NCBI RefSeq assembly: GCF_014196765.1
Contig: NZ_JACIEE010000007.1
Location: 62,001 to 126,000, forward strand
Direction: 5' to 3'
DNA: 64,000 nt
Source of the DNA: Mycoplana azooxidifex
GTDB taxonomy: Bacteria > Pseudomonadota > Alphaproteobacteria > Rhizobiales > Rhizobiaceae
The position numbers and the translations under genes were made by a program. Shown in pieces: positions 1-64,000 of this stretch. Every line of letters starts with the position of its first letter. Within the stretch, counting starts at the first letter, position 1. The notes under the pieces are model-generated. The model ran no database searches and was not told the DNA's origin. It saw only the letters and a program-made list of their open reading frames with translations.

Positions 1-232
1 GGCGACCATGCGCAACATCCGCCAGAACCTGTTCTGGGCCTTCGGCTACAATGTGGCGCTGATCCCGGTTGCCGCAGGCGCGCTCTACCCGGCCTTCGGC
101 CTGCTGCTGTCGCCGGCGATCGCGGCGGGCGCGATGGCGCTTTCCAGCGTCTTCGTCGTCAGCAACGCCCTCAGGCTGAAGCGGTTCCGGCCCGCCGGCG
201 CGGGCCATGGAAGCAAGGAGGACAGGACATGA
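1..232 (+). CDS. copA: Cu(I)-translocating P-type ATPase, C-terminal fragment (cut by window edge)
   Basis: Only about the last 76 residues are present; the frame is open at the left edge. They cover the end of the hinge after the ATP domain ([16 protein letters not shown]) and the last two membrane helices. The YN in the first helix and the MALSS (MxxSS type) in the second are Cu(I)-site signatures of P1B-1 ATPases, so copper export from cytoplasm to periplasm is the likely role. The stop codon overlaps the ATG of the downstream cueR-type gene (ATGA), so the two are translationally coupled. The family and ion assignment rests on these helices alone; the N-terminal metal-binding domains lie outside the window. 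Confidence 0.9.
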
Positions 233-669
233 ACATCGGCGAGGCGGCGGCGGCCAGCGGCGTCACCGCAAAAATGATCCGCCACTACGAATCGATCGGC
301 CTGATCCAGGAGGCCGGCCGCACCGGGGCCGGCTATCGTACCTACGGGCCGAAGGATCTGGCCACCCTCTCCTTCATCCGCCGCTCGCGCGATCTCGGCT
401 TTTCCATCGCCCAGATCCGCGATCTCCTCGCGCTCTGGCAGGACCGCAGCCGCGCCTCCGCAGACGTCAAGCGCATCGCCGGCGGGCACATCGAGGAACT
501 GACGGCAAAGATGCAGCAGTTGCAGGAAATGGTAATGACCCTGCAGCATCTCTCGTCCCACTGCCACGGCGACGACCGGCCGGACTGCCCCATCCTCGAG
601 CGGCTGGCGACGGGGGTGGGCGACGAGGATTGCTGCGAGCCCGCTGCCGCGATGAAAGGCCGGTCGTAG
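229..669 (+). CDS. cueR: Cu(I)-responsive MerR-family regulator (CueR/HmrR)
   Basis: 146 residues, normal for CueR. Residues 1-70 form the MerR winged helix ([20 protein letters not shown]), followed by the dimerisation helix and a metal loop with Cys112 and Cys120 (CHGDDRPDC), matching the two CueR cysteines. Ser77 is the residue that distinguishes monovalent-metal sensors from divalent ones in this family. A second cysteine pair (135-136) sits near the C-terminus. It overlaps the upstream copper ATPase gene by 4 bases, so the sensor is made with its target. By family knowledge it would activate the copA promoter, which lies outside the window. Confidence 0.92.
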
Positions 670-780
670 TGCACCACCGCGTCCGGCTGCCGCGATCGGT
701 CGCGATCAAATTCTGTTGAGTTCCTGCCGCTCCCGCCTGCCCGTAGAGTGCAGGCCGGGTTTTGGCACGGGAGGAACACG

Positions 781-2274
781 TTGCGTCTACACCTGCTTTT
801 AGTCGTCCTTGTTGCCGCCTTCGCGGCCATGCCGGTGCAATTGCGCGCGCAAGCGACACCGCCGGCGGCAGAGAGCCGGGCCTCGGGACTGCTGGATCTC
901 CTGCCGGCGGATGCCGTCACCCGGCATGTCCTCAAGCGTCCCGCCGGCGATCTCCCCTACACTGCGACGGCCGGGACGATCGATCTGCGCGGGCAGGACG
1001 GAAAGATCAACGCGAGGCTGTTCTACACCGCCTACGTCGCCGATGACCGCGGTCCCGACCGGCCCGTCACCTTTGCCTTCAACGGCGGACCGGGTGCGGC
1101 CTCCGCCTACCTGCATCTCGGGCTCGTCGGTCCGCGGATCCTCGAATTTCAGGGCGCCAACAGGGATGGAACGCGGCCGGCCCTTTCCGACAATCCGCAC
1201 AGCTGGCTCGACTTCACCGACCTCGTCCTGATCGATCCGCCGGGGACCGGCTGGAGCCGGGTGGCCGACAAGGGGTCGGAGTCCGCGTTCTACGGCGTGC
1301 GAAGCGATGCGGAGAGCATCGCAAAGTTCATCACCCTCTATGCCCAGAAGAACGGACGCGTCGCCTCGCCGAAGTATCTGCTGGGCGAGAGTTACGGGGG
1401 CTTGCGCGCCGCCAAGGTCGCAAGCGCGCTGAAGGACAGCCAGGGCATCCTCGTCTCGGGGATCGTGATGGTATCGCCCCTGATCGAGGGCAGCTTCGTC
1501 TTTCGCTCCAGCGACGATCCGCTCGGAGCAGCCCTCCAGCTACCGTCGCTCGCGGCAGCCGAACTGGAGCGCAAGGGCAGCTTCACCGAGGAACAGGTGG
1601 CATCAGTCGAGCGATGGGCCATGCGCGACTACCTGGTTTCGCAGGCCGGCCCCGCACCCACCGGCGAGGAGGCCGAACGGCTCTACGGACGCATTGCCGA
1701 GATGACCGGCATTGCCAGGGAGGACGTCGCCCGCGCCCGCGGCTTCGTCGGCGACCTCTACCGGAAGAACCCCGGCGGCGCGGCCGGCAAGGTCGCCAGC
1801 CCCTATGACGCGGCGTTCCTGTCGGACGACCCCTACCCCGAAACGCGTGCCGGCCGCGGCGACGATGCCATCCTCGACGGATTTACACGGGCCTACGGCG
1901 CAGCCTTCGCCGCCTATGCGCGCGACAAGCTGGGCTACGTCACCGAGATGACCTATCGCCTGCTCGACACGGACGTGAACCGCCAGTGGGACTGGGACGG
2001 ATCGCGATCCACCACCGGCGCCACGGACGAGCTGCGCACACTCCTCTCGGTGGTCCCCTCCTTCCGCCTCCTCGTCGCCCACGGCTACAGCGATGCGCTC
2101 ACCCCCTATGGCGTCAGCCGCTACATCATCGAGCACATGCCACCGTCCCTCGTCGATGGCCGCGCGGACCTGAAGGTCTATCGGGGCGGCCACATGTTCT
2201 ATACCGACGCCGAAGAGCGGCAGCGGTTCACCGCCGACGTCCGCGCCTTCTACACGGGTGACGCGAAGGATTGA
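781..2274 (+). CDS. secreted serine carboxypeptidase-like protein (peptidase family S10)
   Basis: About 497 residues. A TTG at 781 preceded by GGGAGGA is the best start because it puts a typical signal peptide first (MRLHLLLVVLVAAFAAMP, then a likely cleavage after AQA); a GTG at 748 is an alternative. The alpha/beta-hydrolase triad is visible: Ser204 in GESYGG, Asp438 in HGYSDALTP and His471 in GGHMFY. The oxyanion region FNGGPGAAS is also typical of S10. It probably trims C-terminal residues from peptides in the periplasm. Substrate specificity is not evident. It stands alone, without an operon partner. Confidence 0.8.
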   Translation: MRLHLLLVVLVAAFAAMPVQLRAQATPPAAESRASGLLDLLPADAVTRHVLKRPAGDLPYTATAGTIDLRGQDGKINARLFYTAYVADDRGPDRPVTFAFNGGPGAASAYLHLGLVGPRILEFQGANRDGTRPALSDNPHSWLDFTDLVLIDPPGTGWSRVADKGSESAFYGVRSDAESIAKFITLYAQKNGRVASPKYLLGESYGGLRAAKVASALKDSQGILVSGIVMVSPLIEGSFVFRSSDDPLGAALQLPSLAAAELERKGSFTEEQVASVERWAMRDYLVSQAGPAPTGEEAERLYGRIAEMTGIAREDVARARGFVGDLYRKNPGGAAGKVASPYDAAFLSDDPYPETRAGRGDDAILDGFTRAYGAAFAAYARDKLGYVTEMTYRLLDTDVNRQWDWDGSRSTTGATDELRTLLSVVPSFRLLVAHGYSDALTPYGVSRYIIEHMPPSLVDGRADLKVYRGGHMFYTDAEERQRFTADVRAFYTGDAKD

Positions 2275-2334
2275 GACGCCGCGCGCCGGGACGGGGAACG
2301 CGCACCTTCAGGAACGGCAAAGAATGCCGCCCCT

Positions 2335-2359
2335 GAAAGTGCGAAGCTATTGCGCTTTC
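2335..2359 (+). terminator. possible weak hairpin after the S10 peptidase gene
   Basis: GAAAGTGC at 2335-2342 can pair with GCGCTTTC at 2352-2359 (one G-T pair, 9-base loop) and is followed by AAAAA rather than a T run. It lies between the peptidase and the aldehyde dehydrogenase. It might be a terminator or an mRNA end structure; support is only the base pairing. Confidence 0.25.
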
Positions 2360-2444
2360 GAAAAAGGCGGATCATCCTCCGCCCGGGCTCTCAGGAGCAC
2401 CCGCCGGGAACGCAACGAAAAGCATACATGCCAGGGAGAATAGC

Positions 2445-3878
2445 ATGCTCGACAAGCGCAAATTCTACATCGACGGCAAGTGGATCGATCCGGTCAAGCC
2501 GAACGACCTCGAGGTCATCAATCCGGCCACCGAGAAGCCGATCGCCTGGATCTCCATGGGAACCGCCGCCGACATCGACCGCGCGGTCGCCGCGGCGAAG
2601 AAGGCGTTCTCCACCTACAGCCAGACCAGCGTCGACGAGCGCATAGCGCTCCTGGAAAAGCTGCTGTCGATCTACAAGCGCCGCTATGACGAAATGGCCC
2701 GCACGATCACGCTCGAACTCGGCGCTCCTATCACCATGAGCACCGAGCAGCAGGCCGATGTCGGCGTCGGCCACCTGCAGGGCTTCATCGATGCGCTGAA
2801 GCGCCTGAAGAGCCGCGAAGTGCTGCCGAACGGCGACGTCGTCCGCCGCGAGGCCATCGGCGTCTGCGGCCTGATCACCCCGTGGAACTGGCCGATCAAC
2901 CAGATCGCGCTGAAGGTCGTTCCGGCGCTCGCGACGGGCTGCACCTGCGTGCTGAAGCCGTCCGAGTTCACCCCGCTCAACGCGCTCCTCTATGCCGAGA
3001 TGGTCGACGAGGCAGGCTTCCCCGCCGGCACGTTCAACCTCGTCAACGGCGACGGCATCGAATGCGGCGCGGCGCTGTCGAAGCACAAGGACATCGACAT
3101 GATGTCGTTTACCGGCTCGACCCGTGCCGGCATCGCCGTCAGCAAGGATGCGGCCGACACGGTCAAGCGCGTCACGCTCGAACTCGGCGGCAAGTCGCCG
3201 AACATCGTCTTCGAGGACGCCGACCTCGAAGACCGCGTCGCCGACAGCGTTGCCGAGTGCTTCAACAATTCCGGCCAGTCCTGCGATGCGCCCACCCGCA
3301 TGCTGGTGCAGCGCTCGGTCTACGACAAGGTCGTCGAGATCGCCCGCAAGGCCGGCGAACAGGCCCAGGTCGGCAATCCGGAAGAGGAAGGCGGCCATAT
3401 CGGTCCACTCGTCTCCCATATCCAGTTCGGTCGCGTCCAGGCGCTGATCGAGGCGGGCGTCGCCGAAGGCGCGCGGGTCCTGGTCGGCGGCCCCGGCAAG
3501 CCGCAAGGCTTCGAGCAGGGCTATTTCGTCAAGCCGACGATCTTTGCCGACGTCGGCAACGACATGCGCATCGCCCGCGAGGAGGTGTTCGGGCCCGTGC
3601 TCGCGATCATTCCGTTCGACACCGAGGAAGAAGCGATCGCCCTCGCCAACGACACGAACTACGGCCTTGCCGCCTATCTCCAGACCGGCAATGCCGATCG
3701 CGCCGAGCGCGTCGCCGCCAGGCTCCGGGCCGGCATGGTGCACATCAACGGCGGCCCGCACCGGTACGGCAGCCCCTTCGGCGGCTTCAAGCAGTCCGGC
3801 AACGGCCGCGAAGGTGGCATCTTCGGCCTGGAGGACTTCCTCGAGGTCAAGACGGTCCACCGCCCCGACGCCGCCTGA
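2445..3878 (+). CDS. NAD(P)-dependent aldehyde dehydrogenase
   Basis: 477 residues, normal for the superfamily. It shows the cofactor-domain signature TPWNWP, the catalytic Glu246 in LELGGK and the catalytic Cys280 in GQSCDAPTR, followed by EEVFGPV. The start is the ATG 7 bases after GGGAGAA. It oxidises an aldehyde to the acid in the cytoplasm; the substrate cannot be read from sequence, though the SCDAPTR active-site variant resembles broad-range aldehyde dehydrogenases of rhizobia. It is flanked by intergenic DNA and followed by a strong hairpin, so it appears monocistronic. Confidence 0.88.
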   Translation: MLDKRKFYIDGKWIDPVKPNDLEVINPATEKPIAWISMGTAADIDRAVAAAKKAFSTYSQTSVDERIALLEKLLSIYKRRYDEMARTITLELGAPITMSTEQQADVGVGHLQGFIDALKRLKSREVLPNGDVVRREAIGVCGLITPWNWPINQIALKVVPALATGCTCVLKPSEFTPLNALLYAEMVDEAGFPAGTFNLVNGDGIECGAALSKHKDIDMMSFTGSTRAGIAVSKDAADTVKRVTLELGGKSPNIVFEDADLEDRVADSVAECFNNSGQSCDAPTRMLVQRSVYDKVVEIARKAGEQAQVGNPEEEGGHIGPLVSHIQFGRVQALIEAGVAEGARVLVGGPGKPQGFEQGYFVKPTIFADVGNDMRIAREEVFGPVLAIIPFDTEEEAIALANDTNYGLAAYLQTGNADRAERVAARLRAGMVHINGGPHRYGSPFGGFKQSGNGREGGIFGLEDFLEVKTVHRPDAA

Positions 3879-3911
3879 GACGATATCGTTCCGCCTGTAT
3901 GACGTGAAGAT

Positions 3912-3939
3912 TTCGGGCGCATCGCAAGATGCGCCCGAA
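3912..3939 (+). terminator. perfect 12-bp stem, GCAA tetraloop, after aldehyde dehydrogenase
   Basis: Bases 3912-3923 are fully complementary to 3928-3939 (TTCGGGCGCATC with GATGCGCCCGAA) around a GCAA tetraloop, 34 bases after the stop codon. No T run follows, so this is either a terminator of the U-poor kind or a 3'-end stabilising structure. Confidence 0.65.
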
Positions 3940-3993
3940 TGTACGTAGAGACGCTGCCTACCTAACCCCGCACGATGAAAAACCCGCCCGATC

Positions 3994-4008
3994 GCCTAAA
4001 GATTAGGC
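3994..4008. promoter_or_regulatory. GCCTAA-AGA-TTAGGC dyad upstream of nasT
   Basis: A perfect 6-bp inverted repeat with a 3-base centre in an AT-rich stretch (3990-4040) about 160 bases before the nasT start. It could be a protein-binding site or a small hairpin in the nasT leader. No factor can be named. Confidence 0.3.
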
Positions 4009-4166
4009 ATTCTAAATAATGCTTGATTTTAAGGCTTTCATCGCGCATTCAATGGCGATGGCTCTGGAGCGGATTGCGCCCGGCGGGTAACAGGACGACA
4101 CGGCGGGCATGTCACCTTTCCAAATCCCCCCTGTGGTGCGAGCATGGTTCGACGCCCTCGACACGA

Positions 4167-4787
4167 ATGACCGGCAGTAGATCCGTGACCAGTCGAACCC
4201 CGAAGCCCGCGAGCCTCAGCGTCCTCGTCATCGATGAGAACAGCATCCGCGCCTCGATTATCGAGGTGGGCCTGCGCGAGGCGGGCTACGACAACGTCAC
4301 CATCATCGACGACATGAACGGACTTGCGCGCCGGATCACGGAAATCAATCCGGACGTCATCGTGATCGATATCGAGAACCCGAACCGCGACATGCTGGAA
4401 AGCATCTTCCAGATATCTCGGGCGGTGAAGCGCCCGATCGCGATGTTCGTCGACAAGTCGGACGAGGATTCGATCGTGGCCGCCGTCGATGCGGGGGTCT
4501 CGGCCTATGTCGTCGACGGTTTGAAGAAGGAGCGCGTGAAGCCCATCCTCGAGATGGCGGTCAGCCGCTTCAACGCCTTCAGCCGCCTGCAGCGCGAACT
4601 TGCCGAAGCCAGGTCTGCCCTGGAGGAGCGCAAGATCATCGATCGCGCCAAGGGAATCCTGATGAAGATGCGCGGCCTTTCGGAGGAAGAGGCCTTTGCC
4701 CTCCTGCGCCAGACCGCGATGAACGAGAAGAAGAAAATCGCCGAGATTGCCCAAAGCGTGGTGACGGCAGCGGGACTGCTGATGTGA
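4167..4787 (+). CDS. nasT: ANTAR-domain response regulator, nitrate-responsive antiterminator NasT
   Basis: 206 residues from the ATG at 4167; a GTG at 4185 is also possible, and upstream in-frame sequence has no family similarity. Residues about 15-130 are a receiver-like domain (SVLVIDENSIRASI, with VIVIDIEN holding the usual aspartate). The C-terminal 60 residues are the RNA-binding ANTAR domain (IDRAKGILMKMRGLSEEEAF). In the known NasS-NasT system the ANTAR protein binds leader hairpins and lets RNA polymerase pass a terminator before the nitrate assimilation genes. That fits the structured leader found before nrtA. It is followed 52 bases later by the nasS-like gene. Confidence 0.9.
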   Translation: MTGSRSVTSRTPKPASLSVLVIDENSIRASIIEVGLREAGYDNVTIIDDMNGLARRITEINPDVIVIDIENPNRDMLESIFQISRAVKRPIAMFVDKSDEDSIVAAVDAGVSAYVVDGLKKERVKPILEMAVSRFNAFSRLQRELAEARSALEERKIIDRAKGILMKMRGLSEEEAFALLRQTAMNEKKKIAEIAQSVVTAAGLLM

Positions 4788-4839
4788 CGACGGACGGCGT
4801 GCCGACCGGCATCGGGCGCCTTGGGCGGAGGAAACCGGA

Positions 4840-6120
4840 ATGGTGATGACGATGAACGACAGCAACACGAGCGATCTGGCCGCTCCGCCCCGCACAGCGG
4901 ACGAGGGATCCAGGGTCGTGCGGGCAGGGTTCATTCCGCTCGTCGACGCCTCGGTCCTGATCGCCACGGCGGAATTCGGCTTTGCCGAACGGGAGGGCAT
5001 CAAGCTCGACCTCGTCAAGGATGTCTCCTGGGCGAACGTGCGCGACCGCCTGGCCTTCGGCCAGTTCGACGTCGCCCACATGCTCTCGCCGATGCCCGTG
5101 GCCTCCATGCTCGGCCTCGGATCCAATCCCTCGCCGACGATAACGCCCTTTTCGCTCGGGCGCGGCGGCAATGCGATCACGCTCTCGACGCGGCTGTTCG
5201 AACGGATGACGGCCACCGCCGGCCTGTCGGAAACGGCTGGGGCGCTCGAGAACGCGCGTGCGCTGGCGATGGTTATCAAGGACATGAAGGCACGCGGGGA
5301 AACGGTGCCGACGCTCGCGATGACCTATCCGTTTTCGTCGCACAACTACGAATTCCGCTACTGGCTGGCGGCCGGTGGCATCGATCCGGAATGCGACGTC
5401 AAGCTTGTGGTCGTGCCACCGCCGCTGACCTCGGACGCCCTTGCAGCCGGGGCGATCGACGGCTTCTGCGTCGGCGCGCCCTGGAACATGGTCGCCTCCG
5501 AGCGCGGCGTCGGCCGCATCGTCGCCGCCAAGCAGGACATATGGCCCTCCGCCCCGGAGAAGGTGCTGGGCATGCGGCCGGACTGGACCGAAAGCCACAC
5601 GGAAACGGTCTCCCGGCTGGTCGTGGCGCTCGATGCGGCCGCGCGCTGGTGCGATCGGGTCGAAAACCACGACGCGCTTGCCGCAGCCCTCGCCGACCCG
5701 CGCTACATCGCCGCTCCCGTCCAGATCATCCGCCATGTCCTTGCCGGAGAATTCAATCTCGACGCCAAGGGGAACCGGCGCGTCATCGACGACTACTTCC
5801 GCTTCCATGGCGGCTTCGCCAACTATCCGCGCCCCAGCCAGGCCCTCTGGATCTACAGCCAGATGGTTCGCTGGGGGCAGGCCGAAATGAGCCCCGCCAA
5901 CGCGCGCGCCGCCGCATCGGCCTATCGCCCGGACCTCTATCGCACGGCACTCGGGGGCGCGAGCGGACCGCCGGACGCCGATATCCGCATCGAGGGCGAC
6001 AAGGACGGCGATCGCTTCATGGACGGCCACGTCTTCGATCCGGCGCACCTCGCCGACTACGTTTCCGGCTTTGCCGTGCGGAGCATCAGGCCGGCTACCC
6101 CAGGGACGGAAGACGCCTGA
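4840..6120 (+). CDS. nasS: nitrate-binding sensor NasS (NrtA/CmpA-like, cytoplasmic)
   Basis: 426 residues of the NrtA/CmpA periplasmic-binding fold, but with no signal peptide or Tat motif (MVMTMNDSNTSDLAAPP). It therefore stays in the cytoplasm, as NasS sensors do. Shared family motifs are GFIPLVDASVLIATAEFG near the N-terminus, FDVAHMLSPMP, and YWLAAGGIDPE in the middle. GGAGG 8-9 bases before the ATG at 4840 sets the start. By analogy with Paracoccus and Azotobacter, NasS sequesters NasT until nitrate or nitrite binds. A 7-bp hairpin (GAAGACG / CGTCTTC, 6109-6127) spans its stop codon. Confidence 0.87.
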   Translation: MVMTMNDSNTSDLAAPPRTADEGSRVVRAGFIPLVDASVLIATAEFGFAEREGIKLDLVKDVSWANVRDRLAFGQFDVAHMLSPMPVASMLGLGSNPSPTITPFSLGRGGNAITLSTRLFERMTATAGLSETAGALENARALAMVIKDMKARGETVPTLAMTYPFSSHNYEFRYWLAAGGIDPECDVKLVVVPPPLTSDALAAGAIDGFCVGAPWNMVASERGVGRIVAAKQDIWPSAPEKVLGMRPDWTESHTETVSRLVVALDAAARWCDRVENHDALAAALADPRYIAAPVQIIRHVLAGEFNLDAKGNRRVIDDYFRFHGGFANYPRPSQALWIYSQMVRWGQAEMSPANARAAASAYRPDLYRTALGGASGPPDADIRIEGDKDGDRFMDGHVFDPAHLADYVSGFAVRSIRPATPGTEDA

Positions 6121-6127
6121 CGTCTTC
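6109..6127 (+). terminator. hairpin spanning the nasS stop codon
   Basis: GAAGACG (6109-6115) and CGTCTTC (6121-6127) form a perfect 7-bp stem with the loop CCTGA. No T run follows. It may partly insulate nasTS from the nrtA transcription unit, which has its own promoter. Confidence 0.35.
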
Positions 6128-6134
6128 ACTGCAA

Positions 6135-6151
6135 TGCACAAATTGCTTGCA
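6135..6151. promoter_or_regulatory. candidate NtrC-type enhancer site
   Basis: TGCACAAATTGCTTGCA resembles the NtrC consensus dyad (TGCAC...GTGCA) with one weak position in the right arm. It lies about 145 bases upstream of the sigma54-type promoter at 6282, a normal enhancer distance. This is a pattern match only. Confidence 0.4.
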
Positions 6152-6281
6152 CCTGCGAAGGGCAACCCCGCAGCATTCGCACAAAACATCGGCATAAAGC
6201 GCAAACGCATCGGAAACAGGCATTCCCGCAGACGCGATAGATTCTTCCTTTGTTTCAGTGCGTTAGAAAGCGCCTAGGAAA

Positions 6282-6298
6282 CTGGCACACCGTTTGCA
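6282..6298 (+). promoter_or_regulatory. sigma54 (RpoN) -24/-12 promoter of the nrtA-cysG operon
   Basis: CTGGCACACCGTTTGCA fits the -24/-12 consensus TGGCAC-N5-TTGCA, with the invariant GG (6284-6285) and GC (6296-6297) separated by 10 bases. Transcription would start near 6309, leaving a leader of about 165 bases before the nrtA ATG. Nitrogen control through NtrC/RpoN is usual for nitrate assimilation in rhizobia, so position and pathway agree. Confidence 0.75.
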
Positions 6299-6337
6299 AA
6301 GCGTATTTCGCACCGGTCAACGGCGATCGGAGCAGGA

Positions 6338-6411
6338 TGAACGCGCGATAGGCGTTCACAAAAGACATCGACGTCGCAAGGTTTTTGCAGTCCGGGATCC
6401 TCCCTCCCGAC
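6338..6411 (+). promoter_or_regulatory. leader RNA with two stem-loops, likely NasT target
   Basis: Stem-loop 1 is TGAACGC (6338-6344) paired with GCGTTCA (6352-6358), loop of 7. Stem-loop 2 is GTC-C-GGGA (6390-6397) paired with TCCCGAC (6405-6411) with one bulged C, loop of 7. The second shares bases 6410-6411 with the terminator stem that follows. ANTAR proteins bind two adjacent small-loop hairpins of which the second competes with a terminator, so the arrangement fits. The loops do not obviously match the published A1/G4 hexaloop rule. Confidence 0.5.
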
Positions 6412-6438
6412 GACGCATCTGCCGAGCGGCGTTTTTTT
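6410..6438 (+). terminator. intrinsic terminator in the nrtA leader (attenuator)
   Basis: ACGACGC (6410-6416) pairs with GCGGCGT (6426-6432; one internal mismatch) and is followed directly by seven T residues (6432-6438), 36 bases before the nrtA start. A U-run terminator between a promoter and its first gene is the expected target of NasT antitermination. Confidence 0.6.
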
Positions 6439-6474
6439 ATTCCCAAAATCCGGCACAAGCAGAGGGAACTCGGT

Positions 6475-7773
6475 ATGCAGAAGACTTTCACGACCGGCAT
6501 CACCCGTCGCGGCATCCTGAAGACGACGGCGACCGCAGCACTGATCACCGCCGTCCGCACCGCCTTCCCGTCCGGCGCCTTCGCGGCCGCCGCCACCCCG
6601 GAAGTCACCGGCGCCAAGCTTGGCTACATAGCGCTGACCGACTCGGCCCCGCTGATCGTCGCCAAGGAAAAGGGCCTGTTCGAGAAGCACGGCATGCCGG
6701 ACGTGGAGGTGCTGAAGCAGGCCTCCTGGGGTGCCACCCGTGACAATCTCGTGCTCGGCGGCGCGGCCAACGGCATCGACGGCGCCCATATCCTGACGCC
6801 GATGCCCTACCTCATGCAGGCCGGCAAGGTGACCCAGAACAACCAGCCGGTGCCGATGTCGATCCTCGCCCGCCTCAATCTCGACAGCCAGGCCATCTCG
6901 GTCAGCAAGGAATACACAGAGACGGGCGCCGGCCTCGATGCCTCCAGGCTCAGGGAAGCCTTCGCCGCCAAGAAGGCGGCGGGCGGCGATGTCAAGGTCG
7001 CCGTCACCTTCCCCGGCGGCACGCATGACCTGTGGATGCGCTACTGGCTGGCAGCCGGCGGCATCGACCCCGACAAGGATGTCTCCGTCATCGTGGTACC
7101 GCCGCCGCAGATGGTCGCCAACATGAAGGTCGGCAACATGGACGCCTTCTGTGTGGGCGAACCGTGGAACGAACAACTCGTCAACCAGGGCGTCGGCTTC
7201 ACCGCCTGTTCGACCGGCGAGATCTGGAAGGGCCATCCCGAGAAGGCGTTCTCCATGCGCACCGAGTGGGTCGAGAAGAACCCCAATGCCGCCAAGGCGA
7301 TCCTCATGGCCGTCATGGAAGCGCAAGCGTGGTGCGACAAGATGGAAAACAAGGAGGAGATGGCGACCATCGTCGGCAAGCGCCAGTGGTTCAACGTTCC
7401 GCCGAAGGACATTCTCGGGCGGCTGAAGGGCGACATCAACTACGGAAACGGCCGCGTCGCCGAAGGCACCGACCTCTACATGAAATTCTGGGAAGGCCAC
7501 GCCTCCTATCCCTTCAGGAGCCACGACAGCTGGTTCCTCGCCGAAAACATCCGCTGGGGCAAGCTCGCGCCAGACACGGACATCAAGACCCTGGTCGACC
7601 AGGTCAACCGCGAGGAGATCTGGCGCGAGGCCGCAAAGGACCTCGGCGTGGCTGCGGCCGACATACCGGCCACGAGCTCGCGCGGCAAGGAAACCTTCTT
7701 CGACGGCAAGGTCTTCGATCCGGAGAACCCCTCCGCCTATCTCGACAGCCTCGCGATCAAGGCGGCGTCGTGA
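6475..7773 (+). CDS. nrtA: nitrate ABC transporter, substrate-binding protein (Tat-exported)
   Basis: 432 residues. The ATG at 6475 follows GAGGGA and gives a Tat leader (TTGITRRGILKTTATAALI, twin Arg) ending near AFAAA; in-frame sequence upstream runs through the leader terminator and is not coding. The mature part is the NrtA/CmpA fold, with ALTDSAPLIVAKEKGLFEKHG, the HILTPMPYL pocket strand and the YWLAAGGIDP segment. It captures nitrate (perhaps also nitrite) in the periplasm and delivers it to NrtB/NrtD. It is the first gene of an operon running to cysG, controlled by the sigma54-type promoter and leader attenuator upstream. Confidence 0.93.
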   Translation: MQKTFTTGITRRGILKTTATAALITAVRTAFPSGAFAAAATPEVTGAKLGYIALTDSAPLIVAKEKGLFEKHGMPDVEVLKQASWGATRDNLVLGGAANGIDGAHILTPMPYLMQAGKVTQNNQPVPMSILARLNLDSQAISVSKEYTETGAGLDASRLREAFAAKKAAGGDVKVAVTFPGGTHDLWMRYWLAAGGIDPDKDVSVIVVPPPQMVANMKVGNMDAFCVGEPWNEQLVNQGVGFTACSTGEIWKGHPEKAFSMRTEWVEKNPNAAKAILMAVMEAQAWCDKMENKEEMATIVGKRQWFNVPPKDILGRLKGDINYGNGRVAEGTDLYMKFWEGHASYPFRSHDSWFLAENIRWGKLAPDTDIKTLVDQVNREEIWREAAKDLGVAAADIPATSSRGKETFFDGKVFDPENPSAYLDSLAIKAAS

Positions 7774-7826
7774 TGCGCCAACCTGGGTGCTCCCGCCACC
7801 ATTTCCTTACTTTGAAGGACTGACCC

Positions 7827-8720
7827 ATGCCCGCAACAGCCCGCAAGCAAACCATCGCAACGGCGCCAGCCAGTCCGTCGAACGGCCATGTCGTCGCCCT
7901 GCAGGTCCGCCCCCCCGCACGATACGACCTCGGCAAGATCGCCGCGTCGGTTTCGCGCAACGTCGTCCCGCCGCTGGTGGTTCTCGCCATCCTGCTCGCC
8001 ATCTGGCAGGTGCTCTGTTCGTCGCCAACCGCCTCGCTGCCCTCGCCGCTCCAGGTCTGGCAAGAAAGCTACGACCTGATCGCCTATCCCTTCTTCAACT
8101 ACGGTTCTCAGGACATCGGCCTCGGCTGGCGCGTGATCGTCTCGCTGCAGCGCGTCGCCTATGGCTTCGGCCTTGCCGCAATCGCGGGCGTCGTCATCGG
8201 CGCCATCATCGGGCAATCGGCCTGGGCCATGCGCGGCCTCGACCCGATCTTCCAGGTGCTGCGCACCGTGCCGCCGCTCGCCTGGCTGCCGCTGTCGCTC
8301 GCAGCCTTCCAGGACTCAAATCCGTCGGCGATCTTCGTGATCTTCATCACCTCGATCTGGCCGGTGATCATCAACACGGCCGTCGGCGTGCGCAACATTC
8401 CGCAGGACTATCGCAACGTCGCCCAGGTGCTGCGCCTGAACCAGCTGGAATTCTTCTGGAAGATCATGCTGCCGTCGGCAGCCCCCTACATCTTCACCGG
8501 CCTTCGCATCGGCGTCGGCCTGTCGTGGCTCGCGATCGTCGCAGCCGAGATGCTGACCGGCGGCGTCGGCATCGGCTTCTTCATCTGGGACGCGTGGAAC
8601 TCCTCGCGCCTGCCCGACATCATCGTCGCCCTGGCCTACATCGGCGTCGTCGGCTTCGCCCTCGACAAGCTCGTGGCCGCCACCGGCCGCCTCATCACCC
8701 GCGGCGCTTCGGCCAATTGA
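7827..8720 (+). CDS. nrtB: nitrate ABC transporter permease
   Basis: 297 residues with an N-terminal cytoplasmic tail of about 45 residues followed by about six membrane helices. The EAA loop of binding-protein-dependent permeases is seen as NVAQVLRLNQLEFFWKIMLPSAAPYIFTG. It forms the membrane channel with the NrtD ATPase. It lies 53 bases after nrtA and 11 bases before the ATPase gene, on the same strand. NtrB-type permeases of nitrate, bicarbonate and taurine systems are similar, but the surrounding genes settle nitrate. Confidence 0.92.
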   Translation: MPATARKQTIATAPASPSNGHVVALQVRPPARYDLGKIAASVSRNVVPPLVVLAILLAIWQVLCSSPTASLPSPLQVWQESYDLIAYPFFNYGSQDIGLGWRVIVSLQRVAYGFGLAAIAGVVIGAIIGQSAWAMRGLDPIFQVLRTVPPLAWLPLSLAAFQDSNPSAIFVIFITSIWPVIINTAVGVRNIPQDYRNVAQVLRLNQLEFFWKIMLPSAAPYIFTGLRIGVGLSWLAIVAAEMLTGGVGIGFFIWDAWNSSRLPDIIVALAYIGVVGFALDKLVAATGRLITRGASAN

Positions 8721-8731
8721 GAGGATCGATC

Positions 8732-9529
8732 ATGACCGCCTATCTCAAGCTCGACCACATCGACAAGCATTTCGACCGCGGCGGCGTTCGAGCCGAGGTG
8801 CTGAAGGGCATCAATCTCTCGATCTCCAAGGGAGAGTTCGTCTCGATCATCGGCCACTCCGGCTGCGGCAAGTCCACGCTGCTCAACCTCATTGCCGGCC
8901 TGACGCCGGTCTCAGTCGGCGCCGTGCTCCTGGAAAACCGCGAGGTCAACGAGCCCGGCCCGGAACGCGCCGTCGTGTTCCAGAACCACAGCCTGCTGCC
9001 CTGGCTTTCGGTCTACGAGAACGTCAATCTCGCCGTGTCCAAGGTCTTCGGCAACACGAAGAGCAAGGCCGAGCGCCATGACTGGGTCATGCAGAACCTC
9101 GATCTCGTGCAGATGGCGCATGCGAAGGACAAGCGGCCTTCGGAGATCTCGGGCGGCATGAAGCAGCGCGTCGGCATCGCCCGCGCGCTCTCCATGGAGC
9201 CCAAGATCCTGCTGCTCGACGAGCCTTTCGGCGCGCTCGACGCGCTGACCCGCGCCCATCTGCAGGATGCCGTCATGGAGATCCACGCCCGCCTCGGCAA
9301 CACGATGGTGATGATCACCCACGACGTCGACGAGGCCGTGCTGCTCTCCGACCGGATCGTGATGATGACCAACGGCCCTGCGGCCAGGATCGGCGAGGTG
9401 CTCGACGTGCCGATCGCCCGGCCGCGCAACCGCATCGAGCTGGCCTCCGACCGCACCTACCTCAGGTGCCGCGAGGCCGTGCTGAAGTTCCTCTACGAAC
9501 GTCACCGCTTTGTCGAAGCCGCGGAGTAA
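8732..9529 (+). CDS. nrtD: nitrate ABC transporter ATP-binding protein
   Basis: 265 residues from the ATG at 8732. Walker A is GHSGCGKST, the Q-loop region is VVFQNHSLLPWLS, the signature is EISGGMKQRVGIARAL and Walker B is ILLLDEPFGALDALTR, followed by the switch His in ITHDVDEAV. Only one ATPase gene is present and it lacks a fused binding-protein domain, so it corresponds to NrtD rather than to the cyanobacterial NrtC fusion. It would act as a homodimer beneath NrtB. Confidence 0.92.
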   Translation: MTAYLKLDHIDKHFDRGGVRAEVLKGINLSISKGEFVSIIGHSGCGKSTLLNLIAGLTPVSVGAVLLENREVNEPGPERAVVFQNHSLLPWLSVYENVNLAVSKVFGNTKSKAERHDWVMQNLDLVQMAHAKDKRPSEISGGMKQRVGIARALSMEPKILLLDEPFGALDALTRAHLQDAVMEIHARLGNTMVMITHDVDEAVLLSDRIVMMTNGPAARIGEVLDVPIARPRNRIELASDRTYLRCREAVLKFLYERHRFVEAAE

Positions 9530-9533
9530 GACA

Positions 9534-11984
9534 ATGGCTGAAAAACTCGTCATCATCGGCAACGGCATGGCGCCCGGACGCATGCTGGAGCACCTTTTCG
9601 AAAAGGCGCCCGGCCAGTATCAGGTTACGATCTTCAACGCCGAGCCGCGGGTCAACTACGACCGCATCCTGCTCTCGCCGGTGCTCTCCGGCGAGAAGAC
9701 CTACGAGCAGATCGTCATTCACGGCGACGGCTGGTACATCGAGCATGGCATCACCCTCTACAAGGGCCACAGGATCGTCGCGATCGATCGGATCGCCAAG
9801 ACGGTGACCTCCGACCACGGCGTGACGGAAAGCTACGACAAGCTCGTCATCGCCACGGGCTCCGTCCCCTTCATCATCCCTGTTCCCGGCAAGGACCTGC
9901 GGGGCGTCATCACCTACCGCGACCTCGACGACGTCGAGGCCATGCTGCTGGCCGCGCAGTCGCGCGAGAAGGCGGTCGTCATCGGCGGGGGCCTGCTCGG
10001 CCTCGAGGCCGCCGCCGGTCTTGCAAACCGCGGAATGGACGTAACCGTGCTGCACGTGATGCCGACGCTGATGGAGCGCCAGCTCGACCCGGCCGCCGGC
10101 TACCTGCTGCAGAAGGCGGTGGAGGAGCGCGGCATCGAGGTGATCTGCAAGGCCAATACCAAGCAGATCGTCGGCAACGGCAAGGTCGAGGGCATCGAGC
10201 TCGACGATGGCCGCATCATCCCGGCAACGCTGGTGGTCATGGCCGTCGGCATCCGCCCGAATGTCGGGCTTGCCAAGGACGCCGGCCTCGCCGTCAACCG
10301 CGGCATCGTCGTCGACGACGGCATGCAGACGTCGGACGGCAGCATCCTTTCAGTCGGCGAATGCGCCGAGGTTGGCGGCATGGTCTATGGCCTCGTCGCC
10401 CCGCTCTACGAAATGGCCCGCGTCGCCGCCTCGCATCTTTCGGGCGACACGTCCGCCGCCTTCGTCCACTCCGACACGCCGACGAAGCTGAAGGTCACCG
10501 GCATAGAGCTCTATTCGCTCGGCGACTTCGCCGATGGCGACGATCGCGAGGAGATCGTGCTGCGCGACGCCACGGCCGGCGTCTACAAGCGCCTGGTGTT
10601 GAAGGACAACCGGATCATCGGCACGGTTCTCTACGGCGAGACCGCGGATGGCGCCTGGTTCAACGACCTGAAGAAGAAGCAGACCGACATCTCGCAGATG
10701 CGCGAGACGCTGATCTTCGGACAGGCCTACCAGGGAGGGTCGCCGCTGGACCCTATGGCGGCCGTTGCAGCCTTGCCGGATGACGCGGAGATCTGTGGCT
10801 GCAACGGCGTCTGCAAGGGAAAGATCGTCTCGACGATCACCGCCAGGGGCCTGACGTCGCTGGACGACGTGCGTGCCCACACCAAGGCGTCCGCTTCCTG
10901 CGGCTCCTGCACCGGCCTCGTCGAGCAACTGATGGCGCTGACGCTCGGCGACAGCTACAACCCCGCCGCCGTCCAGCCGATGTGCACCTGCACCGAACTC
11001 GGCCATGACGACGTCCGCCGTCTGATCAAGGCGAAGGGCCTCAAGAGCATTCCGGCCGTCATGCAGGAACTGGAGTGGAAGACGTCCTGCGGCTGCGCCA
11101 AGTGCCGTCCGGCGCTGAACTACTACCTCGTCTGCGACTGGCCGGACGAATATGCCGACGACTACCAGTCGCGCTACATCAACGAGCGCGTCCACGCCAA
11201 CATCCAGAAGGACGGCACCTATTCGGTCGTTCCGCGCATGTGGGGCGGCGTGACGAATGCGAAGGAACTGCGCGCCATCGCCGACGTGGTCGACAAGTAC
11301 GACGTGCCGCTGGTCAAGGTCACCGGCGGCCAGCGCATCGACCTGCTCGGCATCGAAAAGGAAGACCTGCCGGCCGTCTGGGCCGACCTCGGCAAGGCCG
11401 GCTTCGTCTCCGGCCAGGCCTATGCCAAGGGACTTCGAACCGTGAAGACCTGCGTCGGCTCCGACTGGTGCCGCTTCGGCACGCAGGATTCCACAGGCCT
11501 CGGCATCCGCATCGAGAAGTTCATGTGGGGCTCCTGGACGCCGGCCAAGCTGAAGATGGCCGTCTCCGGATGTCCGAGAAACTGCGCCGAGGCGACCTGT
11601 AAGGACATCGGCGTCATCTGCGTGGACAGCGGCTTCGAGATCCATTTCGCTGGCGCCGCCGGCCTCGACATCAAGGGCACGGAGGTGCTCGGCCTCGTCA
11701 AAACCGAGGACGATGCGCTGGAGCACATCGTGGCCCTGACGCAGATGTACCGCGAGCAGGCCCGCTATCTGGAGCGCATCTACAAGTGGGCCAAGCGCAT
11801 AGGCCTCGACGAGATCCGCCGCCAGATCATGGGCGATGCCGAAAAGCGCAAGGCTTACTACGAGCGCTTCGTCTTCTCGCAGAAGTTCGCCCAAGTCGAT
11901 CCCTGGTCGGAGCGCGTCTCCGGCAAGGACAAGCACGAGTTCCGGCCAATGGCGTCGGTCGGGTTCAACGAGGCCGCAGAGTGA
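9534..11984 (+). CDS. nirB: NAD(P)H-dependent assimilatory nitrite reductase, large subunit
   Basis: 816 residues, full length. Residues 1-300 are a two-dinucleotide-fold FAD/NAD reductase (LVIIGNGMAPGRMLEHL; VVIGGGLLGLEAA). Two BFD-type iron-sulfur segments follow from Cys421 (EICGCNGVCKG, ASCGSC; then PMCTCTELG, SCGCAKC). The C-terminal half is the sulfite/nitrite reductase fold with the siroheme-[4Fe-4S] cysteines (TCVGSDWCRFG; SGCPRNCAEATCKD, from about 680). It reduces nitrite to ammonium in the cytoplasm. The ATG is 5 bases after the nrtD stop, and nirD follows at once. Confidence 0.96.
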   Translation: MAEKLVIIGNGMAPGRMLEHLFEKAPGQYQVTIFNAEPRVNYDRILLSPVLSGEKTYEQIVIHGDGWYIEHGITLYKGHRIVAIDRIAKTVTSDHGVTESYDKLVIATGSVPFIIPVPGKDLRGVITYRDLDDVEAMLLAAQSREKAVVIGGGLLGLEAAAGLANRGMDVTVLHVMPTLMERQLDPAAGYLLQKAVEERGIEVICKANTKQIVGNGKVEGIELDDGRIIPATLVVMAVGIRPNVGLAKDAGLAVNRGIVVDDGMQTSDGSILSVGECAEVGGMVYGLVAPLYEMARVAASHLSGDTSAAFVHSDTPTKLKVTGIELYSLGDFADGDDREEIVLRDATAGVYKRLVLKDNRIIGTVLYGETADGAWFNDLKKKQTDISQMRETLIFGQAYQGGSPLDPMAAVAALPDDAEICGCNGVCKGKIVSTITARGLTSLDDVRAHTKASASCGSCTGLVEQLMALTLGDSYNPAAVQPMCTCTELGHDDVRRLIKAKGLKSIPAVMQELEWKTSCGCAKCRPALNYYLVCDWPDEYADDYQSRYINERVHANIQKDGTYSVVPRMWGGVTNAKELRAIADVVDKYDVPLVKVTGGQRIDLLGIEKEDLPAVWADLGKAGFVSGQAYAKGLRTVKTCVGSDWCRFGTQDSTGLGIRIEKFMWGSWTPAKLKMAVSGCPRNCAEATCKDIGVICVDSGFEIHFAGAAGLDIKGTEVLGLVKTEDDALEHIVALTQMYREQARYLERIYKWAKRIGLDEIRRQIMGDAEKRKAYYERFVFSQKFAQVDPWSERVSGKDKHEFRPMASVGFNEAAE

Positions 11985-11989
11985 GGGAA

Positions 11990-12325
11990 ATGAATATGAA
12001 CTGGCACCCAATCGGCGACATCTCCGACATCCCCCTGCGCGGCGCGCGCTGCGTGAAGACGCCGCAAGGCAAGATCGGCGTGTTCCGCACGGCCGAAAAC
12101 GAGGTCTTCGCCATCGAGGATCACTGCCCGCACAAGGGTGGACCGCTTAGCCAGGGCATCGTGCACGGCAAGTCGGTGACCTGCCCGCTGCACAACTGGG
12201 TGATTTCGCTGGAGACCGGCAAGGCGCTCGGCGCAGACGAGGGCGAGGTGCGGACCATCCCGCTGAAAAACGAGGACGGTAAGCTCTTCATCGCGCTCGA
12301 AAGCCTGATGATCGCGGCGGAGTGA
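11990..12325 (+). CDS. nirD: nitrite reductase small subunit (Rieske-like)
   Basis: 111 residues, with a second possible ATG two codons in (MNMNW). The Rieske-type fold retains the cluster ligand motifs CPHKGGPL and CPLHNWV, so unlike the enterobacterial NirD, which lacks them, a [2Fe-2S] cluster is likely. It pairs with NirB, which ends 5 bases upstream. A 67-base gap with a good ribosome binding site (AAGGGAGG) leads to nasA. Confidence 0.94.
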   Translation: MNMNWHPIGDISDIPLRGARCVKTPQGKIGVFRTAENEVFAIEDHCPHKGGPLSQGIVHGKSVTCPLHNWVISLETGKALGADEGEVRTIPLKNEDGKLFIALESLMIAAE

Positions 12326-12392
12326 TGGTCTGATGCCGGCAATATCCCCCCCCTCTGTCCTGCCGGACATCTCCCCCTCAAGGGAGGGACGA

Positions 12393-15047
12393 ATGCCCGT
12401 TGAAACGAAAACCACCTGCCCCTATTGCGGCGTCGGCTGCGGCGTGATCGCCCGCGTCGACGACGACGGCACCGTCTCCGTCAAGGGCGATCCCGACCAT
12501 CCGGCGAACCTCGGGCGCCTGTGTTCCAAGGGCTCGGCGCTGGCCGAAACGCTCGACCTCGACGGGCGCCTGCTCCATCCCGAGATCGGGGGCCAGAAGG
12601 CCGGCTGGAACGAGGCGCTCGATCTCGTGGCCGGGCGTTTTGCGGACGCGATCGCCGCCCACGGCCCGGAATCGGTCGCCTTCTACGTCTCCGGCCAGTT
12701 GCTGACCGAGGACTACTACGTCGCCAACAAGCTGATGAAGGGCTTCATCGGCTCGGCTAATATCGACACCAATTCCAGGCTCTGCATGTCGTCCTCGGTC
12801 GCCGGCCATCGTCGTGCCTTCGGTGCCGACACCGTGCCGGGGACCTATGAGGACATCGAGCTTGCCGATCTCGTCATCCTGACCGGCTCCAACCTCGCCT
12901 GGTGCCACCCTGTGATCTACCAGCGGCTGGCCGCAGCCAAGGCGGCACGTCCGGGCATGAAGGTGGTCGTCATCGACCCGAGGCGAACGATGACGAGCGA
13001 CATCGCCGACCTGCACCTTGCCATCCGCCCCGATGGCGACGTGGCATTGTTCAACGGCCTTTTGGCGCATCTGGCGAAGGGCACGGCGGTCGACGAGAAC
13101 TGTGTCGCGGCCCACACGTCGGGTTTTGCCGATGCCTTTGCTGCCGCAAGCGCCATGACCTTTCCCGCGCTAGTGGAAAGGACCGGGCTTGGCGCCAGCG
13201 AGCTTCGCCAGTTCTTCGGCCTGTTCGAGCGGACCGAGAAGGTCGTCACCTGCTACAGCCAGGGCGTCAACCAGTCCTCCTCCGGCAGCGACAAGGTCAA
13301 CGCCATCATCAACTGCCACCTGGCCACCGGCCGCATCGGCCGTCCCGGCATGGGGCCGTTCTCGCTGACCGGCCAACCCAACGCCATGGGCGGCCGTGAG
13401 GTCGGCGGGCTCGCCAACATGCTCGCCGCCCACATGACGATCGAAAGCGCCGCTGATCGTGACCGGGTGCAGCGTTTCTGGGGCTCGCCTGCGATCGCCA
13501 CCCGGCCCGGGCTGAAGGCCGTGGACATGTTCGAGGCCGTGGCCGACGGCCGCATCAAGGCGCTGTGGATCATGGCGACCAACCCGGTCGTCTCCATGCC
13601 GGATGCGGACAGGGTCGAGGCCGCCATCAAGGCCTGCCCCTTCGTCGTCGTGTCGGATGTGTTGAAGACGACCGACACTGCCCGCCACGCACATGTTCTC
13701 CTGCCCGCCGCCGGTTGGGGCGAGAAGGACGGCACCGTCACCAATTCCGAGCGCCGCATTTCCCGCCAGCGCACCTTCCTCGACGCCGCCGGCGAGGCCC
13801 GTGCCGACTGGTGGCAGCTTTCGCAGGTGGCCCGCCGCATGGGCTTTGCCGGCTTCGACTACGCCTCGCCGGCCGACATCTTCGACGAGCACGCGAGACT
13901 GTCGGCCTTCGAGAACGACGGCAGCCGCGATTTCGACATCGGTGCCCATGCCGGGATCGCGCCGGCGGGCTATGAGGCCATGGAGCCCTTCCAGTGGCCG
14001 CAGCCGGCTGGCCACACGAAAGCGACAACCCGCTTCTTCGCCAAGGGCGGGTTCTACCATCCGGACGGCAGGGCGCGGTTCGTTGCCGTCGTGCCCGCCG
14101 AGACGGACCGCACCAGCGCCGCCTACCCGTTCACGCTCAACACCGGCCGCATCCGCGACCAATGGCACACGATGACGCGGACGGGAAAGAGCGCCCGCCT
14201 CTCCGCCCATATCGCCGAGCCCTTCGCCGAGATCCACCCGCGCGACGCCCTGGAAACCGGCATCGGCAATGCCGGTCTCGTCGAGATCGAAAGCCCGCGG
14301 GGCAAGGCGATCGTCCGTGCCCTCGTCACCGAGCGCCAGGCGCGCGGCAACGTCTTCGTGCCGATGCACTGGAACGACCAGTTCGCCGCGAAGGCCCGTA
14401 TCGACGCGCTCGTGCCGCCGCTGACCGACAAGGTTTCCGGCCAGCCGGCCTCGAAGAACGTCGCCGTCGCCGTGCGCCCCTTCCCGGCCTCGACCTACGG
14501 CTTCGCCGTCGCCGTCACCCGGCCCGCAGCACCCGAGGCGGACTACTGGGCCATCGCCAAGGCCGATGGCGGGTGGCGGATCGAACTTGCCTTTACAACG
14601 CCGGCTAAGGACTGGACGGAATGGTGCCGCGCCACCTTCGCCATTCCGGACGACATCGAGCCGCTCGGCTATGCCGACCGCCGGACCGGGGACCTCCGGC
14701 TGGCCTTCTTCGATGGCGACCGGCTGCTCGCCGCCCTTTTCCTGGCGCTGGAGCCGGTGGCCGTGGCCCGCACCTGGGCAGTGTCGCAGTTGACCGCGGA
14801 GCATGGCGACCTGCGCAAGCGCTTCACCCTCGTCGCCGGGCGCCCCGGCGCCGACCGGCCCGACCCGGGCGCAACCGTCTGCTCCTGCTTCTCCGTCGGC
14901 GTCAACCAGATCGTCGCTGCCGTTCGCGACGGCTACCACACCGTCGAAGCTGTCGGCAAGGAGCTCAATGCCGGAACCAATTGCGGCTCGTGCCGCGCCG
15001 AGATCAGGGGGATCATCGATGGATGTCGTGCAGCCGCCGCGGAATGA
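12393..15047 (+). CDS. nasA: assimilatory nitrate reductase catalytic subunit (Mo-bisMGD)
   Basis: 884 residues from the ATG at 12393, which follows GGGAGG. The N-terminal [4Fe-4S] ligands are Cys9, Cys12, Cys16 and Cys44 (CPYCGVGC ... GRLCSKG). The central part is the molybdopterin oxidoreductase fold (MSSSVAGHRRAFGADTVPG; GRIRDQWHTMTRTGKS near the dinucleotide-binding domain). About 50 residues at the C-terminus are a BFD [2Fe-2S] domain (VCSCFSVG ... NCGSCR). It reduces nitrate to nitrite in the cytoplasm. No separate flavoprotein reductase (NasB) gene is seen, so the electron donor is open. Its 3' end overlaps cysG by 29 bases. Confidence 0.95.
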   Translation: MPVETKTTCPYCGVGCGVIARVDDDGTVSVKGDPDHPANLGRLCSKGSALAETLDLDGRLLHPEIGGQKAGWNEALDLVAGRFADAIAAHGPESVAFYVSGQLLTEDYYVANKLMKGFIGSANIDTNSRLCMSSSVAGHRRAFGADTVPGTYEDIELADLVILTGSNLAWCHPVIYQRLAAAKAARPGMKVVVIDPRRTMTSDIADLHLAIRPDGDVALFNGLLAHLAKGTAVDENCVAAHTSGFADAFAAASAMTFPALVERTGLGASELRQFFGLFERTEKVVTCYSQGVNQSSSGSDKVNAIINCHLATGRIGRPGMGPFSLTGQPNAMGGREVGGLANMLAAHMTIESAADRDRVQRFWGSPAIATRPGLKAVDMFEAVADGRIKALWIMATNPVVSMPDADRVEAAIKACPFVVVSDVLKTTDTARHAHVLLPAAGWGEKDGTVTNSERRISRQRTFLDAAGEARADWWQLSQVARRMGFAGFDYASPADIFDEHARLSAFENDGSRDFDIGAHAGIAPAGYEAMEPFQWPQPAGHTKATTRFFAKGGFYHPDGRARFVAVVPAETDRTSAAYPFTLNTGRIRDQWHTMTRTGKSARLSAHIAEPFAEIHPRDALETGIGNAGLVEIESPRGKAIVRALVTERQARGNVFVPMHWNDQFAAKARIDALVPPLTDKVSGQPASKNVAVAVRPFPASTYGFAVAVTRPAAPEADYWAIAKADGGWRIELAFTTPAKDWTEWCRATFAIPDDIEPLGYADRRTGDLRLAFFDGDRLLAALFLALEPVAVARTWAVSQLTAEHGDLRKRFTLVAGRPGADRPDPGATVCSCFSVGVNQIVAAVRDGYHTVEAVGKELNAGTNCGSCRAEIRGIIDGCRAAAAE

Positions 15048-16518
15048 CAGCCCTGCCCGCATGGAGCCGCTTGCCAAGCTGCCGGTCTTCTGGTCGCTTC
15101 AGGGCAAGCGGGTCGTCATTGCCGGCGGCTCCGACGCTGCGGCGTGGAAGGCGGAGCTTCTGGCCGCCTGCGGCGCCGAGGTGCATGTCTATGCCGAAGA
15201 CCTCGCCGAGGGCTTCGCGGCGTTGATTGCAGCGAGCGCGCCGACGGACGGCGGCAACGAAGTTTGCCCCGGCCGCTACGTCCATCATCCGCACACCTGG
15301 CACGCCGCCGTCTTCACCGATGCCGCGCTGGCGATCGCCAACTGCGAGGACGACGGCGCAGCCCGGGACTTCTTCAACGCAGCACGGGGGGCCGGCGTCC
15401 CCGTCAACGTCATCGACAAGCCGGCCTATTGCCAGTTCCAGTTCGGATCGATCGTCAACCGCTCGCCCGTCGTCGTCGCCATTTCCACCGACGGCGCAGC
15501 ACCCATCCTGGCGCAGGCGATCCGCCGCAGGATCGAGACGCTCCTGCCGCGAAGCCTGAAGTCCTGGGCCGAGCTCGCCCAGTCGTTGCGGGAGCGCGTC
15601 AACGAAAAATTGCTCCCAGGCCCCCGGCGTCGCGCCTTCTGGGAGGGCTTCGTCGACCGGGCCTTCGCCACCATCGCTACGCCGGAGGAGGGCGCAGGCG
15701 GGGCGCTTCTCGCGGATGCCGAAAGGCTCGCGGAAGCCCCCGCCACAGGTCGCGTGACGCTTGTCGGCGCGGGGCCCGGCGATGCGGAACTCCTGACGCT
15801 CAAGGCCGTTCGCGCCCTGCAGGCAGCCGACGTCATCCTCTTCGATGATCTGGTCTCCGACGACGTGCTCGAACTCGCCCGCCGCGAAGCCAGGCGCATG
15901 CTGGTGGGCAAGCGCGGCGGCCGCGAAAGCTGCCGGCAGGAGGACATCAACGCGACGATGGTCAAGCTCGCCAAGGCCGGCAAGCGGGTGGTGCGGCTGA
16001 AATCCGGCGATCCCATGATCTTTGGCCGCGCCGGCGAGGAGATCGCCCATCTCGACCGCGAGAATATCGCCGTCGACGTCATCCCGGGCATCACGGCGGC
16101 AAGCGCCATGGCCTCGCGCCTCGGCATCTCGCTGACGCATCGCGACCATGCCCAGTCGGTCCGCTTCATCACCGGTCACTCGCGTCACGGTGGGCTGCCG
16201 ACGGATGTGGACTGGCGCTCCGTCGCCGATCCGCGCACGACGACGGTGTTCTACATGGGCGGCCGCACCGCGGCCTTGATCGCCGACCGGCTGATCGCCG
16301 AGGGCCTGCCGCCTGTGACGGCCGCGATCGTCATCAGCGACGTCAGCCGGCCCTGCGAGCGCAAATGGAGCGGCACGCTCGCAAGCCTGTCGGACGGCAT
16401 CGCCGAGATCGGCTACGACAACCCGGTCCTCATTGCCGTCGGCAGCGCGCTGGCCGCCCGCACGATCGCCGGCGATGGCCAGGTCGAGCCGCCGGCGCAG
16501 GCCAGGGCCACCGGCTGA
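15019..16518 (+). CDS. cysG: siroheme synthase (fused dehydrogenase/ferrochelatase and uroporphyrinogen-III methyltransferase)
   Basis: 499 residues. The N-terminal half is the Met8-like precorrin-2 dehydrogenase/ferrochelatase (VVIAGGSDAAAWKAELLAACGA; FGSIVNRSPVVVAISTDGAAP). From about residue 244 comes the SUMT methyltransferase (VTLVGAGPGDAELLTLKAVRAL; RLKSGDPMIFGRAGEE; VIPGITAASA). It supplies siroheme for NirB, which explains its place at the end of the nitrate operon. The ATG at 15019 lies inside nasA; an ATG at 15061 without a ribosome binding site is the alternative. The operon ends here, facing a convergent dehydratase gene 35 bases away. Confidence 0.94.
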   Translation: MDVVQPPRNDSPARMEPLAKLPVFWSLQGKRVVIAGGSDAAAWKAELLAACGAEVHVYAEDLAEGFAALIAASAPTDGGNEVCPGRYVHHPHTWHAAVFTDAALAIANCEDDGAARDFFNAARGAGVPVNVIDKPAYCQFQFGSIVNRSPVVVAISTDGAAPILAQAIRRRIETLLPRSLKSWAELAQSLRERVNEKLLPGPRRRAFWEGFVDRAFATIATPEEGAGGALLADAERLAEAPATGRVTLVGAGPGDAELLTLKAVRALQAADVILFDDLVSDDVLELARREARRMLVGKRGGRESCRQEDINATMVKLAKAGKRVVRLKSGDPMIFGRAGEEIAHLDRENIAVDVIPGITAASAMASRLGISLTHRDHAQSVRFITGHSRHGGLPTDVDWRSVADPRTTTVFYMGGRTAALIADRLIAEGLPPVTAAIVISDVSRPCERKWSGTLASLSDGIAEIGYDNPVLIAVGSALAARTIAGDGQVEPPAQARATG

Positions 16519-16553
16519 CGGCTGCCCGCGAGGAAACGCTTTCCGGCTCTGCC

Positions 16554-18356
16554 TCAGTGATTATGCCGCGGGGGCGTCACGGCGATCTTCCGGAAATCGG
16601 CCGCCCCTTCGATCACGGCGCCGTCGGAAAGCTGGGTAACCGTCTTCCGGTAGAGCCGCTGCCAGGGCGTCGCGTCGGCCGGGACGGGCGGAATGCCGTC
16701 GCTGCGGCGCCGGTCGATCTCCGCCTCTTCCACCAGCATGTCGCAGCGGCCCTTCGTCAGGTCGATGCGGATCGTGTCGCCGGTCCGCAGCCATGCCAGC
16801 CCGCCGCCGGCCGCACTTTCCGGCGAGGCATTGAGGATGGAGGGGCTGTCGGCCGTCCCCGACTGCCGGCCATCGCCGATCGTCGGTAGGCTGGTGATGC
16901 CGCGCTTCAGCAGATGATCCGGCGGCTGCATGTTGACCACCTCCGCCGAGCCCGGCCAGCCGAGCGGGCCGGCGCCGCGGATGACGAGAATGCAGCGTTC
17001 GTCGATGTCGAGCGCAGGATCGTTGATGCGCCGGTGATAGTCCTCGGAGCCGTCGAACACGATCGCCCGGCCCTCGAACACGCCTTCCCGGCCCGGCTCG
17101 CTCAGGTAGCGCTGCCGGAATTCATCCGAGATCACGCTGGTCTTCATGATGGCGAAGTCGAACAGGTTGCCCTTCAGCACCAGGAACCCCGCTCGCTCCT
17201 TCAGCGGGCGGTCGAAGGGCCGGATCACCTCGCGGTCGGTCGCATGCCGGCCTTCGAGGTTCTGGCCGATGCTGCTGCCGGTGACGGTGCGACAGCTGCC
17301 GTCGAGCTTGCCGGCGTCGAGCAACTCGCGCATGATCGCCGGCACGCCGCCGGCGCGGTGGAAGCGTTCGCCCAGGAAGCGGCCGGCCGGCTGCACATCA
17401 GCCAGCAGCGGAATGTCGTAGCCGTGCTCCTGCCAGTCCTCGGGGAAAAGCTCGACGCCGGCATGCTTCGCCATGGCCGCCAGATGCGGCTGCGCGTTGG
17501 TAGAGCCGCCGATGGCGGAATTGACGCGGACGGCATTCAGGAAAGCCTCGCGGGTCAGGATATCGGAGGGGCGGATGTCCTCGAGCACCAGCTCGACGGC
17601 ACGCCGGCCGGTGCGATAGGCCATCTGGCCGCGCTCGCGATAGGCCGCGGGAATGGCGGCACAGCCCGTCAGCGACAATCCGAGCGCCTCGGCGAGCGCG
17701 TTCATCGTCGACGCCGTACCCATGGTATTGCAGTGGCCGATCGACGGCGCCGAATCCATCACTGCATCGACGAATTCCACGGCGTCGATCTCGCCTGCCG
17801 CATATTTCCGGCGCGAACGCCACAGCACGGTGCCCGAACCGACGAGGTCGCCCTCATGCCAGCCGTCGAGCATCGGCCCGCCGGACAGCACGATCGCCGG
17901 GATGTCGACCGTGGAGGCTGCCATGATCGCCGACGGCGTGGTCTTGTCGCAGCCCGTCGTCAGCACGACGCCGTCGAGCGGGTAGCCATACAGGATCTCT
18001 ACGAGGCCGAGATAGGCGAGGTTGCGGTCGAGCGCGGCCGTCGGTCGCTTGCAGTTTTCGAAGATTGGATGGGTGGGAAACTCGATCGGAATCCCGCCGG
18101 CGTCGCGGATGCCGTCGCGCACGCGCTTGGCCAGGTCGACATGGTGGCGGTTGCACGGCGTGAGATCGCTACCGCTCTGGGCGATGCCGATGACCGGCTT
18201 GCCGGAGCGGAGCTCCTCCGGCGTGATGCCCTGGTTCATGAAGCGCTCGAGATAGAGCGCCGTCATGTCGATATGGTCGGGATTGTCGAACCAATCCTGC
18301 GAGCGCAGCCGGCGACCGGCCCCGTTGTTTCCTGTCGCCCCGTTGTTTCCTGTCAT
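16554..18356 (-). CDS. IlvD/Edd-family dehydratase, sugar-acid type (arabonate/xylonate dehydratase-like)
   Basis: 600 residues, the length of pentonate dehydratases. It contains the [2Fe-2S]-type cysteine motifs GCDKTTP and HCNTMGTAS and the LSGGPM loop of the dihydroxyacid/sugar-acid dehydratase family. Opening residues SQDWFDNPDHIDMTALYLERFMNQG are typical of L-arabonate, D-xylonate and related enzymes rather than branched-chain IlvD. It would convert an aldonic acid to its 2-keto-3-deoxy acid. The first 13 codons contain an 18-bp tandem duplication (GNNGATGNNGAG). It is divergent from a DMT transporter and isolated from other sugar genes. Confidence 0.82.
   Translation of the reverse strand: MTGNNGATGNNGAGRRLRSQDWFDNPDHIDMTALYLERFMNQGITPEELRSGKPVIGIAQSGSDLTPCNRHHVDLAKRVRDGIRDAGGIPIEFPTHPIFENCKRPTAALDRNLAYLGLVEILYGYPLDGVVLTTGCDKTTPSAIMAASTVDIPAIVLSGGPMLDGWHEGDLVGSGTVLWRSRRKYAAGEIDAVEFVDAVMDSAPSIGHCNTMGTASTMNALAEALGLSLTGCAAIPAAYRERGQMAYRTGRRAVELVLEDIRPSDILTREAFLNAVRVNSAIGGSTNAQPHLAAMAKHAGVELFPEDWQEHGYDIPLLADVQPAGRFLGERFHRAGGVPAIMRELLDAGKLDGSCRTVTGSSIGQNLEGRHATDREVIRPFDRPLKERAGFLVLKGNLFDFAIMKTSVISDEFRQRYLSEPGREGVFEGRAIVFDGSEDYHRRINDPALDIDERCILVIRGAGPLGWPGSAEVVNMQPPDHLLKRGITSLPTIGDGRQSGTADSPSILNASPESAAGGGLAWLRTGDTIRIDLTKGRCDMLVEEAEIDRRRSDGIPPVPADATPWQRLYRKTVTQLSDGAVIEGAADFRKIAVTPPRHNH
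18320..18355. repeat. 18-bp tandem duplication at the dehydratase N-terminus
   Basis: Bases 18320-18337 are repeated at 18338-18354 with a change only in the 18th base. On the coding strand it duplicates TGNNGA just after the start methionine, likely by replication slippage, adding six harmless residues. Confidence 0.75.
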
Positions 18357-18616
18357 TGTCTCTTCCCTGTCATCCGGCGCGCGATGCGGTTCGCGCCTCG
18401 TCCTCGAAACCGAACATTTCATTGCTTTACGACCGGATCAACGGCGCACGCCACTCTTTTCAACATCGGCGGCGGCCATGCTTCATGCGCCGCCCTGATG
18501 GAGTCATCAGATATGCTGACTGGATTGCCGCGCCGAAATGTGGGACAGGCGATAATCCCATTCTCGCTGCGGGCAGGTCCATGCCGGCGTGGCGCCAAAC
18601 CTGCCGGACCTCGACC

Positions 18617-19525
18617 ATGACGGACATCACAGCCCCCTCCCCGTCTCTCGCTGGCGGAACACGCCTTGGCGTCGCGCTGATGCTGCTCGGCATGGTGATG
18701 TTCACCCTGAACGACGTGCTCGGCAAATGGCTCGTCGCGACCTATTCGGCCCAGCAGGTCATGCTGATCCGCAGCCTTGCGGCCCTTCTCGTGCTGCTGC
18801 CCTTCTTCTGGCGCCATGGCTGGCAGCGGATCATCCGGGTAGAGCGGCCGCGCCTGCAGGTGCTGCGCGCCCTGCTTGCCGCTGTGGAGGCGACCGCCTT
18901 CTACTTTGCCGTCGCCTACATGCCGCTCGCCGATACCATGACCTACTGGCTGGCCGCGCCGATCTATATCGCAGCACTTTCGCCTATGATGCTCGGCGAG
19001 CATGTCGGCTGGCGGCGCTGGACGGCGATCCTGATCGGCTTTGCCGGCGTGGTCATAGCGCTGGAACCATCGGCCGCGAGCTTCGCCCTGCCTGCCCTGA
19101 TCGCGCTCGGCGGCAGCGTCGCCTATTCCTTCGCCATCATCTTCAGCCGCTCGCTGCGGGCGACGCCGGACACGACGCTGGTCTTCTGGCAGATGGCGGC
19201 CGCCGTGATCGTCTCGCTCATCGGCATCGCTGTCCATCCGGAGAACTGGACGCCGGTGCCGCCGCTCGACCTGGGCCTGCTCGGCCTGCTTGGCGTCGTC
19301 GCGATGAGCGCGCACATGCTGGTGAACCGGTCGCTGAAGCTCGCCGACGCAGCGACGGTGGTGCCGCTGCAATATACGCTGCTGATATGGGCGGTGCTTT
19401 TCGGATGGATGTTCTTCGGCGACGTGCCGCGCCCGGCGATGATGGTGGGCGCCGGCTGCATCGTCGCCTCCGGCCTGTTCATCTTCTTCCGCGAACAGAA
19501 GCTCGCCCGCGCCGCCAGGCGCTGA
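18617..19525 (+). CDS. EamA/DMT-family transporter
   Basis: 302 residues with about ten hydrophobic helices in two EamA halves (GVALMLLGMVMFTLNDVLGK ... ALGGSVAYSFAIIFSRSL). The family moves small metabolites, often exporting amino acids or drugs across the inner membrane; the substrate cannot be predicted. The ATG at 18617 begins a hydrophilic leader of 16 residues before helix 1. A 260-base gap separates it from the divergent dehydratase, so the two could share a control region. Confidence 0.8.
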   Translation: MTDITAPSPSLAGGTRLGVALMLLGMVMFTLNDVLGKWLVATYSAQQVMLIRSLAALLVLLPFFWRHGWQRIIRVERPRLQVLRALLAAVEATAFYFAVAYMPLADTMTYWLAAPIYIAALSPMMLGEHVGWRRWTAILIGFAGVVIALEPSAASFALPALIALGGSVAYSFAIIFSRSLRATPDTTLVFWQMAAAVIVSLIGIAVHPENWTPVPPLDLGLLGLLGVVAMSAHMLVNRSLKLADAATVVPLQYTLLIWAVLFGWMFFGDVPRPAMMVGAGCIVASGLFIFFREQKLARAARR

Positions 19526-19578
19526 AAACCGGCGCCGCCCTCCGCAATGATCCGCTGCAGCTTCGCGAGTCTGGCTCA

Positions 19579-19615
19579 TTGACCGGTGAGATCACAACTC
19601 AATATAAGTGATCAC
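19579..19615 (+). promoter_or_regulatory. sigma70-type promoter with GTGATCAC-type boxes before the aminotransferase gene
   Basis: TTGACC (19579-19584) and TATAAG (19603-19608) are 18 bases apart. GTGAGATCAC (19586-19595) lies in the spacer and the perfect palindrome GTGATCAC (19608-19615) lies right after the -10. That placement suggests a repressor operator. It is the only promoter-like sequence between the DMT transporter and the aminotransferase. Confidence 0.5.
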
Positions 19616-19681
19616 ATTGGCGTGGCTGGACCGCAGGGATGCGCAACCGGCTCGGGGGATGGACTTGGCGGGGTGTGCATC

Positions 19682-21073
19682 ATGTTGACCAAGGGTTCGG
19701 AAATAGGGACGGCGGGGCTCGAGGCCCGCGCAGCGGCATTGCTGGAGACGGAACGCACCGTTTTCGAACGCCGGCGGCCGCTGGCTGCAGCCGTCCATGC
19801 CGCGGCGGGCCCCGGCTTCTTCGACGGCGTGCCGCAGCACTGGATGCTCGACTGGCCCTCGCCCTTTCCGCCCATCATCGAGACCGCCACCGGCGTCACG
19901 CTGACCGATATCGACGGCAACCGCGTCACCGATCTCTGCCTCGGCGATACCGGGGCGATGTTCGGGCACGGGCCGGAGCCCGTCCTGCGCGCGCTCGCCA
20001 ATGCCGGCACGCGCGGGCTGACCACGATGCTCCCCTCTTCGGATGCGCAGGCCGTGGGCCGCCTGCTCGCCGAACGCTTCGGCCTGCCGCGCTGGCAGCT
20101 GGCTGCGACGGCGAGCGACGCCAACCGCTTCGCCATCCGCATCGCCCGCGCCGTGACTGGCCGGGCCCAGCTGCTGGTCTTCGACGGCTGCTACCACGGC
20201 GCGGTCGACGACACGCTTGTCGATCTGGTGGACGGACGAACGGTGGCGCGCCGCAACCTGCTGGGCCAGGTGCGCGATCCCGGCGATCTGACCGTCTCCG
20301 TTCCCTTCAACGACGAGGACGCCCTTGCAGTGGCACTCGCGGGAGGCGACATCGCCTGCGTTCTCGCTGAGCCGGTGATGACCAATTGCGGCATGATCCT
20401 GCCCGACCCGGGCTTCCATGCGACGCTGCGGCGGCTGACGCGCGCGGCCGGCACGTTGCTCCTGATCGACGAGACGCACACGATCTCCAGCGGTCCCGGC
20501 GGCTACACGCGCCTGCACGGACTGGAGCCGGACCTGATGGTGATGGGCAAGCCGATCGGAGGCGGAATCCCCGTCAGCGTCTGGGGCATGACGGAGGCGA
20601 TTTCCGATCGCCTGCGCGCCGTCCGCAGCCGGCAGAGCGGCCACGGGCACTCCGGCATCGGCACGACGCTTTCGGGCAGCGCCATCCAGCTCGCCTGCCT
20701 GCGCGCCTGCCTCGAGGAGGTGATGACCGACGAGGCCTATCGCCTCATGAACGCCCGGGCCGACCGGATCGAGGCCGGGTTCGAGGCGGCGATCGTCGAG
20801 AACGACCTGGACTGGACGGTGTCGCGCGTCGGGGCGCGGCTCGAGATCGTGTTCTCGCCGCGACCCGTGCGCAATGCACAGGAGGCCCGCGAAGCAGCGT
20901 CCGACACGGTCGAGCAGGCGCTGCATCTTTCCATGCTCAATCTCGGCTATCTCCTGACCCCGTTCCACAATATGGTCCTCGTCAGCCCGGCGCTTTCGAC
21001 CGATCAAGCCGACGGGCTGGTCGCGGCATTTGCCAACGTGCTTGCAAGGCTGACCGGGAAGGAACACGCATGA
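19682..21073 (+). CDS. class III PLP-dependent aminotransferase
   Basis: 463 residues from the ATG at 19682; codons upstream overlap the promoter. Visible are LLLIDETHTIS with the PLP aspartate, and VMGKPIGGGIPVSVWG with the Schiff-base lysine. The overall shape (DIDGNRVTDLCLGDTGAMFGHG; FDGCYHG) resembles glutamate-1-semialdehyde aminomutase and omega-transaminases. It probably deaminates an omega-amino compound. Its stop overlaps the start of a glutamine-synthetase-like gene (ATGA), which suggests a shared pathway such as gamma-glutamylation of amines. The exact substrate is unknown. Confidence 0.82.
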   Translation: MLTKGSEIGTAGLEARAAALLETERTVFERRRPLAAAVHAAAGPGFFDGVPQHWMLDWPSPFPPIIETATGVTLTDIDGNRVTDLCLGDTGAMFGHGPEPVLRALANAGTRGLTTMLPSSDAQAVGRLLAERFGLPRWQLAATASDANRFAIRIARAVTGRAQLLVFDGCYHGAVDDTLVDLVDGRTVARRNLLGQVRDPGDLTVSVPFNDEDALAVALAGGDIACVLAEPVMTNCGMILPDPGFHATLRRLTRAAGTLLLIDETHTISSGPGGYTRLHGLEPDLMVMGKPIGGGIPVSVWGMTEAISDRLRAVRSRQSGHGHSGIGTTLSGSAIQLACLRACLEEVMTDEAYRLMNARADRIEAGFEAAIVENDLDWTVSRVGARLEIVFSPRPVRNAQEAREAASDTVEQALHLSMLNLGYLLTPFHNMVLVSPALSTDQADGLVAAFANVLARLTGKEHA

Positions 21074-22458
21074 CGAGGGATACTGCCGCCCGTCCGCAAG
21101 GCGTGGCCGACATCGCGGAGGCCGAGGCGTTCCTGGCAGCCCACCCGGAGATCGGCGCCTTCGATCTGGTCCTGATCGACATCAACGGCATTGCCCGGGG
21201 CAAGATCATCCGCCGCCACGAACTCCTGCCGATCTTCCGCTCCGGCCGCCATCTGCCGGGATCGATCCTCGGCCTGGACGTCTGCGGCGAGGACGTGGAG
21301 GAGACGGGCCTCGTCTGGTCCGACGGCGATGCCGATCGCCGTGCCTGGCCCGTGTCCGACTCGCTGGTGCCCCTGCCCTGGACGGATCCGCCGCGCGGCG
21401 AGGTCCGGCTCGCGCTCTATGAGCTCGACGGAACGCCGATGGCCGCAGATCCGAGGCATGCGCTGGCCCGGCGCGACGCCATGCTGAAGGCCGAGGGCTT
21501 CCATCCGGTGCTCGCATACGAGCTCGAGTTCTACCTGCTCGACCGGGAACGGGATGCGGCCGGCAACTTCCAGCCGCTGCGGCTGCCGCTGACTGGCGAA
21601 CGACCGGAGGGCATCCAGGTCTACGGTGTCAGCGAACTCGATCGCCTGGAGCCGTTCATCGACGCCGTCTACAGCGCCGCCGAGGCCCAGGGACTGCCCG
21701 TCGAGACGATGATTTCGGAATATGCGCAGGGGCAGTTCGAGCTGACGCTGCACCACGGCAAGGCTCTGCGCGCGGCGGACGACCTCGTCATGCTCAAGCG
21801 CCTGCTGCGCGCCATCGCGGTCCGCCACGGCATGTTGGCCTGCTTCATGGCCAAGCCCTTCGCCGGCCGCGCCGGCTCGGGCATGCATGTTCATGCGAGC
21901 CTCACAGACGAGGCCGGCGAGAACCTTTTTGCCGATCGCGGCGGCGAGCTTTCGCCGTTGCTTACGCAGGCGGTGGCCGGGCTGCTCGAGACGATGGAGG
22001 AATCCATGCTCGTCTTTGCGCCCCACCTCAACTCCTGGCGCCGGTTCTCGGCGCAGAGCTATGCGCCGACGACCCCGACCTGGGGCACCAACAACCGTTC
22101 GGTCGCCGTGCGAATTCCGGCTGGATCCGGTGCCGGCCGCCATCTGGAGCAACGCGCCGCCGGCATCGACGCCAATCCCTATCTCGTCGGCGCCACCGTG
22201 CTTGCGGCCATGCAACGGGGAATCGCTGCAAAGGTCGACCCCGGCCCGCAAACGACCGCCTATGCCGAAGGCCGGGACGACCAGCTTCAACCCGACTGGC
22301 GCAGCGCTATCCAGACGGCGGCGGCGTCCGCCTTCCTCAAGGAGGCACTCGGAGAACGCATGCATTTCGTTCTCCTTGCGCTGAAACGCGCCGAATACCG
22401 CCGCTTCGCGACCGAGATCACCGCCCTGGAGCGTGCGATCTACGGCGAAGTCGTCTGA
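21070..22458 (+). CDS. glutamine-synthetase-family ligase (gamma-glutamyl-amine synthetase/PuuA type)
   Basis: 462 residues. The catalytic half shows EYAQGQFELTLHH, SGMHVHASL and TPTWGTNNRSVAVRIP, arranged as in PuuA-type ligases rather than GlnA, and the GlnA adenylylation-site region is absent. Such enzymes couple glutamate (or another acid) to an amine such as putrescine or ethanolamine using ATP. It overlaps the aminotransferase by 4 bases, so the two are translationally coupled. Polyamine or monoamine catabolism is a reasonable inference, supported also by the polyamine-type ABC genes 10 kb away. Confidence 0.82.
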   Translation: MTRDTAARPQGVADIAEAEAFLAAHPEIGAFDLVLIDINGIARGKIIRRHELLPIFRSGRHLPGSILGLDVCGEDVEETGLVWSDGDADRRAWPVSDSLVPLPWTDPPRGEVRLALYELDGTPMAADPRHALARRDAMLKAEGFHPVLAYELEFYLLDRERDAAGNFQPLRLPLTGERPEGIQVYGVSELDRLEPFIDAVYSAAEAQGLPVETMISEYAQGQFELTLHHGKALRAADDLVMLKRLLRAIAVRHGMLACFMAKPFAGRAGSGMHVHASLTDEAGENLFADRGGELSPLLTQAVAGLLETMEESMLVFAPHLNSWRRFSAQSYAPTTPTWGTNNRSVAVRIPAGSGAGRHLEQRAAGIDANPYLVGATVLAAMQRGIAAKVDPGPQTTAYAEGRDDQLQPDWRSAIQTAAASAFLKEALGERMHFVLLALKRAEYRRFATEITALERAIYGEVV

Positions 22459-22512
22459 GGCGCTGTCTTCGGCGCGGGGAAGATCTTGCAGCCGCAGGCC
22501 GCCGCTCGCCGA

Positions 22513-22998
22513 TCACGGAGCGGCCGGCCGCTCCTCCGCAAGCGGATCGACCGGCATGGCCGAGACGCCGGTCCAGATGCCGGACGGCTTGACGAAGCCG
22601 ACCATTTCAGCCGCCATCAGCGTATCCACGAATTCCGTGTACTCGATGATGCGGCCGTCCTCGAAGGTCAGCTTGTCCAGCATTTCGGTATCGATGAAGA
22701 CATCCTTCGGGATGAAGCGGATCGGCCCGCTGCGGTGAACCAGTACCGTGTCCCCGTCCACATGGACGCTCTCGACCTCCATGTCCGACAGGTCCCAGGC
22801 CGCCATCAGATCGCCGAACCGGGCCCGGATCTCCGTTTCGCCTTCCACCATATGGGTCAGGGGGCCGAGCCTGTAGCTGCCGGTGATCCGAAAGCTGGCT
22901 CTTGGATCGACACAATTCATGATCGCGTCGATGTCGTTGTCGTTGCGCGCCCTGTAGAACGCGCGGACAGTCCTTTCGAGTTCTCTGCGATCCGTCAT
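22513..22998 (-). CDS. NTF2-like (SnoaL/ketosteroid-isomerase fold) protein
   Basis: 161 residues: one cone-shaped NTF2-like domain (VRAFYRARNDNDIDAIMNCVDP; VHVDGDTVLVHRSGPIRFIP; FEDGRIIEYTEFVDTLMAAEM). Such domains bind small hydrophobic ligands or act as isomerases or hydrolases; nothing here fixes a reaction. AGGGA 7 bases before the ATG supports the start. It lies downstream of the LldD-like gene on the same strand but 150 bases away, with its own palindrome upstream (23078-23095). Confidence 0.65.
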   Translation of the reverse strand: MTDRRELERTVRAFYRARNDNDIDAIMNCVDPRASFRITGSYRLGPLTHMVEGETEIRARFGDLMAAWDLSDMEVESVHVDGDTVLVHRSGPIRFIPKDVFIDTEMLDKLTFEDGRIIEYTEFVDTLMAAEMVGFVKPSGIWTGVSAMPVDPLAEERPAAP

Positions 22999-23077
22999 GG
23001 ATGCTTCCCTCCGTTAGAACGCAGGGAGTTTGCGCCGCTTTGGCCGCCCGGGCAATTCGGAATGCCCCATCCAAAAG

Positions 23078-23095
23078 TATTAGCTTAACCTAATA
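23078..23095. promoter_or_regulatory. TATTAG-N6-CTAATA palindrome
   Basis: A perfect 6-bp dyad with the centre CTTAAC sits in an AT-rich island 80 bases upstream of the NTF2-like gene start. Its ATTAG-N8-CTAAT form resembles LysR- or TetR-type operators. No candidate regulator is adjacent. Confidence 0.4.
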
Positions 23096-23148
23096 TTAAT
23101 CGATGGAGCGATTCCGGACGGACGGCCTAATGTCCGCACCAAGGCCAA

Positions 23149-24291
23149 TCAACTTCCCTGATGCAGGTTGCGGCGCGACAGGTTGCGCACATCCCGCTCG
23201 CCGCAAAGCGCCATGGTGATGTCGAGCTCCTTGCGGATGATATCCAGCGCCCGCGTCACCCCGGACTTGCCGCCGGCGCCGAGCCCGTAGAGGAACGGCC
23301 GGCCGATATAGGTGCCCTTGGCGCCGTAGCACAGCGCCTTCAGCACGTCCTGTCCCGAACGGATGCCGCCGTCGAGATGAACTTCGACATGGCCGCCGAC
23401 GGCGTCGACGATGCGCGGCAGCATGCTGATCGAGGACGGAGCGCCGTCGAGTTGCCGGCCGCCATGGTTGGAGACGATGATCGCATCCGCTCCCGTCGAG
23501 ACCGCCATGCGCGCATCCTCCTCGTCGAGGATGCCCTTCAGGATCAGCTTTCCGCCCCAACGTTCCTTGATCCAGGCGACGTCGGCCCAGGAGAGCTGCG
23601 GGTCGAACTGCTCGGACGTCCAGACCGACAGCGAGGACAGGTCGGTGACGCTCTTGGAGTGGCCGACGATGTTGCCGAACGTGCGCCGCTTCGTGCCCAG
23701 CATCCGCATGCACCACATCGGCCGCGTGGCCATCTGCCAGACATGCTTGGGCGTGAATTTCGGCGGTGCCGACAGGCCGTTGCGGATGTCCTTGTGGCGC
23801 TGGCCCAGAATCTGCAGATCGAGCGTCAGCACGAGCGCGGAGCATTTCGCCGCCTTGGCGCGGTCGATCAGGTTCAGCACGAAGTCGCGGTCCTGCATCA
23901 CGTAGAGCTGGAACCAGAACGGCTTGGTCGTGACCGAGGCGACATCCTCGATCGAGCAGATGCTCATCGTGGAAAGCGTGAACGGGATCCCGAATTCCTC
24001 GGCCGCCTGAGCCGCCAGCATCTCGCCGTTTGCGTGCTGCATTCCGGTCAGCCCGGTGGGAGCCAGCGCCACCGGCATCGACACCTTCTCGCCGATCATC
24101 GTGGTTTCCAGCGAACGGTTCGTCATGTCGACGAGCACGCGCTGGCGCAGCTTGATCTTGCGGAAGTCCTCTTCGTTCGCCTGGTAGGTGCCCTCGGTGT
24201 AGGCGCCTGAATCGGCATAGTCGAAGAACATCTTCGGCACGCGCCGCTTCGCGCGCGCCTTGAGGTCGTCAATCGTCAGGATCTGGCTCAA
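23149..24291 (-). CDS. lldD: FMN-dependent alpha-hydroxyacid oxidase, L-lactate dehydrogenase type
   Basis: 380 residues, the LldD length. It has the (S)-2-hydroxyacid oxidase features VPKMFFDYADSGAYTE, LAPTGLTGMQHANGE, the catalytic His/Arg of SNHGGRQLDGAPSS, and the FMN phosphate loop DGGIRSGQDVLKAL. The start is TTG: an in-frame TAG lies four codons upstream, GGGGGAAG precedes it, and MSQILTIDDLK matches known LldD N-termini. It follows the fuconate dehydratase by 66 bases. The non-phosphorylative L-fucose route ends in pyruvate plus L-lactate, so an L-lactate oxidase fits this operon. Confidence 0.88.
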   Translation of the reverse strand: MSQILTIDDLKARAKRRVPKMFFDYADSGAYTEGTYQANEEDFRKIKLRQRVLVDMTNRSLETTMIGEKVSMPVALAPTGLTGMQHANGEMLAAQAAEEFGIPFTLSTMSICSIEDVASVTTKPFWFQLYVMQDRDFVLNLIDRAKAAKCSALVLTLDLQILGQRHKDIRNGLSAPPKFTPKHVWQMATRPMWCMRMLGTKRRTFGNIVGHSKSVTDLSSLSVWTSEQFDPQLSWADVAWIKERWGGKLILKGILDEEDARMAVSTGADAIIVSNHGGRQLDGAPSSISMLPRIVDAVGGHVEVHLDGGIRSGQDVLKALCYGAKGTYIGRPFLYGLGAGGKSGVTRALDIIRKELDITMALCGERDVRNLSRRNLHQGS

Positions 24292-24357
24292 CTCTTCCCC
24301 CTACATGCGGAAGGGCGGCACACCTGTCGGTGCCGCCCCGAATGCGACGATCACCTT

Positions 24358-25635
24358 TTAGGGTCGGAACGTGAATTCGGCAATCGATTCCGGCTTCATT
24401 TCGATCGAGAAGCCGGCGCGCGACGGCGGCATGTAGGCGGCGTCGACAATGACGCAGGGATCGACGAAATGCTCGTGCAGATGATCGACATACTCGATCA
24501 CCCTGCCCTCCTTCGTACCGGACACGGCGACATAGTCGATCATCGACAGATGCTGGACGTATTCGCAAAGCCCTACGCCACCGGCATGCGGCCAGACCGG
24601 CAGACCGTATTTCGCCGCGACCAGCAGCACCGACAGCACCTCGTTCAGCCCGCCCATGCGGCAGCTGTCGATCTGGACGATGTCGATCGCGCCTTCCGCG
24701 ATGAACTGCTTGAACATGATGCGGTTCTGGCACATCTCGCCGGTCGCGACCTTCACCGGCTCGATCGCCTGGCGGATCTTGCGGTGGCCGGCGATATCGT
24801 CCGGGCTGGTCGGCTCCTCGATGAAGTAGGGATTGGCGAAGGCGAGCTTGTTGACCCAGTCGATCGCCTGGTCGACTTCCCAGACCTGGTTGGCGTCGAT
24901 CATCAGGTAACGATCCGGACCGATGACCTCGCGCGCGATCGTCAGCCGGCGGATATCGTCGTCGAGGTCGCGGCCGACCTTCATCTTGACATGGTCGAAC
25001 CCCGCTTCGACCGCTTCCTGGCAGAGCCGCCGCAGCTTCTCCTCCGGATAGCCGAGCCAGCCGGCCGACGTCGTGTAGCAGGCATAGCCCTCGCGTTTCA
25101 GGGTTTCGATCCGTTCCGTCTTGCCCGCCTCTGCCTTCTTCAGGATGGTGATCGCCTCGTCCCTGGTCAGGACGTCCGTCAGGTAGCGGAAGTCGACGAT
25201 ATCGGCGATCTCTTCCGCAGAAAGCTCGCTGACGAGCTGCCAGACCGGCTTGTTCGCCTGCCGGGCCAGCAGATCCCAGACGGCGTTGACGACGGCGCCG
25301 GTCGCCAGATGCATCGCGCCCTTGTCGGGACCGATCCAGCGCAACTGGCTGTCACCGGTCAGATGGCGCCAGTACTTGCCCGGCGCCTTGCGGACCTCGT
25401 CCAGATCCGTGCCGACGACGAGATGCTCCATCGCCCTGATCGCCATGCAGCAGATGTCGTTGCCGCGGCCGATGGTGAAGGTCAGGCCATGGCCGCTGAC
25501 GCCTGGCTCGTCGGTATCGAGGATGACATAGGCCGCCGAATAGTCCGGATCCGGGTTCATCGCATCCGAGCCGTCCAGGCTCTTGGACGTGGGAAACCGC
25601 AGGTCGAACACGCGCATGCCGGTGATGCGGGTCAT
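24358..25635 (-). CDS. L-fuconate dehydratase (enolase superfamily)
   Basis: 425 residues. Of two adjacent ATGs the second (25635) sits 5 bases after GGAGG and is chosen. The mandelate-racemase-type active site is visible: KMKVG (Lys pair), MIDANQVW (metal Asp), FIEEPTSPDD (metal Glu), ATGEMCQNR (metal Glu) and WPHAGGVGL (catalytic His). Length and the SLDGSDAMNPDPDYSAAY N-terminus match fuconate dehydratases. It converts L-fuconate to 2-keto-3-deoxy-L-fuconate. It leads an operon with the LldD-like gene and diverges from a lactonase gene of the same pathway. Confidence 0.88.
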   Translation of the reverse strand: MTRITGMRVFDLRFPTSKSLDGSDAMNPDPDYSAAYVILDTDEPGVSGHGLTFTIGRGNDICCMAIRAMEHLVVGTDLDEVRKAPGKYWRHLTGDSQLRWIGPDKGAMHLATGAVVNAVWDLLARQANKPVWQLVSELSAEEIADIVDFRYLTDVLTRDEAITILKKAEAGKTERIETLKREGYACYTTSAGWLGYPEEKLRRLCQEAVEAGFDHVKMKVGRDLDDDIRRLTIAREVIGPDRYLMIDANQVWEVDQAIDWVNKLAFANPYFIEEPTSPDDIAGHRKIRQAIEPVKVATGEMCQNRIMFKQFIAEGAIDIVQIDSCRMGGLNEVLSVLLVAAKYGLPVWPHAGGVGLCEYVQHLSMIDYVAVSGTKEGRVIEYVDHLHEHFVDPCVIVDAAYMPPSRAGFSIEMKPESIAEFTFRP

Positions 25636-25691
25636 CATTTCCTCCCATGACGCGGCGGCCGCGACACCAGGCTTGTTTGTCGCGGCAACGC

Positions 25692-25719
25692 TTGAATTCT
25701 TCAAATTGTACTTTATACA
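25692..25719. promoter_or_regulatory. two dyads in the fuconate dehydratase / lactonase divergent region
   Basis: TTGAA-TTC-TTCAA (25692-25704) and TGTA-CTTTA-TACA (25707-25719) lie side by side 57-84 bases upstream of the dehydratase start, in the only AT-rich part of the 203-base divergent spacer. Both are plausible operator halves for a sugar-acid regulator that is not present nearby. Confidence 0.45.
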
Positions 25720-25838
25720 TAAAGGACACATTTCGCCGCTGTCAACAAACGATACGGAGGGTCGGACGGCGGCCTTGCCCGGTATCGGCGCCGTGTGACA
25801 GCATGCCGGCCGAGCGCGGCAATTCGAGGGAGGACGCC

Positions 25839-26675
25839 ATGTTCATCGACACCCACCTGCACCTGATCGACCAGTCGCGCCTGGCCTATCCCTGGCTTTC
25901 AGGCGCCGGCGACCTGAACCGCGATTTCACCTATCCCGAATATGCCCAGGAGGCGAAGCGCCTCGGCATCGAGGCGGCACTGCACATGGAGGTGGACGTG
26001 GCCACTTCGGACATCGAGGTCGAGACGGAGATGGTCCGCAGCCTCGCCGCCACGCAGGGGGACCTGATCGCCGGCGTCATCGCCGCCTGCCGGCCGGAGG
26101 AAATCGGCTTTGCGGCCTATCTGGAAAAGTGCGAGGCCGATCCTTTCGTGAAGGGCTTCCGGCGCGTTCTCCACGTGGTCCCCGACGACATTTCCGAACA
26201 GGCGCTGTTTCGCGACAATCTCAAGCGGATGGCCGGGAGCCGGCTGACCTTCGACATCTGCATGCTGGCCCGCCAGCAGCCGCTTGCGCTGGCGCTGATC
26301 GACAGCGCTCCGGGCGTCCGTTTCGTCCTCGACCATTGCGGTGTGCCCGATATCGTCTCCGGCGCACTCGACACTTGGAAGCGCGGGATCGTCGAGATCG
26401 CGCGACGGCCGAACGTCATTGCCAAGGTCTCCGGCGTCGTCGCCTATGCGGACCCGCAGAGCTGGACGGTCGAAACCATCCGCCCCTATGTCGAGCATAT
26501 CGTCTCGAGCTTCGGCTGGGATCGCGTGGTCTGGGGGAGCGACTGGCCGGTCTGCACGAAGGGCGGTGGTCTTTCCACCTGGGTGGCGGCGACCCAAGCC
26601 ATTTTCGGCCCGTGCTCGCAGGACGAACGGGAAAAACTCTACCGCGCCAACGCCAGGAGAACCTGGAACCTCTGA
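25839..26675 (+). CDS. amidohydrolase-2 family lactonase (L-fuconolactonase-like)
   Basis: 278 residues, a TIM-barrel amidohydrolase of the COG3618 type, with the metal-ligand HLH of MFIDTHLHLID at the N-terminus, FVLDHCGVPDI in the middle and VWGSDWPVC with the catalytic Asp near the C-terminus. GGGAGGA precedes the ATG. Divergence from an L-fuconate dehydratase gene makes hydrolysis of L-fucono-1,4(1,5)-lactone the likely reaction. A small stem (GAGGC-CAA-GCCTC) overlaps its stop codon. Confidence 0.82.
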   Translation: MFIDTHLHLIDQSRLAYPWLSGAGDLNRDFTYPEYAQEAKRLGIEAALHMEVDVATSDIEVETEMVRSLAATQGDLIAGVIAACRPEEIGFAAYLEKCEADPFVKGFRRVLHVVPDDISEQALFRDNLKRMAGSRLTFDICMLARQQPLALALIDSAPGVRFVLDHCGVPDIVSGALDTWKRGIVEIARRPNVIAKVSGVVAYADPQSWTVETIRPYVEHIVSSFGWDRVVWGSDWPVCTKGGGLSTWVAATQAIFGPCSQDEREKLYRANARRTWNL

Positions 26676-26735
26676 GGCCAAGCCTCTATCATCCCTTACG
26701 GGCGGGTGAGAAAAATGGGAGCGCGTCGAAGACGA

Positions 26736-26918
26736 TCAGTGGCCGATCAGTCCGAGGACCAGTGCGACGACGAAGAGGAAGGCCGCGCCCGCGACCACAT
26801 TGCAGACAATGCCGTCGAGGGCCCAGCGCCGGACGGGCGCTGCACGTGGGGCACGCGGTTCGCGCTTGTGGCCGAAGTCCGCCTTGCCGAAAGCATCCAC
26901 GTTGCTCATCGTCGTCAT
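26736..26918 (-). CDS. small single-span membrane protein
   Basis: About 60 residues. GAGGAAGG precedes an ATG at 26918; a second ATG 9 bases later is also possible. The N-terminal half is charged (VDAFGKADFGHKREPRAP) and the C-terminal half is one hydrophobic helix (VCNVVAGAAFLFVVALVLGLI) ending in GH. I do not recognise the family. The coding call rests on the ribosome binding site, the clean protein profile and its isolation between two genes. A TATAGA-TCTATA palindrome lies upstream at 26997. Confidence 0.5.
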   Translation of the reverse strand: MTTMSNVDAFGKADFGHKREPRAPRAAPVRRWALDGIVCNVVAGAAFLFVVALVLGLIGH

Positions 26919-26996
26919 CCTTCCTCTGGACGTCCGGCTGCGCCATCGGCGCAAACCAGCCATCGAGCCGGGCAGTCGATGCCCGTGGAAGACGAT

Positions 26997-27013
26997 TATA
27001 GAGAATGTCTATA
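26997..27013. promoter_or_regulatory. TATAGA-GAATG-TCTATA palindrome
   Basis: A perfect 6-bp inverted repeat with a 5-base centre, about 80 bases upstream of the small membrane protein gene and in a local AT-rich island (26990-27060). It may be an operator or part of the promoter. Confidence 0.4.
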
Positions 27014-27150
27014 AGAATGATAGGGTTTATTTTTCTCTTTTCCGCCACAATCATGAACGGGCGTTTTCAGTGCTTCGACGATTGCGAAAAAGGCTTGTCG
27101 CATCAGGGCGATCCGCAGATCGCCCTCGATACTCCTGCTCCCTGCCCGCC

Positions 27151-28338
27151 TCAGGAAACCGTCTTCGATATCCTGAACTTCCTCTTCTCGAGCTCGGGGA
27201 AGTAGGTCGAAGCGTCGAAATAGCTCTCCGGCGCATAGACCCCCGGCCTCTTCGCTTCCTTGAGGATCAGTTGCGCAGCGATCGAGGCGTTCATCGACGT
27301 GCAGGCGTCGACATAGGGCGCATACATCGGATCGGGCGAGACGACGACCTCCACGCGCACCGTGCAGGGCTTGCCGTCCTTGCGGCCCTGCCCGATGGCA
27401 AAATGGATCTCGTGGCTCTCCTGTGCCGGGATGCTGTCGGCGTTCTTCCTGATATTGCGTTCGATGACCTTGTTGAGCACGTCGAGCGGCTTGACGCTGA
27501 CGCCGCCGATCTCGATCGGCGCGTCAAAATCGCCAAACCCTGCCTTCACCAGGCCGACCCAGGCCTCGTGCTCGCGGTGCGGCAGGTGCAGCTTCCAAGA
27601 GAATTCCTTGATCCCCTTATCCCGGATACCGTCGGCAAGCGGAACCGTCAGTTGCTCGGAATGGGGCGAATGCATGAACTCGCAACGGCCCCACGGCTCC
27701 GGCAGCTCCAGGAACTCGCGCCCGCTCATCGGTGGGCATTCGACATGCCTGCCGCCATAGAACTGCGTGCTCGGATGAGCGTATTCCGCCAGCACCGTCG
27801 AAACGGAGTAGGGCGGAACCAGCACCGGGTTCTCCTCGCCCGCAAGCTCGGCCGCCCAGTAGAGATTGATCCTGTCGATCTCGTCCAGTTCGTCGGCAAC
27901 TGCCCTGCAGATCACGTTCGACATGCCGGGATCCGAACCGGCGCCGAGGACGGCGGTGACGCCGGCCGCCTTGAAGCGCTCGTGCTCGGCGATCTGCTTG
28001 ACCGTGTAGGTGCCGAGCCCGCCGAGATCCATGTAGGCAACCCTTGCAGCCAGCGCCGCCTCGAAGATCGTCATCTGGAAGCCCAGCAGCGTCGGCACGC
28101 AGTTGATGCAGATGTCGGCGCCGGAAATGGCTTGCGAAAGCGCTGCCGCATCGGTGACGTTCAGGTCGACGAGCTCGATGCGAGCATCGCCGAGCTCGGT
28201 CGCCAACGCCTCCATCTTTTCCCGCGACGCGTCGCACAGACGGATCTTCGCGATGTCGATGATGGCGCGGTCGGAAAGCAGGTCGCGGACAATGCCCGCG
28301 CCCATGTAGCCGGCGCCGCCGAGGATGGTGATGATCAT
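27151..28338 (-). CDS. saccharopine dehydrogenase-like NAD(P)-binding oxidoreductase
   Basis: 395 residues from the ATG at 28338 (MIITILGGAGYMGAGIVRDLL, Rossmann glycines). TAVLGAGSDPGMSN and SVKPLDVLNKVIERN resemble the saccharopine reductase/Lys9 and carboxyspermidine dehydrogenase group. These enzymes make or cleave secondary amines between an amino acid and an aldehyde or keto acid. Last gene of a long leftward series after an aldehyde dehydrogenase; the pair could split an opine-like secondary amine and oxidise the aldehyde released. That is inference, and the substrate is unknown. A mosaic repeat fills most of the gap to the upstream gene. Confidence 0.7.
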   Translation of the reverse strand: MIITILGGAGYMGAGIVRDLLSDRAIIDIAKIRLCDASREKMEALATELGDARIELVDLNVTDAAALSQAISGADICINCVPTLLGFQMTIFEAALAARVAYMDLGGLGTYTVKQIAEHERFKAAGVTAVLGAGSDPGMSNVICRAVADELDEIDRINLYWAAELAGEENPVLVPPYSVSTVLAEYAHPSTQFYGGRHVECPPMSGREFLELPEPWGRCEFMHSPHSEQLTVPLADGIRDKGIKEFSWKLHLPHREHEAWVGLVKAGFGDFDAPIEIGGVSVKPLDVLNKVIERNIRKNADSIPAQESHEIHFAIGQGRKDGKPCTVRVEVVVSPDPMYAPYVDACTSMNASIAAQLILKEAKRPGVYAPESYFDASTYFPELEKRKFRISKTVS

Positions 28339-28449
28339 GGTGCGTGTTCCTATGTCAGTTTGTTCAATCATTTCATCGCGACGGGCGGCCGCGACCTGCG
28401 GGATGCCCCATTTCTCGACGCCGAGTGGGGCAAGGCGGTGCCGCAGGTC

Positions 28450-28578
28450 TCTTCTCCCCGCCGGGGAGAAGTGCCGGAGCGAAGCGAGGCGATGAGGGGG
28501 CGGCTTGGGCACGCCCTTTGCGCTTCGCCCCCCTCATCCGGCCCTTCGGGCCACCTTCTCCCCGGTGGGGAGAAGGGA
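28450..28578. repeat. RIME/ABC-type intergenic mosaic repeat
   Basis: Two GC-rich palindromic modules of the kind common in rhizobial intergenic DNA: CTTCTCCCC...GGGGAGAAG at both ends with CGAAGCGAGGCGATGAGGGG and CCCCTCATCCGGCCCTTCGG between. It lies between the aldehyde dehydrogenase and the saccharopine-dehydrogenase-like gene. Confidence 0.8.
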
Positions 28579-28585
28579 CACCATT

Positions 28586-30091
28586 TCACACATGCTTGCG
28601 TCCCTCCGCCTCGTAGAACCACGCGTCCGGATAGGGATACCACCAGTCCTGGATGGCCGGCTTGTGGTCGATGATGACCATCTTGGAACGGCGGAATGCG
28701 TCCAGGCCGAGCCGGGAGAGCTCGCGGCCGAGGCCGGATTTCTTCCAGCCGCCGAAGGGGAGCGCGTCGTTGTCGATCAGCGGGTTGTTGACCCAGACCA
28801 TGCCCGCCTCCAGCCGGTCGGCAGCCTCCATCGCCTCTTCCAGCGAGGTGGTGAACACGGAGGCACCGAGGCCGAACTCGCTGTCGTTGGCCCGTTCGAT
28901 CGCCTCGTCGAAATCCTTCACTTTCATGATGGCGGCGACGGGGCCGAAGCATTCCTCCCGCATGACCGCCATGTCGGGCGTGCAGCCGGTCAGGATCGTC
29001 GGCTCGTAGAACCAGCCGACCGGCTCGTTCTCGGGGATCCGGCCGCCGATCACAACCGTTGCCCCCTTGGCCTTCGCATCGTCCACGAGCCGTATGACCT
29101 TGGCGCGCGCGGCCTCCGACACGAGCGGGCCGATCTCCGCCTTCGACAGGCCGTTGCCGATCCGCAGCCGCCTCGTCTGTGCGACGAACCGTTCCACGAA
29201 GGCGTCGTGCACGTCCTCGGCGACGAAAAAGCGCTCGGCCGAGGTGCAGACCTGGCCCGACATGTGGAACGCGGCCGTCACCGCACCGGCGGCGGCCACG
29301 TCGAGCGGTGCGTTGGCGGTGACGATCATCGGGTCCGATCCGCCCGCCTCGATCACCGCCGGCTTCATCTGGCCGGCCGCGGCCATCGCCACCGCCCTGC
29401 CGGCCGCGACCGAGCCGGTGAAGGCCACGGCATGCGTCTTCGGCGAGGCGACCAGCGCCTCTCCGAGCTCGACCCCGCCCGGCAGGCAGGCGACGAGACC
29501 GGCCGGCAGCGCCTCGAGCACGGCCATGAATTCGAGCGTAGAGAGCGTGGTCGCCGGCGCTGGCTTGATGATGCAGCCGTTGCCGGAGGCAAGCGACGCG
29601 GCGACCGTCCAGCACATCAAGAGAATCGGAAAGTTGAACGGCATGATGTGGACGCTCAGGCCCAGCGGTTCGTAGCGCGCATGTTGGAAGGAGCCTGCCT
29701 GCGTCGTGCCGGCAACCTTGCCCGCCTCGTCGCGCGCCATCTCGGCAAAGTAACGGAACGCCCCGGCGCAGTTGGCTACCTCGCCGATCGCCTCCGGATA
29801 GGGCTTTCCCATCTCCCGCGACATCAGCTCCGCACAGCGGCGCATGTCGGTCGCCTCGATCCGGTTGGCGATCCGGTGCAGCATCGTCGCCCGTGACTTG
29901 GCGTCGAGCCGCTTCCAGCCGCGCTGGGCAATGGTCGCCGCATCGAGCACCGCGTCCATCTCGTCGAGCGTGGTGTTCGCGAACCGGCCGACCTCGATCA
30001 GCCGCGCCGGATCGATCACCGGATGATGCGCACCACGCGCCGGCACATAGTCCGGATGCCGGTAGTAGACGGGTTCGGCGGGGTTGAACAT
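28586..30091 (-). CDS. aldehyde dehydrogenase
   Basis: 501 residues. Glu248 (VIEAGGSDP) and Cys282 (SGQVCTSAERF) are the catalytic pair, and PFNFPI is the cofactor-domain turn. The AGG in place of LGG after the glutamate, and the extended C-terminus (DWWYPYPDAWFYEAEGRKHV), set it apart from the other two aldehyde dehydrogenases here. It lies in the leftward operon after three cupin genes and before the saccharopine-dehydrogenase-like gene, so it probably oxidises an aldehyde made by that pathway. Confidence 0.85.
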   Translation of the reverse strand: MFNPAEPVYYRHPDYVPARGAHHPVIDPARLIEVGRFANTTLDEMDAVLDAATIAQRGWKRLDAKSRATMLHRIANRIEATDMRRCAELMSREMGKPYPEAIGEVANCAGAFRYFAEMARDEAGKVAGTTQAGSFQHARYEPLGLSVHIMPFNFPILLMCWTVAASLASGNGCIIKPAPATTLSTLEFMAVLEALPAGLVACLPGGVELGEALVASPKTHAVAFTGSVAAGRAVAMAAAGQMKPAVIEAGGSDPMIVTANAPLDVAAAGAVTAAFHMSGQVCTSAERFFVAEDVHDAFVERFVAQTRRLRIGNGLSKAEIGPLVSEAARAKVIRLVDDAKAKGATVVIGGRIPENEPVGWFYEPTILTGCTPDMAVMREECFGPVAAIMKVKDFDEAIERANDSEFGLGASVFTTSLEEAMEAADRLEAGMVWVNNPLIDNDALPFGGWKKSGLGRELSRLGLDAFRRSKMVIIDHKPAIQDWWYPYPDAWFYEAEGRKHV

Positions 30092-30135
30092 GGCTGTTGT
30101 CCTTCAATATGCAGCAGTAGACGGAGTGTGGCGGC

Positions 30136-30203
30136 GCCCCCTCACCCTGCCCTCTCCCCGGTGGGGAGAGGAGGGCCGGAGCGCAGCGAGGCGATGAGGG
30201 GGC
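30136..30203. repeat. RIME-type intergenic repeat
   Basis: CCCCCTCACCCTGCCCTCTC, then CCCGGTGGGG and GAGCGCAGCGAGGCGATGAG, the same modules as at 28450 and 31350. It lies between the third cupin gene and the aldehyde dehydrogenase and can fold into a stable hairpin. Confidence 0.8.
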
Positions 30204-30235
30204 GATACCCGCACCGCCCGACGGCGCCCCGCCCC

Positions 30236-30583
30236 TCACCGGATCATGTAAACCTTCTTGATGGTCTCATGGACGGTGCATTCGCCCTTCCAGTCCTTGG
30301 GGAAGAAGGCGGCCGTGTCGGGGGTGATCTCGATCACCTCGCCGCTCTCGTGCACGTAGGTGCTGCGGCCTTCCAGGAAATGACAGAACTCGTCGCGGGT
30401 GACGTGGCAGAACCATTTGCCCGGGGTGCAGACCCACAAGCCGCACTCCGACTGTCCGTCCGGTCCCTTGTGGATCAGCTTGCCGGAAACATGGCTCTCG
30501 CCCTCGATCATCGTCGGGATGACGCCCCAGTCGACGAGGTCCGTCTGTTCCAGCGGCTTCTTAAGAAACGGAGTGATCGGCAT
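30236..30583 (-). CDS. cupin-domain protein (DUF861/EutQ-like), copy 3 of 3
   Basis: 115 residues, a single small cupin barrel. The central strands read LWVCTPGKWFCHVTRDEFCHFLEGRSTYVHESGEVIEI, and the end is AFFPKDWKGECTVHETIKKVYMIR. It aligns along its length with the next two genes upstream, sharing VDWG at the start, SGKL, ECG-W-CTPG, DEFC-F and the FFP-W terminal strands. Such cupins bind a metal or small acid and can be isomerases, lyases or sensors; no reaction can be named. It is separated from the second copy by 21 bases. Confidence 0.7.
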   Translation of the reverse strand: MPITPFLKKPLEQTDLVDWGVIPTMIEGESHVSGKLIHKGPDGQSECGLWVCTPGKWFCHVTRDEFCHFLEGRSTYVHESGEVIEITPDTAAFFPKDWKGECTVHETIKKVYMIR

Positions 30584-30604
30584 GATGGTGCTTCCTTTTG
30601 ACTG

Positions 30605-30952
30605 TCAGTCGCCGCGGCTCATGAAGGCCTTGGTCAGTGTTTCCGTGATGATCGACCTGCCGGTCCAGCCGGCGGGAAAGAAGACGACGGCGCCGGCAAA
30701 GACCGGGATCTCCTCACCGCTCTCGTGGACATAGGCGCCCTTGCCGCCGAGAAAATAGCAGAACTCGTCGCTGGCGATCGTGATCTTGCGCGTGCCCGGC
30801 GTGCACGACCAGATGCCGCATTCGCTCGTGCCGTCCGCGTTGACGGAAAGCACCTTGCCGCTCATGTGCGGGCTGCCTTGCGTGGCCGTCGCACTCGGGC
30901 CCCAGTCCTCCAGCGCAACGGCCGCGGCATCCGCCCAATAGGGTGTGGTCAT
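30605..30952 (-). CDS. cupin-domain protein (DUF861/EutQ-like), copy 2 of 3
   Basis: 115 residues, paralogous to its neighbours on both sides: ALEDWGPSATATQGSPHMSG, SECGIWSCTPGTRKITIASDEFCYFLGGKGAYVHESGEEI, then VVFFPAGWTGRSIITETLTKAFM. The histidine of copies 1 and 3 in DEFCHF is Tyr here (DEFCYF). This suggests functional divergence, perhaps a loss of metal binding. The gaps to its neighbours are 21 and 9 bases, so all three are co-transcribed. Confidence 0.7.
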   Translation of the reverse strand: MTTPYWADAAAVALEDWGPSATATQGSPHMSGKVLSVNADGTSECGIWSCTPGTRKITIASDEFCYFLGGKGAYVHESGEEIPVFAGAVVFFPAGWTGRSIITETLTKAFMSRGD

Positions 30953-30961
30953 CGTCTCACC

Positions 30962-31324
30962 TCAAACCAGCATGTAGATGTTGCGCATCGTCTCGATGAC
31001 GGTGCATTCGCCGCTCCAGCCGCCCGGGAACATCACGACGGTGCCCGCCTCGACCTCGATCACCTCGCCGTCGTCGGAGCGGTAGACCGCCCTTCCCGCA
31101 ACGAAATGACAGAATTCGTCGCGCGGGATCGACAGCCGCCAACGGCCGGGCGTGCAGACCCAGATGCCGCTTTCCGGCTGGTTGCCCGGCCCCTTGAACA
31201 CAAGCCGGCCCGAGGAATGGGACTGGCCCTCGACGCTGTCGGGCTGGCTGCCCCAGTCGACGAGGTCGGCAAACGTGGTCGCGCCGTGGATGTGGGGGGC
31301 GGAGGAATTGGTGGTGTCGGTCAT
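30962..31324 (-). CDS. cupin-domain protein (DUF861/EutQ-like), copy 1 of 3
   Basis: 120 residues, first of three tandem paralogues in transcription order. FADLVDWGSQPDSVEGQSHSSG leads into ESGIWVCTPGRWRLSIPRDEFCHFVAGRAVYRSDDGEVIEV and ends VVMFPGGWSGECTVIETMRNIYML. The N-terminus is about nine residues longer than in the other two. Retained His in DEFCHF. It follows the first glycosyltransferase-like gene, with a mosaic repeat of about 130 bases between. Confidence 0.7.
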   Translation of the reverse strand: MTDTTNSSAPHIHGATTFADLVDWGSQPDSVEGQSHSSGRLVFKGPGNQPESGIWVCTPGRWRLSIPRDEFCHFVAGRAVYRSDDGEVIEVEAGTVVMFPGGWSGECTVIETMRNIYMLV

Positions 31325-31349
31325 AATTTCGATCCTCCTGCCCGGGACG

Positions 31350-31480
31350 CCCCCTCATCCGGCCCTTCGGGCCACCTTCTCCCAGCTGGGGAGAAGAGGG
31401 AGATGCCCGCGATGTTTCCGGCCTCCTCTCCCCAGCGGGGAGAGGTCCGCCGAGCAAAGCGGAGGCGGGGTGAGGGGGTT
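31350..31480. repeat. RIME/ABC-type intergenic mosaic repeat
   Basis: Two modules: CCCCTCATCCGGCCCTTCGG followed by CCACCTTCTCCC and GGGGAGAAG, then CCTCTCCCCAGCGGGGAGAG and AGCAAAGCGGAGGCGGGGTG. It lies between the glycosyltransferase and first cupin genes. Confidence 0.8.
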
Positions 31481-31483
31481 TTC

Positions 31484-32776
31484 TCAACCATTGAACGCCC
31501 CCGTCCTCACCAGTTCGTCCAGGATGCCTGCCGCCTTCTTCGGGCCGTTGCGCGCCTGCATGTGGGCGCTGGTAGCGGCGAGTTTCGTCTTCATGGTCGG
31601 ATTGTTGACACAGGCTTCGAGCTTGGCTGCGAGGTCGGCATCGGTCCAGTCGTAGCGCGGCATCTTGAAGCCGTGGCCGGTCTCGTCGACGCGGGTGGCG
31701 TTGTCGTGGCCGTCCCAGACATAGGGCATGATGATCGCCGGCTTGCCGAAATAGAGGCACTCGGTGAACGAGTTATTGCCGCCGTGATGGATGACGGCGT
31801 CCACCTGCGGGATGACAGAGGGCTGCGGGAACCAGCTGTCGACGATGACGTTGCCCGGCAGGTTCTCGTACTGGTCCTTGTAGTCGCCGACATTGACGAG
31901 CGCCCGATAGGGCAGCTTGCCGATCGTCTCGATCAGCCGCTTCAGAAGGTCCGTGTCCCCTGCGCCCAGCGAGCCGAAGGAGACGTAGAGCAGCGGCTTG
32001 TCGTTGTTGGTCGCAAAGGCGGGCACCTCGTAGGGCTTCTCCTTGCGCACGCAGCCTTCGAGATATTGGAACTGCGCCGGCGCCAGCGGGTGCTCGCGCT
32101 CGAACTTCACCGGCTCCGGATAGAGCAGCAGGTTCATGAACGGCGAGGCCTCGAAGAACTGGCCGATCGGATAGACCTCTTCGCCGTTCTCAGACAGGAA
32201 CCCGTTGAAATCGTCATGGATCGGCTTGATCACCGCGTTGAACCGATCGCGGTAAGCCTGGTGGCCCGCATAGTCCTTCTCGCCGCAGCCGGAAAGATGC
32301 GGCGGGATCTTCGGGTCCTCGATCTCGTTTTCCGAGCACGAGATGATCCGCACCCAGGGCGTGCCGAACTGCTTGATCGCGGGGAACAGGATGACGTTGT
32401 CGACGCAGATCAGGTCCGGCTTGATCCTGGCCAGCACGCCGGGCAGGTCCTTCTGCGCCCACTTGGCGCTATCGACGATCGCCGTCCAGCAATCCTTGAC
32501 GTAGTTGTCGACCTGGTCGATCGGGGATTTGCGGAAGTTCGGAATATGGCCGTTGATGAAATCTTCCCAGAACTTCGCCATCTGCTCGGCCGGCATCGGT
32601 TCGGAGAGGTTCACCGGATGCGCCTCGAAGCCATAGCCCTCGTAGACCGAGACAAAGCCCGGATCAGAGAGGAACACGGCCTTGTGGCCGAGCGCCTCGA
32701 CGGCCTGGGCGATGCCGACCGAGTTCAGCGCCGGCCCGAAGGCTGCTTCCGGAAAGAATGCGATGGTCTTGGACAT
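31484..32776 (-). CDS. GT1-type glycosyltransferase-like protein, paralogue A
   Basis: 430 residues, a two-domain GT-B fold. The N-terminal half begins IAFFPEAAFGPALNSVGIAQ. The C-terminal nucleotide-sugar half has LLYVSFGSLGAG, VDSWFPQPSVIPQVDAVIHH, GGNNSFTECLYFGKPAIIMP and WDGHDNATR, equivalent to the donor-binding region of UDP-glycosyltransferases. Such enzymes add a sugar to small molecules in the cytoplasm. In a catabolic operon it could glycosylate a toxic intermediate or run in reverse. A clear paralogue (38067-39362) lies on the other arm of the locus. The substrate is unknown. Confidence 0.75.
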   Translation of the reverse strand: MSKTIAFFPEAAFGPALNSVGIAQAVEALGHKAVFLSDPGFVSVYEGYGFEAHPVNLSEPMPAEQMAKFWEDFINGHIPNFRKSPIDQVDNYVKDCWTAIVDSAKWAQKDLPGVLARIKPDLICVDNVILFPAIKQFGTPWVRIISCSENEIEDPKIPPHLSGCGEKDYAGHQAYRDRFNAVIKPIHDDFNGFLSENGEEVYPIGQFFEASPFMNLLLYPEPVKFEREHPLAPAQFQYLEGCVRKEKPYEVPAFATNNDKPLLYVSFGSLGAGDTDLLKRLIETIGKLPYRALVNVGDYKDQYENLPGNVIVDSWFPQPSVIPQVDAVIHHGGNNSFTECLYFGKPAIIMPYVWDGHDNATRVDETGHGFKMPRYDWTDADLAAKLEACVNNPTMKTKLAATSAHMQARNGPKKAAGILDELVRTGAFNG

Positions 32777-32823
32777 GCTGTTCCCCTGTTATCTGGTCTT
32801 CATGGTGTGGCGCATAGGCCGCT

Positions 32824-32934
32824 GCCCCTCATCCGGCTGCCGCCACCTTCTCCCCGCGAGCGGGGAGAAGGGACTTGCCGCACCGTTTCTGTTCCCTCTC
32901 CCCGCCTGCGGGGAGAGGGTTAGGGTGAGGGGCA
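32824..32934. repeat. RIME/ABC-type intergenic mosaic repeat
   Basis: GCCCCTCATCCGGCTGCCGC, CACCTTCTCCCCGCGAGCGG and, after a short spacer, CCCTCTCCCCGCCTGCGGGG. It sits between the ABC ATPase gene and glycosyltransferase A, the point where the transport half of the leftward series meets the metabolic half. Confidence 0.8.
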
Positions 32935-32961
32935 ATCGCTGAAACGAGACGCGCAAACCGT

Positions 32962-34029
32962 TCACGCCGCACCTCTCGCAAACAGTCGGCAACGGGCCGG
33001 GTCGATCTTGAGGCTGAGCGCTTCACCGGTCCGATAGGCGGTCTCGCCGCTGGCCGGCACGCGCACCTGCAGGGGCGCATGCGAAGCGGCGGTCTGCACA
33101 TGAAGCACCCGGTCGAGGCCGTGATAGGCGATGTCGGCGACCGTTCCGGAAAGCCGCTCGCCGGGCGGGCCGATGGCGACATTTTCCGGCCGCACCGCAA
33201 GCGTCGCCGGCCCCGGCTTCGCATCGACCAGCGCCAGCCTCAGGCCCTCCGCCTCGAAGACGCCGTCCGACACCGTGCCGTCGATGAAGTTCATCACGCC
33301 GATGAAATTGGCAACGAAGCGGTCGGCGGGCGCCTCGTAGATGTCCTCGGGCGAGCCGCACTGGAGCAGCCTGCCATCCTTCAGGATCGCCATGCGGTCG
33401 GCCATGACCAGGGCTTCCTCCTGGTCGTGCGTGACGATGATGAAGGTGATGCCCGCCTCGTGTTGCATGCGCTTCAATTCGAGCTGCATCTTCTCGCGCA
33501 GCTTCTTGTCGAGCGCGCCGAGCGGTTCGTCCAGCAACAGCACCTTCGGCCGCTTGACCAGCGCACGCGCGAGCGCCACGCGCTGCTTCTGTCCGCCGGA
33601 GAGCTGGTCGGGCTTGCGGTCGGCAAAGGCGGTGAGATCGGTCATTGCCAGCGTCTCGTCGACCCGTCGGCGAACTTCGGTTTTTGCCAGCCGCTCCATC
33701 TCCAGCCCGTAGGACAGGTTCTGGCGAACCGACATGTGCGGAAAGAGCGCGTAGGATTGGAACATCAGGTTGAGCGGCCGCTTCTCCGGCGGCAGCGGCG
33801 AGATGTCCTTGCCGTCCAGCAGGATCCGGCCGGCGCTCGGCGTCTCGAAGCCCGCCAGCATCCGCAGCAGCGTGGTCTTGCCGCAGCCCGAGGGGCCGAG
33901 CAGCGCGAAGAACTCGTTCTCGCGCACGTCGATCGAGATGCCATCGACGGCGACCACCGGGCCAAAGCTCTTGGCAACGCTCTCGATCCGAAGGATGGGG
34001 GGAGTCTCTGCGTCCATCGGGGCGTTCAT
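32962..34029 (-). CDS. polyamine/opine-type ABC transporter ATP-binding protein (PotA-like)
   Basis: 355 residues. The ATPase has Walker A (GPSGCGKTT), the Q-loop FQSYALFPHMSV, signature LSGGQKQRVALARAL, Walker B VLLLDEPLGALDKKLR and the switch His in VTHDQEEA. After residue about 240 comes a regulatory TOBE domain (LAVRPENVAIG). This architecture is that of PotA-like importers for spermidine, putrescine, iron or mannopine-type opines. Its ATG overlaps the end of the upstream permease gene by 4 bases. Confidence 0.9.
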   Translation of the reverse strand: MNAPMDAETPPILRIESVAKSFGPVVAVDGISIDVRENEFFALLGPSGCGKTTLLRMLAGFETPSAGRILLDGKDISPLPPEKRPLNLMFQSYALFPHMSVRQNLSYGLEMERLAKTEVRRRVDETLAMTDLTAFADRKPDQLSGGQKQRVALARALVKRPKVLLLDEPLGALDKKLREKMQLELKRMQHEAGITFIIVTHDQEEALVMADRMAILKDGRLLQCGSPEDIYEAPADRFVANFIGVMNFIDGTVSDGVFEAEGLRLALVDAKPGPATLAVRPENVAIGPPGERLSGTVADIAYHGLDRVLHVQTAASHAPLQVRVPASGETAYRTGEALSLKIDPARCRLFARGAA

Positions 34030-34874
34030 CGGACCTGTTCTTTGTTGAGCCATTGCGAGATCATCAGGGCGGTGGCGCTCACACCCATGACGATGGTGGC
34101 GAGCGCATTGACCTCGGGCGTGATGCCGAAGCGGATCATCGAATAGATCTGCATCGGCAGGGTGATCGACGAGCGGCCGGCGCCTGCGGTGAAGAAGGCG
34201 ATGATGAATTCGTCCACCGACAGCGTGAAGGCGAGCAGCGCGCCAGCGACGATCGCCGGTAGCAGCACCGGGAAGGTGATGCGCCAGAAGGTCGTCCAGC
34301 CGGACGCGCCGAGATCGCGCGAGGCTTCCACGATCGAATAGTCGAAATTCTTCAGCCTTGCCCGCACCACCGAGCAGACGAAGGCGAGGTCGAAGACCAC
34401 GTGGCTGACGACGATCGTGTGCAGCCCCATCGTCAGGTTCAGCCGCGAGAACAGCGACAGCAGCGCCACGGCAAGCACGATGTCGGGAATCACCATCGGC
34501 GCGAAGGCCAACGCCTCCAGACCGTTGCTCTTGCGCCGCCGTGTCTCCATGCCAAGCGCCAGAAGCGTGCCGAGCACGGTGGAGATCAGCGTGGCGAAGA
34601 CGGCGACGACCAGCGTGTTCCAGGCCGCGCGCAGGATATCGCCGTTGCCGGCCAGCGCGACATACCAGCGGGTGGAAAAGCCCGACCACGAGGTCGGCAG
34701 GCCGCTGTCGTTGAAGGACAGAAGCACGAGGACGGCGATCGGCAGATAGAGGAAGCCGAAGACGACAAGCAGCACGATCCGACCCGGGAGCTTGCGGCGG
34801 AACGCGCCCGGCACCGCAGCGCCGACCGCCGGTGGCGCGGCCGTCATCGCGTCGATTGTCGCCTGTCCGCTCAT
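34026..34874 (-). CDS. polyamine/opine-type ABC transporter permease (PotC-like)
   Basis: 282 residues, about six membrane helices, with the EAA loop IVEASRDLGASGWTTFWRITFPVLLPAIVAG. The position second after the PotB-like gene matches PotC. It overlaps both neighbours by 4 bases (ATGA-type junctions), so the three transport genes are translationally coupled. Membrane component of the importer; the substrate is set by the binding protein encoded at 35852-36910. Confidence 0.88.
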   Translation of the reverse strand: MSGQATIDAMTAAPPAVGAAVPGAFRRKLPGRIVLLVVFGFLYLPIAVLVLLSFNDSGLPTSWSGFSTRWYVALAGNGDILRAAWNTLVVAVFATLISTVLGTLLALGMETRRRKSNGLEALAFAPMVIPDIVLAVALLSLFSRLNLTMGLHTIVVSHVVFDLAFVCSVVRARLKNFDYSIVEASRDLGASGWTTFWRITFPVLLPAIVAGALLAFTLSVDEFIIAFFTAGAGRSSITLPMQIYSMIRFGITPEVNALATIVMGVSATALMISQWLNKEQVR

Positions 34875-35734
34875 GCCGCCTCTCCCCTGCGCTCGCCGCT
34901 GGCATGCGAGGTGGCGCGCGCCTGGACGAGGAGAAGCACGATCATCGTGGCGATCAGCGCCATGCCCAGCGCTGCGCCGAACGGCCAGTCGTTGGCGGTG
35001 AGGAACTGGTCATAGACAAGGTTGCCGACCATCTGGAAGCGGCCGCCGCCGAGCAACGCCGGCGTGACGAAGTTGCCGATCGACAGCACGAAGACGAACA
35101 CGCCGCCGGCGGCAACCCCCGGCAGGGTCAGGGGCAGCGTCACGCGGAAGAAGGTGCGGATCGGACCGGCGCCAAGATCGCGCGAGGCCTCCATCAGTTC
35201 CGGGTTCAACCGCGACAGCGTCGAATAGATCGCCAGGATCACGAAGGGCAGATAGTTGTAGACCAGGCCGATGATGACGGCGCTCTCCGTATAGAGCAGC
35301 GACAGGGGCTCGCCGGTGTAGCCCATGGCCCGCAGCAGGTTGTTGATCAGGCCCTCCCGGTTCAGGAGCACGATCCAGGCATAGGTCCGGATCAGGTAGT
35401 TGCTCCAGAACGGCAGCACGGCGAAGAACAGGAGGATCGGCTGGCGCATGCGCGGCGCCCGCGCGATCGCATAGGCGGCCGGATAGGCGATCAGGATCGC
35501 AATCAGCGTTGTCGTCAACGCGATCCGGGCGGAATTCAGGAAGATCCTCGCATAGAGCGGATCGGCAACGCGGGCGAAGTTCTCCAGCGTGAACGTATAG
35601 TCGATCCCGCCCCACGTGCCGCGCTGGAAGAAGGCATACGAAAGCACCAGCAGGCACGGCACGACCATGAAGGCCATGAGCCAGGCGACGCCGGGGGCGG
35701 CGAGCAGGTTCGGTCTGGTGGCATTGAAGGACAC
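34871..35734 (-). CDS. polyamine/opine-type ABC transporter permease (PotB-like)
   Basis: 287 residues with about six helices and the EAA loop LMEASRDLGAGPIRTFFRVTLPLTLPGVAAG. The best start is a GTG at 35734 (MSFNATRPNLLAAPGVAWL), since the next ATG falls inside the first helix. It partners the PotC-like permease. The gap to the upstream binding-protein gene contains a short RIME remnant at 35815. Confidence 0.87.
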   Translation of the reverse strand: MSFNATRPNLLAAPGVAWLMAFMVVPCLLVLSYAFFQRGTWGGIDYTFTLENFARVADPLYARIFLNSARIALTTTLIAILIAYPAAYAIARAPRMRQPILLFFAVLPFWSNYLIRTYAWIVLLNREGLINNLLRAMGYTGEPLSLLYTESAVIIGLVYNYLPFVILAIYSTLSRLNPELMEASRDLGAGPIRTFFRVTLPLTLPGVAAGGVFVFVLSIGNFVTPALLGGGRFQMVGNLVYDQFLTANDWPFGAALGMALIATMIVLLLVQARATSHASGERRGEAA

Positions 35735-35814
35735 GTCTAATTCGGCCTTGCTGCTGTCTGGAGAGAAGGCGACGCTGCCGCGCCGGCTCGGTCGACGGAG
35801 GCTGCCGGCGGCGG

Positions 35815-35842
35815 CCCCTCTCCCCGCTTGCAGGGAGAGGGG
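35815..35842. repeat. short RIME-type palindrome
   Basis: CCCCTCTCCCCGCTTGCAGG followed by GAGAGGGG: one hairpin module of the same repeat family, just after the binding-protein gene. Such structures after a binding-protein gene often stabilise its mRNA, which would raise its level over the permeases. Confidence 0.7.
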
Positions 35843-35851
35843 CGAAGACGG

Positions 35852-36910
35852 CTAGTTCGCGGCCTTGATCTCGCTGACGGCACGCGAATAGTCCTTCTGC
35901 GCCGGGCCGAGGTCGCGCAGAAGCTCGTATTTGGCAAGTTCGGCCGGCGGCATCTTCATGTTCGGGTACTGCTCGCCGAGCGCGGCCGGCAGGCTTTCCA
36001 TGGCGGCCTTGTTTGGCACCTTGTAGAGAATGTTCTCCGCTGCCCAGGCGTGGTTCTTCGCATCCAGGATGAAGTCGATGAACTTCATCGCGTTCGCCTT
36101 GTTCTCCGAACCCTTCAGGACGACCATCGTGTCGACCCAGAGGTCGGAACCTTCCTTCGGCACGACGAACTTGATGTCCTTGTTCTCGGCGATGCCGTAG
36201 TTGCACCAGCCGTCCCAGGCATGCACCAGCGACGCCTCGCCGGAGACGAGCTTGGCATAGAAGGTCGTGTCGTCATAGGCGAGCAGCGTCTTCTTCGCCT
36301 CGATCAGCAGGTCTCGGGCCTCGTTGATCTTGGCCGGATCGGCCTCGTTGACGGAAGATCCCTTGGCGAGAAGGCCTGCGGCCATCAGCCAGCGGTCGGT
36401 CGCCAGCATGGTCGTCTTGCCCTTGATGTCGTCGGCGGGCTGAAGCAGGCTCATCCAGCTGTCGGGCGTGCCGCTGACCTTGTCCGAGCGGTAGCAAAGG
36501 CCGGTCGTGCCCCAGGTGTAGGGGACCGAGTACGCATTGCCCGGATCGTAGGCGAGCGCTGCGGCTTCCGGATAAAGATTGGCGAGGTTGGGAATCGCGG
36601 CCTTGTCCAGCGGTTCGACCAGGCCCTGCGCGTTCAGGACTTCTGCAAACGGCGAGGAGACGAAGACGATGTCGTAGCCCTTGCCACCGCTCGCCATGAG
36701 CTTGCCCATGATCTCTTCGTTGGTCGCGTGGTTGACCACCTCGATCTCCAGGCCGGTCGCCGCCTTGAAGCTCTCGGCGATGTCCTTCGCCATGTAGCCG
36801 TCCCAGTTGGAGATGACGAGGTCCGCGGCCGATGCCGTCCCCGCGGTCAGGCTTGCGGCAATGACAGCCGCGGCCGCGCGCAATGCGCCCGTTCCGTTTC
36901 TCGCTTTCAC
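35852..36910 (-). CDS. polyamine/opine-type ABC transporter substrate-binding protein (PotD/PotF-like)
   Basis: 352 residues. The start is a GTG 7 bases after GGGAG and gives a signal peptide (AAAAVIAASLTAGTASA). The mature protein begins ADLVISNWDGYMAKDI and carries YDIVFVSSPFAEVLNAQGL, YSVPYTWGTTGLCYRSDKV and DTMVVLKGSENKANAMKFIDF, all usual in the PotD/PotF class. It captures a cationic or opine-like solute in the periplasm. It is the first gene of the leftward series of ten, divergent from the GntR regulator. Confidence 0.88.
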   Translation of the reverse strand: MKARNGTGALRAAAAVIAASLTAGTASAADLVISNWDGYMAKDIAESFKAATGLEIEVVNHATNEEIMGKLMASGGKGYDIVFVSSPFAEVLNAQGLVEPLDKAAIPNLANLYPEAAALAYDPGNAYSVPYTWGTTGLCYRSDKVSGTPDSWMSLLQPADDIKGKTTMLATDRWLMAAGLLAKGSSVNEADPAKINEARDLLIEAKKTLLAYDDTTFYAKLVSGEASLVHAWDGWCNYGIAENKDIKFVVPKEGSDLWVDTMVVLKGSENKANAMKFIDFILDAKNHAWAAENILYKVPNKAAMESLPAALGEQYPNMKMPPAELAKYELLRDLGPAQKDYSRAVSEIKAAN

Positions 36911-37128
36911 GAAAAAACTCCCTTGTTTGATTTGTTCCTGGCCTCTGTGATGCAGCCCGCCGGTTGATCCGAACTCTTTGCCGCGTCTCTTGGCAGTATT
37001 AATTATAAAATAAATACGTCAATAGGGATTCGGCTGAAATCGCCGCGTGCAGAAATTCGTCGTTGCGAGGCTTGCGAAACGGCGGCGCAACGGGCAGCAT
37101 GCGCGGCAATGGAGGCCCGTTTGAGCGC
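36911..37128. promoter_or_regulatory. divergent control region of the two-armed catabolic locus
   Basis: 218 bases between the binding-protein gene and the GntR gene. An AT-rich island (about 36995-37025) contains, on the minus strand, TTGACG followed by TATAAT- and TAATAC-like -10 candidates, though none has an ideal spacing (9 and 15 bases). The rest shows GC-rich 5' leader. The GntR product probably binds here. Confidence 0.45.
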
Positions 37129-38061
37129 ATGATTCCGGAACCGAAGCGCCCCAGCTATCGCCATGTCGAACTGGCGCAAAAAATACTGGATATCGCCGGC
37201 GAACGCGGAATTTCGCCGGGCGACCGGCTGGCCGAACAGGCGCTGGCGTCTCTCTGCAACGTCTCCAGAACCCCAATCCGCAAGGCGCTTCAAGTGCTTG
37301 CCGAGCGCGGCCTGGTCACGACCGAGGCCGAAGGCGGCTATCTGCTCGCCGTCGACCCCGCAGCAACAGCAAGGCTCGACGATACCTCGGACGGCGATGG
37401 CGAAAGCGAGATCCATGCGGCGATCCTGCGCGACCTCGCCGCTGGCCGCATTGCCGAGACGCAGACGGTCGCCTCGCTCCAGCGCCGATACCAGGTCTCG
37501 CGGCAGACGGTACAAAATGCGCTGATGAAACTGGCGGAAGAGAACGTCGCCGAACGCGGCGCGGGGCAGCAGTGGCTGCTGAAGCAGTTTGCCGTCAGCG
37601 GCGATGCGGTCGCGCGCAGCTACGAATTCCGCCTTGCGACCGAACCGCTCGCGCTCACCCTTCCCGACTTCCGCCGCGACCTGCCGGCGCTGGTCGCACT
37701 GCGCCAGTCGATGCTGATCCTGAAGGGCATGAGCGAGGCGACCTTCGATCGCAAGCTGTTCGAGCGCACCGATTTCGACTTCCATACGCTGATCGCGAAG
37801 GGCTGCAGCAACCCGTTCATGGCCGAGGCCCTGGTGAACCATCATCGCCGTCGCCGCGCGATCCCGCCTGCGGGCCATGTCGCGGTGTTCCGTCTGATGC
37901 AGTCCAATCTGGAGCACCTGCAGATCGTCGAGCAGATCGAGCGCGGGCAGATGGAGCTTGCGGCCGATCTCATGCGGGTCCACCTGCAGCTTTCCCGCCA
38001 GCAGCGGCCCCGGCTCGCCGGCCGCGGCGTGCCGCCCGCCTTCAAACTCGTGTCGCGTTGA
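37129..38061 (+). CDS. GntR-family regulator with two winged-helix domains and an FCD-like C-terminus
   Basis: 310 residues from the ATG at 37129; ATGs at 37063 and 37099 are alternatives and none has a perfect ribosome binding site. Residues about 8-70 form one winged helix (GDRLAEQALASLCNVSRTPIRKALQVL). Residues about 85-145 form another (IHAAILRDLAAGRI; LQRRYQVSRQTVQNALMKLAEEN). The remainder is alpha-helical and resembles an FCD ligand domain (FDFHTLIAKGCSNPFMAEAL). Normal FCD regulators have one winged helix. The likely role is ligand-relieved control of both arms of this locus. Confidence 0.78.
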   Translation: MIPEPKRPSYRHVELAQKILDIAGERGISPGDRLAEQALASLCNVSRTPIRKALQVLAERGLVTTEAEGGYLLAVDPAATARLDDTSDGDGESEIHAAILRDLAAGRIAETQTVASLQRRYQVSRQTVQNALMKLAEENVAERGAGQQWLLKQFAVSGDAVARSYEFRLATEPLALTLPDFRRDLPALVALRQSMLILKGMSEATFDRKLFERTDFDFHTLIAKGCSNPFMAEALVNHHRRRRAIPPAGHVAVFRLMQSNLEHLQIVEQIERGQMELAADLMRVHLQLSRQQRPRLAGRGVPPAFKLVSR

Positions 38062-38066
38062 ACCCC

Positions 38067-39362
38067 ATGGCAGCGCCGAGCACGATAGCCCTCTTTCCCG
38101 AAGCGAGTTTCGGCGCGGCGCTGAATTGCGTGGGCATCGCCCAGGAACTGCGGCGGCTCGGCGCGCGACCGGTGTTTATCTGTCATCCGGGTTTCTCCGG
38201 CGTTTTTTCCGAGTGCGGCTTTCCCGAATACCAGCTCGCCGACGACGCCTCCGGGCCGCCGACCGACTGGAACGATTTCATCGAGCGCCACCAGGACGCT
38301 TTCCGGCAGTCCCCGTTCGAACAGCTGGAAAGCTATGTCGGCCCGACTTGGGACGCGATCGTGGACACGGCGATCCGTGTCGAGGAGCCGTTACGCCAGT
38401 TGCTTTCGCGGCTGAAGCCGGATGCGATCGTGCTCGACAACGTCGTCATGTTCCCGGCGATCGCCAATGCCGGCGTGCCGTGGATCCGCGTCGTTTCCTG
38501 CGCGGAGACGGAAGTGCCGGACGAAAACGTGCCGCCCTATCTCTCCGGCTGCGGCGGGTCGCCGGGCCCCGGCTGGCAGAAATTCGAGAGAGCCTACGAG
38601 CGGGTTACGGGGCCGGCCTATCGGCGCTTTTCCGCCTTCCTCGCCGAGTGCGGGTTGAAACCGCCGGAGACCTCGAATTTTCTCTCCGCCTCGCCGTGGC
38701 TGAACCTGCTGCTGGCGCCGGAGATCATTCGCCACCGGCGGCAGGCCCCGCTCGACCCGCAGACGTTCGTCTTTCTCGACGGATGCGTGCGCCACGAGGC
38801 GCCCTATGAGCCGCCGCGGTTTGCCAGCCACAACGACGCGCCACTGGTGCTGACGAGCTTCGGCTCGCTCGGGGCAATGGACGTAGTGATGATGACGCGA
38901 ATGATCGAGGTGTTTTCCACCCTGCCCTGCCGCTTCCTCGTCAATGCCGGCCACTGGCGCGACGCGTACCGCGAGGTGCCGGACAACGTCTTCATCGACA
39001 GCTGGTTTCCCCAGCCCTCGGTCGTCGCGCAGGCGAGCCTGTTCATCCATCACGGCGGCAACAACTCCTTTTGCGAGGCCCTCTATTTCGGCGTGCCCTC
39101 GCTCGTCATGCCCTACTGCTGGGACGGGCACGACAACGCCACCCGCGCGACTGAGGCCGGCGTCGGCCGGAAACTCGATCGCTACGGCTGGAGCGACGGC
39201 GGGCTCGCCGCCGCCATCACCGATCTCGTCGCCGACAAGGCGATGGCGGGACGATTGAAGGCCAATGCTAAGACGATGCAGGCGGCGGCCGGTGCGACCC
39301 GGGCCGCAGAGGAGATCCTGAAGGTGGCGGGGGCCCCGTCCATCGGGGCGCGGGCATCCTGA
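38067..39362 (+). CDS. GT1-type glycosyltransferase-like protein, paralogue B
   Basis: 431 residues from the ATG at 38067, 5 bases after the GntR stop; a TTG at 38058 is possible. It is a full-length paralogue of the protein encoded at 31484-32776: IALFPEASFGAALNCVGIAQ, DAIVLDNVVMFPAI, PYLSGCGG, LTSFGSLGAMD, IDSWFPQPSVVAQASLFIHH, GGNNSFCEALYFGVPSLVMP and WDGHDNATRA. Coupling to the regulator gene and to an aldehyde dehydrogenase places it in the same process as the leftward genes. The two copies may glycosylate different intermediates or form a heterodimer. Confidence 0.75.
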   Translation: MAAPSTIALFPEASFGAALNCVGIAQELRRLGARPVFICHPGFSGVFSECGFPEYQLADDASGPPTDWNDFIERHQDAFRQSPFEQLESYVGPTWDAIVDTAIRVEEPLRQLLSRLKPDAIVLDNVVMFPAIANAGVPWIRVVSCAETEVPDENVPPYLSGCGGSPGPGWQKFERAYERVTGPAYRRFSAFLAECGLKPPETSNFLSASPWLNLLLAPEIIRHRRQAPLDPQTFVFLDGCVRHEAPYEPPRFASHNDAPLVLTSFGSLGAMDVVMMTRMIEVFSTLPCRFLVNAGHWRDAYREVPDNVFIDSWFPQPSVVAQASLFIHHGGNNSFCEALYFGVPSLVMPYCWDGHDNATRATEAGVGRKLDRYGWSDGGLAAAITDLVADKAMAGRLKANAKTMQAAAGATRAAEEILKVAGAPSIGARAS

Positions 39363-39419
39363 CCGGGAAGGTGGCGCCGGCACCGGCGCAAGACGGAACA
39401 AACGCAGGTGGGAACGAGC

Positions 39420-40898
39420 ATGCGCGACAAGCTTTTCATCGACGGACAATGGGCTGCCCCTGCCGAGGGCGGGACCTTCCCGGTCATCGACCCGGCAACG
39501 GAAGAGACGATCTTCCAGGCGCCGGCCGGCACAGCCCGGGACATAGACCACGCGGTCCGAGCCGCCCGCCACGCCTTTGATCACGGCCCCTGGCCGAGGC
39601 TCTCCGGCAAGGAGCGCGCCGGCTGCCTGCGCCGCATCGCCGACATCATCCTGGCCCGCAAGGAAGAGCTCGCCCGTCTGGAAGTGCGCGACAACGGCAA
39701 GCCGCTGCCGGAGGCGATCTGGGACATGGAGGACACCGCCGGCTGCTTCAATTTCTATGCGGGACTGGCCGAGGAGATGGACGAGCATCCCGAAGAGACG
39801 ATCGTGCTCACCGAACCGCGCTTCTCGTCGAAGGTGGTGCGGGAGCCGGTCGGCGTCGCCGGCGCCATCATTCCGTGGAACTATCCCCTGCTGATGGCGT
39901 CGTGGAAGGTGGCGCCAGCGCTCGCCGCAGGCTGCACCATGGTGCTCAAGCCCTCGGAACTGACGCCGCTGACCGCGCTGGAGCTGGGCGCGATCGTCGA
40001 AGAGGCCGGCCTGCCGGCAGGCGTGCTCAACATCGTCACCGGCCTCGGCGCCGATGCCGGCCAGCCGCTCTCCGAGCATTCCGGCGTCGACAAGCTCGCC
40101 TTCACCGGCTCCGTGCCGACGGGCGCGAAGATCATGGCGGCGGCGGCGCGCGACATCAAGAACATCAGCCTGGAGCTCGGCGGCAAGTCGCCCTTCGTCG
40201 TCTTCGCCGACAGCGATATCGACAAGGCCGTCGAATGGATCATGTTCGGCATCTTCTGGAACCAGGGCCAGGTCTGCTCGGCGACCTCGCGCGTGCTGGT
40301 CGAGGAGAGCCTCTATCCGGCGCTGCTCGAGCGGCTCGTCGAAGAAGCGGCAAGAATCAGGATCGGCAACGGGCTTGCTGACGGTACGTTGCTCGGGCCG
40401 CTGGTATCGAAGGGACAATATGACAAGGTGCTGGCAGCGATCGAGCGCGGCAGGCAGGAGGGCGCGACCATTGCCGGCGGCGGCAAGCGTCCGGCCGGGC
40501 TGAACACCGGCTATTTCCTCGAGCCGACGATCCTGACCGACATGGCCGAGGACAGCTTCGTCTGGAAGGAAGAGATCTTCGGCCCCGTCGTCTGCGTGAA
40601 GCCGTTCCGCGACGAGGAAGACGCGATCCGCATGGCCAACAACAGCCGCTTCGGGCTTGCGGCTGCGGTCATGTCGAAGGACCGTGTCAGATGCGAGCGC
40701 GTCGCCCGGGCCTTCCGCGCCGGGATCGTCTGGATCAACTGCTCGCAGCCGACCTTCACCGAGGCCCCGTGGGGCGGCTACAAGCAGTCCGGCATCGGCC
40801 GCGAGCTCGGCCGCTGGGGTCTCGCGAACTATCTGGAGACGAAGCAGATCACCGCGTTTGAGAGCGACGAGCCCTGGGGCTGGTACATCAAGAACTGA
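39420..40898 (+). CDS. aldehyde dehydrogenase (betaine-aldehyde/aminoaldehyde type)
   Basis: 492 residues from the ATG at 39420, with GGTGGGA 5 bases before; an in-frame GTG at 39408 is less likely. Catalytic Cys286 lies in NQGQVCSATSRVLVEE, with the glutamate in LELGGK and PWNYPL at the cofactor turn. The motif set fits aminoaldehyde and betaine-aldehyde dehydrogenases, in keeping with the polyamine-type importer and the amine-linked enzymes of the opposite arm. It is the last gene of the rightward arm. Confidence 0.87.
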   Translation: MRDKLFIDGQWAAPAEGGTFPVIDPATEETIFQAPAGTARDIDHAVRAARHAFDHGPWPRLSGKERAGCLRRIADIILARKEELARLEVRDNGKPLPEAIWDMEDTAGCFNFYAGLAEEMDEHPEETIVLTEPRFSSKVVREPVGVAGAIIPWNYPLLMASWKVAPALAAGCTMVLKPSELTPLTALELGAIVEEAGLPAGVLNIVTGLGADAGQPLSEHSGVDKLAFTGSVPTGAKIMAAAARDIKNISLELGGKSPFVVFADSDIDKAVEWIMFGIFWNQGQVCSATSRVLVEESLYPALLERLVEEAARIRIGNGLADGTLLGPLVSKGQYDKVLAAIERGRQEGATIAGGGKRPAGLNTGYFLEPTILTDMAEDSFVWKEEIFGPVVCVKPFRDEEDAIRMANNSRFGLAAAVMSKDRVRCERVARAFRAGIVWINCSQPTFTEAPWGGYKQSGIGRELGRWGLANYLETKQITAFESDEPWGWYIKN

Positions 40899-40923
40899 TG
40901 CGCGGCCGCGTCTCCGCCCTCGC

Positions 40924-41532
40924 TCAATCGGCTTTCGCAAGAAGGCCGGACGCCAGGCAACGGAATGCTTCGAGTGCCTTCGCCAGGACGTCCTGAGGCT
41001 CGGTGCTGGCCGCGATCCAGAGCGCGGCGTTCAAGGCGGCGCCGTTCAGAAGCCGCGCGGCCGCCTCGGGATCGACCGGCTTTAGGCGGCCCTCCGCAAC
41101 CAGGCCCTGGACCTTGGCGAGCGTCGCCTGCAGGCAGTTGTTCTGGCTCGGCCACTGCGACGGATCGCCTAGAAACGCCGGTCCGTCGAGCAGCACGATA
41201 CGCTGCACCTCCGGCTCCAAGGCCATCTCGATATAGGCCCTTCCTTCTTCCAGAAGACCCTGCCAGTCATCTCCGGCTGCGTCCCCGATCGCCTTCGCGC
41301 GCGCCGCCATCTCGCCGTCGATGCGATCCACCACGGCCTGGAGCAGCCCGCGCTTGTCGCCGAAATTATGGTACAAGGCACCGCGCGTCAGCCCCGCAGC
41401 GGCGGTCAGATCGTCCATCGAGGCGTTCGCGTAGCCCTTCTCGGCGAACGCCTTGCGCGCTGCCTGGATCAACTTGGCGCGAGTCTCCTCCATCATTTCC
41501 AAACGCCGGTTCGCTACCAACTCGGACTCCAT
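40924..41532 (-). CDS. TetR-family repressor
   Basis: 202 residues. The N-terminal helix-turn-helix is clear (MEETRAKLIQAARKAFAEKG; MDDLTAAAGLTRGALYHNFGDKRGLL). The helical C-terminal ligand domain ends LEAFRCLASGLLAKAD. It diverges from a RidA-family gene, and the 165-base gap holds three copies of an ATACG...CGTAT operator. It very probably represses itself and the RidA gene. The inducer is unknown. Confidence 0.88.
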   Translation of the reverse strand: MESELVANRRLEMMEETRAKLIQAARKAFAEKGYANASMDDLTAAAGLTRGALYHNFGDKRGLLQAVVDRIDGEMAARAKAIGDAAGDDWQGLLEEGRAYIEMALEPEVQRIVLLDGPAFLGDPSQWPSQNNCLQATLAKVQGLVAEGRLKPVDPEAAARLLNGAALNAALWIAASTEPQDVLAKALEAFRCLASGLLAKAD

Positions 41533-41540
41533 TTATTCAG

Positions 41541-41603
41541 ATACATTACGTATATGGATTGACATACGCAACGTATGCCAATATCTCTACATACGCGACG
41601 TAT
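41541..41603. promoter_or_regulatory. three TetR operator boxes with overlapping ridA-like promoter
   Basis: Boxes ATACATTACGTAT (41541-41553, one arm mismatch), ATACGCAACGTAT (41564-41576, within the longer perfect dyad CATACG-CAA-CGTATG at 41563-41577) and ATACGCGACGTAT (41591-41603), centred at 41547, 41570 and 41597. TTGACA at 41559-41564 overlaps the middle box, and TATCTC at 41582-41587 is a possible -10 with a 17-base spacer. Repressor binding would block this promoter. Confidence 0.75.
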
Positions 41604-41697
41604 ATCAATATGCTTCGTTCATGGGAAGCCCCACGCGGGGATCCAAGCAGACGATGCGCACCCGAAACAATGACCGACAACTGAAGGAAGAGAACCA

Positions 41698-42093
41698 ATG
41701 CAGCGCGAACTGATCTTTCCGGAAAATCGTCATAGCCTCTATGAAAAACACCGCTATTCGGCGGCCATCCGCTCCGGCGACCTGCTGTTCGTCTCCGGCC
41801 AGGTCGGCAGCCGCCAGGACGGCACACCGGAACCCGACTTCGAACGCCAGGTACAGCTCGCCTATGACAGCCTGAGCGCCGTCCTCGCCGCCGCCGGCTG
41901 CACGCTCGACGACGTGGTGGATGTCACGACGTTCCACACCGACCCGGCCAACCAGTTAGACACCATCATGAAGGTTCGCGAGGGCGTGCTTGGCGGCCCA
42001 CCCTATCCGAACTGGACCGCGATCGGCGTCAACTGGCTGTCGGGCTTCGACTTCGAGATCAAGGCGATCGCCCGCATTCCCGAAAAGAGCTAG
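41698..42093 (+). CDS. RidA/YjgF-family protein
   Basis: 131 residues with the family profile: YSAAIRSGDLLFVSGQVGSR, FERQVQLAYDSLSAVLAAAG, DVVDVTTFHTD and a C-terminal FEIKAIARIP. Most RidA enzymes deaminate reactive enamines and imines in the cytoplasm, but this subgroup lacks the RidA Arg-containing C-terminal signature in the usual form, so imine deaminase activity is not certain. Strong TetR control is unlike housekeeping ridA and suggests an inducible, specialised role. Confidence 0.78.
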   Translation: MQRELIFPENRHSLYEKHRYSAAIRSGDLLFVSGQVGSRQDGTPEPDFERQVQLAYDSLSAVLAAAGCTLDDVVDVTTFHTDPANQLDTIMKVREGVLGGPPYPNWTAIGVNWLSGFDFEIKAIARIPEKS

Positions 42094-42177
42094 CACCGGG
42101 CGCCATGCCATCCGCCCCGCCGGGGCTGGTGCTGCGCGATCTGCTGATGTATCTGGCAGCCTTCCAATGGTGCTTTG

Positions 42178-42205
42178 ATGGATCGCGACCGGTTTCGCGA
42201 TCCAT
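42178..42205 (+). terminator. perfect 11-bp stem-loop between ridA-like and ABC-F genes
   Basis: ATGGATCGCGA (42178-42188) pairs fully with TCGCGATCCAT (42195-42205) around CCGGTT. It has no T run. It lies 85 bases after the RidA stop and 38 before the ABC-F start, so it could end the first transcript or regulate the second; leader structures are common before ABC-F genes. Confidence 0.55.
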
Positions 42206-42243
42206 GACATGACGGCGCCGCAACAGACGGAACGCGCCGCCAG

Positions 42244-43866
<1,623 letters not shown>

Positions 43867-43880
43867 TTACCAGGCCGCCT

Positions 43881-44447
43881 TCAGAGCGGGGCGAGCAGCC
43901 GGTCGACGCGTTCCCACATCAGGGCGGCGGCACCGGCGTCATGGTCGGCCAGGGTCACATCGGCGAAGAGGTGCCCCGCACCCGGATAGGTGAACACCTC
44001 CAGCCGGATGGGCGATCCGGCAACTGCGGCGCGCCAGGCCGCGACCTCGTCGGACGGCTCGTAAGGGTCCGGATCGGCGAGGTGGACCTGGACCGGAGTG
44101 CCCGGCCAGGCATTTGCCGGCACTTCGGTAATGCTGTGCAGCAGGAGGACGCCGGCTGCTTGCGGCCTGTCGGGCCAGAGGCTTGCGGCAATGCCGGCAC
44201 CCATGGAGAAACCACCGAGAACGGCATCCGCCGGCAGGTCGGCAATGGCGCTGGCCGCCCGCTCGCACAAGATCCCCCAGCCGATCTCGTCCTTGATGGC
44301 GAACCCCTCTTCCACCGTTGCGGCCACCCGGCCCGCATAGAGATCGGGCGTCACCACCTGATGCCCGCCGGCGCGAAGACGCCGAGCTGCCTCCCGTTCC
44401 AGCGGGCGAAGGCCATAGACGGAATGAAACAGTGCCACGGTGGCCAT
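43881..44447 (-). CDS. dienelactone-hydrolase-family alpha/beta hydrolase
   Basis: 188 residues from the ATG at 44447 after AGGGAG. It has the compact DLH fold: VALFHSVYGLRPLEREAARRL, VTPDLYAGR, the nucleophile elbow GGFSMGAG (Ser in place of the Cys of true dienelactone hydrolases), and YPGAGHLFAD with the catalytic His. It probably hydrolyses a small ester or lactone in the cytoplasm. It shares its strand with the beta-lactamase gene 38 bases upstream and might be co-transcribed with it. Confidence 0.75.
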   Translation of the reverse strand: MATVALFHSVYGLRPLEREAARRLRAGGHQVVTPDLYAGRVAATVEEGFAIKDEIGWGILCERAASAIADLPADAVLGGFSMGAGIAASLWPDRPQAAGVLLLHSITEVPANAWPGTPVQVHLADPDPYEPSDEVAAWRAAVAGSPIRLEVFTYPGAGHLFADVTLADHDAGAAALMWERVDRLLAPL

Positions 44448-44485
44448 GACGATCTCCCTTGCCGAATGTCGTCTGGCAACGACGT

Positions 44486-45292
44486 CTACTCCGTCGGCAC
44501 CAGCGACGGAAACTCCTTGAACAGCCCATCGCGGACGCGGGCGCCCGCCGAACCCTTCTGCCTTTTCTCTTCCTGCACCAGCCGTGCGAACACCAGTGTC
44601 CGTTCGCCCCGCGTTGCCCAGCCGACATACCAGCCCCACGGGTGGTCATAGTCGAATGCGCCGTCCTGCTTGCGCGGATAGGCCATGCCGGTCTTGCCCT
44701 TTGCGGTCCAGCCGTCCGGCAGTTCCGTCGTCTCCATGATCTTCATCGTCATGTCCGTCGCGCGGGACGAGACCGGCAGTTCACGGTTCACCAGCTTGCG
44801 GAGAAAGGCAACCTGCTCGAGCGGCGAGATCTTCAGGGAAGAGGAGATCCAGGCACGCTCCAGCCCGTTGTTCTTGTCGGGATCGCCACCAAAGTCGGCA
44901 TTGCCGTAGCCGAACTTCACCGCGTAGTGGTGAAGGTTCTGTTCCCCCAGCGATTGCGCCATCACCTGCGAGAACCAGACGACGGAATATTTCATCCACC
45001 GCGTCGGATCGGTCGCCTGCGTCCAGTTCTCGCCGCCCCAGTCCGCATAACCCTCGCGGAAGGGGAGCTTCGGCGCATGAGCGTCCGCCAGGAAGCCGGA
45101 ATCGTAGCCCATCAGGCTGAGCGCCACCTTAAACGTCGAGGCCGGCGTGTAGCGCTCGGCGCAATTTCCCTGCTCGACCAGCGCCGTGCCGGTGGCGGCG
45201 TCAGCCACGACCGTACAAATTGTCTTGGCTTGCGCCGGCATAGCCAGGCCGACGGCTGCGAGAACGCCGAGATAGGCAAAATAGATTTTCAT
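44486..45292 (-). CDS. bla: class D (OXA-type) beta-lactamase
   Basis: 268 residues with a signal peptide of about 22 residues ending AQA. All class D motifs are present: Ser52-Thr-Phe-Lys55, Ser103-Val-Val, Tyr129-Gly-Asn and Lys200-Thr-Gly. The segment WISSSLKISPLEQ is typical OXA. It hydrolyses penicillins in the periplasm; range cannot be judged. GGAGG 7 bases before the ATG supports the start. It is divergent from an AmpR-like regulator across 105 bases. Codon use matches its neighbours, so there is no sign of recent acquisition. Confidence 0.92.
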   Translation of the reverse strand: MKIYFAYLGVLAAVGLAMPAQAKTICTVVADAATGTALVEQGNCAERYTPASTFKVALSLMGYDSGFLADAHAPKLPFREGYADWGGENWTQATDPTRWMKYSVVWFSQVMAQSLGEQNLHHYAVKFGYGNADFGGDPDKNNGLERAWISSSLKISPLEQVAFLRKLVNRELPVSSRATDMTMKIMETTELPDGWTAKGKTGMAYPRKQDGAFDYDHPWGWYVGWATRGERTLVFARLVQEEKRQKGSAGARVRDGLFKEFPSLVPTE

Positions 45293-45397
45293 CGAATTTC
45301 CTCCGTTCGCAATGTTTCGACAGAGTGCTACCAGCGGTTTGACGGTTGGGCAAAGGAGGAATACTGGGATCTGGCATTAGAAAAACTGGGGGAAGCC

Positions 45398-46314
45398 ATG
45401 GTACGGCCACATCTGCCGCTGAACGCCTTTCGCGCCTTCGAGGCCTCCGCCCGGCACCTGAGCTTCACCAGGGCGGCCATCGAGCTGAACGTGACGCAGG
45501 CGGCCGTGAGCCACCAGGTCAAGGGGCTGGAGGACCAACTCGGCATGGTGCTGTTCAAGCGCCTGCCGCGCGGGCTGATGATCACGCCGGAGGGCGAGAG
45601 CCTGCTCCCGGTCCTGCGCGACAGCTTCGATCGCATGGCCGCGGCGGTCGAGCGCCTTCGCGGCGAAAAGATCCGCGAGATCCTGACGGTCGGTGCGGTC
45701 GGAACCTTCGCCGTCGGCTGGCTGTTGCCCCGGCTTGCAGGCTTCGCCGAGCGCCATCCCTTCATCGACCTTCGGCTGTCGACCAACAACAACCGCGTGG
45801 ATCTGGCAGCGGAGGGGCTGGATTTCGCGATCCGCTTCGGCGACGGGGCCTGGCACGGGACGGAGGCGGCAGGGCTGTTCGCAGCCCCGCTGTCGGCACT
45901 ATGCGTCCCGCATATCGCGCGCGAGCTGCGCCAGCCGTCCGACCTTTTCGGCCGCACGCTGCTGCGCTCCTACCGCCCCGACGAGTGGATCCGCTGGTTC
46001 GAGGCGGCGAAACTGCCGCGCGCCGTCCAACGTCACAGCAGCATTGTCTTCGACACCTCGCTTGCCATGATGGAGGCCATCCTGCAGGGCGCCGGCGTGG
46101 GCCTGGCGCCGCCGTCGATGTTCGAACGTCAGTTGACGTCAGGGGCGATCGTGCAGCCGTTCGACATCAGCGTGCCGGTCGGCAGCTACTGGCTGACCCG
46201 GCTGCAGTCCCGGACGATGACGCCGGCGATGGCGGCTTTCCGCAACTGGCTTGTCGCGGAATCGGAGACAGCTGGATCCGGCCGGGAATCGGACCTCAGC
46301 GCGGGACCGCCCCC

Positions 46315-46321
<7 letters not shown>
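45398..46321 (+). CDS. ampR: LysR-type regulator of the AmpR/GcvA group
   Basis: 307 residues from the ATG at 45398. The helix-turn-helix is FEASARHLSFTRAAIELNVTQAAVSHQVKGLE, and the effector domain begins ILTVGAVGTFAVGWLLPRL, the AmpR/GcvA pattern. It is divergent from the class D beta-lactamase gene, the classic ampR-bla layout, so it probably activates bla in response to cell-wall fragments. AmpR usually pairs with class A or C enzymes. Its last 7 bases overlap the end of the convergent exported-protein gene. Confidence 0.82.
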
Positions 46322-47034
<713 letters not shown>

Positions 47035-47485
47035 CGCCGAAAGCTCCCCTGCTCGCCCGGCTACGCATCTCAGGCTATGCCGTTCGACTTCGCGCCGGGC
47101 GGATTTCATGGACATGATGCGTCGAAAGCGAATTCGTACGCACCCGGTCACGTGAGGCGTGACCGAACTTGTAAATGAAGATTTTCGCTGCAGTATTCGG
47201 GATGCCCGGGCCATCGTCCCAATTGGCGGCCCAAGTATCGGCGAACTCTACGCGAACGTATATGAGCTGTAAATAATATATTGGGTCAGTGATGTAGCCT
47301 CTCCAAACTTGCCCTCCCATCCGTTCTGGGCCATAACTCGCCCCCCATTCTGTCGAGGCCAGCCGGAACCTTTCGCCAACCGAGAACCGTGCGCGCGACG
47401 CTCACGCCGCGGTGGCGAAGGACTGCTCTGGCAGCCGGCAGCACGTCTGTCGTCGGCGGCCGAAGAAAGCACGAGGAGTACGAAT
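47035..47485. other. 451-base intergenic region
   Basis: It serves the exported-protein gene (minus) and the AGE isomerase gene (plus). It contains a perfect 7-bp hairpin (CGGTCAC / GTGACCG, 47145-47165) and an AT-rich segment near 47260-47285 (GTAAATAATATATTG) that could hold a promoter. I see no convincing gene or structured RNA in it. Confidence 0.5.
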
Positions 47486-48727
47486 ATGGGTACGAACGGA
47501 CAGCTCGATCTCGCCTGGCGCAACCGCGCCTATCACCGCGAGTGGCTGTGGAACCAGGCGAACCGCCTCTTCGATTTCTTCCAGAACCGCACGTTCAATC
47601 CGAACGGCGGCTTTTACGAACTCGACGTCGAGGGCCGGCCGCTCAATGCCGGCAATCCCATCCGCGGCATCCATTCCACGGCGCGCATGGTTCATTGCTT
47701 CGCCATCGGCAGCCTGCTCGGCCGCCCGGGCTCCGACGACATCGTCGACCACGGCATGAAGTATCTCTGGGAAAAGCATCGCGACGCCGAGCGCGGCGGC
47801 TATCACTGGTCGCTCGACAATTCCGGCCTGCTCGACGCCACCAAGCAGGGCTACGGCCATGCCTTCGTCCTGCTCGCCGCCTCGAGCGCGAAGGTGGCGG
47901 GGCACCCGGACGCCGACCGGTTGATCGCCGACGTCACGGGCGTGCTCAACGACCGCTTCTGGGAAGAGAAGCATGGCGCGATCGCCGAGGAGTTTGCGGA
48001 CGACTGGTCGGCCGTGCCCGGCTATCGCGGCCAGAACTCCAACATGCACCTGACGGAAGCCCTGATGGCCGCCTTCGAGGCGACCGGCGACAACGCCTAC
48101 CTGAAGAAAGCCGAGAGCATCGCCGACCTGGTCATCCGCCGCAAGGCAGGAGAAAACGGCTTCCGGGTCCCGGAGCATTTCGACGAGAACTGGGCGGTGG
48201 ACAAGGGCTATACCGGCAACGAGATGTTCCGCCCGTCGGGCACGACGCCCGGCCACTGGCTGGAATGGGCGCGGCTGGTCCTGCAGCTCTGGGCGCTGGG
48301 CGGCAGGAAGCACGACTGGATGCCCGAAGCGGCCAGGGCGCTGTTCTCGCAGTCGGTCGAACTCGGCTGGGACAAGGACAAGGGCGGCTTCTTCTATACG
48401 CTCGACTGGAACGACCAGCCCGCCAGGCGTGAAAAGCTCTGGTGGCCGATGGCAGAGGGCGCCGGTGCTGCCGCCTTCCTCTGCGACCATCTGCCGAGCG
48501 AATTCCACGAGACCTGGTACCGCCGCATCTGGGACGGCATTTCCCGCCACTTCATCGACCAGGATCGCGGCGGCTGGCACGAGGAACTGAACGAAGACCT
48601 CGCCCCGAGCTACACGCTCTTCGCCGGCAAGGGCGACATCTACCATGCCCTGCAGGCCTGCCTGATCCCGCTCTACCCGGCAACCGGCAGCCTGACGAAG
48701 GCCATCGCCGAGGCGGGCGGCAAGTAG
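47486..48727 (+). CDS. AGE-family sugar epimerase/isomerase (mannose isomerase/YihS-like)
   Basis: 413 residues, an (alpha/alpha)6 barrel of the N-acylglucosamine 2-epimerase family: HSTARMVHCFAIGSLLG, GGYHWSLDNSG, YGHAFVLLAASS, QNSNMHLTEALMAAFEATG, PGHWLEWARLVLQLW, and WWPMAEGAGAA with Glu/His residues of the active site. Length and motifs are nearer to aldose-ketose isomerases (mannose, sulfoquinovose) than to the eukaryotic RnBP epimerase. It probably interconverts a hexose and its keto form. No sugar transporter gene is adjacent, so the substrate is not fixed. Confidence 0.8.
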   Translation: MGTNGQLDLAWRNRAYHREWLWNQANRLFDFFQNRTFNPNGGFYELDVEGRPLNAGNPIRGIHSTARMVHCFAIGSLLGRPGSDDIVDHGMKYLWEKHRDAERGGYHWSLDNSGLLDATKQGYGHAFVLLAASSAKVAGHPDADRLIADVTGVLNDRFWEEKHGAIAEEFADDWSAVPGYRGQNSNMHLTEALMAAFEATGDNAYLKKAESIADLVIRRKAGENGFRVPEHFDENWAVDKGYTGNEMFRPSGTTPGHWLEWARLVLQLWALGGRKHDWMPEAARALFSQSVELGWDKDKGGFFYTLDWNDQPARREKLWWPMAEGAGAAAFLCDHLPSEFHETWYRRIWDGISRHFIDQDRGGWHEELNEDLAPSYTLFAGKGDIYHALQACLIPLYPATGSLTKAIAEAGGK

Positions 48728-48802
48728 CCGCCCTTCCCCCCTGCATCGCGGTACGGTTTTCCCTTGTTTCGGGGGTGACTTAGCCGCGTTGCGGGGGCTC
48801 CC

Positions 48803-49696
48803 TTATAGATCCACCTTGCGAAAAAGCTCGATCGCCCAATCGAGAAACACGCGCAGTCGCGGGGCCGCGTGACGGTTCTGCGGATAGAGCGCCGACAACG
48901 GCGTCGGCGAAGGCCGATGGCCCGGCAGGACTTCGACGAGGCTGCCCCGCTCGAGGTCTTGCTTCAGCCGGTAGAGCGGCGCCTGGATGAGCCCGTAGCC
49001 GAGACGCGCCAAGTCGGCCATTGTGTCGGAATTGTTGACCGTGATGCGCGACGGCAGCCGGACATGGCTGATTTCGCCGCCCTCCTGAAATTCCAGCGGC
49101 ATGACCTGCCCCGTGCGGGAAGAAACGAAGCCGATGGCGAGGTGGCCGTCGAGATCGGCCGGCGCTCGCGGCATCCCGTGCCGCTCCAGGTAGTCCGGGC
49201 TCGCGCAGGTGATTTCCGTGATCGTTCCGAGGCGTCTGGCGATCATGTTGCTGTCGCCGAGCTCGCCGGCGCGAATGACGCAATCCACGCCTTCGCGGAC
49301 GAGGTCGACCAGCCGGTCGCCCTGGCCAAGTTGCAGGTCGAGCAGGGGATAGCGGTCCAGAAAAGCGTTCAGGTGCGGCAGGAGGAAGGTCTGCGTCAGC
49401 AGCGGGTGGGCGTCGATCCGCAGGAGCCCGCGGGGTTCTGCCTCGTGAAACAGGCTCTCGGCCTCCTCCACCTCCGACAGGATCGCCACGCAACGTTCGT
49501 AGAACGCCTGGCCGTCCAGCGTCGGGCCGACATGTCGCGTGGTGCGCTCGAGCAGCCGGACGCCGAGGCTTCGTTCCAGAAGCTTGACGGCCTCGGTCAC
49601 CGTCGATCGGGCGAGATTGAAGTCCGCCGCCGCCGCCGTAAAGCTGCGGCGTTCGACGATGCGGGCGAAGAGTTGCATGCGGTCCAGGCGGTCCAT
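48803..49696 (-). CDS. LysR-type transcriptional regulator
   Basis: 297 residues from the ATG at 49696 (MDRLDRMQLFARIVERRSFT), which aligns with LysR N-termini; an in-frame ATG 36 bases earlier is possible. The helix-turn-helix is AAAADFNLARSTVTEAVKLLERSLG, followed by the effector domain (GLLRIDAHPLLTQTFLLPHL). It diverges from an SDR-tautomerase operon whose spacer carries repeated AAATTGTTCG boxes, its probable binding sites. Confidence 0.85.
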   Translation of the reverse strand: MDRLDRMQLFARIVERRSFTAAAADFNLARSTVTEAVKLLERSLGVRLLERTTRHVGPTLDGQAFYERCVAILSEVEEAESLFHEAEPRGLLRIDAHPLLTQTFLLPHLNAFLDRYPLLDLQLGQGDRLVDLVREGVDCVIRAGELGDSNMIARRLGTITEITCASPDYLERHGMPRAPADLDGHLAIGFVSSRTGQVMPLEFQEGGEISHVRLPSRITVNNSDTMADLARLGYGLIQAPLYRLKQDLERGSLVEVLPGHRPSPTPLSALYPQNRHAAPRLRVFLDWAIELFRKVDL

Positions 49697-49699
49697 GGC

Positions 49700-49750
49700 A
49701 AATTGTTCGGCATTCGCGAATTGTGATGTCAAATAATAGGAAATTGTTCG
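49700..49750. promoter_or_regulatory. repeated AATTGT boxes in the LysR/SDR spacer
   Basis: AAATTGTTCG occurs exactly at 49700-49709 and 49741-49750, and a shorter AATTGT at 49719-49724. The whole 101-base spacer between the divergent genes is thus marked by one motif, as expected for LysR binding and activation sites. Confidence 0.5.
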
Positions 49751-49797
49751 CTGGCGGCAACTGCCCTACTTCGTCTGCATCGAAGAAGGAGAAAGCC

Positions 49798-50538
49798 ATG
49801 ACAAACAGTCAGCAACGAACCGCCATCGTCACGGGCGCCTCGAAGGGCATCGGCGCGGCCATCGCCTGCCGGCTGGCGGAAGACGGCATCGCCGTCGTCG
49901 TCAACTATGCCACGAACAGCCATGCGGCCGACGCGGTGGTGAGCAGCATCGAGGCTGCGAACGGACGCGCGGTCGCGGCAAAGGCCGACATCGGCAGCCG
50001 CACCGGGATCGCAGACCTGTTCGATATTGCCGAGAGCACCTTCGGCGCGGTCGATATCCTGGTGAACAATGCCGGGATGATGACGCTTTCGCCGCTTTCC
50101 GATGTGGACGACGACAGCTTCGAGCAGCAGGTCCAGACCAATCTCGGCGGCGTGTTCCGCGGCATGCGGGAGGCCGGCAAGCGCCTGCGCGACGGCGGGC
50201 GCATCATCAGCTTCTCGTCCAGCGTCGTCGGCCTGTACCAGCCGACCTATGGCGTCTATGCGGCGACCAAGGCGGCGGTCGAGGCGATGACCCATATCGT
50301 CGCCAAGGAACTCGGCCCGCGCGGCATCACCGTCAATGCCGTAGCCCCGGGGCCGGTGCAGACCGATCTCTTCATGACCGGCAAGAACGAGGCCCAGGTG
50401 CAGGCGATCACGAAGATGAACCCGATGGGCCGTCTCGGCCAGCCGGACGACATCGCCTCTGTCGTCGCCTTTCTGGCGAGCCCGGCCGGCGGCTGGGTCA
50501 ACGGCCAGACGATCCGCGCCAATGGCGGCGTCGTCTGA
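49798..50538 (+). CDS. short-chain dehydrogenase/reductase (SDR), classical type
   Basis: 246 residues. The cofactor motif is TGASKGIG (residues about 12-19), followed by NNAG and a standard catalytic SSS...YAATK. Asn after the second strand (VVNYATNS) suggests preference for NADP(H). GAAGGAG precedes the ATG. It reduces or oxidises an unidentified carbonyl or alcohol. It is followed 37 bases later by a tautomerase gene, probably in one operon regulated by the divergent LysR protein. Confidence 0.85.
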   Translation: MTNSQQRTAIVTGASKGIGAAIACRLAEDGIAVVVNYATNSHAADAVVSSIEAANGRAVAAKADIGSRTGIADLFDIAESTFGAVDILVNNAGMMTLSPLSDVDDDSFEQQVQTNLGGVFRGMREAGKRLRDGGRIISFSSSVVGLYQPTYGVYAATKAAVEAMTHIVAKELGPRGITVNAVAPGPVQTDLFMTGKNEAQVQAITKMNPMGRLGQPDDIASVVAFLASPAGGWVNGQTIRANGGVV

Positions 50539-50575
50539 CGCCCTCCCGCAACCCGATCCGAGAAAGGACGTTTCC

Positions 50576-50788
50576 ATGCCCTTCGTCAACATCAAGGTGC
50601 CGGAAGCCGCACTCACCCGCGCGCAGAAGGCCGAGATCGTTCACCGCGCGACGGAGATGCTCGTCGAGTACTTTTCCGAGGCTGCACGCCCGCACACGAT
50701 GGTCCTCATCGAGGAGGTGAAGGACGGCGGCTACGCCCGCGCCGACGAGGTCTTCGTGATCCCCGACGCCTATCGCGCCCGGGACTGA
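50576..50788 (+). CDS. 4-oxalocrotonate tautomerase-family protein
   Basis: 70 residues. After removal of Met the N-terminal Pro is the expected general base (PFVNIKVPEAALTRAQK), and the remainder follows the beta-alpha-beta tautomerase unit (TMVLIEEVKDGGYARADE). AGAAAGGA lies 8 bases before the ATG. It converts keto and enol forms of a small acid as a hexamer or trimer of dimers. Pairing with an SDR points to a small detoxification or aromatic-acid step. Confidence 0.78.
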   Translation: MPFVNIKVPEAALTRAQKAEIVHRATEMLVEYFSEAARPHTMVLIEEVKDGGYARADEVFVIPDAYRARD

Positions 50789-50875
50789 ACCGTTCGCCCG
50801 ATCCCGTCCCCACCGCACGGTGGGCAAGATCGGGCCGGGGTTCTCGGACGTCGGACGGCGTCGGCGGAAGCGCGA

Positions 50876-53845
50876 TCAATCCTCGTCGTCGACCGTCTCG
50901 ACGGGGACCGCGCTCTCGCGGTTTCCGTTCAGGATCTCGCGCTTGCCGACATGGTTGGCCGGGCCGACGAGACCGTCGCGCTCCATCCGCTCGACCAGCG
51001 ACGCGGCGCGGTTGTAGCCGATCGACAGGCGGCGCTGGATGTAGGAGGTCGAGCACTTGCGGTCGCGCATGACCACCTTGATCGCCTTCTCGTAGAGGTC
51101 GTTACCGTCCTCCTCGCCCATCGCCGACTTGTCGAAGACGGCGGTGTCTTCCGGCTCGTCCGGCTCCTCCTCGTCGGCATCCTCGGTGACGGTGCCGAGA
51201 TATTCCGGGCGCCCCTGCGCCTTCAGGTGGGCGACGACCTGCTCGACCTCGGCATCCGAGACGAATGGCCCATGGACGCGGGCGATGCGGCCGCCGCCGA
51301 CCATGTGCAGCATGTCGCCCTGCCCCAGCAGGTGTTCGGCCCCCTGTTCGCCGAGGATCGTGCGGCTGTCGATCTTGGAGGTGACCTGGAAGGAGATGCG
51401 GGTCGGGAAGTTGGCCTTGATCGTACCGGTGATGACGTCGACCGACGGGCGCTGGGTGGCCATGATCAGGTGGATGCCGGCCGCGCGCGCCATCTGCGCC
51501 AGCCGCTGGATCGCCCCTTCGATCTCCTTGCCTGCGACCATCATCAGGTCGGCCATCTCGTCGACGATGACGACGATGTAGGGCATCGGCGTGAGGTCCA
51601 TCTCCTCCTGCTCGTAGGTCGGCTCGCCGGTGGAACGGTCGAAGCCCTTCGGCACGTCGCACATCACCGTCTCGCCATTGGCGCGGGCGGCGGCGGCGCG
51701 GGCGTTGAAGCCGTCGATGTTGCGCACGCCGAGCCGCGACATCTTGCGATAGCGATCCTCCATCTCGCGCACCGCCCACTTCAACGCCATCACCGCCTTC
51801 TTCGGATCGGTGACGACGGGGGTCAGAAGGTGCGGGATGCCGTCATAGACCGACAGCTCCAGCATCTTCGGGTCGACCATGATCAGGCGGCATTCCTCCG
51901 GCTTCAGCCGGTAGAGCAGCGACAGGATCATTGTGTTGATCGCGACCGACTTGCCCGAGCCGGTGGTGCCGGCGACGAGCAGGTGCGGCATCTTTGCCAA
52001 CTCGGCCACGACAGGCTCGCCGCCGATCGTCTTGCCGAGGCAAAGCGCCAGCTTGAACTTCGTCTCCCAGTAGCTCTCGCACTCGATCAGTTCGCGGAAA
52101 TAGACCGTCTCGCGCACGGCATTCGGCAGCTCGATGCCGATGACGTTGCGGCCGGGGACGACGGCGACACGCGCCGACAGTGCCGACATGGAGCGGGCGA
52201 TGTCGTCTGCGAGGCCGATCACGCGGGAGGACTTGACCCCCGGCGCCGGCTCAAACTCATAGAGGGTGACGACCGGGCCCGGGCGCACGTCGATGATCTC
52301 GCCCTTGACGCCGAAGTCCTCGAGGATGCTCTCGAGCAGGCCCGCACTCTGTTCCAGCGCCTCCTGCGTCATCGTGTGCGCCTGCTCGTCGGCGGGCTGC
52401 TGCAACAGATCGACCGGAGGGAATTCGTAGTCCGGATTGACGTCCGCCGCGGCAAAGAGGCCGGAGCGGGGAAGCGAGCGCGAGGCGACCGGAGCGCGGG
52501 CGGCGGCAGGCACCGGCGCGGCCGGCACCATGGCCGTGGCGCGGCGATCCGCCTCCGCCGAGTCGGCGGCGACCAGGTTCGGCTCGACGCTTTGCTGAGC
52601 ATCGGCTGCCTCGCCGGTGGAAGCCGGGGACAACGGACCGAGCGAAATCGTCGTGGTCGAGGACGCAGCCCATACTGGGCCGAGCTGGAAGGCGGCGAGC
52701 GACGGCAGGGCCGAAAGCGGCATGTAGCCGGGCGCGGCGGCATCCTTTACCAGCGGAACTGCTGTGTGCGTCGCCGGGTTCGGGACGGGTGCAACTGCGG
52801 TCCCTGTTGCCCTGGGCACACCCTGCGTATTCGCAGCAGGCTTATCCACCACGGCCTTGCTCGGGACTGGTGATGCCAGTTGCGGCGCCCGCGATGTGTC
52901 CGTTTTGCGAACGGCAACGAACGGCCTCGGGGCGGCGGGAAGCGCATTTCGTTCCGGCATGGTTCGGCCTGCAGGCGCGGCCGGACGGGAGGCTGACATG
53001 GCGCGCGCGGGCGTGGCTGCCGTGGTCGATGCAACGTGCCGGCCGCGGATGCTCACCTCGCGATAGAGGGAGGCCGCCGTCTCCGGACCGATATGGAAGG
53101 TCGGGACTGCGAGGCGGGGTGCGGGGGCGAAGCCTGCGAGATCGACATCGAGGCACATCGTGTCGAACAGGGCATGGTCGGAGATATGGAGGCCGAAGGC
53201 GCCTTGCTGCGTCGGAGCGGATGGCCCGGGGCTGACGGTTATGACGCTTGCGGCCGCTTTCGGATTTGCAGCGGCAGGAAAAATCGCGGCCGCCATCGTT
53301 GCGGTCGACCGTCCCTGTTCCGGCTGGCGGCTCGCCTCAGCCATTTCCCGCTTCAGCCGCAGATAGAGCGCGAGCGCGCCGTGATTGTCCACCACGCCGG
53401 CGACACTTGCGGACGGCAGCACAGGCTTGCCAGCTTCGGCGGGTGCGGCCGGCTGAACCCGCCCGGCGCCCTCGATCTTGCGCATGGCGGCACCGTCGAT
53501 ATCGGCGCGCGACGGATCGTCCGCGGGTGCCGCAGCTTTTTCGGCTTCGACGGTCGTGGGTTGCTGTTGCTCCATCCCGGCAGCGGCGACCGCTTCCTGC
53601 TTCTCTTCCGGAGCTTCGGCGTGCTTGCGCGCATAGGCGCTTTCCGGCGTCCGGGTGAAGCGGACATTGGGGCCGAGGATAAAGGCGCTCTGCCAGGCGG
53701 GCAGGTCGGTATCCGCCTTGACTTCACCCGTCACCGTCATGCCGGGCAGCGTCACATGCGGCGTCGGCCGCAGTCCATCGCCGCCCTCCTCGCCGCTTGC
53801 GGACTGATCGTTGACATTCGACGAGATCGTTCGGGAAAGACGCAT
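50876..53845 (-). CDS. ftsK: FtsK/SpoIIIE-type DNA translocase lacking N-terminal membrane helices
   Basis: 989 residues from the ATG at 53845; a TTG four codons earlier is possible. The C-terminal half is a full FtsK motor: Walker [10 protein letters not shown] near residue 625, [15 protein letters not shown] as Walker B, and [31 protein letters not shown]. The last 65 residues are the gamma winged helix ([20 protein letters not shown]) that reads KOPS sequences. The N-terminal about 450 residues are Ala/Pro-rich linker without any hydrophobic helix, unlike the four-span membrane domain of classical FtsK. It probably pumps DNA in chromosome or replicon segregation. Confidence 0.88.
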
Positions 53846-54080
53846 GGAAACCTGCAACGCTGGAACTGGCGGAAGCTGTGAAAACCCCTGCGTCGGGAAT
53901 AGAAAATAAAGGTTAACAGCCCCTTTCCGGCCGCCCCCTGCCGAGAAGCCCCGGAAGCGGAAAAAGGTCGATTTCAGCCAGTAAAAGGCAATATTTTCAA
54001 ATTGATAATCGAACCGGGAATTTATGTTTGCGTCACGAGCTACGGAACTTGCGGCAGGCGACCGGCCTTGTGCTGCGGGA

Positions 54081-55271
54081 TCACAGAAGAAGCAGCTTCT
54101 TGACGAGGGACAGGACGTCCTCGAACGAGATCTGGGTGAGCCCGACTATGGCAAACGGCAAGAGCGCCATCGCCGAGAGCGGAAGCACGGCGCTGCGCGA
54201 AAGGAGCCCGCCCTTCAGCTTCCTCGCCGCCTCGAAGAGCTTTGCCGGATCGGGTATGTCCGCGTCGGCAGGCGGCTCGGCCGTGCCGTCGGCGACTATG
54301 TTGCGCGACAGGATCTTGCGCTCGTCCTGTCGCTGGCGCTGCGTCGCAAGTGCTGCCGCCGCCAGCATCGTGTCTTCCCTGAGCCGCCGCAGCGGCCGGG
54401 CGAAAGCCGAGAGCGGATAGGCGAAGAAACCGAGCACGACGACGAGCCAGACCCCCATGACGGTCGTCAGCATCTTGACCGACAAGGTCTCAGCGCTGAT
54501 GTGCTGGCCGAAGCTTGCCGCAAGCGCGCAGCTCAGGCCGAACATGAAGGTCATGTAGGCGTTCGGATAGTCGGCCAGGAAGGCAAGGCCGCCCTTGCCG
54601 TCCGGGTGGCTTGCCACCAGCCTGAGCTCCAGCCTGGCGATGGCGCGCAGCAATTGCGCCCAGACGAAGTGCCGCCAGAAGCCGCGCAGGACCAGGAACC
54701 AGAACAGCGGAAGGCTCACCAACAGCGCCCACCACCCGGCAAGCGTGATGTGCCGGCCCGCCTCGCTGCTGGAGGCCGCCCAGAAGTAGCTGTCGCCTTT
54801 CAGCTCGTATCGAAGCGCCCAGACGGAAAGGGCGTAGGCGATCAGGAGGCAGACGGCCTCGGCGATACGCGAGTTCCGCAGGCGCAGTGCCCGGTTCACC
54901 GCGCGGGCAGCCAAGGGCATCGATTCCGATGTGATCAGGGGCGCCGCCGCAAAGTGCCGCAGCTTCACCCGCAGCCGCTCCTCCACCTGCTCCTCGGCGA
55001 GGACGACGGCGCCGATCGCCAACACGAAACGCCCCCACAAGCCGACATCCGTGACGTAGGTCATACCGAACGGCCGCAGCCGGAGGCTGTCCGGCAGTGC
55101 GAGCACGAGTGGAACGAGCCAGGCGATGGCGACATAGATGAGTGCGCGTCGCCGAGCGTTCAGGGCGTCGCGGCGCAGGAGCCCCAGCCGCTTCTGCAAC
55201 TCGAAGAACGGCCCGCCCCGATAGGCCAGGTAGTCGGCGATCTCGACGATCTGCGCTTGCTCCCCGGCCAT
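54081..55271 (-). CDS. multi-span membrane protein of unknown function
   Basis: 396 residues from the ATG at 55271, with GGGGAG 7 bases before; a GTG at 55313 is an alternative. It has about five or six hydrophobic helices ([68 protein letters not shown] in part; [17 protein letters not shown]). A cytoplasmic helical section (RLRVKLRHF) and a C-terminal charged stretch complete it. I do not recognise a named family. It lies alone between ftsK and a DUF922-type gene. Confidence 0.65.
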
Positions 55272-55390
55272 CGCACGGCTCCCCCCGGCACGCGTTCCGC
55301 CGGGGGCGTGCACCCGCGGCAGGCATGATGCTAGCGCATCTCTCGGATTTTGCGGAAGAAATTCTTGCGGGCGACCAGGGGGCGTGCTCG

Positions 55391-55993
55391 TCAGCCGCCG
55401 CCGACGAAGTCCAGGATCAGCTGATGCACGTTGCCGCCCTCGCTGAGCTCCGTGCGGTCAAAATCGCGACTGCGCCCGCGCTGCTCCTGCGACAACTCGC
55501 CGAGCCGCCGGGTCAGCACCTTGCGGATCTTCTGGCAATCCGGATCGTCGGCGACAGTCAGGCCGATCGAATAGTCCTCGATCTGCCGCACAAGATCGAC
55601 GATGAACTCGCCATGCACCCGCTCGTGGGTGCGCACGCCGGCGATGAAGGTTTCCCAGCGCGCGCCGAGCGCCGCCGGCAGCTTGCCGGAGGGCTTGGGC
55701 AGCATGGTGGTGATGATAAGCTTCGGCCGGTTGGTGGTGATGACGCAGCCGCCGTCGCGCGGCTCGTAGCGGCGGGTCCAGGTCAGCTTGAAATCGGTGA
55801 AGGCGATCGCCCGCCCGACGCCGACCTTCGGACCGTGCTCTCCGATCGAGCGGTAGAGCTCGATGCCGGTCGAGCCGCTGACCGCATAGGTCTTGACCTG
55901 CTCCACCGGTTGCCACGCCGTCTCTGCCGCCGCCGTTCCCGACAGCGGCATCGCCAGGAGAGGGCCGATCAGCGCTTTCAGCAAGGTTCCCAT
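55391..55993 (-). CDS. DUF922-like exported protein, putative zinc protease
   Basis: 200 residues from the ATG at 55993. A signal peptide ends near TAAAETAWQ. The HExxH motif His123-Glu124-Arg-Val-His127 (THERVHGEF) is that of predicted zinc-dependent DUF922 peptidases, and the surroundings (TWTRRYEPRDGGCVI; WETFIAGVRTH) agree. It would work in the periplasm or outside. The neighbouring SDR gene, 13 bases upstream on the same strand, may share its transcript but shows no functional link. Confidence 0.7.
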   Translation of the reverse strand: MGTLLKALIGPLLAMPLSGTAAAETAWQPVEQVKTYAVSGSTGIELYRSIGEHGPKVGVGRAIAFTDFKLTWTRRYEPRDGGCVITTNRPKLIITTMLPKPSGKLPAALGARWETFIAGVRTHERVHGEFIVDLVRQIEDYSIGLTVADDPDCQKIRKVLTRRLGELSQEQRGRSRDFDRTELSEGGNVHQLILDFVGGG

Positions 55994-56006
55994 CGAGCCC
56001 CGCAAA

Positions 56007-56711
56007 TCACACCGCCCGCGTCAGGCCGCCGTCGACGCGGATGTTCTGCCCGGTGATGTAGCCCGCACCCTCCGACACCAGGAAGGCGATCGTCGCGGCG
56101 ATCTCGTCGCTGCTGCCGTAGCGCTGCATCGGCACGCTGGCGCGCCGTTCCGCGGTGCCGGGAAGGCTGTCGATCCAGCCGGGCAGCACGTTGTTCATGC
56201 GGATGTTGTCGGCCGCATAGGTGTCGGCGAAGATCTTGGTATAGGAGGCGAGGCCGGCCCGGAACACGGCGGAGGTGGGAAACATCGACGCCGGCTCGAA
56301 GGTCCAGGCGGTGGAGATGTTGACGATGGCGCCGGACTTCTGCGCCTGCATGATCGGGGCGACGAGGCGGACGGAGCGGATCACGTTCATCAGGTAGACG
56401 TCCAGTCCCTTGTGCCAGTCCTCGTCGGTGATATCGAGGATCGGCGCCCGCGGTCCGTGGCCGGCGCTATTGACCAGCGCGTCGATACGGCCCCAGTTCT
56501 GCATGGCGACCTCGACGAGCCGCTTGAGGTCGTCGTTGGACTGGTTGGAACCGGTCACGCCGACGCCGCCCAGTTCCTTGGCCAACGCCTCGCCCTTGCC
56601 CGAGGACGAAAGGATCGCGACGCGATAGCCGTCCGATGCCAGCCGCCTTGCAGCCGCTGCCCCCATGCCGCTGCCGCCAGCCGTGATGAGAGCCACCTTT
56701 TGCGTTGCCAT
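56007..56711 (-). CDS. SDR-fold protein without the YxxxK catalytic motif
   Basis: 234 residues. The nucleotide-binding part is present (ITAGGSGMGAAAARRLA; NSAGHG near 81-86), and Ser133 of the triad aligns. Where YxxxK should follow, the sequence is FPTSAVFRAGLASYTK: the Tyr position is Ser147 and the Lys position Arg151. MNNVLPGWIDSLP and the closing ITGQNIRVDGGL are otherwise typical. It may be a non-canonical reductase or a binding protein. It overlaps no other gene and precedes the DUF922 gene by 13 bases. Confidence 0.75.
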   Translation of the reverse strand: MATQKVALITAGGSGMGAAAARRLASDGYRVAILSSSGKGEALAKELGGVGVTGSNQSNDDLKRLVEVAMQNWGRIDALVNSAGHGPRAPILDITDEDWHKGLDVYLMNVIRSVRLVAPIMQAQKSGAIVNISTAWTFEPASMFPTSAVFRAGLASYTKIFADTYAADNIRMNNVLPGWIDSLPGTAERRASVPMQRYGSSDEIAATIAFLVSEGAGYITGQNIRVDGGLTRAV

Positions 56712-56847
56712 GGGTTCGTCCTTCCCTGCGATGTGCCGTGTGGCGTTTTCGTGTCGGCGCGATCCTAAGCGGCCCTTGGCGGCAGGTCGAGCCCGGCGGG
56801 CTTGCGCGATGTGGAAATCGCAAGGTGACGGCGCCCCGACATCAGGC

Positions 56848-57978
56848 CTAAAGAATGCTCCAGGCCCTGAACCGCTCGCGCCCTGTGATCTCCCGCAGTT
56901 GCAACTCGGAGGCGAGGCCGAGCGCGCCCTGGATCGTGACACCCAGTTCCCGGGCGATGATGCCCGCGGAGACGACAGGCCGGGCGATGACCAGGTCCAC
57001 GAGTTGGGGAAGCCGCGAATGGGCACGCTTCTTCACCAGCCGACGCTCGAGCTGCAGTCTGGCGAGCACCAGGCGGTCGTGCGTCTTCAGCCCCTGCGCC
57101 GCACCGAGCTCGAACGCCTCGAGAATGGCTGTGAGCCGTGAGAGCCGGTCGCGCGCATGTCGTCGCTCCCGCGGGACCGACCGGAGACCGGCATTGACGG
57201 CCGCGAGATGGGACACCGCCGGCCCCTCCTGCCGAAGGAACGCTGCGACGAGCTGGCGGCCGAGCCAGGGGATGTGCTGAAGCACCTGGAGCGTGTTCCA
57301 GGCGTCGAGCAGCAGAGCCGCCCGCAGGACCGGAGGCAGGCCCGCCGTGTCCTGCACGACGAGACGCCACTCCGAAAGCCGATCCTCCTCGTCCCAGTCG
57401 GCATCGTAGACGAGCGGATCGCGCTCGGAGGCGGCTTTTCGGGCGGGCGGCGAGGCGACGCCGTCGAGGATCGCGCTGCTGCGGGCGATCAGGGCATCGA
57501 TCTCGGCGAAATCCATCCCCGAGCCGGCCTCGGCCACTTCGTCCGGCTGCTCGCTTGCGGCATCGACGGGCGCGGCAGGCCCGGACGGAACTGGCCCGCC
57601 GGCGTCCGGCATGTGCGCGGATGCCGGCTCCTGCCCGCGTCCGCGAAGCCGTGCAAGCCCGGGCGCACTGAGCGCCCACAGCGGCGGCTGGTCGAAGATC
57701 TGCCGCCGCGCGCGCAGGACGGAATGGGCGATGGTCAGTTCGTGGGTCGGCGTGCGCACGTCCATGCGCGCATCGTGCAGGACGAGATCCTCGACATGGA
57801 CCAGCTCTCCGTCGACCCAGAGGGAAGCGGCCGCGTCGTGAAAATCCTGGCGCTCCAGGAAGCCGCCGCGGATCGTCGAGCGCAATACGCGTTCGTCCAG
57901 TCGCGCCAGGGCCTCCCCCGCCCGGCAGCAGGGAAGGAGCAGTGCCGAAAGATCGAGCTTGCCGGTTTCATAGCGCAT
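56848..57978 (-). CDS. DUF1612 / RHE_PE00001-family protein
   Basis: 376 residues from the ATG at 57978 (MRYETGKLDLSALLLPC). The N-terminal domain of this family is clear (EDLVLHDARMDVRTPTHELTIAHSVLRARR). A spacer rich in Gly/Pro follows, then DWDEEDRLSEWRLVV, and finally a C-terminal helix-turn-helix (SAGIIARELGVTIQGALGLASELQLREITG). The family is confined largely to rhizobial and related replicons and was first named from a Rhizobium etli plasmid gene. It probably binds DNA; the role is unknown. It is in the same direction as the ABC genes upstream. Confidence 0.75.
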   Translation of the reverse strand: MRYETGKLDLSALLLPCCRAGEALARLDERVLRSTIRGGFLERQDFHDAAASLWVDGELVHVEDLVLHDARMDVRTPTHELTIAHSVLRARRQIFDQPPLWALSAPGLARLRGRGQEPASAHMPDAGGPVPSGPAAPVDAASEQPDEVAEAGSGMDFAEIDALIARSSAILDGVASPPARKAASERDPLVYDADWDEEDRLSEWRLVVQDTAGLPPVLRAALLLDAWNTLQVLQHIPWLGRQLVAAFLRQEGPAVSHLAAVNAGLRSVPRERRHARDRLSRLTAILEAFELGAAQGLKTHDRLVLARLQLERRLVKKRAHSRLPQLVDLVIARPVVSAGIIARELGVTIQGALGLASELQLREITGRERFRAWSIL

Positions 57979-58052
57979 GGCGGAACGATGTCCGACTCGA
58001 TCAGCGAAAGCAAACCTGCTTTTCGCTTTCGCTCCGTGCCAGTCCCGCCGGT

Positions 58053-58814
58053 TCAGATTTCGTAGTCGACAGCCACGTTCAGCGAGGCGATGAAGCGCTT
58101 GGTGCGATCGCGTTCCGGACGGGAGAAGATCTTCGCAGGAGGTCCGCTCTCCACGATGACGCCGCCGTCGAGGAAGACCACCTTGTCGGCGACGCGGGAG
58201 GCGAGCCGCAGGTCGTGCGTCGCCATCATCATCGTCGTGCCCTCGCGGGCAAGCCGGCCGAGCACGTCCACCACCTCCTCGGCGAGTTCCGGGTCGAGCG
58301 CAGACGTCGGCTCGTCGCAGAGGAGCACACGCGGCGACGGCGCGAGCGCGCGGGCGATGGCGACGCGCTGCTGCTGGCCACCCGAAAGCGTCGCCGGCCA
58401 GGCGTCTGCCTTGTGCGCCATGCCAACCTTTTCCAGAAGCTCGAGCGCGCGGGCACGGGCACGGGCCGCCGGCCACTTCAGCACCGTCACCAGCCCTTCC
58501 ATGACGTTTTCGATCGCGGTGCGGTGGGGAAAGAGCTGGAAGTTCTGGAACACCATGCCCGTCTGTCGCCGCAACCGCTGGATATCCGACCAGCCGACCC
58601 TGCCACCCGGCGAAAAGGACAGCGCCTCCTCGCCGATGCGCACCGAGCCGTTCGTCGGGATCTCGAGCAGGTTGACGCAGCGAAGCAGCGTGCTCTTGCC
58701 ACCGCCCGACGGGCCGACGAGGGCCGTGACCGAGCCTTCCGCCATATCGACGCTGACATCCTTCAGGACGACGTTGTCGCCGAAGCGCTTCTCTATGTGG
58801 CTGAGCTCGATCAT
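58053..58814 (-). CDS. polar amino-acid ABC transporter ATP-binding protein
   Basis: 253 residues. Walker A GPSGGGKST, Q-loop VFQNFQLFPHRT, signature LSGGQQQRVAIARAL, Walker B VLLCDEPTSALDPEL and ATHDLRLASRVAD form the PAO-type ATPase (GlnQ/HisP group). It overlaps the permease gene upstream by 4 bases. It powers uptake of an amino acid together with the permease and binding protein encoded next to it. Confidence 0.9.
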   Translation of the reverse strand: MIELSHIEKRFGDNVVLKDVSVDMAEGSVTALVGPSGGGKSTLLRCVNLLEIPTNGSVRIGEEALSFSPGGRVGWSDIQRLRRQTGMVFQNFQLFPHRTAIENVMEGLVTVLKWPAARARARALELLEKVGMAHKADAWPATLSGGQQQRVAIARALAPSPRVLLCDEPTSALDPELAEEVVDVLGRLAREGTTMMMATHDLRLASRVADKVVFLDGGVIVESGPPAKIFSRPERDRTKRFIASLNVAVDYEI

Positions 58815-59491
58815 GCGCGCGCCTCCAGGAAGCCGCCATAGCGGGCAAAGCGCTTCTCCAGCCGCACCTGCAGGGCGGAGAGCACCGAGCTCATGGCAAG
58901 GTATATCAGGGCGGCGAGGATATAGAGGATCAGCGGCTCGTAGGTCGTGGCGACGATCCGCTGCGCGGTCTGGAACAGCTCGGGCACGGTGATCGCGGCT
59001 GCGAGCGAGGTGTCCTTGACGAGCGAGATGAAGGTGTTGGAAAGCGGCGGGACCGCGGTGCGCCCGGCCTGGGGCAGGATCGTGCGCCGCATCGCCTGCC
59101 CCCAGCTCATGCCGATCGAATAGGACGCCTCCCATTGTCCGCGCGGAACCGATGCGATCACCGCGCGGATGATCTCGGACGAATAGGCGCCGATGTTGAG
59201 CGTGAAGCCGATCAGCGCCGCCGGAAAGGCATCGAGCAGGATGCCCATGCTCGGCAGGCCGTAGAAGATGACGAACAGCTGGACGAGCAGCGGCGTGCCG
59301 CGGAAGATCCAGACATAGAAACGGGCGACGGCCACCAGCGGCCCCGGCGCGAATAGCCGGGTGATCGCCACCAGGAGCCCCAGCGCCAGCCCGAAGGCGA
59401 AGGACAGCAGCGTCAGCGGAATGGTGAACTTCAGCCCGGCCCAGAGCAGCGGACCGAGCGAATCGAGCATCAGTTGGAGCCAGTGCGGCAA
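58811..59491 (-). CDS. polar amino-acid ABC transporter permease
   Basis: 226 residues, about five helices. The HisM/GlnP signature is clear (GTPLLVQLFVIFYGLPSMGI; GAYSSEIIRAVIASVPRGQWEASYSIGMSWGQAMRRTILPQA). The start is a TTG at 59491 (MPHWLQLMLDSLGPLLWAG), preceded by AGGAACG at a proper distance; an ATG seven codons in would trim the first amphipathic segment. Probably a homodimeric channel since only one permease gene is present. Confidence 0.87.
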   Translation of the reverse strand: MPHWLQLMLDSLGPLLWAGLKFTIPLTLLSFAFGLALGLLVAITRLFAPGPLVAVARFYVWIFRGTPLLVQLFVIFYGLPSMGILLDAFPAALIGFTLNIGAYSSEIIRAVIASVPRGQWEASYSIGMSWGQAMRRTILPQAGRTAVPPLSNTFISLVKDTSLAAAITVPELFQTAQRIVATTYEPLILYILAALIYLAMSSVLSALQVRLEKRFARYGGFLEARA

Positions 59492-59656
59492 GGGCGTTCC
59501 TACTCTTCGCGATGTAGCCGGATGCCTCCTGGAATACCGCTCCCTGCCCCCTTCCCACAAGAGGGGAACCGATGTGCGTCATCCTTCCCGATATCATATC
59601 GGGGAGTGCTGCCTGCGGTTCTTGTCAGGGGATGCAATTCGATTTCGGCATCGGGT

Positions 59657-59682
59657 GCCCCTCCCCTTGCGGGGAGGGGGTC
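59657..59682. repeat. short GC palindrome of the RIME type
   Basis: GCCCCTCCCCTTGCGGGGAG followed by GGGG lies just after the binding-protein gene stop. A weaker related piece (CCCCCTTCCCACAAGAGGGG) is at about 59549-59568. Together they fill the 201-base gap between binding-protein and permease genes. Confidence 0.6.
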
Positions 59683-59692
59683 TGGGAGGAAC

Positions 59693-60466
59693 TTACTTCG
59701 ATACGTCCTGGCCGAAATACTTGTCGGCGATCTTCTGGTAGGTGCCGTCGGCCTTGATGTCCGCCAGCGCCTTGTTCAGCGCCTCGACCAGTTCCGGCTC
59801 GCCCTTGCGCACGATGATGCCGGAGTATTCGGCATTGGCCTGCTCGGCTGCGATCTTCACGTTCGCGTCGGGCTTCTGCTTCTTGAAGTCGAGGAAGGAC
59901 AGGCTGTCGTTGATCGTGGCGTCGGCGCGGCCGGTCAGAACCAACTGGATCGACTGGTCGAAGCCGTCGGTGCCGACGAGTTCGGCGCCGTTCGCCTCGG
60001 CCAGCTTGCCGAAGTTGGAGGTCAGCGACTGCGCCGCCTTCTTGCCCTTCAAGCCCTCGAAGCCGGCGATGCTGTCGTCATCGGCGCGCACGATCAGCAC
60101 GGCCTTGGAGGCGATGTAGGGTTCGGAGAAGTCGTATTTCTGCTTGCGGGCATCGGTGATGCCAACCTGGTTGATCACCGCATCATAGCGGTTGGCGTCG
60201 AGGCCCGCGATCAGGCCGTCCCACTTGCCTTCCAGGAACTCCGCCTTCACGCCGAGCTTGGCTGCGACCGCCTCTCCGATCTCGACGTCGAACCCGACGA
60301 GCTTGCCGCTCGTGTCGTGATAGGTGAAGGGCGCATAGGTGCCCTCGGTGCCGATCTTGAGGACGCCCGCGGACTGGACGGCGGCGAGGTTCTCCCCGGC
60401 CGTGGCCGGAAGCAGGAATGCTGCCTGCACGAGGGTGGCGGTGGCGATGGTCTTGAACCAGGACAT
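59693..60466 (-). CDS. polar amino-acid ABC transporter substrate-binding protein
   Basis: 257 residues with a signal peptide ending near ATAGE. The SBP_bac_3 fold is obvious: VLKIGTEGTYAPFTYHDTSG, LVGFDVEIGEAVAAKLG, DGLIAGLDANRYDAVINQVGIT, FDQSIQLVLTGRADATINDS. The pattern is nearest the cystine/cysteine-binding subgroup (FliY/TcyJ-like). It is first in the operon with the permease and ATPase. The upstream leader contains a 14-base palindrome (CGCTCCGCGGAGCG, 60521-60534). Confidence 0.88.
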   Translation of the reverse strand: MSWFKTIATATLVQAAFLLPATAGENLAAVQSAGVLKIGTEGTYAPFTYHDTSGKLVGFDVEIGEAVAAKLGVKAEFLEGKWDGLIAGLDANRYDAVINQVGITDARKQKYDFSEPYIASKAVLIVRADDDSIAGFEGLKGKKAAQSLTSNFGKLAEANGAELVGTDGFDQSIQLVLTGRADATINDSLSFLDFKKQKPDANVKIAAEQANAEYSGIIVRKGEPELVEALNKALADIKADGTYQKIADKYFGQDVSK

Positions 60467-60520
60467 GTCGGTCTCCGTATCTGGTCATGAAAGTGATGGG
60501 AACTAAATCGCAGAATTCGA

Positions 60521-60534
60521 CGCTCCGCGGAGCG
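60521..60534. promoter_or_regulatory. 14-base palindrome upstream of the amino-acid binding-protein gene
   Basis: CGCTCCGCGGAGCG is fully self-complementary and lies 55 bases before the binding-protein start within a 215-base leader. It could be an operator for the transporter. An A/T run (GCAAAAAATTTTTCC) follows at 60560. Confidence 0.35.
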
Positions 60535-60681
60535 CAGAAAACGGTGGCCGCAGGCAGCAATTGCAAAAAATTTTTCCGTTCTGGTCAAAATTTGCGCACT
60601 TGTCTGCCGGTCCCGGTGAGAGATAGGGCGGTGGGACCGAAAATCAGGACCGGGTACCGGCATCGAGCGGGGGCAGCGCTG

Positions 60682-61128
60682 TCACCACTTCGCAAGCTGC
60701 TCCAGCGTGCGGCTATCCTCCTGCCCGCCATAAAAATGCGCGAGCGCCTTCTGGAACAGCGCGGGGTCGTCGGCAACGGCGGCAAACAGCGTCAGAGACG
60801 AACGCAGCTTCATGTCGTCCGGCGTTCCCATGATCTGGCGCGCCGAGCGGTCCGGGACCGAAAGCAGCGCCTCCACGCACGCCCTCAGCCGCGGCCCGAG
60901 CACCGGATCTTCAAGATAGGCGCGCGCCTCGCCGGCAGAGCGGATCGCATAGCGCTGCGTCATGGGAGACATGCCGAGCCCCTCGACCTGCGGAAAGACG
61001 AACCACATCCAGTGGGTCTCCTTCCGTCCCCCTTTCAGTTCTGCCAGCGCCTGCGGATAGATCGCCTCCTGCGCCGCGTGGAAACGGGAAAGGTCGTGGC
61101 TTGCAGTGGGTTCCGCGATGGGTTCCAT
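60682..61128 (-). CDS. DUF1810-family protein
   Basis: 148 residues from the ATG at 61128, GAGGAG 8 bases before. The DUF1810 profile is clear: HDLSRFHAAQEAIYPQALAELKGGRKETHWMWFVFPQVEGLG, the AIRSAGEARAYLEDPVLGPRL helix, RSARQIMGTPDDMKLRSSLTLFA. It is a small helical cytoplasmic protein of unknown biochemical role, often called calpastatin-like on weak grounds. No operon partner. Confidence 0.82.
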   Translation of the reverse strand: MEPIAEPTASHDLSRFHAAQEAIYPQALAELKGGRKETHWMWFVFPQVEGLGMSPMTQRYAIRSAGEARAYLEDPVLGPRLRACVEALLSVPDRSARQIMGTPDDMKLRSSLTLFAAVADDPALFQKALAHFYGGQEDSRTLEQLAKW

Positions 61129-61268
61129 TGTCGTCGCTCCTCTCCGGACAACCGCGATCCGATCAAGCACGGCGGACGTCAAGCAAGCACCGCCCGGCGC
61201 CTGGAAAAAAGAACCGGCGGTCCCGCCACTTCGCAAACCGTCATTCCGAAGGCGCGGTGCCCCGCTTG

Positions 61269-61550
61269 CTATTGCCCGGTCAGGCGGCGCAGCTCCTGCT
61301 GCGCCTCTTTAGCCAGCCGATGATCCGGGTGGCGGGCGATGAAGAGTTCCCAGGCCTTCACCGTGTCGGCCCGGCGGGCGGCGTCGAACTCCTCCTGCAC
61401 GGCGATGTCGGGATCGCGCGCGGGAGCGGCCGCGAACGGCCCGCTCTCGTCCGACGTGTCCGACTGGGCCATAACCGGCGGGGTTGCGCAGCCCGCAATC
61501 GCACCCGCAAGTGCCAGCCGCATCGACAGGGTTCCGGATCGCTTTGTCAT
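61269..61550 (-). CDS. small lipoprotein with tetratricopeptide-like helices
   Basis: 93 residues from the ATG at 61550. The lipobox AIAGC near residue 20 (LALAGAIAGC) implies an acylated protein in the cell envelope. The mature part is a helical repeat-like stretch (VKAWELFIARHPDHRLAKEAQQELRRL) of the sort found in TPR/Sel1 proteins. No family name can be given. It lies between the DUF1810 gene and the MerR regulator, reading leftward. Confidence 0.6.
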   Translation of the reverse strand: MTKRSGTLSMRLALAGAIAGCATPPVMAQSDTSDESGPFAAAPARDPDIAVQEEFDAARRADTVKAWELFIARHPDHRLAKEAQQELRRLTGQ

Positions 61551-61602
61551 TCTGCGTGCATAGCCCCCATCCACGGCATCACCAAGGCGGGCATCGCCGC
61601 GC

Positions 61603-62037
61603 TCAGCGGGGCGGCCGGTGGTGGCGCTCGCAGGCGCCGCATTGCGCCAGCGCCTCGATCACCTTGCATTCGGCGATCGTCCCGTGGGTGCAGCTCGAAA
61701 GCGTTCGCTCCAGTTCGGCCTCCAGCAGCTTCAGCCGGGCAATCCTCTGGCGCACGTCCTCCAGCTGGCGCCGCGCAATCTCGTCGGCGTCCCGGCACGG
61801 CATGTCGGGATGCAGCGACAGATCGATCAGTTGCCGGACGGCCTCGGTGGAAAGGCCGAGATCGCGCGCGTGCAGGATGAAGGCGAGCCTGTCATAGTGG
61901 CGCGGGGTATAGCGACGCTGGTTGCCGGCATTGCGTTCCGGCTCCGGCAGCAGCCCGATCGATTCGTAATAGCGGATGGTCTCGACCTTCGAACCGCTGG
62001 CTTCGGCGAGCTTGCCGATCGAAAAGACGCGTTCCAT
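61603..62037 (-). CDS. MerR-family Zn/Cd/Pb-responsive regulator (ZntR/CadR-like)
   Basis: 144 residues. The MerR winged helix is FSIGKLAEASGSKVETIRYYE. The metal residues match ZntR: Cys81, Cys116, His118 and Cys124, with extra Cys133, Cys136, His139 and His140 in a C-terminal tail (CGACERHH) as in CadR/PbrR-type sensors. It is divergent from a Zn/Cd/Pb ATPase gene whose promoter has the 19-base spacer and dyad expected for MerR activation. That pairing, together with the tail, favours a divalent rather than a copper sensor. Confidence 0.88.
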   Translation of the reverse strand: MERVFSIGKLAEASGSKVETIRYYESIGLLPEPERNAGNQRRYTPRHYDRLAFILHARDLGLSTEAVRQLIDLSLHPDMPCRDADEIARRQLEDVRQRIARLKLLEAELERTLSSCTHGTIAECKVIEALAQCGACERHHRPPR

Positions 62038-62049
62038 GGATATTTCCGC

Positions 62050-62080
62050 TTGAACCTATAGTGACTACAGGAATTATAGG
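62050..62080 (+). promoter_or_regulatory. MerR-type promoter of the Zn/Cd/Pb ATPase gene
   Basis: TTGAAC (62050-62055) and TATAGG (62075-62080) are 19 bases apart, the overlong spacer that MerR proteins correct by untwisting DNA. The dyad CCTATAG-TGA-CTACAGG (62055-62071, one mismatch) fills the spacer. It lies 25 bases before the ATPase start and 13-43 bases upstream of the regulator gene. Confidence 0.8.
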
Positions 62081-62104
62081 TGGTGCAGATCAGGGAGATT
62101 TGCA

Positions 62105-64000
62105 ATGGACAAGCGCCTTCAGCCCGAGACCGACAGCACCGCCGGACAGGAGCATAAGCACGGTCACGCCCATGCACACGGCGACGGCCATCAGCACGCA
62201 GGCGGCTGCTGCGCGGCCGACGAAGCCGGACCAGTTGCGACGGACGAGGCCGAGGTCGGCGACGGCTACCGGCGCTTCCGCATTTCGGGCATGGACTGCG
62301 CAAGCTGCGCCAACACCATCAGCACCGCCGTCGGCGGCATGCCCGGCGTCAGGGACGTCCGCGTTTCCGTTCCGCGGGAGATGATGTTCATCGCGATCGA
62401 CGAGGCCAGGACGCCACTCGACCGGGTGGGCGAGCGGGTCAAAAGCCTCGGCTATGGCGCCGAGCTCCTGGCCGCGGACGCCCCGGCCCCGCGGCCGGTA
62501 GCCGTCGCCTGGTGGCGGACGCCCAAGGGCCTGCATGCCATCGTCGGCGGGATCGCGACCGCAGCCGCCTTCGTCATCAATCATATCTGGCCTGTCGCCG
62601 GGCATTACCTGTTCATCGCCGCGGCCGTTCTCCTGGCGCTGCCCATCGCGCGCCGCGCCGTAGCCGCAGCGCTTGCAGGCGCGCCCTTCACCATCGAGAT
62701 GCTGATGACGGTTGCCGTCATCGGTGCGGTCATCATCGGCGAGCCGGCCGAGGCGACGGTGGTCGTCTTCCTGTTTGCGACCGGCGAGGTACTCGAAGGC
62801 TACGCCGCCAGCCGCGCCCGCGCCGGGATCGAGGCTTTGGCGTCGCTCGTGCCCGACCGGGCCTTCATCGAGGAGGACGGCGTCGTGCGCGAGGTTGCCG
62901 CTGCAAGCATCCGACCCGGCCACGTCGTGCTGGCCCGGCCGGGCGACCATGTGGCGGCGGACGGCACGGTCATCGAAGGCCGCGCGCATCTGGACGAGGC
63001 GGCGATCACCGGCGAAAGCATCCCGGTATCGCGCGGGCCCGGCGAGAAGGTCTTCGCCGGCTCGGTCGCGATCGATGCGGCCCTGAAGATCCGCGCGGAG
63101 AAGTCGGCGGCCGACAACACCATCGCCCGCATGGTCGCATTGGTCGAGGAGGCGCAGGATGCAAAGGCCCCCGCACAGCGCTTCATCGACAGTTTCTCGC
63201 GGATCTACACCCCGCTGATCGCAGCCCTCGGGCTGCTGGTCGCTATCGTCCCGCCCCTCTTTCTCGGCGGCGAATGGCACACCTGGATCTATCGCGGGCT
63301 GGCGCTGCTGCTGATCGGCTGCCCCTGTGCGCTCGTCATATCCGTCCCCGCCGCCGTCGCCTCCGCGCTGGCGACGGCAGCACGCGCCGGCATCCTTGCC
63401 AAGGGCGGCGTCATCCTGGAAACGCTGGCGAAGGCGGAAGTCGTCGCTTTCGACAAGACCGGCACGCTGACCCGCGGCCGGCCGGCGGTGACCGACGTAC
63501 ATGCCACGGATGGCACGGTGGAAGACCTGCTGGCGCTGGCGGCGGCGATCGAGGCCGGCTCGAGCCATCCCCTGGCGGAGGCCATCGTCGCCGAGGCGCA
63601 GACCCGCAAGCTCACGCCGGCTCCGGCATCGGAGATCAGGGCGCTCGCAGGACGCGGCGTCAGCGGATCGGTCGCCGGACGGACGATCTTCATCGGCGCA
63701 CCGCGCTTTGCCGCCGAGGAAGGCACGATCGGCACAGCACTCACTGAGAAGATCGCAGCCTTCGAGCAGGCCGGCAACACCATCGCCGTGGTCGTCGCCG
63801 ACAAGGTCGGCGTCGGCGCGATCGCGCTGCGCGACGAACCGCGCGACGATGCGCGCGCGGGCATCGCCGCGCTGAAGGCGCTCGGGGTCCGCACACTGAT
63901 GCTCTCCGGCGACAATCCCGCGACCGCCGCCGCCATCGGCCGCTCTCTGTCGATCGACGACGCCCGCGGTGGCCTGCTGCCGGCCGACAAGGTCGATGCG
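62105..64000 (+). CDS. zntA: Zn(II)/Cd(II)/Pb(II) P-type ATPase, 3' end beyond the window
   Basis: 632 residues seen, open at the right edge; the start is the ATG at 62105. A His-rich tail (HKHGHAHAHGDGHQHAGGCC, 17-36) precedes the heavy-metal domain with GMDCASC (62-68). Then come membrane helices, the actuator GESIPVS, the CPC motif (406-408, GCPCALV) and the phosphorylation site Asp450 (DKTGTLTRG), followed by the nucleotide domain (SSHPLA; MLSGDN). Divergent MerR-type control fits a divalent soft-metal exporter, but the last helix that settles Zn versus Co is missing. Confidence 0.93.
   Translation, partial: MDKRLQPETDSTAGQEHKHGHAHAHGDGHQHAGGCCAADEAGPVATDEAEVGDGYRRFRISGMDCASCANTISTAVGGMPGVRDVRVSVPREMMFIAIDEARTPLDRVGERVKSLGYGAELLAADAPAPRPVAVAWWRTPKGLHAIVGGIATAAAFVINHIWPVAGHYLFIAAAVLLALPIARRAVAAALAGAPFTIEMLMTVAVIGAVIIGEPAEATVVVFLFATGEVLEGYAASRARAGIEALASLVPDRAFIEEDGVVREVAAASIRPGHVVLARPGDHVAADGTVIEGRAHLDEAAITGESIPVSRGPGEKVFAGSVAIDAALKIRAEKSAADNTIARMVALVEEAQDAKAPAQRFIDSFSRIYTPLIAALGLLVAIVPPLFLGGEWHTWIYRGLALLLIGCPCALVISVPAAVASALATAARAGILAKGGVILETLAKAEVVAFDKTGTLTRGRPAVTDVHATDGTVEDLLALAAAIEAGSSHPLAEAIVAEAQTRKLTPAPASEIRALAGRGVSGSVAGRTIFIGAPRFAAEEGTIGTALTEKIAAFEQAGNTIAVVVADKVGVGAIALRDEPRDDARAGIAALKALGVRTLMLSGDNPATAAAIGRSLSIDDARGGLLPADKVDA

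Follow-up and report, generated by a model that had tools for sequence, protein, structure and literature searches.

The locus at positions 27151 to 40898 of the window (the whole 64,000-nucleotide stretch of Mycoplana azooxidifex DNA analysed here) is read, with a probability of about 0.4, as a self-contained regulon that takes up a polyamine-type amine and degrades it oxidatively, with N-glycosylation as one of its steps. Uptake and oxidation have good support in this reading; N-glycosylation is a prediction about two glycosyltransferase-like proteins, GT1-A and GT1-B. No literature on the locus was found in the accessible part of the open-licence PMC full text, and a search for biochemistry of any of its members found none. 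An earlier note had described a 13-gene locus in two arms, and this was borne out by the open reading frames (ORFs) and Pfam matches of the window, with the genes lying at about the places given there. The features are as follows, starts marked 'about', and the alternative start of ALDH2, having been read from translations:

27151..28338 (start about), minus strand: SDH, Sacchrp_dh_NADP/Sacchrp_dh_C protein, CASDH-like (Pfam, longer ORF 27151-28512: 64.5 and 46.3 bits)
28586..30091, minus strand: ALDH1, core-set aldehyde dehydrogenase (Pfam Aldedh 479 bits)
30236..30583, minus strand: cupA, Cupin_3 (EutQ-like) (Pfam 58.4 bits)
30605..30952, minus strand: cupB, Cupin_3, extra copy (Pfam 50.2 bits)
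30962..31324, minus strand: cupC, Cupin_3 (Pfam 54.2 bits)
31484..32776, minus strand: GT1-A, His-less GT1-like (Pro15) (Pfam EryCIII-like_C and UDPGT)
32962..34029 (start about), minus strand: potA, ABC ATPase with TOBE_2 (Pfam on ORF 32962-34905)
34026..34874, minus strand: potC, permease (BPD_transp_1 56.6 bits)
34871..35734, minus strand: potB, permease (BPD_transp_1 50.6 bits)
35852..36910, minus strand: potD, periplasmic polyamine-type binding protein (SBP_bac_8 115 bits)
36996..37017, minus strand: 22-bp dyad, operator candidate, GTATTTATTTTATAATTAATAC
37017..37022, minus strand: TTGACG, -35-like box abutting the dyad, putative left-arm promoter
37129..38061 (start about), plus strand: GntR-FCD regulator with two winged-helix stretches (Pfam GntR (x2) and FCD, ORF 37063-38061)
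38067..39362 (start about), plus strand: GT1-B, His-less GT1-like (Ala15), 47% identical to GT1-A
39408..40898 (start perhaps about 39420), plus strand: ALDH2, aminoaldehyde/betaine-aldehyde type (Pfam Aldedh 580 bits)

The ORF listed for SDH (to 28512) opens inside a dispersed repeat, and the protein start is therefore more likely near 28338. Pfam recognised two GntR-type winged-helix stretches plus FCD in the regulator, as the earlier note had it; where that note counted several ATGA overlaps, two were verified from coordinates (potB/potC, 34871-34874; potC/potA, 34026-34029).

The potDBCA genes, GT1-A, two cupins, ALDH1, GntR and GT1-B are all present in 60 of the 63 full loci, that is, those of relatives with enough flanking DNA; the arms are divergent in all 78 loci carrying both potD and GntR, counts from the 80 loci being biased because there are at least 563 relatives and these 80 are the best among them. 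The GT pair lies on one contig, divergent and 4.97-5.49 kb apart, in 44 of 46 GT-positive genomes (own genome included). On these three counts, the two-arm arrangement is far beyond chance. Separate placement of the arms in relatives, on which the earlier proposal of one divergent import-and-catabolism unit for a cationic substrate was to fall, was looked for; both arms stood together in those same 60 loci, and the proposal is supported by this and by an operator-like dyad between the arms.

Of the 79 intergenic regions separating the arms, 74 hold this 22-bp dyad with its TTGAC box at a pattern score of 19/27 or better, in a scan that includes the site of the window; a strict pattern, which misses that site, matched 65 of the 79 and nowhere else in 1.81 Mb of scanned loci. 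Pair 4/19 of the dyad is T-A in 41 of the 74 and C-G in 29. The dyad matches once per genome in five of five genomes, and a reversed-pattern control gave zero matches in five genomes. Since the dyad separates the arms in 74 of the 79 regions and has a single site per genome, the two arms probably form one regulon. GntR would bind the dyad, and through this one operator it would activate the unit in the presence of substrate, the sense of regulation and the effector both being proposals.

The gene set of a PotABCD importer is complete (a binding protein, two permeases and the PotA ATPase), and potA scores 361 bits, above the cut-off of 355.6 for TIGR01187 (NCBIfam, 32962-34065). The PDB matches of the binding protein, Lmo0810, PotD and PotF, are polyamine-type binders (E 4e-43 to 2e-33), whereas the match to the agropine permease 6hly, the opine-type binding protein compared, is far weaker (E 2.4e-11). 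Among the positions that we take to be the ligand residues of PotD, six are identical in all 84 sequences, W255 is kept in 83, and T35, Y85, D168 and E171 are replaced. The importer is like PotABCD in gene set, potA score, aromatic positions and a retained D257 equivalent, but its pocket is altered with respect to E. coli PotD: the equivalents of D168 and E171 are T and W, and Asp stands at the equivalents of 169 and 230, in all 84 sequences.

The best PDB matches of SDH, 4ina, 8deb and 4rl6, are its nearest solved relatives, weak as they are (E 3e-13 to 4e-7). 8deb is deposited in the PDB as a carboxyspermidine dehydrogenase, and 4INA and 4RL6 are likewise argued to be such enzymes in the accessible part of PMC10413350. 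SDH differs from these in scoring 32.8 bits against NF043000 (carboxynorspermidine/carboxyspermidine dehydrogenase), far under the cut-off of 800, and the active-site H228-E229-E230 of BfCASDH are unmatched by the same residues in the alignment. Of 7 genomes searched for SDH at E <= 1e-20, 4 have it, each with one match, at the locus. A true lysine-pathway saccharopine dehydrogenase was rejected on the ground that the nearest solved relatives are CASDH-type (PMC10413350, accessible part); the NCBIfam search of SDH listed no saccharopine dehydrogenase model, and the Pfam matches are domain-level. The leaning of the earlier note towards opines finds no support, and an opine system was set aside as first choice, because PotD is closer to polyamine binders than to the agropine permease and SDH is nearest CASDH-type enzymes. 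ALDH1 reached no cut-off among the 25 NCBIfam models listed, and ALDH2 scores 562 bits against the BADH model, under its cut-off of 668.6.

In Mesorhizobium loci, SDH and ALDH2 are replaced by a glutamate-amine-ligase-like (GS-like) protein and an FAD oxidase; the GS-like gene is present at 26 of the 63 full loci and a DAO-family oxidase at 24, and the GS-like protein of L043 scores 188 bits against the GGputSyn cut-off of 650. The mutual exclusivity of SDH and GS mostly tracks the tree (9 changes for the SDH type and 4 for the GS type), and so does not amount to dozens of independent events. A PuuR-like regulator and FAD oxidase occur in four loci (L099, L105, L108 and L110), three of them with a flavin amine oxidase. 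The importer, the CASDH-like SDH, the aldehyde dehydrogenases, the GS-like/FAD-oxidase swap, the PuuR-like regulators and the amine oxidases together point to polyamines as the best substrate class.

The O-glycosylation of drugs and plant compounds is what GT1-fold enzymes are chiefly known for. The earlier assignment of two proteins to GT1 holds for fold and UDP site, but it had missed the absence of the catalytic His: position 15, which aligns with the His of UGT203A2 and OleI, is Pro in 85 of 85 GT1-A and Ala in 77 of 77 GT1-B sequences, and hence His in none of 162. A second set of 21 GTs (7 shared with the 162 and 14 more distant) has Pro or Ala at 15 and no His. Ordinary O-glycosylation is therefore not to be assumed for either protein. 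The donor motif (W-PQ, HGG-NS, E) is present, its listed positions being invariant in the 162 sequences, with one W315 to F and two H330 to Q replacements in the distant 21-GT set; H331, N335, S336, E339, E10, D126, E149, E151 and D154 are invariant in both GT sets, and E10, N18, D126, E149, E151, H331 and E339, which lie on both domains, are invariant to about 51% identity. D355-G356 is found in 162 of 162, where the mite GT1s have D-Q; the D/E-Q pair of GT1s contacts the sugar, and sugar-donor use is consequently uncertain. The GT1-A model (pLDDT 89.9) has the GT-B fold, with a TM of 0.89 to 7mco (Foldseek), and nowhere but in the active-site loop 12-15 do three or more consecutive residues have pLDDT under 50. 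Pseudogenised GTs were rejected on the near-absence of early stops: one of 162 has such a stop (L024 GT1-A, residue 92), seven others stop at residue 419-429, the natural end, the TGA flagged in L083 is the stop at residue 423 of 424, and none was seen in 23 sequences of the more distant GT set. An ordinary macrolide-type O-glycosyltransferase was likewise rejected, because the His is missing and the scores, 104 and 122 bits, lie far under the NCBIfam MGT cut-off of 260. According to the accessible part of PMC12246196, plant GT1s with Cys for His favour N- over O-glycosylation, and restoring His shifts them to O-glycosylation; the text has Ala for Cys or Asp reducing N-glycosylation and raising O-glycosylation, whereas a figure legend groups C20A with wild type as N-favouring. 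In view of these alanine variants, His loss by itself is no proof of N-glycosylation; GT1-A and GT1-B are predicted N-glycosyltransferases acting on an amine.

The three cupins of the earlier note are present here as Cupin_3 (EutQ-like) proteins, but the triplet is local, cupB being found in 27 of the 63 full loci. All three pass the Pfam Cupin_3 cut-off of 23.5 bits (50-58 bits), and a Cupin_2 search of the own genome gave zero matches at the three genes. The cupA model (pLDDT 95.9) has DUF861 and EutQ as nearest folds, and the fold matches include PpnP, which splits N-glycosidic bonds; Cupin_3 domain and fold are shared with these proteins, whereas identity to the solved cupins listed (nearest 3bcw) is only about 10-26%. 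In some of the distant loci, one GT gene is accompanied by just one cupin gene, and in L102 a double cupin is fused. An AmgK-like kinase gene lies between cupA and ALDH1 in 9 of 96 loci (L014, L035, L038, L042, L050, L096-L098 and L111). The cupins, and sometimes this kinase, may remove or recycle the sugar.

In the proposed pathway, the PotD-type protein, with its conserved altered pocket, would bind a cationic amine that PotBCA would import, and GT1-A and GT1-B would put a nucleotide-sugar-derived sugar on an amino group, much as PuuA attaches glutamate. N-glycosylation would let the other end of the amine go from aldehyde to acid without cyclising, ALDH1 (and ALDH2) oxidising the aldehydes, and the CASDH-like SDH would make or break a secondary amine; the Mesorhizobium ligase-like protein and oxidase would stand in for SDH and ALDH2. 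The cupins would cleave or rearrange the N-glycoside, and the kinase, where present, would recycle the sugar as its 1-phosphate. The specific version in which the His-less GT1s add sugar as a removable protecting group, the acid is formed, the cupins split the N-glycoside and the kinase returns sugar-1-phosphate is rather doubtful; no glycosyl-protected polyamine pathway was found in the accessible portion of the open-licence PMC full text.

Three other accounts of the GTs and cupins were weighed. GT1-A and GT1-B could be UDP-sugar-binding pseudo-enzymes, or catalyse a different reaction, and serve as regulators of or scaffolds for the ALDH and cupin steps of an ordinary polyamine pathway. The absence of the catalytic His in the checked sequences, the replacement of D-Q by D-G and the poorly modelled loop 12-15 are all in keeping with this; however, the invariant residues on both domains exceed what a scaffold seems to need, and the occurrence of GT1-A without GT1-B in L042, L052, L074 and several distant loci argues that it is not merely half of a heterodimer, leaving this account unlikely. 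It is quite unlikely that the imported substrate is itself an amine glycoside (glycated, aminoglycoside-like or opine-like), to be deglycosylated by GT1-A/B or the cupins, with the sugar phosphorylated by the AmgK-like kinase and the aglycone oxidised. The kinase and the PotD pocket, altered alike in all sequences, would suit such a substrate, but the kinase is missing from most of the 96 loci, no glycoside hydrolase was recognised among the genes read and the agropine permease is the poorer match to PotD. This account corresponds to the deglycosylation option of the earlier note.

GT and cupin might also form no pathway step but serve generally to detoxify reactive aminoaldehydes or products of glycation, having been recruited as a unit into several operons for amine oxidation. 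GT and cupin genes occur without Pot genes in L100, L102, L103 and L104 (each on a contig or stretch of 7.8-14 kb), and in L106 and L107 they adjoin OYE-type dehydrogenases (Pfam run for L106 only), another amine-type context; polyamine is, from these loci, not the sole context. Against such a unit, the GTs sit inside the two-armed unit, beside transporter and regulator, in nearly all full loci (60/63), and this account is judged improbable.

If the N-glycosylating polyamine regulon is correct, a strictly conserved His-less branch of GT1 works in the amine catabolism of soil bacteria, the adjoining Cupin_3 proteins gain a testable function, and glycosylation becomes a further amine-masking route beside gamma-glutamylation and acylation. 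Because the locus is small, comes with a candidate operator and occurs in culturable rhizobia, its substrate can be sought experimentally.

The nearest solved GT1s, spider-mite UGT203A2 (7mco/7lvy) and UGT202A2, share with the locus GTs the whole GT-B fold, the W-PQ, HGGNNS and E donor motifs and the dyad Asp, whereas the locus proteins have Pro or Ala for the catalytic His, D-G for D-Q and extra invariant acidic residues. Plant UGT76C cytokinin N-glucosyltransferases are also GT1s without the catalytic His and favour nitrogen acceptors, but they have a Cys-Asp dyad and purine acceptors, whereas the locus GTs are bacterial with Pro or Ala (PMC12246196, accessible part). Amine uptake and an aldehyde dehydrogenase are common to the locus and the Puu gamma-glutamylated putrescine pathway; the Mesorhizobium version adds the GS-like ligase and FAD oxidase, and the four loci named above a PuuR-like regulator. 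In contrast, the locus of the window has neither a PuuA-type ligase nor a PuuB-type FAD oxidase, no PuuD-like amide hydrolase was recognised among the genes read, and the regulator is of the GntR-FCD type; beyond what Puu contains, there are also a pair of GT1-like proteins and two or three cupins.

The reading-frame listing and Pfam/NCBIfam scans bore out 13 genes in two arms, as the earlier note had described them. Ten run leftward from the divergent region, in the order potD, potB, potC, potA, GT1-A, cupC, cupB, cupA, ALDH1 and SDH (a saccharopine-dehydrogenase-fold protein), and three run rightward: the gene for a GntR-FCD regulator that has two winged-helix stretches, then those for GT1-B and ALDH2. 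ATGA overlaps join potB to potC and potC to potA; GT1-A and GT1-B are 47% identical. Dispersed GC-rich repeats occupy left-arm spacers (window 28463-28575, 30135-30204, 31350-31396 and 32824-32870), and the SDH reading frame is overlong because of one dispersed repeat in this arm. FMN-dependent hydroxy-acid dehydrogenase-like, fuconate-dehydratase-like and Amidohydro_2 genes at window 23149-26675 look like a separate sugar-acid locus; among the 80 related loci, many of them truncated, the same genes adjoin the left arm in L003, L004 (minus the first gene) and L013.

For the GT1 pair, a scan of genome contigs yielded at least 563 relatives, the best 80 of which were kept as loci; 63, whose sequence extends 9 kb or more before GT1-A and 5 kb or more after it, were taken as full and scored for gene presence by tblastn with the window's proteins. 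The claim that the two arms form one locus held in 60 of these 63 (among the best 80 of at least 563 relatives), which share potD, potB, potC, potA, GT1-A, cupC, cupA, ALDH1, GntR and GT1-B. The exceptions, L042, L052 and L074, are without GT1-B and locus-type pot genes. Wherever both potD and GntR occur, in near relatives and fetched loci, they are divergent (78/78). Sampled genomes with GT1 relatives numbered 28 of 247 from the window's family, 8 of 398 from its phylum and 13 of 385 from its class (own genome counted in each), and 18 of 198 from another family, f44 (own genome not among them), first-look candidates being scored in part only in most sampled genomes. From its ETF proteins, we take f44 to be Pseudomonas-like. 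Of the 46 positive genomes from the window's family and f44, 44 have the two GTs on one contig, divergent and 4.97-5.49 kb apart; G426 and G980 hold a single GT. Search thresholds were 1e-60 (phylum and window's family) and 1e-25 (class and f44), and all listed matches were stronger than 1e-165, save two pieces of one split gene in the f44 sample; this gap suggests that the GT1 relatives form a discrete family.

The intergenic regions share the motif TTGAC-GTAYTTTTTTnnnnAATARTAC. The 79 regions compared come from 78 loci and the window. A strict form of the motif occurs in 65 of them, missing the window's own site, and had no further match in the 1.81 Mb of locus sequence searched. Against a single consensus, 74 of the 79 reach 19/27, with L050, L096, L097, L098 and L111 falling below. 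Its 22-bp core is an imperfect dyad, and the window's copy is as follows.

36996-37017, minus strand: 22-bp dyad core, roughly 85 bases upstream of potD

Across 74 sequences, pair 4/19 of the dyad reads T-A in 41 and C-G in 29, a change on both sides that preserves the symmetry, although it is common to related sequences; pairs 6/17 and 10/13 are asymmetric. With up to three mismatches, the core matched once per genome in five of five whole genomes, always between the locus's two GT genes, and a reversed-pattern control gave zero matches in the same five. We infer that the core is a candidate dedicated GntR operator overlapping the left-arm promoter; from its position, it likely controls the right arm as well.

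GT1-A is modelled with a confident GT1 fold (pLDDT 89.9), and its nearest match is spider-mite UGT203A2 (profile E 1e-63, TM 0.89). The His of UGT203A2 and OleI that we take to be catalytic aligns with GT1 position 15. In a set of 162 sequences (at least 80% coverage, window included), this position is Pro in all 85 GT1-A and Ala in all 77 GT1-B members, and it is Pro or Ala again in 21 sequences from the 16 more distant loci L096-L111, seven of them already counted. The donor side is kept (W315, P317-Q318, H331, N335-S336, E339 and D355), with one Phe for W315 among the 21 distant sequences and P317-Q318 scored in the set of 162. E10, N18, D126 (the dyad Asp), R143, E149, E151 and D154 are invariant in both sets. 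One of the 162 sequences has an early stop; these are not decaying genes. Because they combine an amine gene context and conserved acidic residues with the lack of a base, our first choice is that GT1-A and GT1-B would N-glycosylate an amine.

As to that amine, the locus PotD is nearest to polyamine binders among solved structures (Lmo0810, 4e-43; PotD, 1e-35; PotF, 2e-33; agropine permease, 2.4e-11). At what we presume to be the ligand positions of PotD, the equivalents of W34, Y37, S83, W229, D257 and Y293 are invariant in 84 sequences (window included) and that of W255 is kept in 83; all 84 have T in place of D168 and W in place of E171, Asp standing at the equivalents of 169 and 230. A pocket so conserved, but altered, likely binds one conserved cationic ligand, not simply spermidine.

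Mesorhizobium-type loci follow GT1-B with a glutamine-synthetase-family ligase and a DAO-family FAD oxidase (examined in L043; in the others by tblastn). Among the 63 full loci, 28 have SDH, 26 a GS-like gene, none both and nine neither. The label follows the GT1-A tree (96 rows, 'neither' taking in truncated loci), yet 13 changes are needed in all, and L050 is of SDH type inside a clade whose other members are GS type or neither. A PuuR-like regulator and FAD oxidase occur in L099, L105, L108 and L110, three of which have a flavin amine oxidase as well. PotD, SDH and the ligase, oxidase and PuuR-like neighbours are amine signs, of which polyamine is the best single reading as substrate class. 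A CHASE2 cyclase lies near GT1-A in L100 (with a CRP-like gene) and L105 by Pfam, and in L099 and L110 by look, these loci representing two different families. In the window, some 5 kb away from the left arm, a glutamine-synthetase-family gene (21115-22458) comes after an aminotransferase-like gene; it shares 35% identity with the ligase of the Mesorhizobium locus. SDH, found in four of seven genomes with one match each, at the locus, has its nearest solved relatives, by a weak match, in 4ina, 8deb and 4rl6; 8deb was deposited as carboxyspermidine dehydrogenase (CASDH), and passages of PMC10413350 argue for a CASDH identity of 4INA and 4RL6 as well. The BfCASDH active-site residues H228-E229-E230 do not align with the same residues in SDH.

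The locus cupins score above the Pfam Cupin_3 cut-off. Nearest in fold to the cupA model (pLDDT 95.9) are EutQ and DUF861 proteins (function unknown), followed by PpnP and, lower in the ranking, by cupin-type phosphoglucose isomerases. PpnP is a phosphorylase splitting N-glycosidic bonds, and therefore offers a precedent, in fold only, for an N-glycosylamine-cleaving cupin. Two Cupin_3-type domains are fused in one gene adjoining GT1-A (L102:4566-5318), which suggests a paired action of cupC and cupA. An AmgK-like kinase lies between cupA and ALDH1 in nine of 96 loci (L014, L035, L038, L042, L050, L096-L098 and L111), L111 also having an NTP-transferase-domain gene after ALDH1; the two kinases scanned (L042 and L096) fall below the NCBIfam AmgK cut-offs. 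AmgK relatives occur widely, in 273 of 349 genomes; G058, G062 and G146 each show two matches, of which one is the locus copy. The kinase fits sugar recycling, and most loci are without it.

Under the proposed model, the substrate would be imported, activated by N-glycosylation or, at its other end, by the ligase or SDH modules, and oxidized to an acid, after which the sugar would be removed and recycled, the whole unit being under one operator. This protecting-sugar reading, if true, would be categorically new. Full-text literature searches listed no biochemical report on any locus member. Against the model count other settings of GT and cupin: L100, L102, L103 and L104 (stretches of 7.8-14 kb) have GT and cupin without Pot genes, and L106 (by Pfam) and L107 (by look) have two GTs and a cupin beside OYE-type dehydrogenases, L106 with a GcvT-like protein and ALDH1 as well. 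The GT-cupin pair therefore has a wider use.

For N-glycosylation itself, there is a parallel with plant GT1s, where the role of the catalytic His is treated in PMC12246196. Passages of that source report that plant GT1s with Cys for His favour N- over O-glycosylation and move towards O once His is reinstated; alanine mutants have less N-activity according to its text, and a figure legend places C20A with wild type (PMC12246196). Because alanine mutants are reportedly less N-active, the parallel suggests N-glycosylation but does not prove it.

Among solved structures, spider-mite UGTs (7lvy, 6pnt) come nearest to GT1-A, at window 31484-32776, and GT1-B, at 38067-39362; the residue after D355 is Gly in the locus GTs in contrast to Gln in the mite proteins. 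Spider-mite UGTs are animal genes reportedly of bacterial origin. Since UGT203A2 retains the His that is absent from the locus GT family, the donor side of the mite UGTs may be a His-bearing bacterial sister group of the locus GTs.
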